From positions 65,563,342 through 65,627,341 of the forward strand of contig CM047426.1 in assembly GCA_026168455.1 (NCBI GenBank): 64,000 bases of DNA, in the 5' to 3' direction. This DNA is from Theocolax elegans. Lineage: Eukaryota; Arthropoda; Insecta; Hymenoptera; Cerocephalidae. Under the pieces are notes generated by a model. It searched no databases, was not told the origin of the DNA, and saw only the letters and a list, made by a program, of their open reading frames with translations. Shown here piece after piece: positions 1 to 64,000 of this stretch (positions are counted from its first letter, which is position 1; the number at the start of each line of letters is the position of its first letter). A program made the position numbers and the translations under genes.

Positions 1-612
1 ATCAGAAATCTTGGAGTTGTATTTAGTGAAAATTTACAGTGGAACACGCATATTTCTAACATTATTTCGAGAGTACATGGCATACTGCATAAGTTGCGAA
101 GTCGTGGCAGTTTTTTGTCAGTCATGATAAAACAGAAGTTAGTTGCATCTCTTGTGATGCCGTGCTTTGATTATGCGTGTCTTGTATATTGCGACATTTC
201 TGATTATTTGAACACGAAATTACAGCGGCTTATGAATGTATGTGTGCGATTCATCTTTCGTCTTAGAAAAGATGCTAAGTTAGATGTTTTTTATAAAAAA
301 CTAAATTGGTTGTCGGTAAGTAAGCGTCGCCTTTACTTTATGGGTGTGCTTACATATCAGGTGTTAACTGATAAAAAACCTGAATACCTATATGAGTTGT
401 TTCCGTCCCCGAACCCTGATTTACGGCGTTCGGAGCGAACTAGTTAGTCCTCTTTTGATAGACGAGTTATCTCCACAAATACATATAAAAAATCCTTCAC
501 AATATAGGCCATGGATTTGTGGGATAGTTTGCCGCCGGATTTGAAATTAAGTACGAGTATTGGGTTATTTAAAAATCGCTTATACGATTATCTAAACGTG
601 GGAAGCCGTTAG
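1..612 (+). pseudogene. Non-LTR retrotransposon RT, C-terminal fragment
   Basis: Reading frame 1 is open from the window edge and resembles the region after the reverse transcriptase fingers and palm in jockey/CR1-type elements: NLGVVFSENLQWNTHI (a typical post-YADD block), a cysteine/tyrosine-rich helix region, then LWDSLPPDLK and GLFKNRLYDYL, which is the usual extreme C-terminus of such ORF2 proteins. Two in-frame stops, TAG at 445-447 and TAG at 505-507, interrupt an otherwise continuous frame that ends at a natural stop at 610-612. The catalytic part lies left of the window. Family membership is inferred from these tail motifs; jockey and CR1 cannot be separated on this fragment. Confidence 0.75.
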
Positions 613-1069
613 AAATAAGAAACAGATATATATTGTGTTCCTAAGTGAGTTGAAATGTCGGTAATATATTTTTAATGATATAGTATTTTTGCGAACTACT
701 GTAAAATTCAGGCGTTATTAAATGTTAAAAAAATGCGTTGCGTTTACCTTATTAATTTGAAAGATATTTGTTTATTTATCTCTGCTGATGTATCTATTTG
801 TATTTTTGATTTTTATTTTAAATTTAGTGTTATATCTATAGTCTATACTTTTAAAATTTTTTTTAATTTTTATACAGCTGGCAGTATTTTAATCTATCCT
901 TATTTCATGCATTTGTTTACCAATTTTGTATAGTTTATACCTTTATATATTATGTATTTTATTTAATATGTATTTTTATTGTTTTTTGCCTTACGGTGGA
1001 TTGTTCTCCTAGGCATAATAAATGCTTCAAATCAAATCTCTATCTCTATCTCTCTCCCTCTCTCTCTTG
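613..1069 (+). other. 3' UTR and simple-repeat tail of the element
   Basis: AT-rich sequence without a gene follows the RT stop. It ends with an AATAAA-like string at about 1017-1022 and then a pyrimidine microsatellite (TCTATC, then CTCTCC) at 1037-1069. A simple-repeat tail next to the 3' UTR is the expected 3' end of a non-LTR insertion. The small ORF at 733-933 is low complexity and is not considered a gene. Confidence 0.5.
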
Positions 1070-1499
1070 ATTTCGTTGCGGTATACGATAACTGGCACGG
1101 TTCTCTGTGCACCGAGTTTTTCTGGCTGCAAGTCGATTTCCTGTGGTAAGATACACATCCCAAATGTAGGATTGGTCTGCATATAAAACTGGGACGCAGG
1201 GGGAGCGAAACATGTCGTGTGTCAAGGCAGGTATCTATCTCTATACTCCTATATTATTCGAGTTCCCGCGCGAAGCTGATTTCGTCCATGCAGTTGCAAT
1301 CAACCAAGCCGAGCCGAATTTTGCCGGTCTAAGTCGATGTAAACATTACGATAACATTCGCTCGCGTTGCTCGAATTCGTCAAATGGTAAGGTAATTAAT
1401 ACCTATACATAAGTTTGTTCTAAATAAAAACAAAACTCATACGGAACAAAAAATTAGGACGAGGGTCTCGAACAAAGGATTTAGCGAATCAACTAGGAT
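1070..1499. other. No recognisable feature
   Basis: Mixed-composition sequence. A short ORF at 1212-1412 has no recognisable motif. Nothing further can be supported. Confidence 0.4.
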
Positions 1500-2243
1500 A
1501 TACCAAGCCCTTTGCTTGATAGATGAAAGAGGAAACGTTAAAAGTACGTGCAGAGATAATACGTTGCAAACGTAAAGAGCGCCCGAGCATGAGAGACCTT
1601 CCGTACTTCAGTATCCAGTTGAAAAAAGACTGAAAAAAATTGAAGGCTTGCAAAAAAATAAAAAATGGGCAGCCAGACGACTGTAAAACGCAAAATGGAA
1701 ATGAACAACCTAATATCACGTCAAAAGACCCTGACTTGTCTACTGTCAAAAGGAATTATGAAAAGGAGCTAGCAGCAATAACTGCTGGTACAGGCTAAAT
1801 ATGTCGAAGGTTTGGTTAATGCAATTAAAGCTCAGAAGACGATACTTAAGCCCGTCCCAACGATACTATGATCAAGATATCGGATGGTCGCTTATATAAC
1901 AACATTATTGGCAGATTGGAACTGCACCGAGCTTAAAATCACTGAAAAGAGGAGTGTTCTGCATCTGGCATACGAGAGGAGAAAAGCTGTTTATTGAGCT
2001 TTCGAGACATGGTGGTGAGGTTCATGGTCAGCAGAGGTTCAGCTGCTTACTTACAAGGAATTCATTAGTATACAGGATATAATCGATGCTACAACGCTGG
2101 AAGAAGAGTGAAGGCTATCTACGCGTTGATAGAAACAAATGTGGTATCTCCTAGGAGCATCGAGAACAGAGGATCATACGAAAGCATACAGATGACCAGC
2201 GATATTATTCCAGCGGGAAATAACACCGGATAGGCTAGATTAA
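1500..2243 (+). pseudogene. Possible ORF1 (gag) remains of an R1-clade element
   Basis: The stretch directly upstream of an R1-type endonuclease fragment has short coding-like runs on the plus strand in shifting frames: a lysine-rich segment near 1580-1780, then DGRLYNNIIGRLELHRA-like codons near 1880-1935. Position and composition fit a decayed ORF1, which precedes ORF2 in R1-clade elements. No zinc knuckles could be recognised, so this is mainly an inference from position. Confidence 0.3.
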
Positions 2244-2540
2244 TTGCAAAGTTCGGCTGCATCAAGCTGCCTTACAGTGCTATCGATGGTACGAGGTCTG
2301 ACCAAAATGGGTAGGATGCTCCAAATTAACCTAAATTACCGTGATGTCCCTCAGAACCTGCTGTCACAGTTGGTCACAGAAGAGCAGCTTGTCATTGCCA
2401 TCTTCTGTGAGAAATACAAAGATAATAGTGAACCAAATTGGGCGAGTGATGCCACCGGTAGAATAAACATTTGGGTATGTGAAAACATCCACGTATATGG
2501 AAAAATATTTGCCTGCTACCCAATTTTACTTAAATAGAGG
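2244..2540 (+). pseudogene. R1-clade endonuclease (APE-like) N-terminal fragment
   Basis: From 2316 the frame reads MLQINLNYRDVPQNLL and continues with LVIAIFCEKYKDN and ATGRINIWV. This matches the start of the APE-like endonuclease of R1-clade ORF2 proteins: the conserved QLN/QINLN metal-site motif, then an ExY motif (here CEKY for the usual SEPY/EQY), then a DATGRAAIW-type strand. The frame dies at 2535. The catalytic DN and SDH motifs of the family are not visible downstream in any frame, so the domain is truncated or badly decayed. Confidence 0.65.
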
Positions 2541-3738
2541 TGACGACTATACAAATATATAAATGCTACATATCACTTAGTATGAACATCAGCAACTTCT
2601 TGGGATCCATTAGAGCTTTGAACACATAGTCATTAGTTCTTGAGACCTTCGTGATACTGAAGTACTTGTACTCGTGTATCAGCTTCAGCTACACACACAA
2701 CAGGGTAACAGTTTGGGACAAAAGTAAAGGAGATGTCTTTCATCAATCTACGATCGGGAAATATTGTTCTGTTCTTTAAAATTATTGGTGGAAGATACAT
2801 CGAAAAAACGAACCCAAGAATACTCGCATGTCATAATAGCGGCTTGCAAAGTCTCTATGGCCAATCCCAGTTGCCATTCACCGGTTTACTGGTGGCATTA
2901 GAGCATCGTCAGAATACGACGTGAGTGTCTGCGGACTCGGCGACTGAATCAAAGAGATTGGAAGGAGCTGTGGTGTCAAGAGCTAACCGCACCCTACAAG
3001 AAAATAGGAAGGAGCTTCAAGACTGTTATCAAAGCGGTTAAGCGCAAGTGTTCGAAAGAATTATGCGAGGAGCTGTGCCGCGATCCCCTGAGCAAGTACG
3101 TTACAACAAATACGTACACAACGACGATAAACAAGATCAAACCTAGAGGCAGAAACGGAGATCCGATACATATTTAATGGATGCCTACGGTGCAGTCTAG
3201 GCGGACGTTAACTCAACAGGGCTGTAAGTGGCTGGAAATAAAGAATACCGGATGGAATACCTGGTCTGGCTATTCAAGCCACTGCGCTACTGTGCTACAT
3301 ATTTTTACGGAGATTTTTCCTGATGTAGATCAGGATGCTTCTCCCCGGCACGGTAAAATGTATGCAGCTTGGTACCTCCCCTAAAGGGGACAAACATCCA
3401 GAAAATCTATCCTCGTACCGGCCACACTGTTTGATATAGCTGGAAAACTATACGAGAGCTGACCACCAATGTCATCGGTAAAACTAGGATATCGAAGAGC
3501 ATGTACGATATCATTGTTCCGGATATTTGCAATGCATGTAACTTGACTCGATTATGTTACCTTGGGAACAATCGAAGGCTTGTTTGACATGCATAAGGTA
3601 ATCTCAAGTTCACATAAGGGATCCTCCTTTATGGCACAAAAGACGACCGAGAACAGTTATTCCCAAAATATCACCTGAGGCATGCTACAGAGCTCGGTCT
3701 TGGGGCCCTCGCTCTGCAACATAGTTTATAATGGGCCA
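2541..3738 (+). pseudogene. R1-clade reverse transcriptase, highly decayed
   Basis: Several reading frames carry remnants in the right order: KAVKRKCSKELCEELCRDPL near 3030-3100 (linker before RT), a PKGDKHPENLSSYRP-like block near 3385-3425 (RT motif 1), LFDIAGKLYE near 3428-3460 (motif 2), and a GxxQSSVLGPSLCNIVYNG block near 3678-3735 (the conserved PQGS region, with the G of QGS changed). The sequence stops exactly where the 59-bp satellite begins, before the YADD box. Many frameshifts and stops are present. Family assignment rests on motif order and on the endonuclease fragment upstream. Confidence 0.6.
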
Positions 3739-6700
3739 TAATTAGTGGAGTTATTCCGGAATAATTCTGAAATTACCAAAATATCCAGAAAATCCCGAAA
3801 TAAGTATATACGTATAAATTACAGAAATATCCAGGGAATCCCGTAATAAGTGAAGTTATCCCGGGATACGTCAGAAATTCCCGAAATGTCCAGGATTACC
3901 CGTAATTAGTGGAATCATCCCGGGATACGTCGGAAATTCCCGAAATGTCCAGGATATCCCGTAAAAAGTTGAAGAATCCCGGAATACATCAGAAATTCCC
4001 TAATATCCAGGAACTCCCGTAAATAGAGAAGTTATCCCGGAATACCTCAGAGATTCCCGAAATGACCAGGACAACCCGCAATTAGTGGAGTTACGCATCA
4101 ATACCTCAAAAATTCCCGTAATATCCAGGAAAACCCGTAATAAGCGAAGTTATCCCGCAACACCTCAGAAATTCCCTAATATTCAGGATATCTAGTAAAT
4201 AGTGGAGATATACGGACAACCCCAGAAATTCCTGAAAGTTCCAGGAAATACCGTAATACTGGAGTTACTCCGAAATACCTCAGATTCCCGTAATGTCCAT
4301 GAAATCCCGCAATTAGTGAAATTACGCAGGAATACCTCAGTAATTCTGGAAGTATACAGGTAATTCCGCAATAAATGGTGTTATCTCGGAACACTTCAAA
4401 AATTCCCAAAATATCCAGAAAATCCCGTGATTAGCAGAGGTATCTCGGAATTCCCCAGAAACTTCCGAAATATCCAGCAAATCCCGTAACTTGTAGAAAT
4501 ATCGCGGAATACCTAAGAATTTCCCGCAAGATTCACGATTTCTCGGAATTAGAGGTATTATCTCGTAATAGTTCAAAAATTCAAGAAATATCCAGATAAT
4601 CTTGTAATTAGTGGAAATATCCCGGGAAACCTCAGATATTCCCTAAATGTCCAGGAAATCCCGTAATAACTGCAGTTATCCCGAAATCCTAAGATATTCA
4701 CGAAATATCCGGACAATTCCGTAATTTGTGGTATCTCAGAGTAGATAAAAATTTCGCTAACTATCCAGGATATACCGCACGTAGTGGAGATATAGCGATT
4801 TCATAAGAAATTCCCGAAATAACCACAAAATCTCTTAATAACTTGTGTTATCCCGGAATTCCTACGATATTCACGAAATATCCAGGTTATCCCATAATTA
4901 GTACACTTATGCCGGAATTCCTCAGAAATTCCCGAAATGTCCAGAAAATCCCGTAGTTACTGCAGTTATCGCGAAATACGCAAGAAATTTCTAAATATCC
5001 AGGAAATCCCGCAATTATTGGTGTTATCTCACAGTAATTAAAAAATTTCTGAAATATCCAGGTATTACCGTAATTAGTGGATTTACCCTGTAATACCTGA
5101 GAAATTCCCGAAATGTCCAGGAAATCCCGTAAGTAGTTGAATTATTGCGTAATATTTGAAAAATTACTGAAATATCAAGGTGATACCGTAATTAGTGGAG
5201 ATATCCCGGAATGCCCCAGAAATTCCCGAAATGTCCAGGAAATTCCGTAATTAGTGGAATTATCCCGGAATACCTCACAAATTCCCGAAAATCCAGCCAA
5301 ACCCGTAATAAGTAGAGTAATTCCTAAATATTTTAGAATTAACCGAAATGGCCAGGATATCCCATAATTAGTAGAATTATCCCGGCATACATCAGAAATT
5401 CCCTAATAGCCAGAAAGTCCCTTAAATAGCGGAGATATCCCAAAATACCTTAGACATTCCCTGATATCCAGGAAATCCCATAAATACCGGTGATATCCCG
5501 GAAGCCCTAAGAAATTCTAAAATTTCCAGCATATCCCGTAATTAGCGGTATTATTTAGTGATAACTCAAAAAACTGGAAATATGCAGCGAATCCCATAAT
5601 TAGTGGAATTATCCCGGAATTCCAAAGTAATACACGAAATATCCAAGAAATACCGTAATTAGTAGTGCTGTCTCGTAATAATTAAAAATTTTCTGCAATA
5701 TCAAGGTAATACCGTTATTAGGGGAGATATCCCGGAATGCCTCAGAAATTGCCGAAATGTCCAGGAAATCCCGTAAAAAGTTGAATTATCCCGGAACACA
5801 TCAGAAATTCCCTAATATCCAGAAAAACCCGTAAATAGAGGAGTTATCCCGGAATTCCTCAGAAATTCTCTAATATCTAGGAAAGCCCATAAATAACGAA
5901 CATATCCCAGAATATCTAAGAATTTCCCTAAATATGCACGTAATCAGGTAATAAGCGAACTTATCCCGGATTACCTCAGAAATTCTCTAATATCCAGGAT
6001 ATCTATTAAAAAGAGGAGATATCCGGAATACCCCATAAATTCTTGAAATTTGCAGCAAATCCCGTAAATTGCAGAGATATCCCGGAATACCTAAGAGTTT
6101 CCCGCAATATCCAAGAATTCCGGTAATTAATGGTATTACATCGTAAAAATTCACAAATTCTCGAAATAGTCAGGTAATCTTGTAATTAGTGGAAATATCC
6201 CCGGAAGTCTCAGATATTCCCGATAAGTTGAGTTATCTCTGAATTCCTAAGTAATTCATGAAATGTCCAGTAATTATCCAGTAATTAGTGGAGTTATCCC
6301 GGAATGCCTCAGAAATTTCTTAATATCCAGGATATTTGGTAATTACCATAGACATCCGGGAATACCTCAGAAACTACCGATATACCTGAGAATTTCTCGA
6401 ATATACAGAAAATTCCGTAATTAGAGCATTATCCCAGAATACCTGAGAAATTACCGAAAAGTTCAAGAATTAACAAATAAGTGCAGTTATCCCGGAATAC
6501 ATTGAAATTCCCTAATATCCAGGAAATCCTGCAAAAGCCGGAGTTATCCCGGAATATCTCAAACATTCCGTAATATCGAGGAAATCCCGTAAATAGCGGA
6601 GATATCCCGGAATACCTGAGAAATTACCGAAATGACCAGAAAATCCCGTAATTGGTATAGGTATCCCAGAATACCTTAGAAATTCCTTAATATCCCCGCA

Positions 6701-9700
6701 ATCCCGTAAATAGCGAAGATATCGCGGAATATATAGGAAATCCCGTAATTACAGGATAATACCAGAATACCTCAGAAATTACCGCAATGTACAGGAAATC
6801 CCGTAATAAGTGAAGTTATCCCGGGTTTCCTAAAAAATTCACGAAACGTCTACGAAATCGCGTAATAAGAGTAGATATCCCCGAAAACCTCTTAATTACT
6901 CGACATTTATAGGAATTCCCGTAGAAAGTGTAGTTACCCCGGAATTCATAAGAAATTCTCAAAGTTCCAGGAAATGACGAAACGAGTAAAGTTATCCAGG
7001 AAGACCACATAACCTCCCAAATATCCTGGAAATCCCGTAATAAGTAGAGTAATCCCTAAATATTTTAGAAATACCCGAAATGGCCAGGATATCCCATAAT
7101 TCGTGGAATTATCCCGGCATACATCAGAAATACCCTAATAGCCAGAAAGTCCCTTAAATAGCGGAGATATCCCGGAATACCTTAGACATTCCCTGATATC
7201 CAGGAAATCCCATAAATACCGGAGATATCCCGGAAGCCCTAAGTAATACACGAAATATCCAGGAAATACCGTAATTCGTAGTGCTGTCTCGTAATAATTA
7301 AAAATTTTCTGCAATATCAAGGTAATACCGTTATTAGGGGAGTTATCCCGGAATATCTGAGTAATTCTCGGATATCCAGGAAATCCCGTAATTAGTGGTG
7401 CTATCTCGGAATAGATAAAAAATTCCGAAAATATCCGGGAAATCCCGTAAATAGCTGCGATTTGCCGGAATACCTCAGAAATTCCATGATATCCATTAAA
7501 TCCTGTAAATAGTGGAAATAGCCCATAATACCTCAGAATTTCTCGATTATACAGGAAATCCCCTTAATGGAGTTTTATCCCAGAATACCTAAGAAATTAT
7601 CGAGATTTCCAGGAAATCGCGTAATAAGTAGAGTTATCCCGGAATACTTCAGAAATTCCCGAAATATCTAAGATATCCCCTAATTAGTTGATTTATCGAG
7701 GAATACCTCAAAAATTCTCGAAATATCCAGCAAATCCCGTAAAAAATGGGGTAATCCCCAAATACCTCAGAATTTCTCAAACAAACAGGAAATCCCGCTA
7801 TAGTGGAGATATCCCGAAATACCTCAGAAATTCCCAAAATATCCACGGACTCTAGTAATTAGTGGTATGATCTCCTAATAATAAAAATATTTCTGAAATA
7901 TCCAGGTAATACCGTAATTAGTGGAGATAACCTGGAATACCCCAGAAATTCCCGAAATGTCCAGGAAATCCCGCAATTAGTGGAGTCATCCCGGAATTCC
8001 AAATTAATTCACGAAATATCCTGGAAATCCCGTAATAAGTGGTATTGTCTAGTAATAATAAAAAAAATTCTGAAATATCCACGTAATACCGTAATTAGTG
8101 GAGATCCCGGAAATTTATAAGAAATTCCCGTAATATCCAAGATATCTCGTAAATAGTGGAGATATCCGGAATACCCCAGAAATTCCTCACATTTCCAGAA
8201 AATTCTGTAATAGCGTAGTTACCGCGGCATACCTTAGAAATCACCGAAATGTCCACAAAATCCAGTAATAAGTGTAGTTATATCCGGAATTCCTAAGAAA
8301 TTCACGATACATCCATGAAATCCCGTAATTGTGGGTTTATCGACTAATACGTCAGTAATACCAGAAATATCCACGAAATCCCGTAATCATTGAAGTTATC
8401 TCGGCATGCCTCAGAAATTCCCGTAATGTCAAGGAAATGCCTTAATAAGTGGAGTTAATTCGGAATTCCTTAGAAATTTCCGAAATGTCCAGAAAATTCT
8501 GTAATTACTGGAGTAAACGCGGAATAACCCAGAAATTCCTGAGATATCCAGGAAATCCCATAATAGTGGAGTACCCCGTTATACCTCAGACATTCCCGAA
8601 ATGTCCTGCAAATCCCGTAATTAGTTGTGTTATCCGGGAATACCTCAGAAATTCCCGAAATATCCAGGAAATCCCGTAATTAGTGGTATTACCTCGTAAT
8701 AATTCTAAATTATCGAAATATCCTGCTAATCCCGTAATTAGTAGTACTGTCTCGTTATAATTAAAAATTTTTTTAATTATCAAGGTAATACCGTAACTAG
8801 TGTAGATATCTCGGAATATCTCAGAAATTCGCGAAATGTCCAGGAATTCCCGTAATTATTTGAGTCATTTCGTAATATCTAAATATTTCTGAAATATCCA
8901 GGTAATACGTAATTAGTGGAGATATGCCGGAATGCTTCAGAAACAGCCGAAATATCCGGGAAATCCAGTAATAAGTGGATTTATCCCGGAATACCTTACA
9001 AATTTCCGAATGTCCAGGAAATTCCTTAAATACAGGAGATATCCCGGAATACCTCAGAAATTCCCGACGTGTCCATGAATTCCCGCAATTAGTGGAATTA
9101 TCCACGAATTCCTCAGAAACTCCCGAAATATACAGCAAATCCCGTAAACTGCAGAGATATCCCGGAATTCGTAAGAATTTCCCGCAATATCCACGTATTC
9201 CCGAAATAAGTAGTATTATCTCGTCATAGTTCAAAAATTCAAGAAATATCTAGATAATCTTGTAATTAGTGGGAAAATCCCGGGAAACCTCAGATATTCC
9301 CGAAATGTAAATCCCGTAATAACTGCGGTTATCCCGAAATCCTAAGAAATTCACGAAATATGCAGATATTCCCGTAATTTGTGGTGTTATCTCGGAGTAG
9401 ATAAAAATTTCGCTAACTATCCAGGATATACCGCACATAGTTGAAATATAGGAATTTCATAAGAAATTCCCGAAATAACCACAAAATCCCTTAATAAGTT
9501 GTGTTATCCCGGAATTCCTACGATATTCACGAAATATCCAGAAAATCCCGTAGTTACTGCAGTTATCGCGGAATACGTCAGTAATTTCTGAAATATCCAG
9601 GAAATCCCGCAATTACAGGTGTTATCTCATAGTAATTAAAAAATTTCTGAAATATCCAGGTATTACCGTAATTAGTGGATTTACCCTGTAATACTTCAGA

Positions 9701-11322
9701 AATTCCCGAAATGTCGGGCAAATTTCGTAATTAGTGGATTATCCCGGAATACCTCACAAATTCCCGAATATCCAGCCAAACCCGTAGTAAGTCGATTAAT
9801 CCCTAAATATTTTAGAAATACCTGAAATGTCCAGGATATCCCGTAATTAAGCCTTAAATAGCGGAGATATCCCGGAATACCTTATAAATTCCCTAATATC
9901 CAGGAAATCCCATCAATACCGGAGATATCTCGGAAGCCCTAAGAAATTCTCAAAATATCCAGCAAATCCCGTAATTAGTGGTATTATTTCGTAACAATTC
10001 AAAAACTCTCGAAATATCCAGCGAATCCCGTAATTAGTGGAATTATCCCGGAATTCCAAAGTAATACACGAAATATCCAGGAAATTCGGTAATTAGTAGT
10101 ACTGTCTCATAATACTAAAAAATTTTCTGCAACGTCAAGGTAATACCGTAATTAGAGAATTCCTCTGAAATTCCCTAATATTTAGGAAGTTCGTAAATTG
10201 CAGAGATATCCCGCAATACCTAAGAATTTCCCGCAATATCCAAGAATTCCCGTAATTAGTGGTATTATCTCGTAAACATTCAAAAATTCTTGAAATATTC
10301 AGGTAATTTTGTAATTAGTGGAAATATCCCGAGAAGTCTCAGATATTCCCGATAAGTTGAGTTATCCCTGAATTCCTAAGAATTTCACGAAATGTCCAGA
10401 AAATCCCGTAAATACTGCAGTTATCGCAGAATACCTCAGAAATTCCTGAATTATCCAAGAAATCCCTCAATTATTGGAGTTACCTCATAGTAATTAAAAA
10501 ATTTCTCAAGTATACAGGTATTACCGTAATTAGTGGAAATATCCCGGAATACCTCAGAAATTCCCGAAATGTCCAGGAAATCCAGTAATTAGTGGAGATG
10601 TTCAGGAATACCTCATTAATTCCCGAAATATCCAGGAAATCCCGTAATTAGTGGTATTATCTTGTAATAATTCAAAAATTCTCGATATATCCATGTAATC
10701 CCGTAATTGGTGGAAATATGTCGGAAAGCCTCAGAGATTCCAGAAAAGTCCAGGAGATCCTGTAATAAAGTTATCCCGGAAGTTCAAAGAAATTCACGAA
10801 ATATCCAGGAAATCTCGTTATTAGGGGAGTTATTCCCAAATACCTCAAAAATCCACGAAATATGCAGGATATACCGTAATACGTGGAGATATCCCGGAAT
10901 ACCACAGAAATTCCGGAATGTCGAAGAATTCCCGTAATAAGTGGTGTTATCCCTGTATTCCTTAGAAATTCGCGTAATTCCAGGAAATGACGTATTTGGT
11001 GGAGTTATCACGGAAGACCTAAGAACCTACCGAATATCCAGGAAACCCCGTATTTAGTGGAGTTATCTTGGAATACTTCAGAAATTCACGAAATATTTAG
11101 AATATCCCCTAATATGTACATACATGAAAATTTCCGATATATCAAGGAAATCCCAAAATTAGTGAAGTTATGCCTGCGTGTCTCGGAAATTACCGAATTA
11201 TTTAGAAAATCCCGTAATTTTTGAAGTTATCCCGAAATACCTCAGAAATTCCCGCAATATCTGGGGAATCCCATAATTAGTGAAGATATCCCGAAATAAC
11301 TCCGAAATTCTCAATACATCAG
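3738..11322. repeat. Satellite array 1, 59-bp monomer (diverged)
   Basis: About 7.6 kb of tandem repeats with a 59-bp period; for example the TCCCGGGATACGT block recurs at 3859 and 3918. Each monomer contains short landmarks in the order TTATCCCGGAATACC, TCAGAAATTCCCGAAAT, TCCAGGAAATCCC and GTAATTAGTGGA. Neighbouring copies differ by many substitutions and small indels, so this array is old. The GTAATTAGTGG segment puts stop codons into the plus frames, and no ORF above 137 codons exists. Larger duplicated blocks are visible (about 5309-5513 with 7030-7243, and about 4746-4886 with 9401-9541). Confidence 0.95.
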
Positions 11323-11425
11323 GGTTAACCCTTCCACTCCACACATACTCATAATTCTTATAACCGGGCGCGGGACACCGATTACCGGACACTGGAGTAC
11401 GAATCAATTTTAATATAATATAGAT
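11323..11425. repeat. Block shared with 50919-51016
   Basis: Immediately after array 1, a ~100-bp block starting GTTAACCCTTCCACTCCACA, with GATTACCGGACACTGGAG further on, closely resembles a block about 390 bp left of array 2 (GTTAACCTTTCCACTCCACA, GATACCGGAGCACGGATG). The orientation is the same. The TTAACCCTT start could be a terminus of a TTAA-targeting element, but no matching opposite end was found. Confidence 0.6.
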
Positions 11426-11579
11426 ATAGATACTGGAATTTCTTGTGTTTGATTCTGTGTGTGTTCATTGTCATTGTGATTCTTGAATATATTTTGAGAT
11501 ATTTGGACTTGAGGTCGATCTGGAACTTTGGAAGTAATTCTGTTGGAAGTAACATTTATCTCTATGAATGATCTTTCTC

Positions 11580-12428
11580 TTCTTCTGTACTTGTTCCTTC
11601 TTCACTATCTTCTTGCTGATTGATGGAGAGCTTGTGCCAAACGTTTGTCTTGGATATATCCGTGTTTAATGGGGTAGACTTAGCTCGAGGCCCTTTTATT
11701 CGTGATTTTGGCGCGAAACAGCTTATTTGTAGTATTATACATTAAGATGTTTCTTTCTTCGATTCTCTTATCCATGAGTGTATTGTTTCGGGAGGTACGG
11801 AAGGTTTTTTCGTATTGTTTTCCATAGGATTTGTAGGTGAATGAGATAATGATACTACTCTTCTCACTATGCTAGTAAAATGTGACCTTTACATCCTTCC
11901 CATTCCTGATCGTTAACGCCATCATTTGAATGTAGCATGATATCTGGTTCATCTTCAGAAACAATCAAATGTTCAGGGTTCATGAGAACGTGTCCATCCA
12001 TAAGTACGAAACTTTCAATACGTTTAAAAATTTTTGAGTTTCTCCTGGTTTCAAATTACTTGGTTTTGTTGTATCTTCTAGATCGTCTTCTTCTTTATCT
12101 GATATGTTCTATGTAACGCAGACCGGCGTATCGTAGACTGCAATATGGGATTTAATATTTCTCCGTCCGCAGATGCAGAGTAGTCTTCATCAATAGATTG
12201 GAAAGCGCATTGAGTCACCGATTCTTCGATTTCATTAGGTGTGACAAGTGTGTGATATTCAGCACGTTTAAGTGTGGTGTTTATCCCTTGTGTTACTTCT
12301 TCAAGCTCACTGTCACTTGCAACTGGCGTATTTTGAGACTGCACCTCTTGTCTTGACTCTAACTTTGTATTACACGGAGAAAAAAGTTCTATAAAAATTA
12401 CGATATTTTTACTGTAAACAAGAGACAA
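11580..12428 (-). pseudogene. Unrecognised decayed protein-coding stretch
   Basis: On the minus strand, coding-like runs follow each other in changing frames: a 116-codon ORF (12428 down to 12078, containing DSELEEVTQGINTTLKRAEY and FQSIDEDYSAS), then an acidic DKEEDDLEDTTKPSNLKPGE run, a MNPEHLIVSEDEPDIMLHSN run near 11990-11930, and about 100 codons with a single stop near 11880-11580 (PMENNTKKPSVPPETIHSW, NTDISKTNVWHKLS). The amino-acid composition (serine, glutamate and lysine rich, hydrophilic) looks like a real protein that has since decayed. No family is recognised, and a transposon or host origin cannot be decided. Confidence 0.35.
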
Positions 12429-12980
12429 ATGGCGGAAACCCGTTCTCAGATTTCCCTGAGTTGGGTGAGGATGAGTGACTCGGCTCCCATTTCCGAGAGT
12501 TCGATTTTTACCTCCTGCGACAGTGGAGGAAGAGGATTGCCACTAGTGCGCCTCGAAGTCGAGTTATTTCGCCGAGCCTGTGTTGGCGATCAACTGTCCA
12601 ACATACGATATGATTGATGCACTAACACGCTTAGTTATTGAACACATGCCATTGGCGTCTATACAATTCATCAGAGCAACCGCGGTCATGGAAGACCTTA
12701 CCCCAGACCGCAACCGCCGAGATGTCTCACAGAGGTGTGTTATCGAATGACGGGAAGCCTTCCAGGCTTTTAAAAGTATTTCTCCCGACGTTACCTTACG
12801 TAGGTTCGATGCACCAAAAACTCGCACAAGAAGGCATTAAGAGCGTCAAGCTTCGAGCCCGATCATGCCGACTACACTATATTCGAAAGTGAGTGAGGTC
12901 GAAAATCCTTTTGGCCGGACTCTTTTATATTGTTCCGGCTCGGTGTGTACCGCGGTGGGAACAGCCTAAAAATGCCTTCG
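12429..12980 (+). pseudogene. Unrecognised decayed ORF
   Basis: A 62-codon ORF from 12429 (MAETRSQISLSWVRMSDSAP) runs into a second frame near 12609 reading MIDALTRLVIEHMPLASIQF and RATAVMEDLTPDRNRRDVS, then two internal stops, then NPFGRTLLYCSGS. The local GC content is higher than in the surroundings. The stretch ends next to the inverted terminus at 13011, so it may be the coding region into which the TTAA-bounded segment inserted. No family is recognised. Confidence 0.3.
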
Positions 12981-13024
12981 AAAATCATTGTTAAGTTCAG
13001 CCTACCTTAAGGGGATGTCGTACC

Positions 13025-13471
13025 CGACAAAAAATTGTTGTGCAGGTCCGCGCTTTCTGTTTTATCGATACCCTATATAAAACAAACTTAACAGAAATCA
13101 TATGTGGCGCCCTCTGTATTATATACTAATACATATTTAGTTGCATGCCCACAGATGGCGCTAACAAGCGTTAACGTAATATAAGATGTAGAACACAATG
13201 CTAGTAAAAGTAATTACAAAATTGATTGTAAAAAAATAAAAATTACTGTAAAAGTAAATGAATAGTATACTGCAAAACTTATAAACGTATCTAATTGGTT
13301 TATCCGATTGGAATGGACTGGAGAAATGGCAAATTATAATTAAAACTTATTTTTATATTATACATGTGTAATATTAATTCTAAAAATTAAAGTAATAGCA
13401 TGTATACAATAACTCTGCACTTTGCGTACACTTTATTTGTACTATATTACTGTATTTGTACTTTATGGTAA
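13025..13471. other. Left interior of the TTAA element, no gene
   Basis: AT-rich sequence with no ORF worth noting. The first bases (ACCCGACAAAAAATTGTTGT) follow the terminal repeat. Nothing further can be supported. Confidence 0.4.
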
Positions 13472-13640
13472 CGTGTACTGTACCTACACTTTATGAATTG
13501 TGTACTGTACGTACACTTTATATGGTACCGTGTACTGTACGTACACTTTATGGTAACGTATACTGTACGTACACTTTATGGTAACGTGTACTGTACGTAC
13601 ACTTTATGATAACGTGTAGTGCACGTACACCTTATGGTAA
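13472..13640. repeat. 28-bp tandem repeat, 6 copies
   Basis: Six consecutive copies of a 28-bp unit built around CGTGTACTGTACGTACACTT and ending in TATGGTAA. Each unit contains the palindrome GTACGTAC within a wider near-palindrome (GTGTACTGTACGTACAC). The first and last copies are the most diverged. One more degenerate half unit lies upstream (about 13427-13471). Confidence 0.9.
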
Positions 13641-14377
13641 CCAAATGTCAGTCGGTATTGTACTTTTCAAATTTTCACTTTGATTTGTATTGCAATTTAA
13701 TTGTAAATTTTGATTTATAATTAATTATAACAAAAGTTACGCATATTCATCTACTAAAATTACAATTTTCTTATCAGTGTTATGTACATTATAATTTTCA
13801 ATAAACTTAAAAAATGATCTATTATTGTATATAATTAAATTTTTAATCCAGTTCAATTTTCATTACCGCCGTTTAACTCATATATTTCGTAGAGTTTTAG
13901 TACCTTTCATTCCTGATAAAAAAACATGTACCATTACTTTAACTTAATAAGATTTTCATAATAATAAACTTTCTGAATGGTACTAGCGTCTGCTTTTTAA
14001 AATTAAGTTTAAATTGTCAAAGTTTTCTAGAACTTACAATATTAATAAAGTAAGTATTTCTGAATAATCTCCATAATTTTATCAACTAATTGGTATGTTT
14101 AAATGAATTTTTTAATCACTACTAAATTAAGCAATGAGCAAAACGGTTATTGGTAAACAACAAGTAAACCTACTTCTATGGAGAACGTTGATGGAGGGAC
14201 ACATGTGATTTTATCTTTATATACAATTTTGATTGTTTCATTAAGTTTATTTATGTTAACTTTTATGCACTATAATTAATGCACATGTAGATTATAAAAT
14301 GGATATTTACTATGATACTGTTGAATAACTAATAATATATAATATATGGTTAATACCTAACCTAATGGAATTAGTAG
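13641..14377. other. AT-rich interval, no gene
   Basis: Very AT-rich, no coding-like frame, no clear repeat. It separates the 28-bp array from the 215-bp array. Confidence 0.4.
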
Positions 14378-14417
14378 GAGGTGCGTGTAATCGTCGAGTC
14401 GAACTGCGCACGCACCT
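14378..14417. repeat. Imperfect palindrome (AGGTGCGTG / CACGCACCT)
   Basis: The arms AGGTGCGTG and CACGCACCT flank a ~20-bp centre that itself contains TCGTCGAGTCGA. The GCACGCACCTCC half recurs at about 16112 and, with one change, at about 20970 in the ~320-bp repeats. This links the palindrome to the same element. Confidence 0.55.
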
Positions 14418-14439
14418 TCTAAAGCAAACGCATCGTACG

Positions 14440-15535
14440 GTGAGTCTTCGCGGTCGTGCGGATATAGCCTCATTTATTGTACAAGGTTTTAAATTTATTT
14501 TATAACAATGTTTTTGTAACTGAATAGAAAACTATTTGTTTTAAAAAAATGAACGTCTTTTTCTCGGCAGGCTTCAGCGGTTATTAAAAACTACTCCCGA
14601 AGAACCTGCGAGTGATAGAGAACACACTCGGCGCGTCGTTCAGATTGTCTCGCCTCGCAGATATCCATCGAGAACTAAAAAGCAAACACATAATATATTA
14701 TAAAAAATTTTATATTTTTTTTATAGCAGTGTTTGTGTAGGTAAACCGAAAATTATTTTTAGTCATATATACACAAAAAATACTTTTTCTCGGGTGGCTG
14801 CTTTTTAGTTCTTGATCGATATCTACGAGGCGAGACAATCTGAACGACGCGCCGAGAGTGTCTCGCCTCGTAGATATCCACCGATATGTTATAAAGAATC
14901 ACATAACATATTGTAACAAATTTTACATTTTTGTTTATAGTTGTGTTTGTGTAGGTAAACCGAAAATTATTTTTAATATTTTATATATACAAAAAATTCT
15001 TTTTCTCGGGTGGCTGCTTTTTAGTTCTGGATGGATATCTACGAGGCGAGACAATCTGGACGACGCGCTGAGAGTGTCTTGCCTCGTAGATATCCACCGA
15101 TATGTTATAAAGAATCACATAACATATTGTAACAAATTTTACATTTTTTTTATAGCTGTGTTTGTGTAGGTAAACCGAAAATTATTTTTAGTATTTTATA
15201 TATACAAAAAATACATTTTCTCGGATGGCTGCTTTTTAGTTTTGGATGGATATCTACGAGGCGAGACAATCTGGACGACGCGCCGAGAGTGTCTCGCCTC
15301 GTAGATATCCGCCGTTATGTTATAAGGAAACACATAATATATTGTAACAAATTTTATATTTTTTTTGTAGCAGTGTTTGTGTAGGTAAACCGAAAATTAT
15401 TTTTAGTCATATATACACAGTAATACTGTTTCTTGGAAGACTTCAGCGATTGATTATTGTCGCGTAGAACCTTCGAGGCGAGACACGCTCGGCGCGTCGC
15501 TGAGATTGTCTCGCCTCGCAGGTACCGTCGAATAG
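14440..15535. repeat. ~215-bp tandem repeat with palindromic junctions
   Basis: The landmark TCTCGCCTCG (TCTTGCCTCG in one copy) occurs at 14648, 14861, 15077, 15292 and 15509, giving a 213-217-bp period and four full units. At the junctions, GGATATCTACGAGGCGAGACA is mirrored about 20 bp later by TGTCTCGCCTCGTAGATATCC, a long perfect or near-perfect inverted repeat around a GC-rich centre (for example 15028-15095). The rest of each unit is AT-rich with a shared GTAGGTAAACCGAAAATTAT segment. The 103-codon ORF at 14858 is only a reading of this repeat. Confidence 0.9.
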
Positions 15536-15789
15536 CTATTAAATTATTACTAATTACTGCTCAATGTTATGGAGTGGTATTGATTTTTATTTCCTTACTA
15601 TCATTTTGTCCTTATTGATATTTTGAAATTTTCGGTTACTATATAGCCAACGTTAAACTATCCGATTTGACATAAAAAAACCAACAAAATACGGTATTTC
15701 AAATAAAAGTGATAAAAGTGGCAGCACATTCTTTTTTAGAACTGACGCATGACGGGGAAACCTTAATTTCCATCCTTTTACCAATATCG

Positions 15790-16195
15790 TAAACTTATAT
15801 ATGTGCACCGCATATCTGAGGACACAGTCCAGTTTTTACAATATTAAATTAAATCGTTGTTGCCTGTTGTCAAAGAGCGGTTATGTTTCAACTCGAATTT
15901 TTCAAATTTAACAATATTTTATCATAAATTCAACTTTTGTACTTGTTATACACTTAAAATGTATATTAAAAATATGCCTCTAATCAGTTTTCTAGCTGCC
16001 ATTGTGTTAAATAATTGGAATTAAACAAATAGTGCACCCAACATTCAGTGTCGACATAGTACAATGTATTTGAAAGTACGAAGTGCTTGCGGCAGACAGA
16101 CCAAATCGGTGCACGCACCTCCTATAGAATCCGTCGCTGTAGACTGAGAGAGGTTATGTTTCAATTCGTATTTTTCAAATTTTAACGATATATAG
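15790..16195. repeat. ~320-bp repeat, copies 1 and 2 (left part)
   Basis: Copy 1 (about 15790-16135) carries TTAAATCGTTGTTGCCTG, GGTTATGTTTCAACTCG, ATAAATTCAACTTTTGTACT, AACATTCAGTGTCGACATAG and GCACGCACCTCCTATAGAAT. Copy 2 starts at about 16136 with GGTTATGTTTCAATTCG and is broken at about 16195 by an inserted retroelement; its remainder resumes at 20783. A third copy lies near the right terminus at about 23290-23575. Confidence 0.75.
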
Positions 16196-16279
16196 TGTGA
16201 CCTGGTATTCGCGGACCCGGTACACTTAATTAATTTATATAATTAATATTAACCGTTAGGCCGCGAATACCACGTCACA
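16196..16279 (+). repeat. 84-bp LTR-like sequence with inverted ends
   Basis: This starts TGTGACCTGGTATTCGCGG and ends CCGCGAATACCACGTCACA, so it has TG..CA ends and 19-bp inverted arms around an AT-rich centre. It lies 2 bp upstream of a tRNA primer-binding site, where a 5' LTR ends in LTR retrotransposons. At 84 bp it is far shorter than usual gypsy LTRs; a miniature (TRIM-like) LTR or a deleted LTR are both possible. No second copy was seen at the right end of the insertion. Confidence 0.45.
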
Positions 16280-16281
16280 AA

Positions 16282-16298
16282 TGGCGACCGTGACAGGA
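16282..16298 (+). promoter_or_regulatory. Primer-binding site, tRNA-Arg type
   Basis: TGGCGACCGTGACAGGA is complementary to the 3' end of insect tRNA-Arg (…TCACGGTCG plus CCA), the primer used by mdg1/412-type gypsy elements. It would prime minus-strand DNA synthesis. The assignment comes from recall of the tRNA-Arg(UCG) 3' sequence. A shorter 13-bp copy of the same motif occurs on the minus strand at 38095-38107. Confidence 0.7.
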
Positions 16299-16389
16299 TG
16301 TTCGGTTTCGTCCTCACCGATGTTAAATTTAAATTTAAGTATAATTGTCGGCCATCTTTTCGCGCGCGAGCAGTGTCGCGGCGAAACGT

Positions 16390-16480
16390 GAGCGGGTTGA
16401 GAGAAAGAGAGAGAGAGAGAGTGAATTGTACGAGTTAGTTAGTGAGAGAGAGATAGAGAGAGAGAGAGCGCGAGAGACGG
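16390..16480 (+). repeat. GA-rich microsatellite
   Basis: Interrupted (GA)n runs (GAGAGAGAGAGAG and related) lie at the start of the leader. Similar GAGAGAG tracts recur at about 16555-16570 and 16840-16857. The overlapping ORFs here (97 and 109 codons) are low complexity and are not treated as genes. Confidence 0.7.
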
Positions 16481-18550
16481 CGTGTGAGACGCGTCTCTAT
16501 ACCGGAGTATTCCCCCTCTTGCTCGGGTATCCGAGGAGAGGCATACACCGGTATATCGAGAGAGAGTTCGCGCGCGACCATGTTCAGCCGGAAGCGCCCG
16601 ATCTCACCGAGATCGGTCTCTCTCGATCGCAAGCTTGACGGGAGATCTTTGCTAGCTTGTATGGGTGTGGCAAAGTAGGGAGAGAGTAGCCTGCGCCGCG
16701 GATCGCGGGCAGCGAGAATCCCCCCCGAATAGCGCAAAGGAAAGACTTCGCAAGAGCCGATCATTACCGAGTGGGAGTGAGAGAGAGAATCCCTAGTCGC
16801 GGGGAATCGGAGTTAGGTGCTGGGCGGGCTATACGGTGTGTGTGAGAGAGAGAGATAGCGCGATCGCCTAGCCCTTTCGCATATTAAGTTTTCGCAGCTG
16901 GTTTCACCGATAGAAACCACTGCGGCGAATTATTTTTATTTTCGTTCTAATAAAATAAATTCGTTCCCGCGCAATATCTATTTTATATTCGATGTGAGAG
17001 TGTTTGAAATAGATTCTTTCGGGAGAGGCAAAAGACAATTTTAAATAATTTAATTTTCTTTTATACGGGACGCGGCGAAACAATTATTGTTGATTTTATT
17101 GTGAGTTCGAGAGCATATTATTTTTATTTGGCTCTCCTCCCCTCCCTGACCCACATATATTGTAATATAGTAATATAATTTAAAATTGAGTTTTATTTAT
17201 TACTAATTATTTATAATATATGTAACATTTTTTGTGTGTGAATAAAATATATTTTGCAACTATTGTTAATTATTTAGACTTGTTTGCAAGTGAAATAATT
17301 AACATTAAGTAACTTTGTGTGAATCAGCCGCGAAGTTACGATAGTTGTAATATTAATTATTTAAACTCGTGTGTGAGTAAAATAATTAAAATTATTTTTG
17401 TATTACAATTGTCTGACAGTGATTACTTAATTTAATATTTGGTATTTATTAAGTATTACTGTTCATGATATTTGTAACATATTTTTCAAAATTTTTGAGT
17501 GTGAGAAAATTTTTTTTTATAACTCGTGATAATTGTTTAGACTTTTTGCAAGTTAAACAATTCATGTTAAGTATCTTTGTGTGATTGTTCCGCAAAGATA
17601 CGAGAGTTATAATATATAATTATTTAGACTCGAGAGTGAGTTAAATAATTAAATTAAAAATTTTTTTTTTGCATGTATTTTAATGATCGGCATTTAACCT
17701 AATATATTGTATTCGTTATTTGCCGTGAAATTTTAATATATGAAAAAAAAATTTTCTTTTCTTTTTGTGTCTTTAAATTATATCTCCACACATTTTTACC
17801 AATTATTTAGACTTGTTTGTTAGTTAAATAATTGGTTATAATTTTTTTTTTGGTGTGTTTGAGTAAAATAATTCGGTGTATAAATTTAATTGTTTAGACT
17901 TGTTGGCAAGCGAAATAATTAAATTTTTCATTTCCTTTTCGTTCAATTTATTTAAAAAAAAAGGAAATATAAATTATTTCAACTTGGTAGCAACATAAAT
18001 TATTTATTTAGTCCTTCTTAGGATAAAATAAATATATTTCGCGGAAAAATTGTCGTTTGGGACGACAATTAGTGAAATAATTATTTTGTTGCAAACCATA
18101 CGGGATTTACAACATTTAGTAAATACCCCTACTGCTTGAAATAATTTAATTAAATTTGTGTTTGTAGTGTAGTGTAAATTATAAAGGAAATTTTTGTTGT
18201 TGTTTTGGGCTTGGAAAAGCAAAATAATAAATAGTGTCTTGGTGTGTGTGAATCACAAGACACTGTATTTATTTTATATTTATTTTAAAATTAATTATTT
18301 AGGCTCGTTAGTGAGATAAATAATTTAATTTTTTTTGTCTTTTCTTCCTTTATAATTTGTTGTTCTGTATTTATTAATAGATTGAAACTTTAATTATTTC
18401 AATTTCCAAAACAAAATAAATTCTTTTCGCCAGTGAGGAATCTTTTGGATTATAACTGGCGAGAGAGATATTTTGGGAAATCGTCAAATTTACCATTACT
18501 TGTAAATTACCGACGATATTGAAATAATTTAAAGATTTTATTTGTTAATA

Positions 18551-18745
18551 ATTATTTTTGCTTGCAGAAGCAATTGTATAGAGTCTTGGTGTGTGTGAGT
18601 CACAAGAAACTATTAAACATTAATTATTAGACTTGTGGAGCAAGTGTAAGTATTTTTGCTTGCAGAAGCAATTGTATAGAGTCTGTGTGTGGTGAGTCCA
18701 AGAAACTATTAAACATTAATTATTTAGACTTGTGAGCAAGTTAAA
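18551..18745 (+). repeat. ~100-bp direct repeat inside the leader
   Basis: TATTTTTGCTTGCAGAAGCA, AATTGTATAGAGTC and CAAGAAACTATTAAACATTA occur twice in tandem (from about 18551 and from about 18653), each followed by the AATTATT(T)AGACTTG hairpin. This shows that the leader has grown by local duplication. Confidence 0.8.
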
Positions 18746-19023
18746 TAATTAATTTTAATTTGGTACAAGTGTTAAGTGTGTGATTTTCCACAACTTTAAC
18801 CAACAAAACTTAATTATTTTGTCCTTCTAAGGACGAAATAAATTTCTTTTAAAGAAAATCTTTTGGATTTTGATCAAGTAAATTAATTTTGTTGGTACAC
18901 TAGTCGGTGCATTTTTACAAATTATTGTAATTAAACCGACACCAAAATTTTTTTTTACTCGTTGGGAGTAATAATTATTTTATTGTGGTGAGTCCAGTAA
19001 AATAATTTCCAATTGAAAATTGG

Positions 19024-19135
19024 ATACTTCCGAAGTATTTGAAACACTAGGGATTTCATCTGAAATCCCGGTTGAGAGTACTTCTCCCGACGTAACACGT
19101 CGTCTGCTGCTGGTCAAAAAAGAATGGCCAGCAGC
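19024..19135 (+). promoter_or_regulatory. Chain of short hairpins just upstream of the ORF start
   Basis: Five consecutive palindromes end 12 bp before the start codon: ATACTTC/GAAGTAT (19024-19038), GGGATTTCA/TGAAATCCC (19050-19069), GAGA/TCTC (19074-19086), CGACGT/ACGTCG (19088-19102) and GCTGCTGGTCA/TGGCCAGCAGC (19106-19135, one G-U pair). Each is separated from the next by only a few bases. This is denser than chance and continues the style of the leader. The role is unknown. Confidence 0.65.
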
Positions 19136-19147
19136 TAAGAAGCCCGA

Positions 19148-20326
19148 ATGGCCCAGCTTATGCGTGAATCACGCATAGCTAGGGACATTCGTCGGGAAAC
19201 GAAGAAGCTTCCGATTGAGGCAGTGTATGCCCAATGGGAGCATCTCAGTTTAAACGCAAATGGCGAAGAGACGGAGTGCCGCGAACGCCTTTTGCGTCAC
19301 CGGATAAGATGTGTAGACATTAATCTGGAAATACCATGGTTCCCTGAATACGATGAGAATGTAAGGGCAGAGCCTGCACATAAACCTCTAGTATGTCAGG
19401 AACTATGGGAAATTAGGAAACCTCGTTCCAGGAAAGGGAGTGTGGTCCTATCAGGAACGGAAGTTTCCTGCGAGTCCGAAATGTCGGATCGCGAAAGGGT
19501 TGCTAGTGACAGAGCACCTATCTCTGAAGAAGATGGAGCTCTGTCACCAAGTGGTCTGTCTAGAAACTCGCCAATGAGTACTGCACAAAGCCCGAGGTTG
19601 GCATCAACAGGTGCTATACCTAAACGGTTTGGTGAGGTACTGGGAGCAAACATGACCACGATTGCAATACCTTATGTTCCTGTTTCGGTGGCTGCAACAT
19701 CATGCACAACCACTACGTCGACGGTTACGACCGTGACGACTGCTCAACTCGGAGGTTTTTATGCACCCGCACATTACCTCCCAATTGAAGAGCAAAGAAA
19801 CAGCGGACATCTTGGCACTAGAGAGAGTGAAGTGCCAACACAACATTTTGACTTGGGTTCACAGGCGGAAGCCGACCGTCGTACGTCACGAGGATACACC
19901 TCCAGACAATACGACAACAGGCAACCAGAGGCTAGCACAACCATACGTGAATTTGTTGATGATAGGAATGGATATGACCTTCCTAATGACGTCAGTGTTC
20001 AATCTTACGAAAAACCGAGGTTTGAACAGAGACGTCGTGAGACCTCTTCTAAGACTTGTGAGGGACAAGATAGAAGAGAGAGGCGTGAGTACACGACTCC
20101 AAACAGAAAGTCACGATACCATCGTTCTGTGAGTAGAGCCTCAAGCAACGATGAACGTCGTGAAAGCTGTACGGAGAGACGTACTCATACACGTCAGTCC
20201 AACCGTAGTACGTCCAACCGTAGTACGTCCAACCGTAGTACGTCCCGATCCGCCGCTCGAGGCGGACAAACTTATCCGGTACCGATCGAGAGAGTGTTTT
20301 TGGCTAATAAGGCGCGTGAGGCGTAA
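19148..20326 (+). CDS. Gag-like protein of the LTR-type insertion
   Basis: An intact 392-codon ORF, the longest non-satellite ORF without damage in the window. Residues ~1-60 (SRIARDIRRETKKLPIEAV, NGEETECRERLLRH) are charged and helical and resemble the SAP-like start seen in some insect gypsy Gag proteins. Residues ~80-150 are acidic and serine rich; ~165-205 are threonine/valine rich (TTTTSTVTTVTT); the C-terminal third is strongly basic with many Arg-Ser and Arg-Arg pairs (NDERRESCTERRTHTRQ, NRSTSNRSTS), suggesting nucleic-acid binding. There is no CCHC zinc knuckle and no pol follows, so the element would be non-autonomous. The start codon was chosen because it is the first ATG after the hairpin chain. 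Assignment as Gag rests on position after a primer site and leader, not on a firm domain match. Confidence 0.5.
   Translation: MAQLMRESRIARDIRRETKKLPIEAVYAQWEHLSLNANGEETECRERLLRHRIRCVDINLEIPWFPEYDENVRAEPAHKPLVCQELWEIRKPRSRKGSVVLSGTEVSCESEMSDRERVASDRAPISEEDGALSPSGLSRNSPMSTAQSPRLASTGAIPKRFGEVLGANMTTIAIPYVPVSVAATSCTTTTSTVTTVTTAQLGGFYAPAHYLPIEEQRNSGHLGTRESEVPTQHFDLGSQAEADRRTSRGYTSRQYDNRQPEASTTIREFVDDRNGYDLPNDVSVQSYEKPRFEQRRRETSSKTCEGQDRRERREYTTPNRKSRYHRSVSRASSNDERRESCTERRTHTRQSNRSTSNRSTSNRSTSRSAARGGQTYPVPIERVFLANKAREA
20198..20242 (+). repeat. 15-bp in-frame repeat, 3 copies
   Basis: TCCAACCGTAGTACG occurs three times in tandem inside the Gag-like ORF and encodes the repeated SNRST pentapeptide. 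Being a multiple of three, it keeps the frame. Confidence 0.95.
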
Positions 20327-20782
20327 ATAAAGCCATCGGTTACCCGGACTATCCTCGTGAGTGAGCCGCGAGTAAATTGGTGTACCCAAAAGAACGGGAG
20401 TGAGTGTGAGAGTGTTAACGCGGTTCGCGAGACACACGCCGTGGCACAAGGCCGCCTTCCACCACCGCAACCGACGTCGCCCCTTCGCGCCATCTAACCC
20501 CGTTGCACCGGCCGCTAAGGTCCCTGTCTCTCCACAGGCACCGAAGCGACCAACGCCACGGGCAGGTCCGAAGGAGTCGAAGAGGCGACGGGTGGAGACG
20601 CCAACCTGCAAGGAGGGTGCTAGGAAGGGCTCGTGCGTGAAGCCTTCCAGCAAACAAACCTTCCTATGCGGAAGTGGCGGTGGGTCGCCGTGTGGAAGAG
20701 GCGACTCGCCGCCAGGCCGCTGCATTTGGCTTGGATTCCACGGGGCCCTTCGAGCAAGTGAAGGCAGCCCTGCGTTCAATAG
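20327..20782 (+). other. GC-rich 3' part of the insertion
   Basis: GC content rises sharply compared with the flanks. A 139-codon ORF (20400-20819) encodes a Pro/Arg/Lys-rich protein with a PKESKRRRVE nuclear-signal-like string, and a 217-codon ORF lies on the opposite strand (20141-20794). Both are expected by chance in GC-rich DNA, so neither is called as a gene. The right edge at about 20782 is where the ~320-bp repeat resumes. No 3' LTR or polypurine tract was found. Confidence 0.35.
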
Positions 20783-21005
20783 CCATAAATTCAACTTTTG
20801 TACTTGTAATTTACTTTAAATCTATACTAAAAATGTACCTCTATCCCGTTTTGTAGCTGTCATTATGTTAAGTAATTCGAATTAAACAAATAATGCACCT
20901 AACATTCAGTGTTGGTACAGTACAATGTATTTGAAAGTACGATGTGCGTGCGGTAAACGGCCCGATCGTGCACGGACCTCCTATAGAATCCGTCGCCTAT
21001 TCCAC
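20783..21005. repeat. ~320-bp repeat, copy 2 (right part)
   Basis: It resumes with ATAAATTCAACTTTTGTACT and runs through AACATTCAGTGTTGGTACAG and ACCTCCTATAGAATCCGTCG in the same order as copy 1. Together with 16136-16195 it makes one unit, showing that 16196-20782 is a later insertion. Confidence 0.75.
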
Positions 21006-21069
21006 CACGAATGAAATAAAACATAGCTGGATGTAGGCACACCCATCAATATATATATATATATATCTA

Positions 21070-22738
21070 TATATATGGGTGGTTCTCTGTAACATCGAAG
21101 ATGAAAAAAATAAATATTGCTATAACTGTGGGAATATGTTTTAGAGGTATCCAGTAGTTCTCCTGAAGTTTTTCAGATTTTTTCTGGGCCATTATTTTAA
21201 GTTACAGAGAGTCAAATTTGACATTTTAGCACTTTTTTGCATTATATGCCCATTTTCATGAATTTTTAGCTCCCAGGGGATGCATTTTTCACTAAAAACA
21301 TAAGTATGACTTTTTTTGTAAAATTTTCCGAACTTTTCATTAAAAATACTTTTAAAGACATAAATGTATGCTGTCACACTCTTGTAAGCCATTTAAACCT
21401 TAAATAGTGAAAATCAGCAATTCTGCTCCGGACTCTGGTAACCAAATACTGTCTAAAAGATGTCTTTTTATAGTCAGAAACTGCCTAAAAAATTCCAGAG
21501 TGGGTCTAAATCATTAAGATCACTTATGGACAAAATATCCGGGAAAAGTGCCCGAAATATTAATAGAAATGTATATTTGTTGCCTTATAACGATGAATCT
21601 AGTAGCATGATCATTGCAAAAAAATTTATGCACTTACCTTGGAATGGTAGAAAAGTATCTCCACTTGTTTCAGTATCCATCTAATCCCCTGTAAGCTGCT
21701 AAAAATTCAAATATTATTATAAAATTATAAAAAATTATTTTTTAAACATTTATAATGCTGGATTTTTAGTTTTACATCCCTTACAAGAATTATAATACTA
21801 ATCTGAAGGATTACTATAAAAGTATCAACATTATTATTATTATTATTCAGCAATACATTGTTTAGATTTCACAAACTTGTTACTGTCAGGTTATCATATT
21901 ATTCATTATAATTATATATCCGATTTATTTATATATCTTTTGTATTAAATACGTATATTCAGTTATTGTAATAATGATGTTTATATATTTATAGTAATCC
22001 TTCAGATTAGTATTATAATTCTTGTAAGGGATGTAAAACTAAAAATTCAGCATTATAAATGTTTAAAAATTAATTTTTTACATTTATATAATAATATTTG
22101 TATTTTTAGCAGCTTACAGGGGAGTAGATGGATACTGAGACAAGTGAAGATACTTTTCTACCACTCCAAGGTAAGTGCACAAATTTTTTTGCAATGATCA
22201 TGCTAATAGATTCATCGTTATAAGGCAACAAATATACATTTCTATTAATATTTCGGGCACTTTTCCCGGATATTTTGACCATAAGTGATCTTAATGATTT
22301 AGACCCACTCTGGAAATTTTTAGGCAGTTTCTAACTATAAAAAGACATCTGTTAGACAGTATTAGGTTACCAGAGTCCGGAGCAGAATTGCTGATTTTCA
22401 CTATTTAAGGTTTAAATGGCTTACAAGTGTGTAACAGCATACAATTATGTCTTTAAAAGTATTTTTAATGAAAAGTTCGGAAAATTTTACAAAAAAAGTC
22501 ATACTTATGTTTTTAGTGAAAAATGCAACCCCTGGGAGCTAAAAATTCATGAAAATGGGCATATAATGCAAAAAAGTGCTAAAATGTCAACTTTGACTCT
22601 CTGTAACTTAAAATAATGGCCCACAAAAAATCTGAAAAAATTCAGGAGAACTACTGGATACCTCTAAAATATATTCCCACAGTTATAGCAATATTTATTT
22701 TTTTCATCTTCGATGTCACAGAGAACCACCCATATATA
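21070..22738. mobile_element. Foldback (long-TIR) element, copy 1
   Basis: The left arm (about 21070-21815) is repeated in reverse complement as the right arm (about 21990-22735) around a ~175-bp AT-rich spacer. The ends read GGGTGGTTCTCTGT and ACAGAGAACCACCC and sit in (AT)n, so TA-rich target sites are likely. The arms are nearly identical and contain a conserved 66-codon ORF on opposite strands (21192-21392 minus, 22416-22616 plus). Each arm also has an exon-like stretch: TTTTTAG acceptor, an ATG reading MDTETSEDTFLPLQ in the right arm, then an AAGGTAAGT donor near 22172. No transposase is present. Confidence 0.8.
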
Positions 22739-22739
22739 T

Positions 22740-23289
22740 GTATGAAGGATCGATGAGGTGAAAGAGATATCGACACTGGAGTTTTATCTGTAACAATTAA
22801 TTTATTCGGATAATTAATATAAAGTGTGTTGCCTTGTCAGTCGTTAACCGTGTTTTGATATTCAAAGCTGCGTCTCTAGTCGAGAGACAAAATGTTACCC
22901 CCACTCCGTATATCTGGAGGGGGAACGCTGAATATCCCTTTAGGAAACGCTTAGCATCGCCACCTACTGGTGGATTTTCAAACTACGTAGCTAAACTTTT
23001 TCTTACTCTTCGGTCTGCTAAATTGCACATTTTTAGAAGGAATGAATATCTTATTTATTTTCCAATAAATTTTTCAATCGATTATGTATTCCTCTAGTTT
23101 TTACTGAAAAATGATTCTAAGATAATGTAAAATGTTGCCTCTACTTTGTTTCTTGATGCTTTTAATTGCAATCTATATTTATTTCCATCACAAATATCTA
23201 GTACCAGCTTCCCAACGTCTTTGTATCAGTCGTATTTTTCAAATTATTTCTTCGTCGTGCACTTTTGACTGTTTTTTTTAGTGTTCCAA
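22740..23289. other. Interval without recognised gene
   Basis: It contains an 87-codon ORF (22834-23097) with no recognised motif; the rest is AT-rich. The sequence near 23225-23280 (GTATTTTTCAAATTATTTCT) has weak similarity to the ~320-bp repeat. Confidence 0.4.
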
Positions 23290-23590
23290 CATTTATCAAT
23301 ATCGTGAAATTGTGCGTCTGCACTGTATTTGTTAGAAATCTTTCCAGTTTTTACAAAATTCAATTAAATCGTTGTTGCCTGTTAACTAAAAGAGGTTATG
23401 TTTGAGATCGTATTTTTCAAATTATAAGCACATTTTAGCACAATTCAAACATTTGTACTTATAATTTATTTAATATATGTATTACAAATATGTCTCCACT
23501 GCGTTTATAGGTTATCATTGTATTAGATAATAGTAATAGGATAAATAGTGCGTGTAATATACAGGTGTCGGCATAGTAGGATTTAATTCA
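23290..23590. repeat. ~320-bp repeat, copy 3 (diverged)
   Basis: It carries CCAGTTTTTACAAAATTC, TTAAATCGTTGTTGCCTG, GAGGTTATGTTTGAGATCG and a TGTCGGCATAGTA block in the same order as copy 1. It abuts the right terminal inverted repeat, so it is subterminal in the TTAA element. Confidence 0.65.
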
Positions 23591-23608
23591 GGTATGGCAT
23601 CCCCTTAA

Positions 23609-24939
23609 GGACTCAACTCAGTCTCTGGCAAGCTAAAGCAGGAGATAAACTGAGGGGAAATTCCTTAGGAATACGTTCCACACGCCTCGAAAGGGGCGAA
23701 ACCAGCAATGTGCAGAAAGTTGTTTCGTGAAAATGGTCCAGGTAACTCGGGTTTACTCGGGTAGATAATAAACTTCCGCCTATCGCCTAGCAAGTGATGG
23801 GTCCACCACCGTGGGTAAAGGGCCTCGGCCGGAGCCATAGCAGCTCCCAAAAGCAAGGAACCTCCGAAGCACAATGTAGGGTTGAACAACCAAATACAGG
23901 TCAATTTCCTTAAGCAAGGGTTAGTAGATTCGCTGAAGGCCCTCGAGAAGAAGTTAAGTCTTTCAATCACTCAGTTAAGAGTTGGGCTCCCTTATGGCAG
24001 CCTCCAGACTATCCTAGCTAAGAACTCAGGTTTTCGCACAATGAGCTTATCACCCACCCGTAAGGGTGAGTTTTCCCATTTTAGGAGATTTTTCGAAAGG
24101 TAGCATAAAAGGATAGCGAGGAGACAGACCAAGAAGTAAGGGTAACTCAAACTGAACCAGTTTAGCACTTGGAAATTTCGAAGCATGGAAGTCGATGGAT
24201 ATTACGTGGACCCTGTGGAGATTCTTGAACGCCAACTAAGGAGAATCTCTATTCCATTGCAGTGTGATCTAAAGCCTGAGTAGTTTGCCAAGGCGAGTCT
24301 CATCAAATAAGATACCACAGAGAGAAATACCCGATTATGACGGTTAAAGGCGGGCAACCATACCTAGCCTGAATCTTGAATATAATAGAACTGCCAAATG
24401 CAGATAAACTCGAGAAGCAATTAATCTTGTAAATAATAGAGATCCGGAGAGCGGCAATCAGCCGTGATCCGGTATCGAAAGCAAGCTTGGCCTAATGCCT
24501 TGTAAATATAAAGATTTCTATGGAGAGTATTCTACTATGATCAAACGATGGAATATGAAATCAAAATGATTATCCATCAGTGCACTATTTGAACCCTCTG
24601 GATATAATCAATCAAACTTAAAAACAAATTCCATTGGGTAATGAAAAGAAATGCACAAAACATGATTCCAGATTCTTTCTCAAAGAGACAAAGTAGGTGT
24701 AATGTGTAAATAGTAGATATAAGATAATATAAGGATTGTAAATATTGTACATAGTAGGAAACGATAAGTTTAGTCTTAAGAAGAAGAATTTCTCCAGCCG
24801 TACGGACCCGGCACTCGCATATTTTCAACTCTACTTTCGATATCTCGTGGGGGATATCTTAGAAATCTTTTTTTGAACGTTTAATTTTAGGAGATAATTG
24901 CACTCGAGTGGACCGCTAACAAGCGCTTACCATTAAAAG
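23609..24939 (+). other. Leader region of the R1-clade element
   Basis: Higher-GC sequence between the TTAA element and the endonuclease ORF. It has no ORF above about 100 codons and no recognised gag or zinc knuckle. Its position and continuity with the downstream ORF suggest a 5' UTR or a decayed ORF1 of the R1-clade element. The palindrome ACCCACCCGTAAGGGTGAGT near 24054 is the only local structure noted. Confidence 0.35.
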
Positions 24940-26019
24940 ATGCCCTCTTCCAATAAGGAACGGCAGCGTCCTCGAAAGCTAAAGGGTGGGTCGACGAAAG
25001 GGCCCTCCAAAGCGGCACGCCTGGACACAAACCCTGTCGATCGAAAAAGTTTAGTTAGGAGTCGGACTCGTACGGACGGGCCTGCAACAGAGTCAAGCTC
25101 TAACAGAGGCCTGAAAGTTAAGATCCTCCAACTAAACATGGCTCGTGCGAGAAACGTCACAGACGAAACTCGCGAACACATGGTCAGAGCAGGAGTAGAT
25201 TTGGCTTTGGTTCAAGAACCATACTCCTTTAGAGGATATATTTCGGGGATTGGACTAAGCATTAGTACGATAGCAGGGACCAAGCCCGAGGAAAAACCCT
25301 CGAAAGCTATTTTATATAGCTCTGGTACCCTTACGTACACACGAATCTCCCAGCTCTGCAGCAGCCACTGCGTATGCTCAATAGTGAGCGGTCGCTTTGG
25401 CAACTTCTATGCGGTCACTTTATACTGCCACTTCAGAGATCCCATAGGGATATATCTGACGCAGCTTAGACTCATTCTATTCGAACTTAAAGACCAAAAG
25501 GTCCTTATAGCAATGGACGCGAATGCTAAGTCTACTTGGTGGGACTCGCCAACGAGAGATAGCAGAGGACAACTACTTGAGGACTTTATTCTCGAACATA
25601 ACCTCATGGTTGTGAACCGGCAAGGGCAGCAGGCCATGTGTGTAAGCGTAAGAGGGGAAAACTTCATAGATATAACACTCGTGACCGGGAGCCTAAGCCA
25701 CCTCATAACCGAATGGAAGGTCGAGGACTGGAGCACGAGTGATCATAGACCTATTTCCATAACATTGGACTTTGAGAGACAACCGACTAGCCAAGTAAAC
25801 ATAATGAAACCGCGTTTCAATATCCGAAAAGCGCACTGGGAAGTCTTCAAAGAGGCTCTAAAAGTCGAAAAGACGCGCCTATCGGACTTGCAGATAGATT
25901 CTAAAGAGGATGTCGACACATACGCCGACAAACTCGAAGAATCAATCAAAAAGAATGAAGAGGCAATTTTCCAAATCTGCTCCATGGTGAAATCCACGGC
26001 TGACACACCTCAAATATAG
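24940..26019 (+). pseudogene. R1-clade ORF2, endonuclease part
   Basis: A 359-codon frame. A basic, Ser/Lys-rich leader of ~55 residues precedes an APE-like endonuclease: VKILQLNMARARN (QLN), LALVQEPYSFRG (QEPY), VLIAMDANAKSTWWDS (DxNAKS, W), FIDITLVTG and WSTSDHRPISI (SDH). All catalytic landmarks of R1/TRAS-type endonucleases are present, so this domain looks complete. The enzyme would nick target DNA for target-primed reverse transcription. The frame is lost near 25995 by a frameshift; the coding sense continues in another frame. Confidence 0.85.
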
Positions 26020-27924
26020 AACCAAAAGACTCGAACGCAGATGGCTCTAGCTGAGGAAGATAAGCGGGACGTCTGAGACCAGATCGCAAAGACTCCAGAA
26101 CAAAACGCACAAACATGTAAGAAAAGCTAAGAGAGAATACAAGTCTGAAACAAGTAAGTCCAGAAAGAGGAGCTGGAGGAGCTATATCTCGCTCGAAGGC
26201 AACAAAGACGTATGGAGCCTTCCGTACCGAGTTGTATCGGGCAAGATGAGCACCACCAAAGCCCTCAATACTGTGACAGGAATAAACGGATCGACAACTA
26301 CCTGGAAGGAAACGTGCGAATCTCTGCTCCAGCAGTTAGTACCAGACGATGAAAAATCAGGAGAGACAGATGCTCACCATGAGATCCGACAGGCTTGCCT
26401 GGAAAAATATATCTCGAGTGAGGCACCTCCATTTACCCGGCTTGAAATAGTTCAAGCAATTCGAACCAACAAAAACGGGAAGAGTCCAGGTACTGTCAGA
26501 ATTGAAGCGGAGGTACTTAAAAATGCAATTCCACTGCTAGACGAAATCGACAAACAATACAATGCTTGTCTCAAGTACGGTGTCTTCCCAAAGAGATGGA
26601 AAGAGGGAATGCTACTTACGTTGCTCAAAGCTCCTGACAAAGATGAGCAGGCTGTAAAGTCATACAGGCCCATATGCTTACTAAGCATAATGGGCAAAAC
26701 GTTGGAAAGGCTCATTATAGAGCGACTGAAACAGCCTGTGAACTCGGAGTCAGGACAAACATCGGAGCGAACACAATCAGTACGTCGACTGACCAATATG
26801 GTTTCACACCAGGAAAGTCGACGGAAGATGCGATAATAAGGCTGACGCAAACAGTAGAGGAAAGCCAGTGTAACTACGTCTTAGCGTTCCCACTCGACAT
26901 CTCTTGGGCTTTTGACAACTTGTGGTGGCCTAGTCTTTTGAAGCAGTTTAAAGACAGACAATGCCCCACAAACGTCTATAACCTTATACAAAGTTACTTC
27001 CAAGATCAAACGGTGTGCATGAGAGTTACGTACGACGAAACACGAAAGGAAGTAACTAAAGGTTGCCCCCAGGGGTCTATATTCGGTCCACTTGGATGGA
27101 ATTTAGATTATGACACCCTACTCAAAGAGTTTCATGACGCAGGCTTCAATTCGATAGCATATGCCGACGACATTATAACTATTGTTGAAGGCGAAAGCCG
27201 GCGTCACCTTTAAACAGAGGCGCAGCGTATGATTAACATCGTTGAGAACTGGTGCAACTTACACAAACTGGAAGTATCAATCCCCAAGTCGGGAATGATA
27301 TTATTGAAAGGCAAACTTATCTCAAGCAAGCCCCCCATAGTTAAACTGGGAGGCCAAAACATTCGTATGCTTAAAGAAATGAAGTACCTGGGCGTCACGT
27401 ACGAACCTAGATCTAGAGTCATTCAGCACGTTAAAAACGTGCAGAAAAAGTGGTTCGACCTCCTCGGTCGACTACATCTCCTCTCTGGCGCGAATTTGGG
27501 GATGAAAGAAAAATCTCTCAGTCTGATATATAAGTGCCTCTTCATCCCAATTGTCGCCTACGCTGCGGCAGGATGGTGGAACAGGGCTAATAGTCACAGC
27601 AGGAGAATCCTTGCTATTTTGCAAAGGAGGACCCTAGTCTGGACTTCGAAAGCTTATAGCACTGTCTCCCATGAGGCACTTCAGGTGATCTCTGCCTCTC
27701 CTCCCATCGACTTATTGTTAGATGAGAGGGTCGCTCATTACCATATCAGCCGTAGCGAAGTTGTCCAACCGTCAGATGAACCAGTCGAACGAAGCGGTAG
27801 TGGAAACTCGAAAGATCCGACTGCCATTGAGAAAGATAAAGTTCGAAAGCAAATCATGGATCAATGGCAGAGAAGGTGGGATTCCACGGGCAAAGGTTCA
27901 GAGACACACAAGTATTTCAGCAAT
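25996..27924 (+). pseudogene. R1-clade ORF2, reverse transcriptase part
   Basis: This continues the endonuclease ORF after a frameshift near 25995. A stop at about 26053, a second frameshift at about 26740-26790 and a stop at 27211-27213 break it further. Motifs appear in order: EGNKDVWSLPYRVVSGKM, SYRPICLLSIMGKTLERLI (RT 1-2), YGFTPGKSTEDAI (2a), LDISWAFDNLWW (A), GCPQGSIFGPLGWN (B), AYADDIITIV (C, intact YADD), then MKYLGVTYE. After that the thumb region (ARRxVL-type) reads to a FSN triplet at 27924, where a Penelope-like insertion splits the gene. The C-terminus resumes at 33383. Confidence 0.85.
27913..27924. repeat. Target-site duplication, left copy
   Basis: TATTTCAGCAAT lies directly left of the Penelope complex and is identical to 33371-33382. 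Confidence 0.85.
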
Positions 27925-28010
27925 AAAAAAAGGAAGAAAATGTCGATCTTTGAAGGTCAATCCAAGTTAAACAAGGAATAAAAAAAATTTTATTCTCAAT
28001 TTGAAAAATC

Positions 28011-28052
28011 GTGCAACGTTTCGTCCACTGGCTTGCGGACCTCTTCAGGCAC
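28011..28052 (-). ncRNA. Minimal hammerhead ribozyme-like motif (left)
   Basis: Read on the minus strand: GTGC, CTGAAGA (matches CUGANGA), stem II GTCCGC/GTGGAC with loop AAGCCA, GAAA, CGTT, GCAC. Stem I is GTGC/GCAC, and stem III is almost absent. Minimal hammerheads with very short stem III are established in the terminal repeats of Penelope-like elements and are thought to act as dimers. One extra G between CTGAAGA and stem II is unusual, so activity is uncertain. Confidence 0.6.
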
Positions 28053-28316
28053 TGTTTATTAACAAAAAAACAAAAACCAAATATACAACAAAATATATAA
28101 ATGAACAAAATTTCAACCACACACTTTACAACACAAAATAAAATTAAATACCTTCGAAAAAACGAAGTATACGTTTCAAATTTTACTCCATTGTAAGGTA
28201 ACGTCCCAGTGAATAATAAATCAGTCAACTCGACTATATATAAATACATGTGAACATTATCAAATAATTAATTATGAGAAATAGACATACATCAATATTC
28301 CGAGCAAAACAAACTC

Positions 28317-29259
28317 TTACAAAATCCTTTTATAAATATTACTGAGCATTTGAGTGTCTTCCTTCTTATTTATAGTATATTTACAATTATTAATATGCAG
28401 CATCTCTGAAATAATACGTTTTTTATATGAGGGTTCTTTGTCTAAAACCGAAACATTGTCAAAATTGAATGTGTGATTATTTTGTAGCATATGTAAGCTA
28501 ACAACAGAATCACTATTATACATGTTTTTGTGATCTCTAATTCTATCTTTTAATGCACGTTTTGTTTGTCCTATATAAGAAGAATTACACTCATTACAAT
28601 TGAACTTATAAACAACGTTACATAAATCAAGCTTTTTTGTCGTATCTTTACATAATGTTATGACATTATCAAGTTTTTTATTAATATTAGGCACTGTACC
28701 TATGTTGAATTTTTTTAACATGTTAGAACATTTTTCATAGAAATTTTTAAAGTACGGGAGTGAAAAGTAGCTAATTTTTTTATCGACTACAATATCTTTT
28801 GGTACTAAAACACAATTTATTTTTCGTAACCTAGTGTTAATATTTTTGTTGACAAATTTTAATGGATAGTCATTTTCTGTCAAAATGTGTCTAATAATAT
28901 TTAGATTATCTTTATGAAAATCAGTGTGAGATAGTAATATCGCTCTATCAGTCAAATTAAAAATTATGTTGCATTTCTGTTTCAAAGTATGATTAGACCA
29001 ATAGTTGAGAACTCGATTTGAGTTTGACAGTTTTCTATACCAATTTGTGATAATTTTCTCTTCTTTTTTCATTATAGTTAAGTCCAAAAAATTAATAGAA
29101 TTATTATTTTCCAATTCATGCGTAAATTGTAAATTTTTGTCAAAGTCATTAAAAACATTGATAACAGTATTTATATAATTTTTATGGATACACATAATGG
29201 TATCATCCACATATCTATAATAAAACAGAGGAATGCATTTATAAGTTTCTTTAAGCTCC
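28317..29259 (-). pseudogene. Penelope-like RT/GIY-YIG ORF, unit A
   Basis: The 297-codon ORF (29210 down to 28317) includes the region after the RT catalytic YVDD box (RYVDDTIMC lies just upstream, read through about 29222), the thumb-like FLDLTIMKKEEK and NYWSNHTLKQKC blocks, and a C-terminal GIY-YIG-type endonuclease: YKFNCNECNSSYIGQTKRA, then LKDRIRDHK and the histidine-containing SLHMLQNNHTF. It lacks the internal stop seen in units B and D. Upstream the frame is cut by a MITE at 29264-29541 and continues at 29546-29698, where the palindrome axis lies. The order RT then GIY-YIG is diagnostic of Penelope-like elements. Confidence 0.9.
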
Positions 29260-29545
29260 TTAACCCTTAGCTGGACTCATGGGGTCACAGTGACCCCAGC
29301 ATTTTTCAATCAGTTTTTCTATAGCTCCAAAATTTAAAAATTAAACTTATAGCTCCATCTGTCGTAAGGGGGGGGTGTATTACTTTGCATTAGAGCCGAG
29401 AAGGTTACATAATAAGTAATAATCAACCAAATTTCAAGTCAAAATATTCAGTAGTTTAGTTACAGTAGAAGATTTTGTGTTGGGGTCACGGTGACCCCAA
29501 AGGCCAGCTATGTTATCACAGGGCATGTGTCCAGCTAAGGGTTAA
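29260..29545. mobile_element. TTAA-flanked MITE (piggyBac-type), copy 1
   Basis: TTAA (29260-29263), then CCCTTAGCTGGAC; at the other end GTCCAGCTAAGGG (29529-29541), then TTAA (29542-29545). The 13-bp termini are perfect inverted repeats and the body is 278 bp. A second inner palindrome, GGGGTCACaGTGACCCC, occurs near both ends. The empty site GTCTTAAGGAGC is preserved in unit B at about 29944-29955, proving insertion with duplication of a single TTAA, the hallmark of piggyBac-type transposition. There is no coding capacity. Confidence 0.95.
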
Positions 29546-29698
29546 GACAAAACGTTTCAAGATCGTCCATCACCATATCAGCAAATAATGGTGAAATAGG
29601 GGAACCCATTGGACTACCAAAAATCTGTTGATAAGTGTGATTATTAAAGGTAAAAAAAGTATTTTCAAACAGAAAAGTAACTATCTCACAAATTTCAA

Positions 29699-30892
29699 AG
29701 AACTTTGTTTACAAATATATCTATATCAGCTGTGATTGACAGTTTAAATCGACGTTGTAACCACATTATTAGTAAATGTAAAATCCCGTTCGCTGAAATT
29801 TGTGAGATAGTTACTTTTCTGTTTGAAAATACTTTTTTTACCTTTAATAATCACACTTATCAACAGATTTTTGGTAGTCCAATGGGTTCCCCTATTTCAC
29901 CATTATTTGCTGATATGGTGATGGACGATCTTGAAACGTTTTGTCTTAAGGAGCTTAAAGAAACTTATAAATGCATTCCTCTGTTTTATTATAGATATGT
30001 GGATGATACCATTATGTGTATCCATAAAAATTATATAAATACTGTTATCAATGTTTTTAATGACTTTGACAAAAATTTACAATTTACGCCTGAATTGTAA
30101 AATAATAATTCTATTAATTTTTTGGACTTAACTATAATGAAAAAAGAAGAGAAAATTATCACAAATTGGTATAGAAAACTGTCAAACTCAAATCGAGTTC
30201 TCAACTATTGGTCTAATCATACTTTGAAACAGAAATGCAACATAATTTTTAATTTGACTGATAGAGCGATATTACTATCTCACACTGATTTTCATAAAGA
30301 TAATCTAAATATTATTAGACACATTTTGACAGAAAATGACTATCCATTAAAATTTGTCAACAAAAATATTAACACTAGGTTACGAAAAATAAATTGTGTT
30401 TTAGTACCAAAAGATATTGTAGTCGATAAAAAAATTAGCTACTTTTCACTCCCGTACTTTAAAAATTTCTATGAAAAATGTTCTAACATGTTAAAAAAAT
30501 TCAACATAGGTACAGTGCCTAATATTAATAAAAAACTTGATAATGTCATAACATTATGTAAAGATACGACAAAAAAGCTTGATTTATGTAACGTTGTTTA
30601 TAAGTTCAATTGTAATGAGTGTAATTCTTCTTATATAGGACAAACAAAACGTGCATTAAAAGATAGAATTAGAGAACACAAAAACATGTATAATAGTGAT
30701 TCTGTTGTTAGCTTACATATGCTACAAAATAATCACACATTCAATTTTGACAATGTTTCGGTTTTAGACAAAGAACCCTCATATAAAAAACGTATTATTT
30801 CAGAGATGCTGCATATTAATAATTGTAAATATACTATAAATAAGAAGGAAGACACTCAAATGCTCAGTAATATTTATAAAAGGATTTTGTAA
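29699..30892 (+). pseudogene. Penelope-like RT/GIY-YIG ORF, unit B
   Basis: The frame begins at TLFTNISISAVIDSL, the RT motif around catalytic aspartate A in this family (usually preceded by a D-V-S/T run that is missing here), so the unit is 5'-truncated. It continues with FGSPMGSPISPLFADMV (motif B-like) and FYYRYVDDTIMC (YVDD). A TAA at 30098-30100 replaces a glutamate codon present in unit A. The same frame then reopens from 30122 through the linker to the GIY-YIG domain (CNECNSSYIGQTKR) and ends at 30890-30892. Unit D shares the same stop. Confidence 0.9.
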
Positions 30893-31745
30893 CACAATTT
30901 ATTTTTCGTAACCTAGTGTTAATATTTTTGTTGACAAATTTTAATGGATAGTCATTTTCTGTCAAAATGTGTCTAATAATATTTAGATTATCTTTATGAA
31001 AATCAGTGTGAGATAGTAATATCGCTCTATCAGTCAAATTAAAAATTATGTTGCATTTCTGTTTCAAAGTATGATTAGACCAATAGTTGAGAACTCGATT
31101 TGAGTTTGACAGTTTTCTATACCAATTTGTGATAATTTTCTCTTCTTTTTTCATTATAGTTAAGTCCAAAAAATTAATAGAATTATTATTTTCCAATTCA
31201 TGCGTAAATTGTAAATTTTTGTCAAAGTCATTAAAAACATTGATAACAGTATTTATATAATTTTTATGGATACACATAATGGTATCATCCACATATCTAT
31301 AATAAAACAGAGGAATGCATTTATAAGTTTCTTTAAGCTCCTTAACCCTTAGCTGGACTCATGGGGTCACAGTGACCCCAGCATTTTTCAATCAGTTTTT
31401 CTATAGCTCCAAAATTTAAAAATTAAACTTATAGCTCCATCTGTCGTAAGGGGGGGTGTATTACTTTGCATTAGAGCCGAGAAGGTTACATAATAAGTAA
31501 TAACCAACCAAATTTCAAGTCAAAATATTCAGTAGTTTAGTTACAGTAGAAGATTTTGTGTTGGGGTCACGGTGACCCCAAAGGCCAGCTATGTTATCAC
31601 AGGGCATGTGTCCAGCTAAGGGTTAAGACAAAACGTTTCAAGATCGTCCATCACCATATCAGCAAATAATGGTGAAATCTGTTGATAAGTGTGATTATTA
31701 AAGGTAAAAAAAGTATTTTCAAACAGAAAAGTAACTATCTCACAA
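30893..31745 (-). pseudogene. Penelope-like RT fragment, unit C
   Basis: Inverted copy equivalent to 28811-29698 of unit A, containing RYVDDTIMC and the downstream block up to RLRKINCV, where unit B has been joined. It carries the second MITE copy at 31346-31622. Compared with unit A it lacks 27 bp at about 31678 (the segment encoding part of the SPMGSP motif) with an AAAT microhomology at the junction. Confidence 0.85.
31342..31626. mobile_element. TTAA-flanked MITE, copy 2 (by duplication)
   Basis: Same 13-bp termini and TTAA as copy 1; the body is 277 bp (one G fewer in the G run). The flanking Penelope sequence is the same on both sides, so it arose from the 2.08-kb tandem duplication and not from a second transposition. 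Confidence 0.95.
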
Positions 31746-32946
31746 ATTTCAAAGAACTTTGTTTACAAATATATCTATATCAGCTGTGATTGACAGTTTA
31801 AATCGACGTTGTAACCACATTATTAGTAAATGTAAAATCCCGTTCGCTGAAATTTGTGAGATAGTTACTTTTCTGTTTGAAAATACTTTTTTTACCTTTA
31901 ATAATCACACTTATCAACAGATTTTTGGTAGTCCAATGGGTTCCCCTATTTCACCATTATTTGCTGATATGGTGATGGACGATCTTGAAACGTTTTGTCT
32001 TAAGGAGCTTAAAGAAACTTATAAATGCATTCCTCTGTTTTATTATAGATATGTGGATGATACCATTATGTGTATCCATAAAAATTATATAAATACTGTT
32101 ATCAATGTTTTTAATGACTTTGACAAAAATTTACAATTTACGCCTGAATTGTAAAATAATAATTCTATTAATTTTTTGGACTTAACTATAATGAAAAAAG
32201 AAGAGAAAATTATCACAAATTGGTATAGAAAACTGTCAAACTCAAATCGAGTTCTCAACTATTGGTCTAATCATACTTTGAAACAGAAATGCAACATAAT
32301 TTTTAATTTGACTGATAGAGCGATATTACTATCTCATACTGATTTTCATAAAGATAATCTAAATATTATTAGACACATTTTGACAGAAAATGACTATCCA
32401 TTAAAATTTGTCAACAAAAATATTAACACTAGGTTACGAAAAATAAATTGTGTTTTAGTACCAAAAGATATTGTAGTCGATAAAAAAATTAGCTACTTTT
32501 CACTCCCGTACTTTAAAAATTTCTATGAAAAATGTTCTAACATGTTAAAAAAATTCAACATAGGTACAGTGCCTAATATTAATAAAAAACTTGATAATGT
32601 CATAACATTATGTAAAGATACGACAAAAAAGCTTGATTTATGTAACGTTGTTTATAAGTTCAATTGTAATGAGTGTAATTCTTCTTATATAGGACAAACA
32701 AAACGTGCATTAAAAGATAGAATTAGAGAACACAAAAACATGTATAATAGTGATTCTGTTGTTAGCTTACATATGCTACAAAATAATCACACATTCAATT
32801 TTGACAATGTTTCGGTTTTAGACAAAGAACCCTCATATAAAAAACGTATTATTTCAGAGATGCTGCATATTAATAATTGTAAATATACTATAAATAAGAA
32901 GGAAGACACTCAAATGCTCAGTAATATTTATAAAAGGATTTTGTAA
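31746..32946 (+). pseudogene. Penelope-like RT/GIY-YIG ORF, unit D
   Basis: Almost identical to unit B: starts at LFTNISISAV, has SPMGSPISPLF and YRYVDD, the same TAA after TPEL at 32152-32154, then reopens at 32176 to the GIY-YIG domain (SYIGQTKRALKDRIREHK) and the stop at 32944-32946. Downstream it continues into the right terminal repeat with the hammerhead-like motif, so D is the copy with a natural 3' end. Confidence 0.9.
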
Positions 32947-33336
32947 CAGTTTGTTTTGCTCGGAATATTGATGTATGTCTATTTCTCATAATTAATTATT
33001 TGATAATGTTCACATGTATTTATATATAGTCGAGTTGACTGATTTATTATTCACTTGGACGTTACCTTACAATGGAGTAAAATTTGAAACGTATACTTTG
33101 TTTTTTCGAAGGTATTTAATTTTATTTTGTGTTGTAAAGTGTGTGGTTGAAATTTTGTTCATTTATATATTTTGTTGTATATTTGGTTTTTGTTTTTTTG
33201 TTAATAAACAGTGCCTGAAGAGGTCCGCAAACCAGTGGACGAAACGTTGCACGATTTTTCAAATTGAGAATAAAATTTTTTTTATTCCTTGTTTAACTTG
33301 GATTGACCCTCAAAGATCGACATTTTCTTCCTTTTT
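32947..33336 (+). repeat. Penelope terminal repeat (right arm)
   Basis: Inverted counterpart of 27925-28316, with scattered single differences (for example ACCCTCAAAG against the complement of CTTTGAAGGT). It holds the hammerhead-like motif and ends in T-rich sequence. The first 289-codon ORF here (33014-33883) reads through this repeat into the R1 C-terminus by chance. Confidence 0.85.
33211..33252 (+). ncRNA. Minimal hammerhead ribozyme-like motif (right)
   Basis: GTGC, CTGAAGA, stem II GTCCGC/GTGGAC (one G-U pair) with loop AAACCA, GAAA, CGTT, GCAC. It differs from the left copy only in the stem II loop (AAACCA against AAGCCA), a change outside the core. Mirror placement at both ends of the complex matches the known location of hammerheads in Penelope terminal repeats. 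The extra G before stem II is the main doubt. Confidence 0.6.
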
Positions 33337-33370
33337 GTTTAACCTACAATGGAGGGTGTACAAAATTTTC

Positions 33371-33382
33371 TATTTCAGCAAT
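33371..33382. repeat. Target-site duplication, right copy
   Basis: TATTTCAGCAAT, identical to 27913-27924. The R1 coding frame resumes directly after it. Confidence 0.85.
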
Positions 33383-33883
33383 GTTGATGACAGGATGCGA
33401 AAGGGGTGGTTAAAGCCTAACCACTACACATCGCTGTTCCTAACGGGACACGGATTTTTTAAGTCTTACCTGAACCGTTTCGGGTTGAGCGAAGATTCGA
33501 GATGTGAATGTGGAAAGGAACAAACTTCTAACCACATACTATTCGATTGTCCCTGCGTAGTCGAGATCCGGAAACCTCTGGTGGACTTGGTCCGGCAGCA
33601 TGGTCACACGTGGCCATGCGAACCGAGTTTACTAGTGAGTAGCCGGGAATTGTACCAGGCATTCAACAAGTTTGCCAAAAGGTACATAGAACCTTCTAAG
33701 CTGATACTTGAGGACAACTCCAGAGACCGACCCCAGACTCCAAAGACGCCTAACCCGTATGATAGTCAAAGAGCGGATGTTTCGAGGAAACGGCCACTCC
33801 CCTGGCAATCATGCATGAAGCACTGTACTGTGAAGCTGGTCAGACTGTTTCATCAGACTCTCCAGTCCGTACAGAGTGCTTAA
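33383..33883 (+). pseudogene. R1-clade ORF2, C-terminal part
   Basis: It resumes in the frame expected from the left part: VDDRMRKGWLKPNHYT, FLTGHGFFKSYLNRFGL, then CECGKEQTSNHILFDC, the conserved C-terminal Cys/His cluster of R1-type ORF2 proteins, followed by about 100 less conserved residues to the stop at 33881-33883. With its left part (24940-27924) it shows a full-length R1-clade ORF2 inactivated by two frameshifts, two stops and one insertion. Confidence 0.85.
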
Positions 33884-34640
33884 GGGCTTCCCTCAACAGG
33901 GAACGCCAGTCGAATCCCATCGTGGAATAGTTAGAACCCTTGAATTGAACGGCCTCGTCTAAACGATGAGAACAGAGGGATCTAACGCTTCACGGAATGC
34001 GGGAAGGAATTTCTCCTGCAAACTGCATTCATTCGAACGTTAGGCCACCTACCGCAAAACCTCCCCGGGGATCCGGGGAGTGATAGGAAGATGTGCTTCG
34101 GCATGTCGACAGTTGGACCAGGATGACTTTACTCTGGTACGCAGGGACTGGGAACCGAGCCCCACGTTGGCGTACCTCTGAGTCAAAGTGAAACGCCAGC
34201 GTGTCCCCAGTATTGGGTTGGACTCTGCGGGGTATGTGGTTGCAAGCAGGCTTGACGGGTGCAGCGTAGTTGACCCGGATGCCGCTTATGTTCGAAAGCG
34301 GATGACGGCGGGGAGCTAAATACCGCCGCATTCCCACCGAGAATTACGACTCTAGGCTAGCCGTCGCAAGGCGGTGGGCCATCGTAAGGAGTTTCGGTAC
34401 ACTGTTCAAGTGGCCTCCGATCGCGGTAAGCCGATCCCAAAGGCGACTCTTGACGACTTTCGTAACTTAAAAAGTTATCGAAATGCCGAATCGAATTCGA
34501 AACGCTTGGGATCATTTAGAACAAAACTACCTGATCCTGAGGGGTTGCCAAAGTCGAATGACGGAGGAACCAGGGCAATCAAATACTGTCAGCTAGACGG
34601 TGCAATGTTGCCCTATGGAAACGCTCTAATACAGTCATAA
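33884..34640 (+). other. 3' UTR of the R1-clade element
   Basis: GC-richer sequence following ORF2, with no recognised protein. The 88-codon ORF at 34374 and the 102-codon minus ORF at 34337 are not supported as genes. The composition drops to AT-rich at about 34640, which is taken as the 3' end. No poly(A) tail is obvious. Confidence 0.5.
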
Positions 34641-35186
34641 AATACATGTTAACAAGAGACAAACGTGGTTCAGTTGAAAAAGTGTAATATTTATTTTGGT
34701 AATAAGTAAACACTTCCAAGAATAATTGCTATTTCAGTTCACTAAAAATCTGGACTCAACAAAATATAAAACAACTGATATTAAATTTTAATGAAAGAAA
34801 CAACAAATTTTACTGCAAGTCTTATGAAATAATATCACAACAGCTACTAAATTTTGTTAGACATTTCAGTAAAATTTGTGTACGGCGAATTTTAGTAGGC
34901 AGGGTAGTACAATTTTAGTGTCCAGTATAGTAAAATTTATTGAAATTTCTACTATTCTCAAACGAAACTGTTAGGTTAGCTGGCTTATTATTCGAATTTG
35001 TACAATTAATTAACGCATTTGACTAATCTAAATCGACAAAATTTTAGCCATTTCAATTACAAACCGACTGGTTTAGCTTTTAGTTAATATTAACTACGGG
35101 ATTATGCAATAAATGTTAATAAAGTTCGCGCATCCTTTGAGCGACGTGTAGCATATAACGACGATTCGAAGTAAAACAATAAAAAG
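34641..35186. other. AT-rich interval, possible MITE
   Basis: It contains ACAAGAGACAAA near 34652. At about 35554-35564 the sequence TTCTCCGTGTA is the complement of TACACGGAGAA near 12373. Near 12418 the same two motifs occur about 45 bp apart, so a DNA element with CACGGAGAAAAA-type ends may span 34650-35565. No gene is present. Confidence 0.25.
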
Positions 35187-35262
35187 GTTGATGGCGCAGG
35201 CGGTAACATGCTCGATTTTGACGCGGAGGGTCCCAGGTTCGAATCCCGGTGTCGGATGGTCC
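35187..35262 (+). repeat. tRNA-derived SINE-like remnant
   Basis: An A box (TGGCGCAGGCGG, 35192-35203) and a B box (GGTTCGAATCC, 35236-35246) are spaced as in tRNA genes, giving an internal RNA polymerase III promoter. The 5' and 3' acceptor halves do not pair and the anticodon arm is imperfect, so this is not a functional tRNA gene. A SINE head or tRNA pseudogene is more likely. Confidence 0.55.
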
Positions 35263-35579
35263 AAAGTTTTTTTCATTAAAATAATTTATTATTCAATTTA
35301 TATTTTAGTTTAAATGTATGTAAATAATAATATATCTGAATAATTCTATGTATGAAATTAAAAAAAAGATGGCACGGGAGCCGTCGAAAAATAAATTTTT
35401 CTTTCTTTTAGTCGCAATAAAAATTACTATATACTGCTTTGTAAAATTTAGTGAACTCGTTCTAAAAATTAGTGAACTCGTTGTAAAAATTCGCGAACTG
35501 CAAGTTTGTCTCGATTTCAAGTAATAATATCGTGATTTTTATATGAAATTTTTTTCTCCGTGTAGATAAGTTCGAAGGT

Positions 35580-36400
35580 GGATTTGCAAGGCTAGGCATA
35601 ATCGACCAATTTTTTTAATGGTATAGGCGCTTCAGACATTTCCTCCACGATTGATTCATCAGATATCTTTATTTTCATTTTGTTTTCAGCATCTGAGTCT
35701 TTTAGCGATAGTTCTGTTATCCAAAGCGGCTTGTCCTTGTATAATGTCGGTAGGGTGATGAACAGGTGCATTCTTTGATCCTTTCTTTCTTTCTCTCGTA
35801 ACGATTACTGGAGAGGCAAATGTTTTAGACAAATCAGTTTGTGTACTAGTTTTGCTTATGGCGGCTTACCTGACCAGACACGATTTTGGCGGCTGAAGAG
35901 TTATCAGAGGCAACAACCGTTACTGTTGCACATGGGACTTCTTCTTTAGGAGTCATGTCACGAGGATTCCGTGATAAGGCGTCGGCATTGGTGTTAAGTT
36001 TTCCGGGTTTATAGCGAAATTTATATTGATAACCACGTAATCTCGCCTGGTATCTCTGCTCATGGGATCTTTTATAGAATCCATCCATGTTAGAGGTTCG
36101 TGATCTCCGTAGACTGTAAAAGGACGTCCATATAAGTAATGCTTAAAATATTCAATAGCAGCGATTACTGCTAAACATTCCTTTTTAGTAGTTGAATAAT
36201 TTCTTTCATGTTCATTTAAAGAGCGTGACATATATGCTTTTGGCTGTGTCATTATCCTCCATATTTGACGATCCCCCGATTGCTATATTTGACGCATCTG
36301 TGGTCAGAATGAGAGGTTTTTCCGAATTTGCACATATAAATACAGGAGGTTCACATAACGCCTGTATCGAAGGCAGACTTTTGAGTATCGGTCCATTTAA
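35580..36400 (-). pseudogene. Ty3/gypsy RNase H region
   Basis: On the minus strand: NSEKPLILTTDASNIAIGG (the DAS start of the gypsy RNase H), YMSRSLNEHERNYSTTKKE, CLAVIAAIEYFKHYLYG, FTVYGDHEPLTWM (TDH-type motif, here GDH), then in a shifted frame LRGYQYKFRYKPGKLNTNAD and ALSRNP. These are the standard blocks in order. A frameshift lies near 36050-36090. Downstream an open stretch to about 35590 (KDQRMHLFITLPTLYKDKPL) has no integrase motifs, so the element is truncated before the integrase. Confidence 0.85.
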
Positions 36401-36517
36401 ATTTCATTCCCTTTTGCAGAAGTTCGTTTAAAGGTTTAGCCTTTAAAGAAAAATTTTTTGTATATTTTCTGTAGTAACTGGCTAATTCAAGGAAATGACA
36501 TTACATTACTTATTGTT

Positions 36518-37630
36518 TTAGGAACCGGAAAATTCATTACCCAAATGTTTTTTTTTGTCTGGTTTCATTGCGAATTCGCTAATTTTATGACCTAAATCAT
36601 TTACCGCAGATGTTAGAAATTCACACTTATCTGTTTGTAGTCGAAGGGCTGCAGCAGACAGTCTTTCAAATATTTTAAGTAATTTTTCTTTATGTTCTTC
36701 TAATGTAAGCGCGAAAATAATAATATCATCTAAATATACGAAAATTTCCATTCCTTGTAATCCCATCATTATATAATCCATTTATCGTTGAAAAGTTTGG
36801 GGTGCATTTGATAATCCAAACGGCATTCTTACGTATTCATAATGACCATAGGGAGTACTGAAAGCAGTTTTCTTACGATCGCTTGGTTCTACTTCAATCT
36901 GGTGAAAATCGTTAGCCAAATCGAAAACATTGAAGTATTTTGAAGCAGTCATGATTTCGAAAATTTCATTTAACTTTCGACAGTCAATAACTAGACAGTA
37001 ACGTCGAATTCCGTCCTTTTCACTTTTCTTTGGAACTATCCATAAAGGAGAATTCCAACGTGAATATGAAGGTTGTATTACACCGTCATCCAATAATTTA
37101 CTTACTTGTGTACGAACCTCTTGATGTAACATGGGTGGGTACCTATATTGTTTTACATTGACAGGTATATTGTCCGTAGTATTTATATGATGTTTTACAT
37201 AAGAAGTCGTAGATGGTTTATCCGTTTCAAGCTGGAACAGATAAGGATAATTTTTTATTATTTCCGTTATTTGGCTCTTTTCTTGTTTGGTGTGATGTAA
37301 ACATGACAATTTTTCCATTAGTATTTTTAATCTGTCTTCTAGATTTAAAGGATCAAATACTTCTTCCGTTCCCGAATCGAAAAAGTCTTCAGAGTCGACC
37401 ACATCGAAAGGTGTCAATTTTTGTGGAGCTATCTCAATTTCCACTGGTTCGGTTTGAGTATTTATTGCCATAGTGTAACATATTCCCTTATTATTATTGA
37501 CAGCGGCTTCTCCGATAAATACACCAGGAATTGTAGGAACAAATTTCATATAAGCATCACCTTTTTTAGAATCTTTTGTGACAGGTATTTTAATGGGTAC
37601 ACGAGTACGATCTGGTAGAGTAAAAATATT
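36518..37630 (-). pseudogene. Ty3/gypsy reverse transcriptase
   Basis: The minus-strand frame runs from a pre-RT segment (TIPGVFIGEAAVNNNKGICY, MAINTQTEPVEI) into RT: YRYPPMLHQEVRTQVSKLLD, SRWNSPLWIVPKK, YCLVIDCRKLNE (motif A neighbourhood), FDLANDFHQIEV, KTAFSTPYGHYEYVRMPFGL, SNAPQTFQR and VYLDDIIIF (catalytic YLDD). A single in-frame TAA at 36782-36784 sits between QTFQR and MDYIMMGL. After GHKISEF the frame is lost near 36530. Typical gypsy order; the YLDD box itself is intact. Confidence 0.9.
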
Positions 37631-37639
37631 TTGTTTTCG

Positions 37640-37965
37640 TTACTTTACAACCATTACTGTTAAAAGATTTACATATTTTTTCTTATTCATGTATATTAGG
37701 CGTTATTGGTTTTGAAAGAGGTAAATCTCTAAGTTGAACATATTCCTTAATCTTTGGAGTGTTATATGTTAACATTTTGTTTTATATGTATATCCACAAA
37801 GAAAATTGGATCTATTGGTCTGTTCGCTATTGCAAGAGTTCTTAGACCAAAATCTACTTTTACATTTTCATTATTCAGAAATGGTTCTCCTAGAATTGCA
37901 TCATGATTAAAAGGCGATTCGTCTGGCAATATATGTAATACATGTTTTGTACCACGTATATCCAT
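37640..37965 (-). pseudogene. Ty3/gypsy protease C-terminal part
   Basis: TKHVLHILPDESPFNHDAIL with the following GEPFLNN is the second half of a retropepsin (the ILG flap partner motif) and is followed by KVDFGLRTLAIANRPIDPIF. Below 37762 the frame carries several stops before the pre-RT segment. The N-terminal half with the DSGAT active site lies at 41689-42060, beyond later insertions. Confidence 0.75.
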
Positions 37966-37972
37966 ATCTTAA

Positions 37973-38576
37973 AACACGTTCACTGGGGATCAGGGTGAAC
38001 GGCTCCCTTACAATAAATAAATAACACTCTTTGTTTGTAGCTAGAACTTTAATAAAAAAATGAAATACTTATACAATAATAAAACGGAAATTTAGTCACG
38101 GTCGCCAGCCGCGTTCACGCGGCAAAATTTATATATCTATCACGCGCGATTACTGCACACACGCACAAATCACAGCTTATTCGGGAAGCTGGATAATAGG
38201 AAATTGAGGCAGGAATTCTCACCTGCAGATGCTCGACAAGAAACAATTCAATAAAAAAGTAACCACTCTCGGTAATAACTACGTATAATTTTGAAGTTAA
38301 CGTCGAGTTCGACGGCCCGACTCGGAATCACCGAGTTCGTCGTGATGAACCGATCAGCGAGTCCGCGCGCATGCGCCACGCGCAACAGTTGGCTCTCGTT
38401 CGCTTGACTCGGCCGATCCAACGTACGTATTGTTTATGTACAGTGAACACCTCCGTCCCCGTGCACCGTCTCAGCTGCTGGATACTAACAACCCGGAGTC
38501 TCATCCACAGGAACAACGTCAACAAACGGTAAAATACTCTAGTTCCATACAATAACCTGTATTAATGTTAGTTCGT
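37973..38576 (-). other. LTR/primer-site remnant between protease halves
   Basis: GTCACGGTCGCCA at 38095-38107 is, on the minus strand, TGGCGACCGTGAC, the first 13 bases of the tRNA-Arg primer site also seen at 16282. GC-rich, CpG-rich sequence at 38110-38560 may be LTR or leader of a separate gypsy copy. Exact ends cannot be set; the TGTAAGGGAGCC string near 37998-38010 (minus) is a candidate edge. Confidence 0.35.
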
Positions 38577-38697
38577 CCGAGTTTGTTTATATGTTTCAGG
38601 TGCGGCATGCGGGAACGACGACATCAACACTGCACTGGAGATTTCCTCAGCTAATTCTTCCTCACCAGGTTCTGGAGGTGCCTGTTTTATTCTCACG
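38577..38697 (-). pseudogene. Ty3/gypsy protease middle segment
   Basis: Read on the minus strand from the TTAA at 38698, this gives VRIKQAPPEPGEEELAEEIS and then SAVLMSSFPHAAPETYKQT to a stop. It continues the frame of the protease N-terminus at 41689 once the piggyBac element and one TTAA are set aside, which supports a simple insertion. Confidence 0.6.
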
Positions 38698-41688
38698 TTA
38701 ACATCTAGCTGGATTGTCCGAGGTCATGGTATAAATAGCGTTGTTTCTTCCTTTAAAATTAATATCTTGTGGAAGTAATATCCTAACATCAACTCATCTC
38801 TCCTTCTTCTTACCTGCAACTAGGTTTTGACAACCTACTGCTTTCCTCAACTCTAATTTCAATTTAGTAATATTTATTAATACTGTTGCAGGTACTCGTA
38901 GGAGGTTTTGTACCAACGAAGAACCAATACTTTTGTTAACAAAATTTTGTTAGTAAATAACCTGTAAAATTTGTGAAATATGTCCTAAATTTTTCCGGAT
39001 CAATTGATGTGCCAAAACTACCCCTAGCGAGGGGTAGAAATTTCCAATATTTCGTTATCATTTGGGTATTCACTTTTTACACGTTCTTTTCCATAAACAC
39101 GCTGAAAGATGCGTAAAATATGCCCTAAATTTTCCGCAATTGATTGAAATGCCGAAACTACCTCTCTACTACTAGCAAGGGGGTGAAATTTTCAAAAATT
39201 CGTTATTAGATGGTTATTGACTTTTTACATGATTTTTTTCGGAAATACGCTGTAAAATCTGTAAAATGTATCCTGAAATTAGGTGAAGTATACCTTTTAG
39301 TATGCTCGCATTTCACGCATAATCCGCTAGAGGGATCCCGCTAAAACTCTATCCGCAAGCAATTTGCGTTTCAAAAGGTATAAGAGAAAGTCATCGTTTT
39401 ACTAAATGATACTTTTATCATAAAATCTTTTGAGGTAGGCAGAAGAAAATACTAAAATGGCTGATCCTGATCCACGGAGTAGTGATGAATCTGAACCAGA
39501 TGAAGCTAACGACGATAATTTTGATATTTTGGATGTAGATTTGGAGGATCCTGACTTAACATCATTGGGGAAAATTATTTGAGACTGATTTTTATCCATC
39601 AATAAAAGATTTTACTGGTGTAGGAGGCATAAATGAAAATGTTGATTTGGAAGGCAATAAACCAATAAATTATTTTAAAAATTTCATCGATTTGAATATC
39701 CTCGAAACGATTGTGAAGGACACAAATCTTTTTCAATCTCAAAATCCAGAAAATCTAAATCGGTCTAAAATGAAAGCCTGGATAGATCTGACAGTTGAAG
39801 AGTTTAAAAAATTTTTGGGTCTTTCAATTCTAATGGGACATGTTCGAAAAGGTCAATTAAATGATTATTGGAGCAATGATACTCTGCTTTATACTCCAAT
39901 TTTCAATCAAACAATGTCTCGTAATAGATATCAGCAGATATTGCGATTTTTACATTTTCAAGATAATTCAGTAGTAGTAAATCACTGTCTAAAAAAATCA
40001 AACCTATTGCAGATTATCTGAAAGATAAGTTTAGAAAAAGTTTGAATCCTGGAAAAAATGTGTGCATTGATGAGAGTTTGATGCTGTGAAAAGGAAGGCT
40101 CAAATCCAAACAATATTTACCGATAAAAAGGCACCGTTTCGGTATAAAACTGTTTGAAATAGTTGACTGTCAATCTGGATATATCATAGATTTTGTTATT
40201 TATACTGGAGCAGATACGGATTATGATAAGTTTGGCTTGGGCATAACAGGAGAAATTGTTGCTCATTTTTTGCCAGCCTTCTTTTTCAAAGGTCACGTTA
40301 TGTGGATAGATAATTGGTATTCATCTTTTCAGTTAGCTGAATTTTTGCACGATCGTGATTCAGGAGTATGCGGTACAGTAAAGTCAAATAGAAAAGGAAT
40401 GCCTGTTCTAAACGAAAAGTTAGAAAAGAATGAAGTACAAGTTGCCCATACTGCGACGTGGCTTGCGATAAAGTGGAAAGATAAAAAGGATGTTCACATA
40501 ATCACAAGTATCCATGAGCTTGAATTTGCTTCAACAGGTAAAAGACATTATCTTACAGGGGATGAAAAAATCAAACCAACTTGTGTCATTGACTACAATA
40601 AACATATGGCTGGCATAGATCTTATCGATAAGCAATTGGCTTTGACTGAAACAGTGAGGAAATCTATGAAATGGTATAAAAAATTATTTTTACATTTGAT
40701 CGATTTAGCTTTATGCAACGCTCATGCTCTCTATAAAATGAAAAATGGTAAAATATCATTTCCAACCTTTCGTATACGAGTTGTAAGAGCATTACTGAAT
40801 CTTGAAGTACATAAAGAAGCCCGAAATGTTGCAAATCCTTCTCGATTAGTAGGTCGGCATTTTCCAAAAAAAATCGATAAAAGAAAAAGATGTCATTTAT
40901 GTTCTCTGAAACAAAACAGATCTCAGAAATTTTTTATATCTTCAAATTGTGATGTTGCTCTTTGTATAGCAACTTGTTTTGAAGAATTCCATACGAAAGA
41001 AATATTATAGACTAAAATTATATAAAACTAAAAATAAAAAAATTAAAAAAATAAAAAAAATATAAAAAAAATTTAAAAATTAAAAAAATCGAGCTACATC
41101 ACTTTCTACGTCCACGTCATTAGCTCTGGGTCTAGCAGAAGGAAAGTGTTTTAGATATGTAAAATATGGATATTGCTAATAAATTCCTTACACATTGTAC
41201 ACAAATTTGTGGAATATTTCAGTCTTCGAGAACGTTCGCTAAAAAAATCACCCCCTCGCTAGGGGTAGTTTTGGTACCTCCATAGGTTTGGACAAACTTC
41301 AGGGTATGCTTTACACATGTTACAGTGTGTTTACGAGAAAACATCGTAGAAAAAATCCAAACCAGCCTCCTAATGAAGTTTCGATATTTTCACCCCCTCG
41401 CTAGGGGTAGTTGGGATGCTTACGGTTTTATTGATAACTAAAGGAGTATTTTTGGGGTCTTATTACATTGTAATATCAAGAAAATTCTGTAAAAAATGAA
41501 TATATAGTAATTTGAAAAATTTTTAAATTTTTAACATTCACCCGACCGTTGCCAGCCGGACTGGCTCATATATGAGCCACCTGTGACCTTGACAACTACT
41601 CTAGAAATATGAGGTGTTTTTATGTATAAATTTTGCACATCAAAAATATTAATTTATAAGGCAAAAATGCCGGCAGTCTAAAGGTTAA
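38698..41688 (+). mobile_element. piggyBac element inserted in gypsy protease
   Basis: It is bounded by TTAA at 38698-38701 and 41685-41688. The left end reads CATCTAGCTGGATTG, and the right end (complement) CCTTTAGACTGCCGGC, which is only partly matching. Subterminal inverted blocks support the ends: CTACCCCTAGCGAGGGG near 39013 and CCCCTCGCTAGGGGTAG near 41254 and 41396. A transposase lies inside. Length is about 3.0 kb, typical of piggyBac. The gypsy frame continues across the TTAA. Confidence 0.75.
39457..41010 (+). pseudogene. piggyBac transposase
   Basis: It starts at ATG 39457 with an acidic leader (MADPDPRSSDESEPDEANDD). The frame shifts by one base near 39570, reopens through FKNFIDLNILETIVKDTN, FKKFLGLSILMGHVRKGQ and YWSNDTLLYTPIFNQTMSR, and shifts again near 39990 to DYLKDKFRKSLNPGKNVCID. 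The catalytic DDD landmarks are recognisable: CIDESL, VMWIDNWYSS and NKHMAGIDLIDK. TGA at 40087-40089 replaces a probable tryptophan codon after SLML. From 40090 the frame is open to the end, with the C-terminal cysteine-rich domain (RCHLCSLKQ, SSNCDVALCIATC). Two frameshifts and one stop make it inactive. Confidence 0.9.
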
Positions 41689-42060
41689 CTTGTGTATCAA
41701 GCTTCAATAACTCCCGTCTGACCACATTTATAGTTGCACCAGAATCCAACACAAATAAACCTTCGCTTTGAATTAAACAGTCTGTTTTTAATCAGACGAC
41801 TGGTCCGGTATGGTTTCCGGCGTGGTAAACTCTTCTACTTGTAAGAATTGTATTAAAGCGCGTCTGTTTTGATAGTTGCTCGCCGCTGCGCTCTGACAAC
41901 GGGCGCTTTCGTAGTTTAAGTGCTCCATCACACTGGGTAAAGCTTGTGCCTTTTCTGCGTGACGTGCTTCGTTTTGATTACTATTATCATCTGGACCAGA
42001 TCATCTAAAAATGTGGCACTGGAATGTGTTTTGAATTTAAAGGTGGGGTATGCGGATAAT
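41689..42060 (-). pseudogene. Ty3/gypsy gag end and protease N-terminus
   Basis: On the minus strand: a gag-like tail (NEARHAEKAQALPSVMEHLN, RRALIQFLQVEEFTTPET), a stop, then LFVLDSGATINVVRRELLKL with the retropepsin active site DSGA (41734-41745). It ends at the TTAA used by the piggyBac insertion. Together with 35580-38697 it is one minus-strand gypsy element. Confidence 0.75.
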
Positions 42061-42801
42061 AATTTTGAAAATAGTTAGATGGTGGCATAAAGTTAGGTAT
42101 AGGTGGACATTAGTAGTAGGAGTATGTATTATAAATAGAGTGTGTTGGCACTTAGTAACACTTTACTGTAGGTGTGACATATAATTTATGAAAACCGCAT
42201 TTAAAAAGATTACTTCTTTGAAAAAAATTTATATATTTATAAAATTTTACTATAACGTCATGATTGTTGGATAGTTCGAGTTGTTCGATAATTCTAAAGC
42301 ATTGCCAAAATAATATATTACTTTGCTGTATTTATTTATTCTTAGAACTATATTAATATTTGGAAACAAGGAATAAGTATTATTTCATTTTACATTCATT
42401 AAAACAATTTGCTAGACTTATCTTAGTTACCGAAAAGTATTTTCTTAAGAAAATTGTACGATTGTTATCCGCCAACAAATCCAACCCAATCAGTAGGCCA
42501 CCGCTACGGTCAGCATATTCTTCAGATAATATTCCGAACCTATTAATATTTCTGCTATTTTTATCATTACAATTACGATGAGAAACCTTCTTTGCTATTC
42601 TATAACAAAAAAGTAATGCAAATTAATATTTCTTTAACCGGTTCAACATTATATCAAGTTTAATACTTATTTTTAGCATTATATTATGTAATCTAAAATT
42701 ATTTTGTTTTCTCGTAAGAAGGAACCCTTTTTTATAAAAGAGGTGGTGAAAATACGCTTTATGCACAAAGTCTGTGACTCGGTCGGCTTGACTCATATAC
42801 A
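42061..42801. other. AT-rich interval, no gene
   Basis: Probably decayed gypsy gag near its left edge. The short ORF at 42360-42581 has no recognised motif. Confidence 0.35.
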
Positions 42802-43179
42802 CTAAGAACGACCCTGCCATAAATTAGTAAAGGGCTCCTCCTCTAGATTAATCTTTTTTTTTTGGAAACAACTGCAAAACAATACGTCGAGAGGGCATTG
42901 ACGCCATATGAGGCCTCTCCTAACAGGGAATAACTTTACTATCTCGTGTTTGTACGGCAGCTGAAATGTCTCAATTCCCGCTGGGAGGGTCCGTCTGTAA
43001 GGTAGGTCGGTTGAGATGACCTTACGCAGGTAACGCGGCATCTTCGATTGTTTGAAGGACACCATTATGTTGTCCCATCGAACCAAGTTGAAGACTTTGC
43101 GTATGTTCAGGTCCAAGATTGTACACATGCATCTCAAACTCCTCGTACCACTGATGAATATATAAATATGATTGCACAC
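42802..43179 (-). pseudogene. R1-clade RT fragment
   Basis: A 125-codon minus-strand ORF with LDLNIRKVFNLVRWDNIMVS (RT motif A of R1-type elements, usually LDVxNAFNxxxWDxI; the second catalytic-region residues are changed) followed by MPRYLRKVISTDLPYRRTL, the next conserved block. The PQGS and YADD regions are not recognisable. Only this internal piece remains. Confidence 0.65.
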
Positions 43180-44309
43180 ATTGATTTAGCCAATGAATAT
43201 ATGGATTTAGATATAATAATATTTACCTAGTTTTATTTTTATGATAAGAGTTTAGACATGTTAGGAGAAGCACATTTATTTTTTATGTACCTTTAGTATA
43301 GATTATTATATAATATTTATCTGTATATTATAGATTATTGTATAATATTTATCTGAACATACATATGAATATGCAATCTTGACCAATTGAAGAAAAGAAA
43401 ATTTTAAGATGTTTTTTAAAATTTCTTTCTTTCTTATTTAAAATATTTTCAATTTTATAACTTAGTATTTTATTTGTTTCTTCTTTCTCCTTTTGGTTTA
43501 TGTCTGGCGGCTTGTGGCCTTCATAGTGTTGTCCTCGGAATTGATACACGGCGAATTGTCGTGCCTTTTCGAGCGAGCAACTTGTAGTTCTTAGAGTCGT
43601 TAGACGTTAGCTCAGAAAGACCGACAAAATTTCTATATTAATTAAAAAGTAAAAATCCGCTCGCTTAAAGCAGCAGAAATTAGAAGAGCTGCAGATAATT
43701 TTGAAGCTAGAGTGCAGACATGCATTTTGCAAGGTATTACGCATTTTGAACACTTGGTACAATAAAAGAAAAGTTTACTTAGGGAAATAAAAATGGTAAT
43801 TATTAATGTTCTTATAAAAAAGCTAGTTTATTATTTTTATTCAGATTACTGAAATGATTCTGATTCTGAAGAAATTTTGTTAATTCATTTAATTAAACAT
43901 TTCGTAACTCGTTAAACTTATTGCAGTTTTAATAGTCCATTTATAGGAATCCAAAAAACTTACCTCGCCTTTGCATTTGAGTAACCTTACAAGAGATTAC
44001 TAATCATATGATCCTGTATTACTGAATATTTTTCCCGCTAAATATGCGTCCAATAAAAAAATACTAAGAACACTCTTTACGCAAAATTTTGTGTTCTCTC
44101 AGAATCCATAATAAAAAATAGGGATTCCTATTTAAAAATCGAAAGTTGACCTTGAAATGATCTTGAAAATCTACATCAAGGTCAAATTGAAGATCACCAC
44201 TAAAATCCTTGACTAATTTGCTGAAACTTTTGTAAATAACATATTTCCTAAGAACGTGTTGCTAAAGAAATAAAAGGGGTGGACGGGTGGTTGTGGATAC
44301 CCAGTATAT
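43180..44309. other. Interval without recognised gene
   Basis: AT-rich. A coding-like run near 43650-43745 reads SLKAAEIRRAADNFEARVQT on the plus strand, but it is too short to assign. The minus ORF at 43349-43549 is low complexity. Confidence 0.35.
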
Positions 44310-45350
44310 ATGTGGGTGGTTCTCAGTGAAATCGAAGATAAAAAAAATGAATAATGCAATAACTGTGGGAATATGTGTTAAAGGTGTCCAGTAGTTTTCG
44401 TGAGTTTTTTCAGATTTTTTCGGGGCCATTATTTTTGGTTACAGACAGTCAAAGTTGACATTTCAGCACTTTTTTGCATTATATGCCCATTTTCATGAAT
44501 TTCTAGCTCCCAGAGGATGCATTTTTCACTATAAACATAAATATGACTTTCTTTTTGTAAAATTTTCTGAATTTTTCATTAAAAATACTTTTAAAGACAT
44601 AAATGTATGCTATCACATACTCTTGTAAACCATTTAAATCTTTAATAGTGAAAATCAGCAATTCTGCTCTGGACTCTGGAAACCTAATGCTGTCTAAAAG
44701 ATGTCTTTTTATAGTCAGAAACTGCATATAAATTTCCAGAGTGGAATTAATTTTTTGTAATTGTATGATAATATTTTTTTAACAGCTTGCAGGAGATTAG
44801 ATTGATACTGAAAAAATGGAGATACTTTTCTACTACTTCAAGGTAACTGCATAAATATTTTTGCAATGATCATGCTGTCAGATTCAACGTTATAAGGCAA
44901 CAAATATACATTTCTATTAATATTTCGGGCACTTTTTCCAGATATTCTGACCATAAGTGATCTTAATGATTTAGACCCACTCTGAAAAATTATGAACAGT
45001 TACTGACTATAAACAGGCATATTTTAGATAGTATTAGGTTTCCAGAATCCGGAGCAGAATTGCTGATTTTTACTATTTAAGGTTTAAATGGCTTGCAAGA
45101 GTGTGGCAGCATACATTTCTGACTTTAGAAGTATCATTAATAAAAAATACAAAAAATTTTACAAAAAAAGTCATATTTATGCATCTCCTAGGAGCTACAA
45201 ATTCATGAAAATGAACTTTCTATAACTTAAAATAATGGCCCCGAAAAAATCTGAAAAAATTCAGGAGAACTACTGGACACCTGTAAAACATTCCCACAGT
45301 TACAACAATATTAATTTCTTTTATCTTCGATTTCACAGAGAACCACCCAT
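44310..45350. mobile_element. Foldback element, copy 2
   Basis: Its ends are GGGTGGTTCTCAGTGAAATC (44314 onward) and the complement at about 45348, both next to ATATAT. Arm sequences match copy 1 at 21070-22738, including TTTCAGATTTTTTC, the GCTCCxGAxTCTGG block and the exon-like stretch near 44790-44845. Internal sequence is deleted, so it is about 1.04 kb against 1.67 kb. The 66-codon ORF of copy 1 is damaged here. Confidence 0.8.
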
Positions 45351-45429
45351 ATATATATATATATATATATATACATACATATGACCTACATAAAGACCTT
45401 ACGAATGAGGTAAAGTGTGGACTTGTTTA

Positions 45430-46900
45430 TATTTAGTATTTTCATTACTTTTTTGATTGTTTGGTTTATTATTTAAAATAGCGAGATGTTTTTGTATGTA
45501 TTTGTCTATAAAATCATTCGGATAATTATTCTTAATTAGATATTCTTTTGCTTTATTTATATTAATTTTATGGAAATTTTCTTTTATAATTTCGTTGCTC
45601 TGTCTACTTGATTGTAAACCATAGTAATTTTTTGTGAGGTTTGATGTGCCGATTCAAAGTTTAAAACCCGTGCAGAAAACGTCGATTTCGTATACCAGTC
45701 AAATTCAATTTTGTTATTATTTTTTAATAATAAAGTGTCTAAAAAACTGATTCTATTATTATTCTCTATTTCATAAGTAAATTTTAAATTGTCATTATAA
45801 GAATTAAAAATCTACAACATTTCATCGATTTTATCTGTAGGAATACATGTTATTATATCATCAACATATCCATAATAAAATATAGGTTCAAAAGTAAGTT
45901 TGTTCAAACAAGTACTCTCGAGATCCTCCATTACTATGTTAGTCTATTAGAAAAATTTATTGTTAAATAGAAAATAAGTATTGTTCATTTGAGACCTTCG
46001 ATGGCTCGGTTGGTAGGGCGTTGGGCTCGTAATCTAGAGATCTCAGGTTCGATTCCCGGCCCCGGCCAATTGATACAAGCACCACTGAAGAATGTATTTT
46101 CTTCAAGTGCTTTCTTCACTAAGACATCGTATGACCTTCGTCGCTGATTAGCACCGAATTGGAAGCATAAAAAGAGCGACGTTAAAGTATATATAAAAAA
46201 AAGTGTTGTTCATTCGAAAATCGGAGGCGTTAATTATTTCATTTAATGGAATCCCTGATTTAGACAAAATTTGATTATATCCTTTTTTGATACTGTTTTT
46301 TACTAAAAAACTTCCTACATTTGTGTACAAAGATTGGACGTCTAGGCTTATAAGTGAGAAACAAGTCGGTATATCTACATCTTTGATTTTGTGTATAAAC
46401 TCGAAACTATTTTCTATATGTGAAAAAAATCGCCCGCTGCTGAAGAAAAACGCTCGCTGCTGATAAAAAGCCCGCTCCTCGAGGTTTAGCGGGCGTTTTC
46501 TTTATGGGCGCAAAAGGACTACTTTAGTCCCTATTTTTACGGCGCAAAAACGCGATTTTCGTGCATGTGTTATAAAAAATTGTTTAGATAAAAATTCTGT
46601 TGGAGATCCAGCTGTGGATACTATTGGCCTTGAGGGAACATTTTCTTTATGGATTTTAGGTAATTCATAACATTTAGCTAATGATGTATTAGTTTGTGTT
46701 AACCGCGAAGGTTTATATTTCCTGTCTAAATAACCTTGATCGATCCATTTTTTGAGAAGTTTATAAGTGCAATTTTGTAATGACTTTAATGGATTTTTTT
46801 TTAATAGATTTGTAAGAATCACTATCGGATAATACTAAATCCATTTTGTTAAAATATTCCAGATTATTTATAACTACAGTTGTATTTCCCTTATCGGCAT
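45430..46900 (-). pseudogene. Penelope-like RT, second family, minus fragment
   Basis: On the minus strand: RPIVSTAGSPTEFLSKQF (46502-46822 ORF, the pre-RT/RT motif of Penelope), QSLYTNV (motif A region near 46340), an FYYGYVDDIITCIPTDKID run near 45840-45880 (YVDD) and ENNNRISFLDTLLLKNNN near 45720-45760. A SINE is inserted at 45990-46202. Several stops are present. It is the inverted partner of 47080-47950. Confidence 0.7.
45990..46202 (+). mobile_element. tRNA-derived SINE, copy 1
   Basis: The tRNA-like head has an A box (TGGCTCGGTTGG, about 46001) and a B box (GGTTCGATTCC, about 46049). The body contains TACAAGCACCACTG and CGTCGCTGATTAGC, the 3' end AAAGAGCGACGTTAAAG and a short A-rich tail. 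It is flanked by 12-bp direct repeats GTATTGTTCATT (45978-45989) and GTGTTGTTCATT (46203-46214, one mismatch). The anticodon-like triplet CGT (CTCGTAA) suggests a tRNA-Thr-like ancestor, but this is uncertain. Confidence 0.8.
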
Positions 46901-47079
46901 ATGTTATAATAATGTTCTAGTGGTGTTTTATAAATTCTTTGGTTTCTTTATATTTATTCATTATAATTCTGTTTTTTATATATATGTTGAGTTTTTTTTT
47001 CATATGTGAGTTTATATTGTCCACTAAATTTCGTCTCAAAGAGTCATTAGTTAGAATCATTAGAAACTTAGCTTAAACC

Positions 47080-47950
47080 CATATTTTATTATAGATATGT
47101 TGATGATATAATAACATGTATTCCTACAGATAAATTCGATGAAATGTTATGCATTTTTAATTCTTATAATGACAAATTAAAATTTACTTATGGAATAGAG
47201 AATAATAATAGAATCAGTTTTCTAGACACTTTATTATTAAAAAATAATAACAAAATTGAATTTGACTGGTACACGAGATCAACGTTTTCTGCACGGTTTT
47301 TAAACTTTGAATCGGCACATCCAATCTGACAAAAAATTACTATGGTTTACAATCAATTAGACAGAGCAACGAAATTATCAAATAAAAAATTCCATAAAAT
47401 TAATATAAATAAAGCAAAAGAATATCTAATTAAGAATAATTATCCGAATGTTTTTGTAGACAAATGCATTAGAAAAAGTCTCGCTATTTTAAATAATAAA
47501 CCAAATAATCAAAATAGTAATGAAAATACTAAATATAAACAAATCCTCACTTTACCTCATTTGAAAGGTCTTTATGAGAAAATGTCTACTAATTTAAAAA
47601 AAAACACGGAATATAAACTGTCCCATTTGTAGAAAATAAATTAAATAATATCGTAATTAAAGGGAAAGACTGATCTCATAGAAACACGCAAAATAATGTG
47701 GTATACAAACTCAACTGCATAGACTGTGACGCATCTTACGTAGGACAAACAAAGAGACAAATAAAAACACGAGTTAATGAACATAGAAGAAGTAAAAATT
47801 CTGTTTTCAACATGTACAGAACAATAAACATGACTTTGACTGGAAAAACTTCAAAATTTTAGATAAAGAAGCAAACTATGGAAAAAGAATTGCATCCGAA
47901 ATGGTGCATATTAATTTAAAAAAAATTCTGTGAACAAACAAGAAGACTCC
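47080..47950 (+). pseudogene. Penelope-like RT/GIY-YIG, second family, plus fragment
   Basis: YRYVDDIITCIPTDKFDEML (47090 onward, YVDD box), then IENNNRISFLDTLLLKNN, a stop near 47327, TMVYNQLDRATKLSNKKFHK and LTLPHLKGLYEKMSTNLKK, and finally the GIY-YIG endonuclease near 47695-47805 (VVYKLNCIDCDASYVGQTKR, then VNEHRRSKNS). It differs clearly from the family at 27925-33370 in sequence but has the same architecture. It is 5'-truncated near the YVDD box, and frameshifts and stops are present. Confidence 0.75.
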
Positions 47951-49380
47951 ATTAAAGTAAGTAGACAGTATTCGCACATTATATCCAAAATAAAAATGCG
48001 CTAAATTAAACGATTATATTTGTATACAAAGATCGTGCGTCCTAATAGAAAAAATGTAAACATTGATCGCTCGATTCATTACTAAATAAACGGTTGCGAG
48101 ATCGTATACTTTACTTATATTGCCGAAATCTTAGTCGTATATACATTCCTTTTGACGATTCCTTTGTGTATAACGAGCAAAAAGAAACGAAAATTTAAAT
48201 GAACTTAAGACTGGATATTTTATACATAAGTCTCGATATTACATTATAAGGTAATCTATTATTTTCTTTCAATTATTATTTCTTTTTTATCATCCGAGGT
48301 ATATTTTCACTTTTTTTTGTGTATATTAAATTTTACAGTTTCAAGAGGGTCACTCACACTTGACTCGGGAAGATCGACAAATTTCCAATCAACCTAATTG
48401 AATAAACCACCGAGTGATGAATTCAAATCAACAACATGAACCCTATTTTTAATTTCGAAATAGTAGATTTCGTGCCAAGGCCGTAAAGTAGAACTTTTTT
48501 GGACGAGGGTGGAAAATAGAGTCCGAGGACCTGCGAAACATTAATATTTTGTACTTTTAGAGTAACGAAACTTTCTTGTTAAATAAATTAAATTTGTATT
48601 AATTTTAATGAAAAATTTATAACATTTTAGCGGCATAAAAATAATAACTTGTTTCTTCCATTTCTCCCGTAGTTTGTAATTTGCACCCTCTTTTAAAATT
48701 TGCGTTTTGATTCATAATAATGTCTCATTTATTTTTCCCGTTAGTTACGAAGCTCATATTCATTTAGATTATTGTAAACAAATTCATTCTTTAAATAACC
48801 TTTTGTTTCTAATAAATACATATTGTTATTTAAAATATTGTGTAATATAAAAATACATTTTCTACTCGTTTATATATCCATGCATTTTGAAATTGCATTA
48901 AAATCAATAACATTTAAATATGATGTATTTTTCGAATATCAATTTCTCCTGAAATATTAATTTGGAAAAACTTTTCGAATGTAATTCGTATTTTATATTT
49001 ACCACTGTTAAAATTTGAATTTTCTTTTGCCATTAATGTTTCTAATAGAATTTTCTTAAAAAATGCAATAATTAATGTATTTGCTTTTTAACCCATTGTA
49101 TATCATTAGGATATTTGGATAAGTGTATCTTATTATACTTGATTAATATTTATTTTATCTCCAAACAATTTTGCATCTGCATTTAAAGCATTGCATGAAT
49201 TTTAGATCCGTTATTATTATTATTAATAAAATTGATTTAAAGTAACTAAAACAATTAGATTTAATTAATTAACAGTGAATATTTTCATTAACCTAAAGAG
49301 GTCCTGTAGACGTCATGAAAAATTAAAAATAATCGACATGATAAAACTTACACTGGAGTAAGGAATTTTAATTTTAATTT
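47951..49380. other. AT-rich interval, no gene
   Basis: The first ~150 bp probably belong to the Penelope 3' region. The rest has no coding-like frame or clear repeat. Confidence 0.4.
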
Positions 49381-49795
49381 TTAATACGTAGTAACACACC
49401 GAAGGTCGTGGGTTCGATCCCAGACGTGTACCTCTGAAAATTTTTTCATGTGCATTTTTCGAACACCGCGACTCAGTGGCTCGGCGTGTCACTATAATGT
49501 GACGCCAGTTCAGGTGCATTGTTGTCAGTGCATGAGAGGCACGGGCATCTGAACTATAGGGAACGTTAGGGACGCAAAGATGTAAAGCGGATCGCGGTGG
49601 TTCCATCGGGAGGACAGGAAACTGTAATTATTAGACTAATTACAGTGACCGATGATATCTTCCGATGGACACAAGCACCACTGTTTCAACTACATGTGCT
49701 TTGTTTACAGACACACCGTTCACCTCCGTCGCTGATTAGCCCTGGCAGCATAAATAGAGCGACGTTAAATAACATAAAAAAAAAAACATATATCA
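49381..49795 (+). mobile_element. SINE copy 2 or related composite
   Basis: A B-box-like GGTTCGATCC lies at 49411-49420. The 3' body shares ACACAAGCACCACTG (about 49669) and CGTCGCTGATTAGC (about 49728), then GCATAAATAGAGCGACGTTA and an A-rich tail with SINE copy 1. It is about 415 bp, longer than copy 1, so it may be a compound insertion. Confidence 0.55.
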
Positions 49796-50269
49796 TTACT
49801 TACAATATTTCCACACTATTCCTGTAAGAAGCTACATCAATCTAGTAACAAATGTGTTATTTTTCTACCAGAATAATATTTTCAATAACAAAAATTACAA
49901 TATAAAATTATTCTTTGACCATTATACATATATTTCATGCTTTTTCATGATGTTTCACGGAAAGGAGATGAAGAATTTAAAATTTCATACAAAATTACTA
50001 AACTCTTTTTTATTACTAAATTCTTTCAAACAAATAATTATACGTAATAATTGAATTTATAAAAAATTTTTTCAGATCAAAATTCTGGCTAAAACATTTA
50101 TTTTCACATTTTATTAATTTTGTTTTATATTCAAAAATCTTTTATAAAAAAGAATATTAGTAATTGCAACCAAAAAATATAAATGATATTATACAATTAC
50201 AATAATAAAAATTGAATATTAATTATAAAAGTTATTTTGATATTACACTTGGTATTACATTAAAAAAAT
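49796..50269. other. AT-rich interval, no gene
   Basis: Extremely AT-rich; the 66-codon ORF at 49854 is low complexity. Confidence 0.4.
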
Positions 50270-51270
50270 GAAAGAAAAATAATATTTTAAAATTTTTAAC
50301 CACCTTCCTACGCATTTTACATCTTAGAAATAAAATATGTATTACATTAAATTATATATATTATATTATATATGTTATCAAAATTTATTAGAGTAATAGT
50401 ATTGTTTTTGTCAGTGTTCGTATCACTGTGACCACTTTTTATTACCGAAAACTCCTATAAAATATTTTTAGAATTCTTCTACTAAACCCCTCTCTTACCC
50501 TCTACCACTCAATCATTACATGGGGGATAAATTAAGACTGGTTGTCCTTCATCTTTAAAATAGGGGATAAAAAAGAGTGGTGGTCATATTGTTATTCACC
50601 TGTACCGAAACCCCTAAATTATTTTTGGAATTTTACTAATTTTATTTCCCCCTCCCCCTCTTGCCCCTCCTCCATCTAGCAATAAATGGAGGATAAATGA
50701 AGAGTGATTATCATACCGCTATTCACCGTAACCAAAAACCTCATCTTAGTTTTTTTAGAATAAAAAAGAATAGTCGTCATATTCTAATTCATATATACCG
50801 ATAACCTCTATAAAATATTTAAAAACTGTTCTAATTTTACCCCCCCCCCCCCTCATGACTCCTCCTGCACCTATCATTAGATGTGAGATAAATGATGTGT
50901 GGTTGTCGTATTCAGCGTTAACCTTTCCACTCCACAGATGCGTTTAATTCTTGTAACTTTTGGGATACCGGATACCGGAGCACGGATGAATTTTGATATA
51001 TATATATAGATGATAAATCAAAAATAACATTTTAATTTTTTTAACCACCTTTCTCACTCATTTTACACCTTTGTAATAGAGTATGATGAAAAATGTGTAA
51101 AAACGTATATTTAACTGTGATAAAAAAACAGAACGAATCATCAAATAAAATATACATTACATTAAAATATATTATTTAAGTTATTAAAAATTATTAGACT
51201 GACAGTACTGCTTCAGTCTATGTTAGTATTACCGTGACTACTTTATTTTTACATTATTTATGTATGTAGT
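50270..51270. repeat. Diverged direct duplication
   Basis: AACCACCTTCCTACGCATTT, then the TATGTATTACATTAAA and TCACTGTGACCAC blocks (50270-50440), recur as AACCACCTTTCTCACTCATT, TATACATTACATTAAA and TACCGTGACTAC (51035-51240). Between them a C-rich unit with GGATAAAT recurs at about 50489, 50647 and 50841. The block shared with 11323-11425 lies at 50919-51016. Confidence 0.55.
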
Positions 51271-53379
51271 GACTATTATTTATTATTAATTACTTATAAT
51301 ATTACTTATAGGTATGTTCTTAATATAATAATTTTATTTGGTACAAAAATATATAAACATTGGAGTACTGGCAAAAGTGCTTACACACTTTTTTAATATT
51401 TTATCCCGTAATTAGTGGAGTTATCCCGGAATACCTCACGAATTCCCGAAATATCGAGGAACTCCCGTAATTAGTGAAATTATCCCGAAATAACTCAGAA
51501 ACTCCCGAAATATCCACTAAATCCCAAAATTAGTGAAGTTAACCCGGCATACCTCAACAATGACCGAAATATTAAGAAAATCTCGGAATTGGTGAAGTTA
51601 TCCCGGAATACCTCAAAATTTCCCGAAATATCGAGGAAATCCCGTAATTGGTGAAGTTATCCAGGCATACATCAGAAATTCCAGAAATATCGAAGAAATA
51701 CCGTAATTAGTGAAGTTATCCCGACATATCAAGTAAATCCCAAAATTAGTAAATTTATCGTCATACCTCAGAAATTATCGAAATATTATGAAAATCTCGA
51801 AATTGGTGAAGTTATCCCGGAATACATAAAAACTTCCCGAAATACCACAGAAAATTCCGAAATACCATAGAAAATTTTGAAATAACCAGGAAATCCCGTA
51901 TTTAGTGGAGTTATCCCGAAATACCACAGAAAATCCCGAAACATCCAGGAAATCCTGAAAGTGGTGCAGTTATCCCGGAATACGTCAGAAAATCCCGAAA
52001 CATCCAGGAAATCCCGAAATCGGTCGATTTATCACGAAATACCAAGAGAAATTACGAAACATTCAGGAAATCCAGAATTTGGTGGATTTATTCCGGAATA
52101 CCTCAGAAAATCCCCAAACATCTAGGAAATCCCGAAATTGGTGGAGTTACCCGGAATACGTCAGAAAATCTCGAAACATCCAGAAAATCACTCAATTAGT
52201 GAATTTAACACAAAATGTCACAGGAAATCCCGAAACAACCAGGAAATTCCGAAATTGGTGGATTTATTCCGGAATACCTCAGAATATCCCGAAACATCCA
52301 GGAAATCCCGAAATTGGTGGATTAATCCCGGAATGCCACAGAATATCACGAAACATACAGGAAATCCCGAAAGTGGTGGATTTATTCCGGAATACCTCAG
52401 AAAATCCCGAAACATCCAGGAAATCCCGAAATTGGTGGATTTATCCCGGAATACCACGGGAAATTCCGAAACATCCAGGAAATCTAGAATTTGGTGGATT
52501 TATCCCGGAATACCACAGAAAATTCCGAAACATCCGGGAAATCCAGAATTTGGTGGATTTATTCCGAAATACCTCAGCAAATCCCGAAATATCCAGGAAA
52601 TTCCGAAATTGGTGGATTTATCCCGGAATACCACAGAATATCCCGAAACATCCAGGAAATCCCGAAAGTGGTGCAGTTATCCCGGAATACGTCAGAAAAT
52701 CCCAAAACATCCAGGAAATCCCGAAATAGGTCGATATATCCCGAAATACCACAGGAAATTCCGAAACATCCAGGAAATCCAGAATTTGGTGGATTTATTC
52801 CGGAATACCTCAGAAAATCCCCAAACATCTAGGAAATCTCGAAATTGGTGGATTTATCCCGGAATGCCACAGAATATCCCGAAACATCCAGGAAATCCCG
52901 AAAACGGTCGATTTATCCCGAAATACCAAGGGAAATTACGAAACATTCAGGAAATCCCGAAAGTGGTGTTACCCGGAATACGTCAGAAAATCTCGAAACA
53001 TCCAGAAAATCACCCAATTAGTGAATTTAACCCAAAATGTCACAGGAAATCCCGAAACATCAAGGAAATTCCGAAATTGGTGGATTTATTCCAGAATACC
53101 TCAGAAAATCCCCAAACATCCAGGAGATCCCGAAATTGGTGGATTTATCCCGGAATGCCACAGAATATCACGAAACATCCAGGAAATCCCGAAAGTGGTG
53201 GATTTATTCCGGAATACCTCAGAAAATCCCCAAACATCCAGGAAATCCCGAAATTTATGGATTTATCCCGGAATACCACAGAATATCCAAAAACATCCCG
53301 GAAATCCCGAAAGTGGTGGATTTATGCCGGAATACCTCAGAAAATCCCGAAACATCCAGGAAATCCAGAATTTGGTGGT

Positions 53380-56300
53380 TTTATCCCGGAATACCACAGA
53401 AAATTCCGAAACATCCGGGAAATCCAGAATTTGGTGGATTTATTCCGGAATACCTCAGAAAATCCCGAAACATCCAGGAAATCCCGAAATAGGTGGATTT
53501 ATCCCGGAATGCCACAGAATATCCCGAAACATCCAGGAAATCCCGAAAACGGTCGATTTATCCCGAAATACCAAGGGAAATTACGAAACATTCAGGAAAT
53601 CCCGAAAGTGGTGGATTTATTCCGGAATACCTCAGAAAATCCCGAAATATCCAGCAAATCCCGAAATTGGTGGATTTATCCCGGAATACCACAGAATATC
53701 CCGAAACATCCAGGAAATCCCGAAAGTGGTGGATTTATTCCGGAAAACCTCAGAAAATCCCCAAACATCGAGGAAATCCCGAAATTTATGGATTTATCCC
53801 GGAATACCACATACTATCCAGATACATCCCGGAAATCCCGAAGGTGGTGGATTTATTCCGGAATACCTCAGAAAATCCCGAAACATCCAGGAAATCCCGA
53901 AATTGGTGGATTTATCCCGGAATACCACAGGAAAAATCTAAACATCCGGGAAATCCAGAATTTGGTGGATTTATTCCGGAATACCTCAGAAAATCCCGAA
54001 ATATCCAACAAATCCCGAAATTGGTAGATTTATCCCGGAATACCACAGAATACCCCGAAACATACAGGACAACCCGAAAGTGGTGCAGTTATCCCGGAAT
54101 ACGTCAGAAAATCCCAAAACATCCAAGAAATCCCGAAATCGGTCGATTTATCCCAAAATGTCACAGAAAATCCCGAAACATTCAGGAAATCCCGAAATCG
54201 GTCGATTTATCAGAAAATGTCACAGAAAATCCCGAATCATCCAGGCAATTCCGAAATTGGTGGATTTATCCCGGAATACCACAGAATATCCCGAAACATC
54301 CAGGAAATCCCGAAAGTGGTATAGTTATCCCGGAATACGTCAGAAAATCCTAAAACATCCAAGAAATCCCGAAATCGGTCGATTTATCCCAAAATGTCAC
54401 AGAAAATCCCGAAACCTCCAGGAAATCCCGAAATCGGTCAATTTATCCCAAAATGTCGCAGAAAATCCCGAAACATCCAGGCAATTCCGAAATTGGTGGA
54501 TTTATCCCGGAATACCACAGAATATCCCGAAACATCCAGGAAATCCCGAAAGTGGTATAATTACCTGGAATACGTCAGAAAATCCCGAAACATCCAGAAA
54601 ATCACTCAATTAGTGAATTTTTCCCAAAATGTCACAGAAAATCCCGAAACATCCAGGAGATTCCGAAATTGGTGGATTTATTCCGAAATACGTCAGAAAA
54701 TCCCGAAACGTCCAGGAAATCCCGAAATCGGTCGATTTATCCCAAAATGTCACAGAAAATCCCGAAACATCCAGGAAATCCCGAAATCGGTCGATTTATC
54801 CCGAAATACCAAGGGAACTTACGAAACATTCAGGAAATCCACAATTTGGTGGATTTATTCCGGAATACCTCAGAAAATCCCGAAATATCCAGCAAATCCC
54901 GAAATTGGTAGATTTATCACGGAATACCACAGAATATCCCGAAACTTCCAGGACATCCCGAAAGTGGTGCAGTTATCCCGGAATACGTCAGAAAATCCCA
55001 AAACATCCAAGAAATCCCGAAATCGGTCGATTTATCCCAAAATGTCACAGAAAATCCCGAAACATCCAGGCAATTCCGAAATTGGTGGATATATCCCGGA
55101 ATACCACAGAATATCCCGAAACATCCAGGAAATCCCGAAAGTGGTGGAGTTACCCGGAATACGTCCGAAAATCCCTCAATTAGTGAATATTTCCCATAAT
55201 GTCACAGAAATTCCCGAAGCATCCAGGTAATTCCGAAATTGGTGGATTTATTCCGGAATACCTCAGAAAATCCCGAAACATCCAGGAAATCCCGAAAGTG
55301 GTAGACTTACACGGAATACGTCAGAAAATCCCGAAACATCCAGAAAATCCCTCAATTAGTGAATTTATCCCAAAATGTCACAGAAAATCCCGAAACATCC
55401 AGGAAATCCCGAAATCGGTCGATTTATCCCAAAATGTCACAGAAAATCCCGAAACATCCAGGCAATTCCGAAATTGGTGGATTTATCCCGGAATACCACA
55501 GAATATCCTGAAACATCCAGGTAATCCCGAAAGTGGTATAGTTACCCGGAATACGTCAGAAAATCCAGAAACATCCAGAAAATCACTCAATTAGTGAATT
55601 TTTCCCAAAATGTCACAGAAAATCCCGAAACATCCAGGAAATTCCGAAATTGGTGGATTTATCCCGGTATACCACAGAATATCCCGAAACATCCAGGAAA
55701 TCCCGCAAGTGGTGGAGCTACCCGGATACGTCCGAAAATCCCTCTATTAGTGAATTTTTCCCAAAATGTCACAGAAAATCCCGAAACATCCAGGTAATTC
55801 CGAAATTGGTGGATTTATTCCGGAATACCTCAGAAAATCCCGAAACATCCAGGAAATCCCGAAAGTGGTGGATTTATTCCGGAATACCTCAGAAAATCCC
55901 GAAACATCCAGGAAATCCCGAAATTGGTGGATTTATCCCGGAATACCACAGGAAAAATCTAAACATCCGGGAAATCCAGAATTTGGTGGACTTATTCCGG
56001 AATACCTCAGAAAATCCCGAAATATCCAGCAAATCCCGAAATTGGTAGATTTATCCCGGAATACCACAGAATATCCCGAAACATACAGGACATCCCGAAA
56101 GTGGTGCAGTTATCCCGGAATACGTCAGAAAATCCCAAAACATCCAAGAAATCCCGAAATCGGTCGATTTATCCCAAAATGTCACAGAAAATCCCGAAAC
56201 ATCCAGGCAATTCCGAAATTGGTGGATTTATCCCGGAATACCACAGAATATCCCGAAGCATCCAGGAAATCCCGAAATTGGTGGATTTATCCAGGAATAC

Positions 56301-57497
56301 CACAGAATATCCCGAAACATCCAGGAAATCCCGAAATCGGTCGATTTATCCCAAAATGTCCCAGAAAATCCCGAAACATCCAGGAAATCCCGAAATCGGT
56401 CAATTTATCCCAAAATGTCACAGAAAATCTCGAAACATCCAGGCAATTCCGAAATTGGTGGATTTATCCCGGAATACCACAGAATATCCCGAAACATCCA
56501 GGAAATCCCGAAAGTGGTATAATTACCTGGAATACGTCAGAAAATCCCGAAACATCCAGAAAATCACTCAATTAGTGAATTTTTCCCAAAATGTCACAGA
56601 AAATCCCGAAACATCCAGGAAATTCCGAAATTGGTGGGTTTATTCCGGAATACGTCAGAAAATCCCGAAACATCCAGGAAATCCCGAAATCGGTCGATTT
56701 ATCCCAAAATGTCACAGAAAATCCCGAAACATCCAGGAAATCCCGAAATCGGTCAATTTATCCCAAAATGTCACAGAAAATCCCGAAACATCCAGGCAAT
56801 TCCGAAATTGGTGGATTTATCCCGGAATACCACAGAATATCCCGAAGCATCCAGGAAATCCCGAAAGTGGTATAGTTATCCCGGAATACGTCAGAAAATC
56901 CCAAAACATCCAAGAAATCCCGAAATCGGTCGATTTATCCCAAAATGTCCCAGAAAATCCCGAAACATCCAGGAAATCCCGAAATCGGTCAATTTATCCC
57001 AAAATGTCACAGAAAATCTCGAAACATCCAGGCAATTCCGAAATTGGTGGATTTATCCCGGAATACCACAGAATATCCCGAAACATCCAGGAAATCCCGA
57101 AATCGGTCGATTTATCCCAAAATGTCACAGAAAATCCCGAAACATCCAGGAAATCCCGAAATCGGTCGATTTATCCCGAAATACCAAGGGAAATTACGAA
57201 ACATTCCGGAAATCCAGAATTTGGTGGATTTATCCCGGAATACCACAGAATATCCTGAAACATCCAGGTAATCCCGAAAGTGGTATAGTAACCCGGAATA
57301 CGTCAGAAAATCCAGAAACATCCAGAAAATCACTCAATTAGTGAATTTTTCCCAAAATGTCACAGAAAATCCCGAAACATCCAGGAAATTCCGAAATTGG
57401 TGGATTTATCCCGGAATACCACAGAATATCCCGAAACATCCAGGAAATCCCGAAAGTGGTGGAGCTACCCGGATACGTCCGAAAATCCCTCAATTAG
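53380..57497. repeat. Higher-order duplication, copy 1
   Basis: Matches 59899-64000 in the same orientation at an offset of about 6519 bp. Shared irregular landmarks include GTCACAGAAATTCCCGAAGC at 55201 and 61721 and the GGAGCTACCCGGATACGTCC unit near the end of both. Confidence 0.85.
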
Positions 57498-59898
57498 TGA
57501 ATTTTTCCCAAAATGTCACAGAAAATCCCGAAACATCCAGGTAATTCCGAAATTGGTGGATTTATTCCGGAATACCTCAGAAAATCCCGAAACATCCAGG
57601 AAATCTCGAAAGTGGTGGATTTATTCCGGAATACCTCAGAAAATCCCGAAACATCCAGGAAATCCCGAAATTGGTGGATTTATCCCGGAATACCACAGGA
57701 AAAATCTAAACATCCGGGAAATCCAGAATTTGGTGGATTTATTCCGGAATACCTCAGAAAATCCCGAAATATCCAGCAAATCCCGAAATTGGTAGATTTA
57801 TCCCGGAATACCACAGAATACCCCGAAACATACAGGACAACCCGAAAGTGGTGCAGTTATCCCGGAATACGTCAGAAAATCCCAAAACATCCAAGAAATC
57901 CCGAAATCGGTCGATTTATCCCAAAATGTCACAAAAAATCCCGAAACATTCAGGAAATCCCGAAATCGGTCGATTTATCAGAAAATGTCACAGAAAATCC
58001 CGAATCATCCAGGCAATTCCGAAATTGGTGGATTTATCCCGGAATACCACAGAATATCCCGAAACATCCAGGAAATCCCGAAAGTGGTATAGTTATCCCG
58101 GAATACGTCAGAAAATCCCAAAACATCCAAGAAATCCCGAAATCGGTCGATTTATCCCAAAATGTCACAGAAAATCCCGAAACATCCAGGAGATCCCGGA
58201 ATCGGTCGATTTATCCCAAAATGTCACTGAAAATCCCGAAACAACAAGGCAATTCCGAAATTGGTGGATTTATCCCGGAATACCACAGAATATCCCGAAA
58301 CATCCAGGTAATCCCGAAAGTGGTATAGTTACCCGGAATACGTCAGAAAATCCAGAAACATCCAGAAAATCCCTCAATTAGTGAATTTTTCCCAAAATGT
58401 CACAGAAAATCCCGAAACATCCAGGTAATTCCGAAATTGGTGGATTTATTCCGGAATACCTCAGAAAATCCCGAAACATCCAGGAAATCCCGAAAGTGGT
58501 ATAGTTACCTGGAATAGGTCAGAAAATCCCGAAACATCCAGAAAATCACTCAATTAGTGAATTTTTCCCATAATGTCACAGAAAATCCCGAAACATCCAG
58601 GCAATTCCGAAATTGGTGGATTTATCCCGGAATACCACAGAATATCCTGAAACATCCAGGCAATTCCGAAAGTGGTGCAGTTATCCCGGAATACGTCAGA
58701 AAATCCCAAAACATCCAAGAAATCCCGAAATCGGTCGATTTATCCCAAAATGTCACAGAAAATCCCGAAACATCCAGGAAATCCCGGAATCGGTCGATTT
58801 ATCCCAAAATGTCACAGAAAATCCCGAAACAACAAGGCAATTCCGAAATTGGTGGATTTATCCCGGAATACCACAGAATATCCCGAAACATCCAGGAAAT
58901 CTCGAAAGTGGTGGATTTATTCCGGAATACCTCAGAAAATCCCGAAACATCCAGGAAATTCCGAAATTGGTGGATTTATCCCGGAATACCACAGGAAAAT
59001 CTAAACATCCGGGAAAATCCAGAATTTGGTGGATTTATTCCGGAATACCTCAGAAAATCCCGAAATATCCAGCAAATCCCGAAATTGGTAGATTTATCCC
59101 GGAATACCACAGAATACCCCGAAACATACAGGACAACCCGAAAGTGGTGCAGTTATCCCGGAATACGTCAGAAAATCCCAAAACATCCAAAAAATCCCGA
59201 AATCGGTCGATTTATCCCAAAATGTCACAAAAAATCCCGAAACATTCAGGAAATCCCGAAATCGGTCGATTTATCAGAAAATGTCACAGAAAATCCCGAA
59301 TCATCCAGGCAATTCCGAAATTGGTGGATTTATCCCGGAATACCACAGAATATCCCGAAACATCCAGGAAATCCCGAAAGTGGTATAGTTATCCCGGAAT
59401 ACGTCAGAAAATCCCAAAACATCCAAGAAATCCCGATACCGGTCGATTTATCCCAAAATGTCACAGAAAATCCCAAAACATCCAAGAAATCCCGAAATCG
59501 GTCGATTTATCCCAAAATGTCACAGAAAATCCCGAAACCTCCAGGAAATCCCGAAATCGGTCAATTTATCCCAAAATGTCACAGAAAATCCCGAAACATC
59601 CAGGAAATCCCGAAAGTGGTATAATTACCTGGAATGCGTCAGAAAATCCCGAAACATCCAGAAAATCACTCAATTAGTGAATTTTTACCAAAATGTCACA
59701 GAAAATCCCGAAACATCCAGGAAATTCCGAAATTGGTGGATTTATTCCGGAATACCTCAGAAAATCCCGAAACATCCAGGAAATCCCGAAATTGGTGGAT
59801 TTATCCCGGAATACCACAGGAAATTCCGAAACATCCAGGAAATCCCGAAATCGGTCGATTTATCCCGAAATACCAAGGGAAATTACGAAACATAATGT

Positions 59899-62800
59899 TT
59901 TATCCCGGAATACCACAGAAAATTCCGAAACATCCGGGAAATCCAGAATTTGGTGGATTTATTCCGGAATACCTCAGAAAATCCCGAAACATCCAGGAAA
60001 TCCCGAAATAGGTGGATTTATCCCGGAATGCCACAGAATATCCCGAAACATCCAGGAAATCCCGAAAACGGTCGATTTATCCCGAAATACCAAGGGAAAT
60101 TACGAAACATTCAGGAAATCCCGAAAGTGGTGGATTTATTCCGGAATACCTCAGAAAATCCCGAAATATCCAGCAAATCCCGAAATTGGTGGATTTATCC
60201 CGGAATACCACAGAATATCCCGAAACATCCAGGAAATCCCGAAAGTGGTGGATTTATTCCGGAAAACCTCAGAAAATCCCCAAACATCGAGGAAATCCCG
60301 AAATTTATGGATTTATCCCGGAATACCACATACTATCCAGATACATCCCGGAAATCCCGAAGGTGGTGGATTTATTCCGGAATACCTCAGAAAATCCCGA
60401 AACATCCAGGAAATCCCGAAATTGGTGGATTTATCCCGGAATACCACAGGAAATTCCGAAACATCCGGGAAATCCAGAATTTGGTGGATTTATTCCGGAA
60501 TACCTCAGAAAATCCCGAAATATCCAGCAAATCCCGAAATTGGTAGATTTATCCCGGAATACCACAGAATACCCCGAAACATACAGGACAACCCGAAAGT
60601 GGTGCAGTTATCCCGGAATACGTCAGAAAATCCCAAAACATCCAAGAAATCCCGAAATCGGTCGATTTATCCCAAAATGTCACAGAAAATCCCGAAACAC
60701 TCAGGAAATCCCGAAATCGGTCGATTTATCAGAAAATGTCACAGAAAATCCCGAATCATCCAGGCAATTCCGAAATTGGTGGATTTATCCCGGAATACCA
60801 CAGAATATCCCGAAACATCCAGGAAATCCCCGAAAGTGGTATAGTTATCCCGGAATACGTCAGAAAATCCTAAAACATTCCAAGAAATCCCGAAATCGGT
60901 CGATTTATCCCAAAATGTCACAGAAAATCCCCGAAACCTCCAGGAAATCCCGAAATCGGTCAATTATCCCAAAATGTCGCAGAAAAATCCCGAAACATCC
61001 AGGCAATTCCGAAATTGGTGGATTTATCCCGGAATACCACAGAATATCCCGAAACATCCAGGAAATCCCGAAAGTTGTATATTACCTGGAATACGTCAGA
61101 AAATCCCGAAACATCCAGACAATCCACTCAATAGTGGAATTTTTCCCCAAATGTCACAGAAATCCCGACAACATCCAGGAGATTCCGAAATTGGTGGATT
61201 TATTCCGAAATACGTCAGAAAATCCGAAACGTCCAGGAAATCCCGAAATCGGTCGATTTATCCCAAAATGTCACAGAAAATCCCGAAAACATCCAGGAAA
61301 TCCCGAATCGGTTCGATTTATCCCGAAATACCAAGGGAAACTTACGAAACATCAGGAAATCCACAATTTGGTGGATTTATTCCGGAATACCTCAGAAAAT
61401 CCCGAAATATCCAGCAAATCCCGAAATTGGTAGATTTATCACGGAATACCACAGAATATCCCGAAACTTCCAGGACATCCCGAAAGTGGTGCAGTTATCC
61501 CGGAATACGTCAGAAAATCCCAAAATCCAAGAAATCCCGAAATCGGTCGATTTATCCCAAAATGTCACAGAAAATCCCGAAACATCCAGGCAATTCCGAA
61601 ATTGGTGGATTTATCCCGGAATACCACAGAATATCCCGAAACATCCAGGAAATCCCGAAAGTGGTGGAGTTACCCGGAATACGTCCGAAAATCCCTCAAT
61701 TAGTGAATATTTCCCATAATGTCACAGAAATTCCCGAAGCATCCAGGTAATTCCGAAATTGGTGGATTTATTCCGGAATACCTCAGAAAATCCCGAAACA
61801 TCCAGGAAATCCCGAAAGTGGTAGACTTACACGGAATACGTCAGAAAATCCCGAAACATCCAGAAAATCCCTCAATTAGTGAATTTATCCCAAAATGTCA
61901 CAGAAAATCCCGAAACATCCAGGAATCCCGAAATCAGTCGATTTATCCCAAACTGTCACAGAAAATCCCGAACATCCAGGCAATTCCGAAATTGGTGGAT
62001 TTATCCCGGACTTACCACAGAATATCCTGAAACATCCAGGTAATCCCGAAAGTGGTATAGTACCCGGAATACGTCAGAAATCAGAAACATCCAGAAAATC
62101 ACTCAATTAGTGAATTTTTCCCAAAATGTCACAGAAAATCCCGAAACATCCAGGAAATTCCGAAATTGGTGGATTTATCCCGGTATACCACAGAATATCC
62201 CGAAACATCCAGGAATCCCGCAAGTGGTGGAGCTACCCGGATACGTCCGAAAATCCCTCTATTAGTGAATTTTCCCAAATGTCACAGAAAATCCCGAAAC
62301 ATCCAGGTAATTCCGAAATTGGTGGATTTATTCCGGAATACCTCAGAAAATCCCGAAACATCCAGGAAATCCCGAAAGTGGTGGATTTATTCCGGAATAC
62401 CTCAGAAAATCCCGAAAACATCCAGGAAATCCCGAAATTGGTGGATTTATCCGGAATACCACAGGAAAAATCTGAAACATCCGGGAAATCCAGAATTTGG
62501 TGGACTTATTCCGGAATACCTCAGAAAATCCCGAAATATCCAGCAAATCCCGAAATTGGTAGATTATCCCGAATACCACAGAATATCCCGAAACATACAG
62601 GACATCCGAAAGTGGTTGCAGTTATCCCGGAATACGTCAGAAAATCCCAAAACATCCAAGAAATCCCGAAATCGGTCGATTTATCCCAAAATGTCACAGA
62701 AAATCCCGAAATATCCAGCAATTCCGAAATTGGTGGATTTATCCCGGAATACCACAGAATATCCCGAAGCATCCAGGAAATCCCGAAATTGGTGGATTTA

Positions 62801-64000
62801 TCCAGGAATACCACAGAATATCCCGAAACATCCAGGAAATCCCGAAATCGGTCGATTTATCCCAAAATGTCCCAGAAAATCCCGAAACATCCAGGAAATC
62901 CCGAAATCGGTCAATTTATCCCAAAATGTCACAGAAAATCTCGAAACATCCAGGCAATTCCGAAATTGGTGGATTTATCCCGGAATACCACAGAATATCC
63001 CGAAACATCCAGGAAATCCCGAAAGTGGTATAATTACCTGGAATACGTCAGAAAATCCCGAAACATCCAGAAAATCACTCAATTAGTGAATTTTTCCCAA
63101 AATGTCACAGAAAATCCCGAAACATCCAGGAAATTCCGAAATTGGTGGATTTATTCCGGAATACGTCAGAAAATCCCGAAACATCCAGGAAATCCCGAAA
63201 TCGGTCGATTTATCCCAAAATGTCACAGAAAATCCCGAAACATCCAGGAAATCCCGAAATCGGTCAATTTATCCCAAAATGTCACAGAAAATCCCGAAAC
63301 ATCCAGGCAATTCCGAAATTGGTGGATTTATCCCGGAATACCACAGAATATCCCGAAGCATCCAGGAAATCCCGAAAGTGGTATAGTTATCCCGGAATAC
63401 GTCAGAAAATCCCAAAACATCCAAGAAATCCCGAAATCGGTCGATTATCCCAAAATGTCCCAGAAAATCCCGAAACATCCAGGAAATCCCGAAATCGGTC
63501 AATTTATCCCAAATGTCACAGAAAATCTCGAAACATCCAGGCAATTCCGAAATTGGTGGATTTATCCCGGAATACCACAGAATATCCCGAAACATCCAGG
63601 AAATCCCGAAATCGGTCGATTTATCCCAAAATGTCACAGAAAATCCCGAAACATCCAGGAAATCCCGAAATCGGTCGATTTATCCCGAAAACCAGGGAAA
63701 TTACGAAACATTCCGGAATCCAGAATTTGGTGGATTATCCCGGAATACCACGAATATCCTGAAACATCCAGGTAATCCCGAAAGTGGTATAGTAACCCGG
63801 AATACTTCAGAAAATCCAGAAACATCCAGAAAATCACTCAATTAGTGAATTTTTTTCCCAAATGTCACAGAAAATCCCGAAACATCCAGGAAATTCCGAA
63901 ATTGGTGGATTTATCCCGGAATACCACAGAATATCCCGAAACATCCAGGAAATCCCGAAAGTGGTGGAGCTACCCGGATACGTCCGAAAATCCCTCAATT
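59899..64000. repeat. Higher-order duplication, copy 2
   Basis: Begins after a phase-breaking junction (ACGAAACATAATGTTTTATC at 59885-59904) and follows copy 1 to the window edge. It is nearly identical to about 60825, then shows many single-base insertions and deletions, so the offset drifts from 6519 to about 6506. Confidence 0.85.

What the first reader, a model, noticed from the sequence alone, without database searches (positions are those of the whole stretch)
16890..19147. Leader built of tandem RNA-fold modules with compensatory changes
Two modules (17254-17350 and 17517-17612) share one architecture: an outer stem enclosing an ATTxTTTAGAC..-type hairpin and a GTAxCTTTGTGTG..-type hairpin. 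Stem pairs covary between them: the outer stem goes from C-G to U-A and from A-U to C-G, the second hairpin from A-U to U-A, and the first hairpin from A-U to G-C. A different multibranch module occurs three times (17971-18147, 18389-18533, 18800-18940). Paired changes that keep stems indicate selection on RNA (or cruciform) structure. I do not know of a described leader like this in LTR elements.
Basis: partly seen in the sequence, partly recalled or inferred. Interest (0 to 1): 0.88.

Follow-up and report, generated by a model that had tools for sequence, protein, structure and literature searches.

The report
Hairpin-packed, AUG-free retroelement leader RNA
A likely LTR retroelement carries a 2.9-kb leader that is predicted to fold into a nearly unbroken run of repeated hairpins continuing through its gag-like gene, and the last 1.4 kb before the likely gene start contains no AUG at all, so this RNA was likely shaped both to fold and to let ribosomes through, which would matter as an unusually strong case of a mobile-element RNA selected for its fold.

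Summary
The leader 16890-19147 folds far better than 15 dinucleotide shuffles (z -14.6).

Three things were added. (1) The element is a precise insertion, 16196-20778, with a 4-bp target duplication, an 84-bp palindromic LTR-like 5' end and a PBS-like site, but no 3' LTR and no recognised pol. (2) The leader is purged of AUG mainly on the + strand: none in 17743-19123 against 24.4 +/- 4.0 expected, the longest AUG-free stretch of the window. It ends at an AUG that aligns with the start of the only Gag-like homologue. This points to the RNA level and to ribosomes passing through. (3) The structure continues beyond the leader: the gag-like ORF folds far better than synonymous-codon shuffles (z -11.6 and -10.4).

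Most likely this is a retroelement genomic RNA selected for extensive structure, probably for Gag recognition and compaction. That function is inferred. No second copy was found, so covariation rests on duplicates within one copy, and template-switch mutation is not excluded.

The parts
16192..16195 (.). left copy of the 4-bp target-site duplication ATAG
   Evidence: host repeat monomer 16137-16195 resumes in register at 20783; the two halves rebuild a monomer colinear with 15864-16136
16196..16279 (+). 84-bp palindromic LTR-like 5' end (TGTGAC...GTCACA)
   Evidence: starts exactly at the insertion boundary; folds as one hairpin of 31 pairs, mean pair probability 0.91. LTR status inferred: no second copy found in the window
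16282..16298 (+). primer-binding-site-like sequence
   Evidence: directly after the CACA end; match to a tRNA-Arg 3' end is recalled, not computed
16280..16889 (+). first part of the leader, GC-rich, weakly structured (z -2.7), 5 AUGs
16890..19123 (+). structured leader, GC 27%, strongly AUG-depleted
   Evidence: measured on 16890-19147: MFE -599.7 vs shuffles -390.5 +/- 14.3; AUG 8 (one of them the likely gag AUG) vs 43.4 +/- 5.0
17254..17350 (+). module 1: outer stem enclosing one type-A and one type-B hairpin
17517..17612 (+). module 2, paralogue of module 1 with four compensatory pair changes
17268..17300 (+). type-A hairpin 1 (8-bp lower stem, AG/N internal loop, 5-bp upper stem). Other type-A copies: 17355-17387, 17531-17562, 17618-17650, 17801-17833, 17888-17920, 18293-18325, 18718-18750; decayed copy 18621-18654; A-like branches in M1 (18002-18033) and M3 (18812-18843)
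17309..17339 (+). type-B hairpin with GU-rich loop. Others that fold above shuffles: 17572-17600, 18231-18266, 18973-19007
   Evidence: 4 of 10 listed B sites fold better than shuffles, 6 do not
17970..18148 (+). multibranch module M1
   Evidence: z -7.7
18388..18534 (+). multibranch module M2
   Evidence: z -7.7
18799..18940 (+). multibranch module M3
   Evidence: z -6.1
18549..18741 (+). recent 98-nt tandem duplication carrying B and A sequences; the first A copy has lost its lower stem
17743..19123 (+). AUG-free corridor, 1381 nt
   Evidence: 0 AUG vs 24.4 +/- 4.0 expected, minimum 15 in 500 shuffles; next longest distance between AUGs in the window 565 (+) and 504 (-)
19106..19135 (+). GC-rich stem-loop with the likely gag AUG (19124) at the 3' edge of its loop
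19124..19147 (+). likely original gag start, in frame with the ORF; this copy carries an in-frame stop at codon 5
   Evidence: aligns without gap with residue 1 of homologue P0001
19148..20326 (+). gag-like ORF, 392 aa, arginine-rich, no CCHC knuckle; RNA strongly structured
   Evidence: homologue P0001 E 3e-4; CDS MFE z -11.6 and -10.4 vs synonymous shuffles; composition and CCHC check
20327..20778 (+). GC-rich 3' part of the insertion (452 nt), no recognised pol, no 3' LTR
20779..20782 (.). right copy of the target-site duplication ATAG

Best explanation
This is the 5' leader and gag-like gene of a likely LTR retroelement whose RNA is predicted to fold into one continuous chain of hairpins and which lacks AUG for 1.4 kb up to its likely gag start, so the RNA was likely selected to be folded for recognition and compaction by its arginine-rich Gag while still letting ribosomes reach gag. 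Shown by the sequence and calls: the precise insertion, the repeated hairpin cassettes with compensatory changes, the fold excess over shuffles in leader and ORF, and the AUG purge. Inferred: that it is transcribed from the 84-bp LTR-like end, that the leader grew by duplicating two or three hairpin cassettes, and that the hairpins serve genomic-RNA packaging. The AUG purge suggests that the same RNA is the gag mRNA and is traversed by scanning ribosomes rather than skipped.
For: Compensatory changes between modules. In 11 type-A and A-like hairpins 133 of 143 cells pair (shuffled mean 119.9) and 7 of 13 pairs show a two-sided change (shuffled mean 2.6, P 0.0016). Leader z -14.6 and gag ORF z -13.0, against +0.5 to -4.7 in eight other window stretches of 2258 nt, 15 shuffles each. 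In 300-nt windows the median energy excess is 41% for 12 windows covering 16800-20399 and 3.5% for 61 windows elsewhere; five windows at the element's edges (15900, 16200, 16500, 20400, 20700; 5-14%) are in neither group. Gag ORF versus synonymous-codon shuffles z -11.6 and -10.4; the seven other ORFs tested range from -5.7 to +1.0. AUG is the most depleted of the 64 triplets in 16890-19147 (z -6.7), the depletion persists with repeats masked (6 vs 22.5 +/- 3.5), and in the corridor GUG, CUG and UUG are not depleted. A covariance model of the type-A hairpin scores E below 0.1 only inside 17268-19007, though eight of those places are its training rows. Gag-like ORF: 26 Arg in its last 130 residues, no CCHC.
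Against: A single copy, with no relatives found, so covariation is among paralogues. One type-A copy (18621-18654) has lost its lower stem. Six of 10 B sites do not fold above shuffles alone. For 8 type-A rows the tool count is weak on two measures: 2 pairs with a two-sided change (140 of 500 shuffles as high) and further pair types (493 of 500); in the 11-row count the pair-type measure is also not significant (P 0.11). CAT is mildly depleted too (19 vs 28.4, 12 of 500 shuffles as low). Strand asymmetry of the fold is explained by composition. Pairing in the gag ORF is not concentrated at third codon positions (0.67, 0.66, 0.68 against 0.60, 0.59, 0.59 in shuffles). A LINE endonuclease ORF in the window also reaches z -5.7, and 4 of the 61 outside windows reach z -4 or lower. 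Nothing here shows Gag binding. The gag identity rests on one weak homologue; its structure model is confident only at about residues 9-57 and gave no significant match.
Confidence: 0.45

Rival explanations
1. The array is a translation-control leader: it contains an internal ribosome entry or stepwise unwinding device, and the AUG-free corridor is the scanning track to gag.
For: AUG purge is complete in the last 1381 nt before the likely start; start codon with A at -3 and G at +4 at the edge of a hairpin loop; IRES activity in fly LTR-element leaders is recalled.
Against: The structure continues through the coding region, which an entry site does not need; tight hairpins would slow scanning.
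Confidence: 0.22
2. Genome-scale RNA structure serves shielding of the transcript from small-RNA-guided slicing, Dicer or nucleases rather than packaging.
For: Excess structure spans non-coding and coding RNA, as in the genome-scale ordered RNA structure of some RNA viruses, proposed to shield RNA from recognition (PMC9784701 passages).
Against: Internal loops and sequence are conserved between hairpin copies, which points to specific recognition as well; no small-RNA data.
Confidence: 0.15
3. The hairpins arise from mutation, not selection: template switching in reverse transcription or replication copies one arm onto the other and makes compensatory changes.
For: The mechanism is described for RNA genes in DNA replication (PMC8794818, abstract and passages); that a reverse-transcribed element offers more chances is my inference.
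Against: It does not explain the AUG purge, conserved internal loops, or pairing in an open reading frame beyond synonymous shuffles.
Confidence: 0.1
4. DNA-level function: tandem repeats as insulator or enhancer, as known for 5' UTR repeats of insect gypsy elements.
For: Tandem repeats in 5' UTRs of insect elements and an insulator role are reported (PMC3286476 passages).
Against: No excess of Su(Hw)-like sites: 19 in the window against 22.9 expected, one of them in the element (motif recalled, up to 2 mismatches). Compensatory changes and AUG purge are RNA signatures.
Confidence: 0.05
5. Plant-pararetrovirus-like ribosome shunt over the hairpins.
For: Long structured leader with short ORFs in its first part.
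Against: A shunted region needs no AUG purge; described shunt leaders carry several short ORFs and one large stem-loop (PMC5902531 passages; PMC2241666 abstract start in a listing).
Confidence: 0.03

Closest known systems
[quoted passage not shown]
   Same: Excess folding across coding and non-coding RNA against shuffles
   Different: Here in a likely LTR retroelement, with an excess of 28-72% in nine of ten 300-nt windows of 17100-20099 and 21% in the tenth, and with duplicated hairpin cassettes; only about 3.5 kb of one copy can be tested
mdg1 clade of Ty3/gypsy LTR retrotransposons
   Same: 4-bp target duplication and likely tRNA-Arg primer site, as listed for the mosquito mdg1 element cqgypsy_47 (PMC3286476 passages)
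   Different: 84-bp LTR-like end (431-444 bp there), no recognised pol or 3' LTR in this copy, no Pfam match for the gag-like ORF
Insect gypsy-type elements with tandem repeats in the 5' UTR (gypsy, ZAM, Mag-like cqgypsy_24 with about 3 kb of repeats)
   Same: Long, repeat-built 5' UTR
   Different: In the passages I saw, such repeats are discussed as DNA insulators or enhancers; here the repeats are RNA hairpins with compensatory changes and few or no AUGs
Retroviral and Ty1 packaging and dimerisation leaders
   Same: Structured 5' end on an RNA that is both mRNA and genome (PMC4974528 passages)
   Different: An array of several repeated hairpin families over 2.2 kb instead of a few hairpins in a few hundred nt (the latter from general knowledge)

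Membership tests
LTR retrotransposon (mdg1-like Ty3/gypsy) | Target-site duplication of 4 bp at TG...CA ends | tested here: met
   TSD ATAG around 16196-20778, supported by the rebuilt host repeat
LTR retrotransposon (mdg1-like Ty3/gypsy) | Two direct LTRs | tested here: not met
   no second copy of 16196-16279 found in the window by repeat search and blastn; the 3' end of the insertion differs
LTR retrotransposon (mdg1-like Ty3/gypsy) | tRNA-complementary PBS after the 5' LTR | tested here: inconclusive
   sequence sits at the right place; the tRNA-Arg match is recalled only
LTR retrotransposon (mdg1-like Ty3/gypsy) | gag and pol | tested here: inconclusive
   gag-like ORF with one homologue in two of three searches, which is the same protein (none), no Pfam match; only 452 nt follow the ORF, and the two frames tested there have no Pfam match
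Genome-scale ordered RNA structure | Folding energy excess over sequence-order controls in coding and non-coding RNA | tested here: met
Genome-scale ordered RNA structure | Extends over the whole genome | not testable with these tools
   pol and 3' end are missing in this copy
Ribosome-shunt leader (pararetrovirus) | Short ORF ending just before one large stem, leader skipped | tested here: not met
   AUG-free corridor and many small hairpins, not one large stem
IRES | Cap-independent initiation | not testable with these tools
   needs reporter assays; no IRES family among the Rfam matches up to E 1 in 15500-21000
Packaging signal | Gag binding and selective encapsidation | not testable with these tools
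   none available
Su(Hw)-type insulator | Array of Su(Hw) sites | tested here: not met
   (motif recalled)

The most novel reading that the evidence does not exclude
A retroelement has turned its genomic RNA into an rRNA-like folded object: an AUG-free leader built by duplicating hairpin cassettes, joined to a gag gene whose codon choice goes on folding, so that Gag assembles on a repeated array of specific RNA sites while ribosomes pass along the same track.
Probability: 0.3. Interest if true: 0.85.

Novelty: new variant of a known kind. Interest (0 to 1): 0.66.

Why it matters
If other copies confirm it, this would be an LTR-element RNA with selection on folding over leader and gene at a strength usually discussed for RNA viruses. 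Its repeated loops would be ready-made binding sites to test how Gag tells genomic RNA from other RNA, and its AUG-free structured corridor would test how scanning ribosomes cope with dense structure. My searches of the held open-access library listed no described leader of this kind (I saw listings, capped, and passages of a few papers); that library lacks most subscription papers.

Tried and rejected
Cruciform or strand-neutral palindromes: not excluded by folding energy, because the + minus - difference (-94) lies within that of 24 shuffles (-105 +/- 11), and the G-U versus A-C mismatch test gave 7 to 1 against 95 to 55 in 40 shuffles, about P 0.15 by my arithmetic. The AUG purge decided for RNA.

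A short uORF just before gag (19124, 4 codons): first read as a uORF, then dropped, because it is in frame with the ORF and aligns with residue 1 of P0001, so it is more likely the original start with a stop at codon 5.

Upstream repeat 15777-16191 as part of the LTR: rejected, because it is a host repeat that resumes after the insertion.

Known RNA families: the two hits under E 1 in 15500-21000 were far below gathering scores. Relatives in viral contigs and genome contigs: none. Protein searches: the same single homologue in two searches, none in the third. Structure search: nothing significant. GU-rich loops as sites for a GU-binding protein: left as a lead (listing only).

In one search I aligned 11 type-A and A-like hairpins by hand, the decayed copy included; eight rows were used, the decayed copy and the two A-like branches of M1 and M3 left out.

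Full report
What was claimed.

The observation. Both modules fold as stated with z -7.2 and -6.2. On their alignment I counted 53 pairs of the module-1 fold, the following type-A hairpin included: 42 unchanged, 4 changed on both sides and still paired, 3 changed on one side and still paired, 3 broken, 1 gap. When the same substitutions are permuted over columns, double-compensatory pairs average 1.06 (P 0.013) and broken pairs 14.0 (0 of 20000 as low as 3). The three multibranch modules align and fold with z -7.7, -7.7 and -6.1. They share an apical hairpin UUUAC-loop-GUAA on different but complementary basal stems and a UUUGG-containing loop, but M2 lacks the type-A branch and M3 closes differently; taken alone, the M3 copy of the UUUGG hairpin does not fold better than shuffles (140 of 200 as good).

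Hairpin families. A type-A hairpin (8-bp lower stem, AG opposite one base, 5-bp upper stem, short loop) occurs nine times, one copy decayed, and two A-like hairpins sit inside M1 and M3. In all 11 rows, aligned by hand, 133 of 143 cells form standard pairs (shuffled mean 119.9) and 7 of 13 pairs have a two-sided change (shuffled mean 2.6, P 0.0016), while the number of further pair types is not significant (P 0.11); cells other than Watson-Crick were 7 G-U, 1 A-C, 9 other. With eight rows the tool's count is weaker: 97.1% paired (24 of 500 shuffles as high), 4 cells with two-sided change (8 of 500), but 2 pairs with such a change (140 of 500) and 4 further pair types (493 of 500). A covariance model of these eight finds them on the + strand at 49.6-56.1 bits, by construction; every hit with E below 0.1 in the 64-kb window, either strand, lies in 17268-19007, and two chance-level hits (E 1.7 and 2.4) lie outside. 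A looser type B has a GU-rich loop; of 10 sites I listed, 4 fold better than shuffles and 6 do not. One type-A copy in a recent 98-nt duplication has lost its lower stem, so not every copy is kept.

The element. The stretch 16196-20778 interrupts the second monomer of a host repeat in register: the halves 16137-16195 and 20783-20996 rebuild a monomer colinear with 15864-16136, leaving ATAG as a 4-bp target duplication; the insert begins TGTGAC and ends TTCA. It starts with an 84-bp palindrome TGTGAC...GTCACA, followed by TGGCGACCGTGACAGG, which I recall as complementary to a tRNA-Arg end. In a mosquito survey the mdg1 element is listed with Arg primer site and 4-bp duplications (PMC3286476, passages). 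No second LTR was found, and the 452 nt after the ORF gave no Pfam match in the two frames tested, so this copy is incomplete. The ORF 19148-20326 has no Pfam match and one homologue, P0001 (E 3e-4, 29% identity over 33% of the query). The alignment puts residue 1 of P0001 on the in-frame AUG at 19124, which in this copy is followed by an in-frame stop at codon 5. The host was not identified.

AUG purge. In 16890-19147 there are 8 AUGs (one of them the likely gag AUG) against 43.4 +/- 5.0 in dinucleotide shuffles, 0 of 500 as low; CAT, the same triplet on the other strand, is 19 against 28.4 (12 of 500), a milder depletion; four stretches outside the element and its upstream flank (12000-14600, 20800-24900, 33900-36700, 41100-44200) show no comparable AUG depletion (71 of 500 shuffles as low in the lowest of them). 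AUG is the most depleted of 64 triplets at z -6.7, GUU next at -4.7. With repeats masked it is 6 against 22.5 +/- 3.5, 0 of 400. In 17743-19123 there is none, against 24.4 +/- 4.0 (minimum 15 in 500); CAT there is 10 against 16.1 (13 of 500); GUG, CUG and UUG are not depleted; the next longest distances between AUGs in the window are 565 nt on + and 504 on -. The first 610 nt of the leader show only mild depletion (5 against 8.1). This is a translation-related signature, far stronger on the + strand. It suggests that ribosomes pass or enter this region, which speaks against a spliced-out or shunted leader.

Structure beyond the leader. With a 200-nt pairing span and 15 shuffles each, 16890-19147 folds at -599.7 against -390.5 +/- 14.3 (z -14.6). 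The ORF 19148-20326 gives -437.8 against -323.0 +/- 8.8 (z -13.0), 16280-16889 gives z -2.7, and eight other stretches of 2258 nt give z +0.5 to -4.7. Shuffling synonymous codons, which keeps the protein and codon usage, gives z -11.6 (60 shuffles) and -10.4 (30 shuffles); seven other ORFs of the window give -5.7, -2.8, -3.2, -1.4, -3.1, +0.9 and +1.0. Pairing in the gag ORF rises at all three codon positions alike (0.67, 0.66, 0.68 against 0.60, 0.59, 0.59), not at third positions in particular. In 300-nt windows the median excess is 41% in 12 windows covering 16800-20399 and 3.5% in 61 windows elsewhere, of which 4 also reach z -4 or lower (13500, 14700, 25200, 43200); five edge windows (15900, 16200, 16500, 20400, 20700; 5-14%) are in neither group. 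The structured unit is thus most of the leader plus the gag-like ORF.

Mechanism. The facts ask for one RNA that is folded throughout, built in its leader from repeated hairpins, and read by ribosomes. The most economical reading is a genomic RNA selected for compaction and for recognition by its own Gag, whose C-terminal part is arginine-rich (26 Arg in the last 130 residues, no CCHC), with AUG removed because the same RNA is the gag mRNA. Packaging is inferred. Translation control, shielding from small-RNA pathways, and template-switch mutation remain as rivals; the last is a published mechanism for compensatory changes (PMC8794818, abstract and passages) but does not explain the AUG purge or the coding-region result.

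Limits. One copy; no relatives in the collections searched; the genome search did not complete (9 calls). The strand cannot be read from folding energy. Selection is inferred from duplicates within one sequence and from order-shuffling controls, not from a phylogeny.

Novelty. Ten searches of the held library were made. In their listings and the passages I read there are 5' UTR tandem repeats in insect elements discussed as DNA elements, a structured Ty1 leader, and genome-scale RNA structure in RNA viruses, but no leader of this kind. I rate it a new variant of a known kind.

Noticed in passing
16196-20778: Precise TG...CA insertion with a 4-bp target duplication but no 3' LTR found: a 3'-truncated retroelement that still looks integrase-inserted.
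   Followed up: partly
16196-16279: The LTR-like end is only 84 bp and is almost entirely one palindrome; very short for an LTR that must hold a promoter.
   Followed up: partly
17234-17241, 17369-17376, 18244-18251, 18591-18598, 18776-18783: Motif GUGUGUGA recurs (5 in the leader, 2 on the + strand elsewhere in the window) and resembles GU-rich sites studied for TDP-43 (paper listing only).
   Followed up: no
20141-20794, minus strand, and 20376-20816, plus strand: Long open frames overlap the end of the gag-like ORF and the GC-rich tail; no Pfam match for either.
   Followed up: partly
21069-22739 and 44305-45376: Inverted repeat with 771-nt arms, 96% complementary, with related copies near 44.3-45.4 kb: a foldback-type element next to the insertion.
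   Followed up: no
24940-26019: LINE endonuclease ORF whose RNA also folds better than synonymous shuffles (z -5.7), the second strongest of eight ORFs tested.
   Followed up: no
3816-11310 and 51403-63994: Large arrays of a diverged 59-bp satellite unit.
   Followed up: no
14610-15550: Tandem 215-bp units that also contain inverted repeats; the window at 14700 folds at z -6.9.
   Followed up: no
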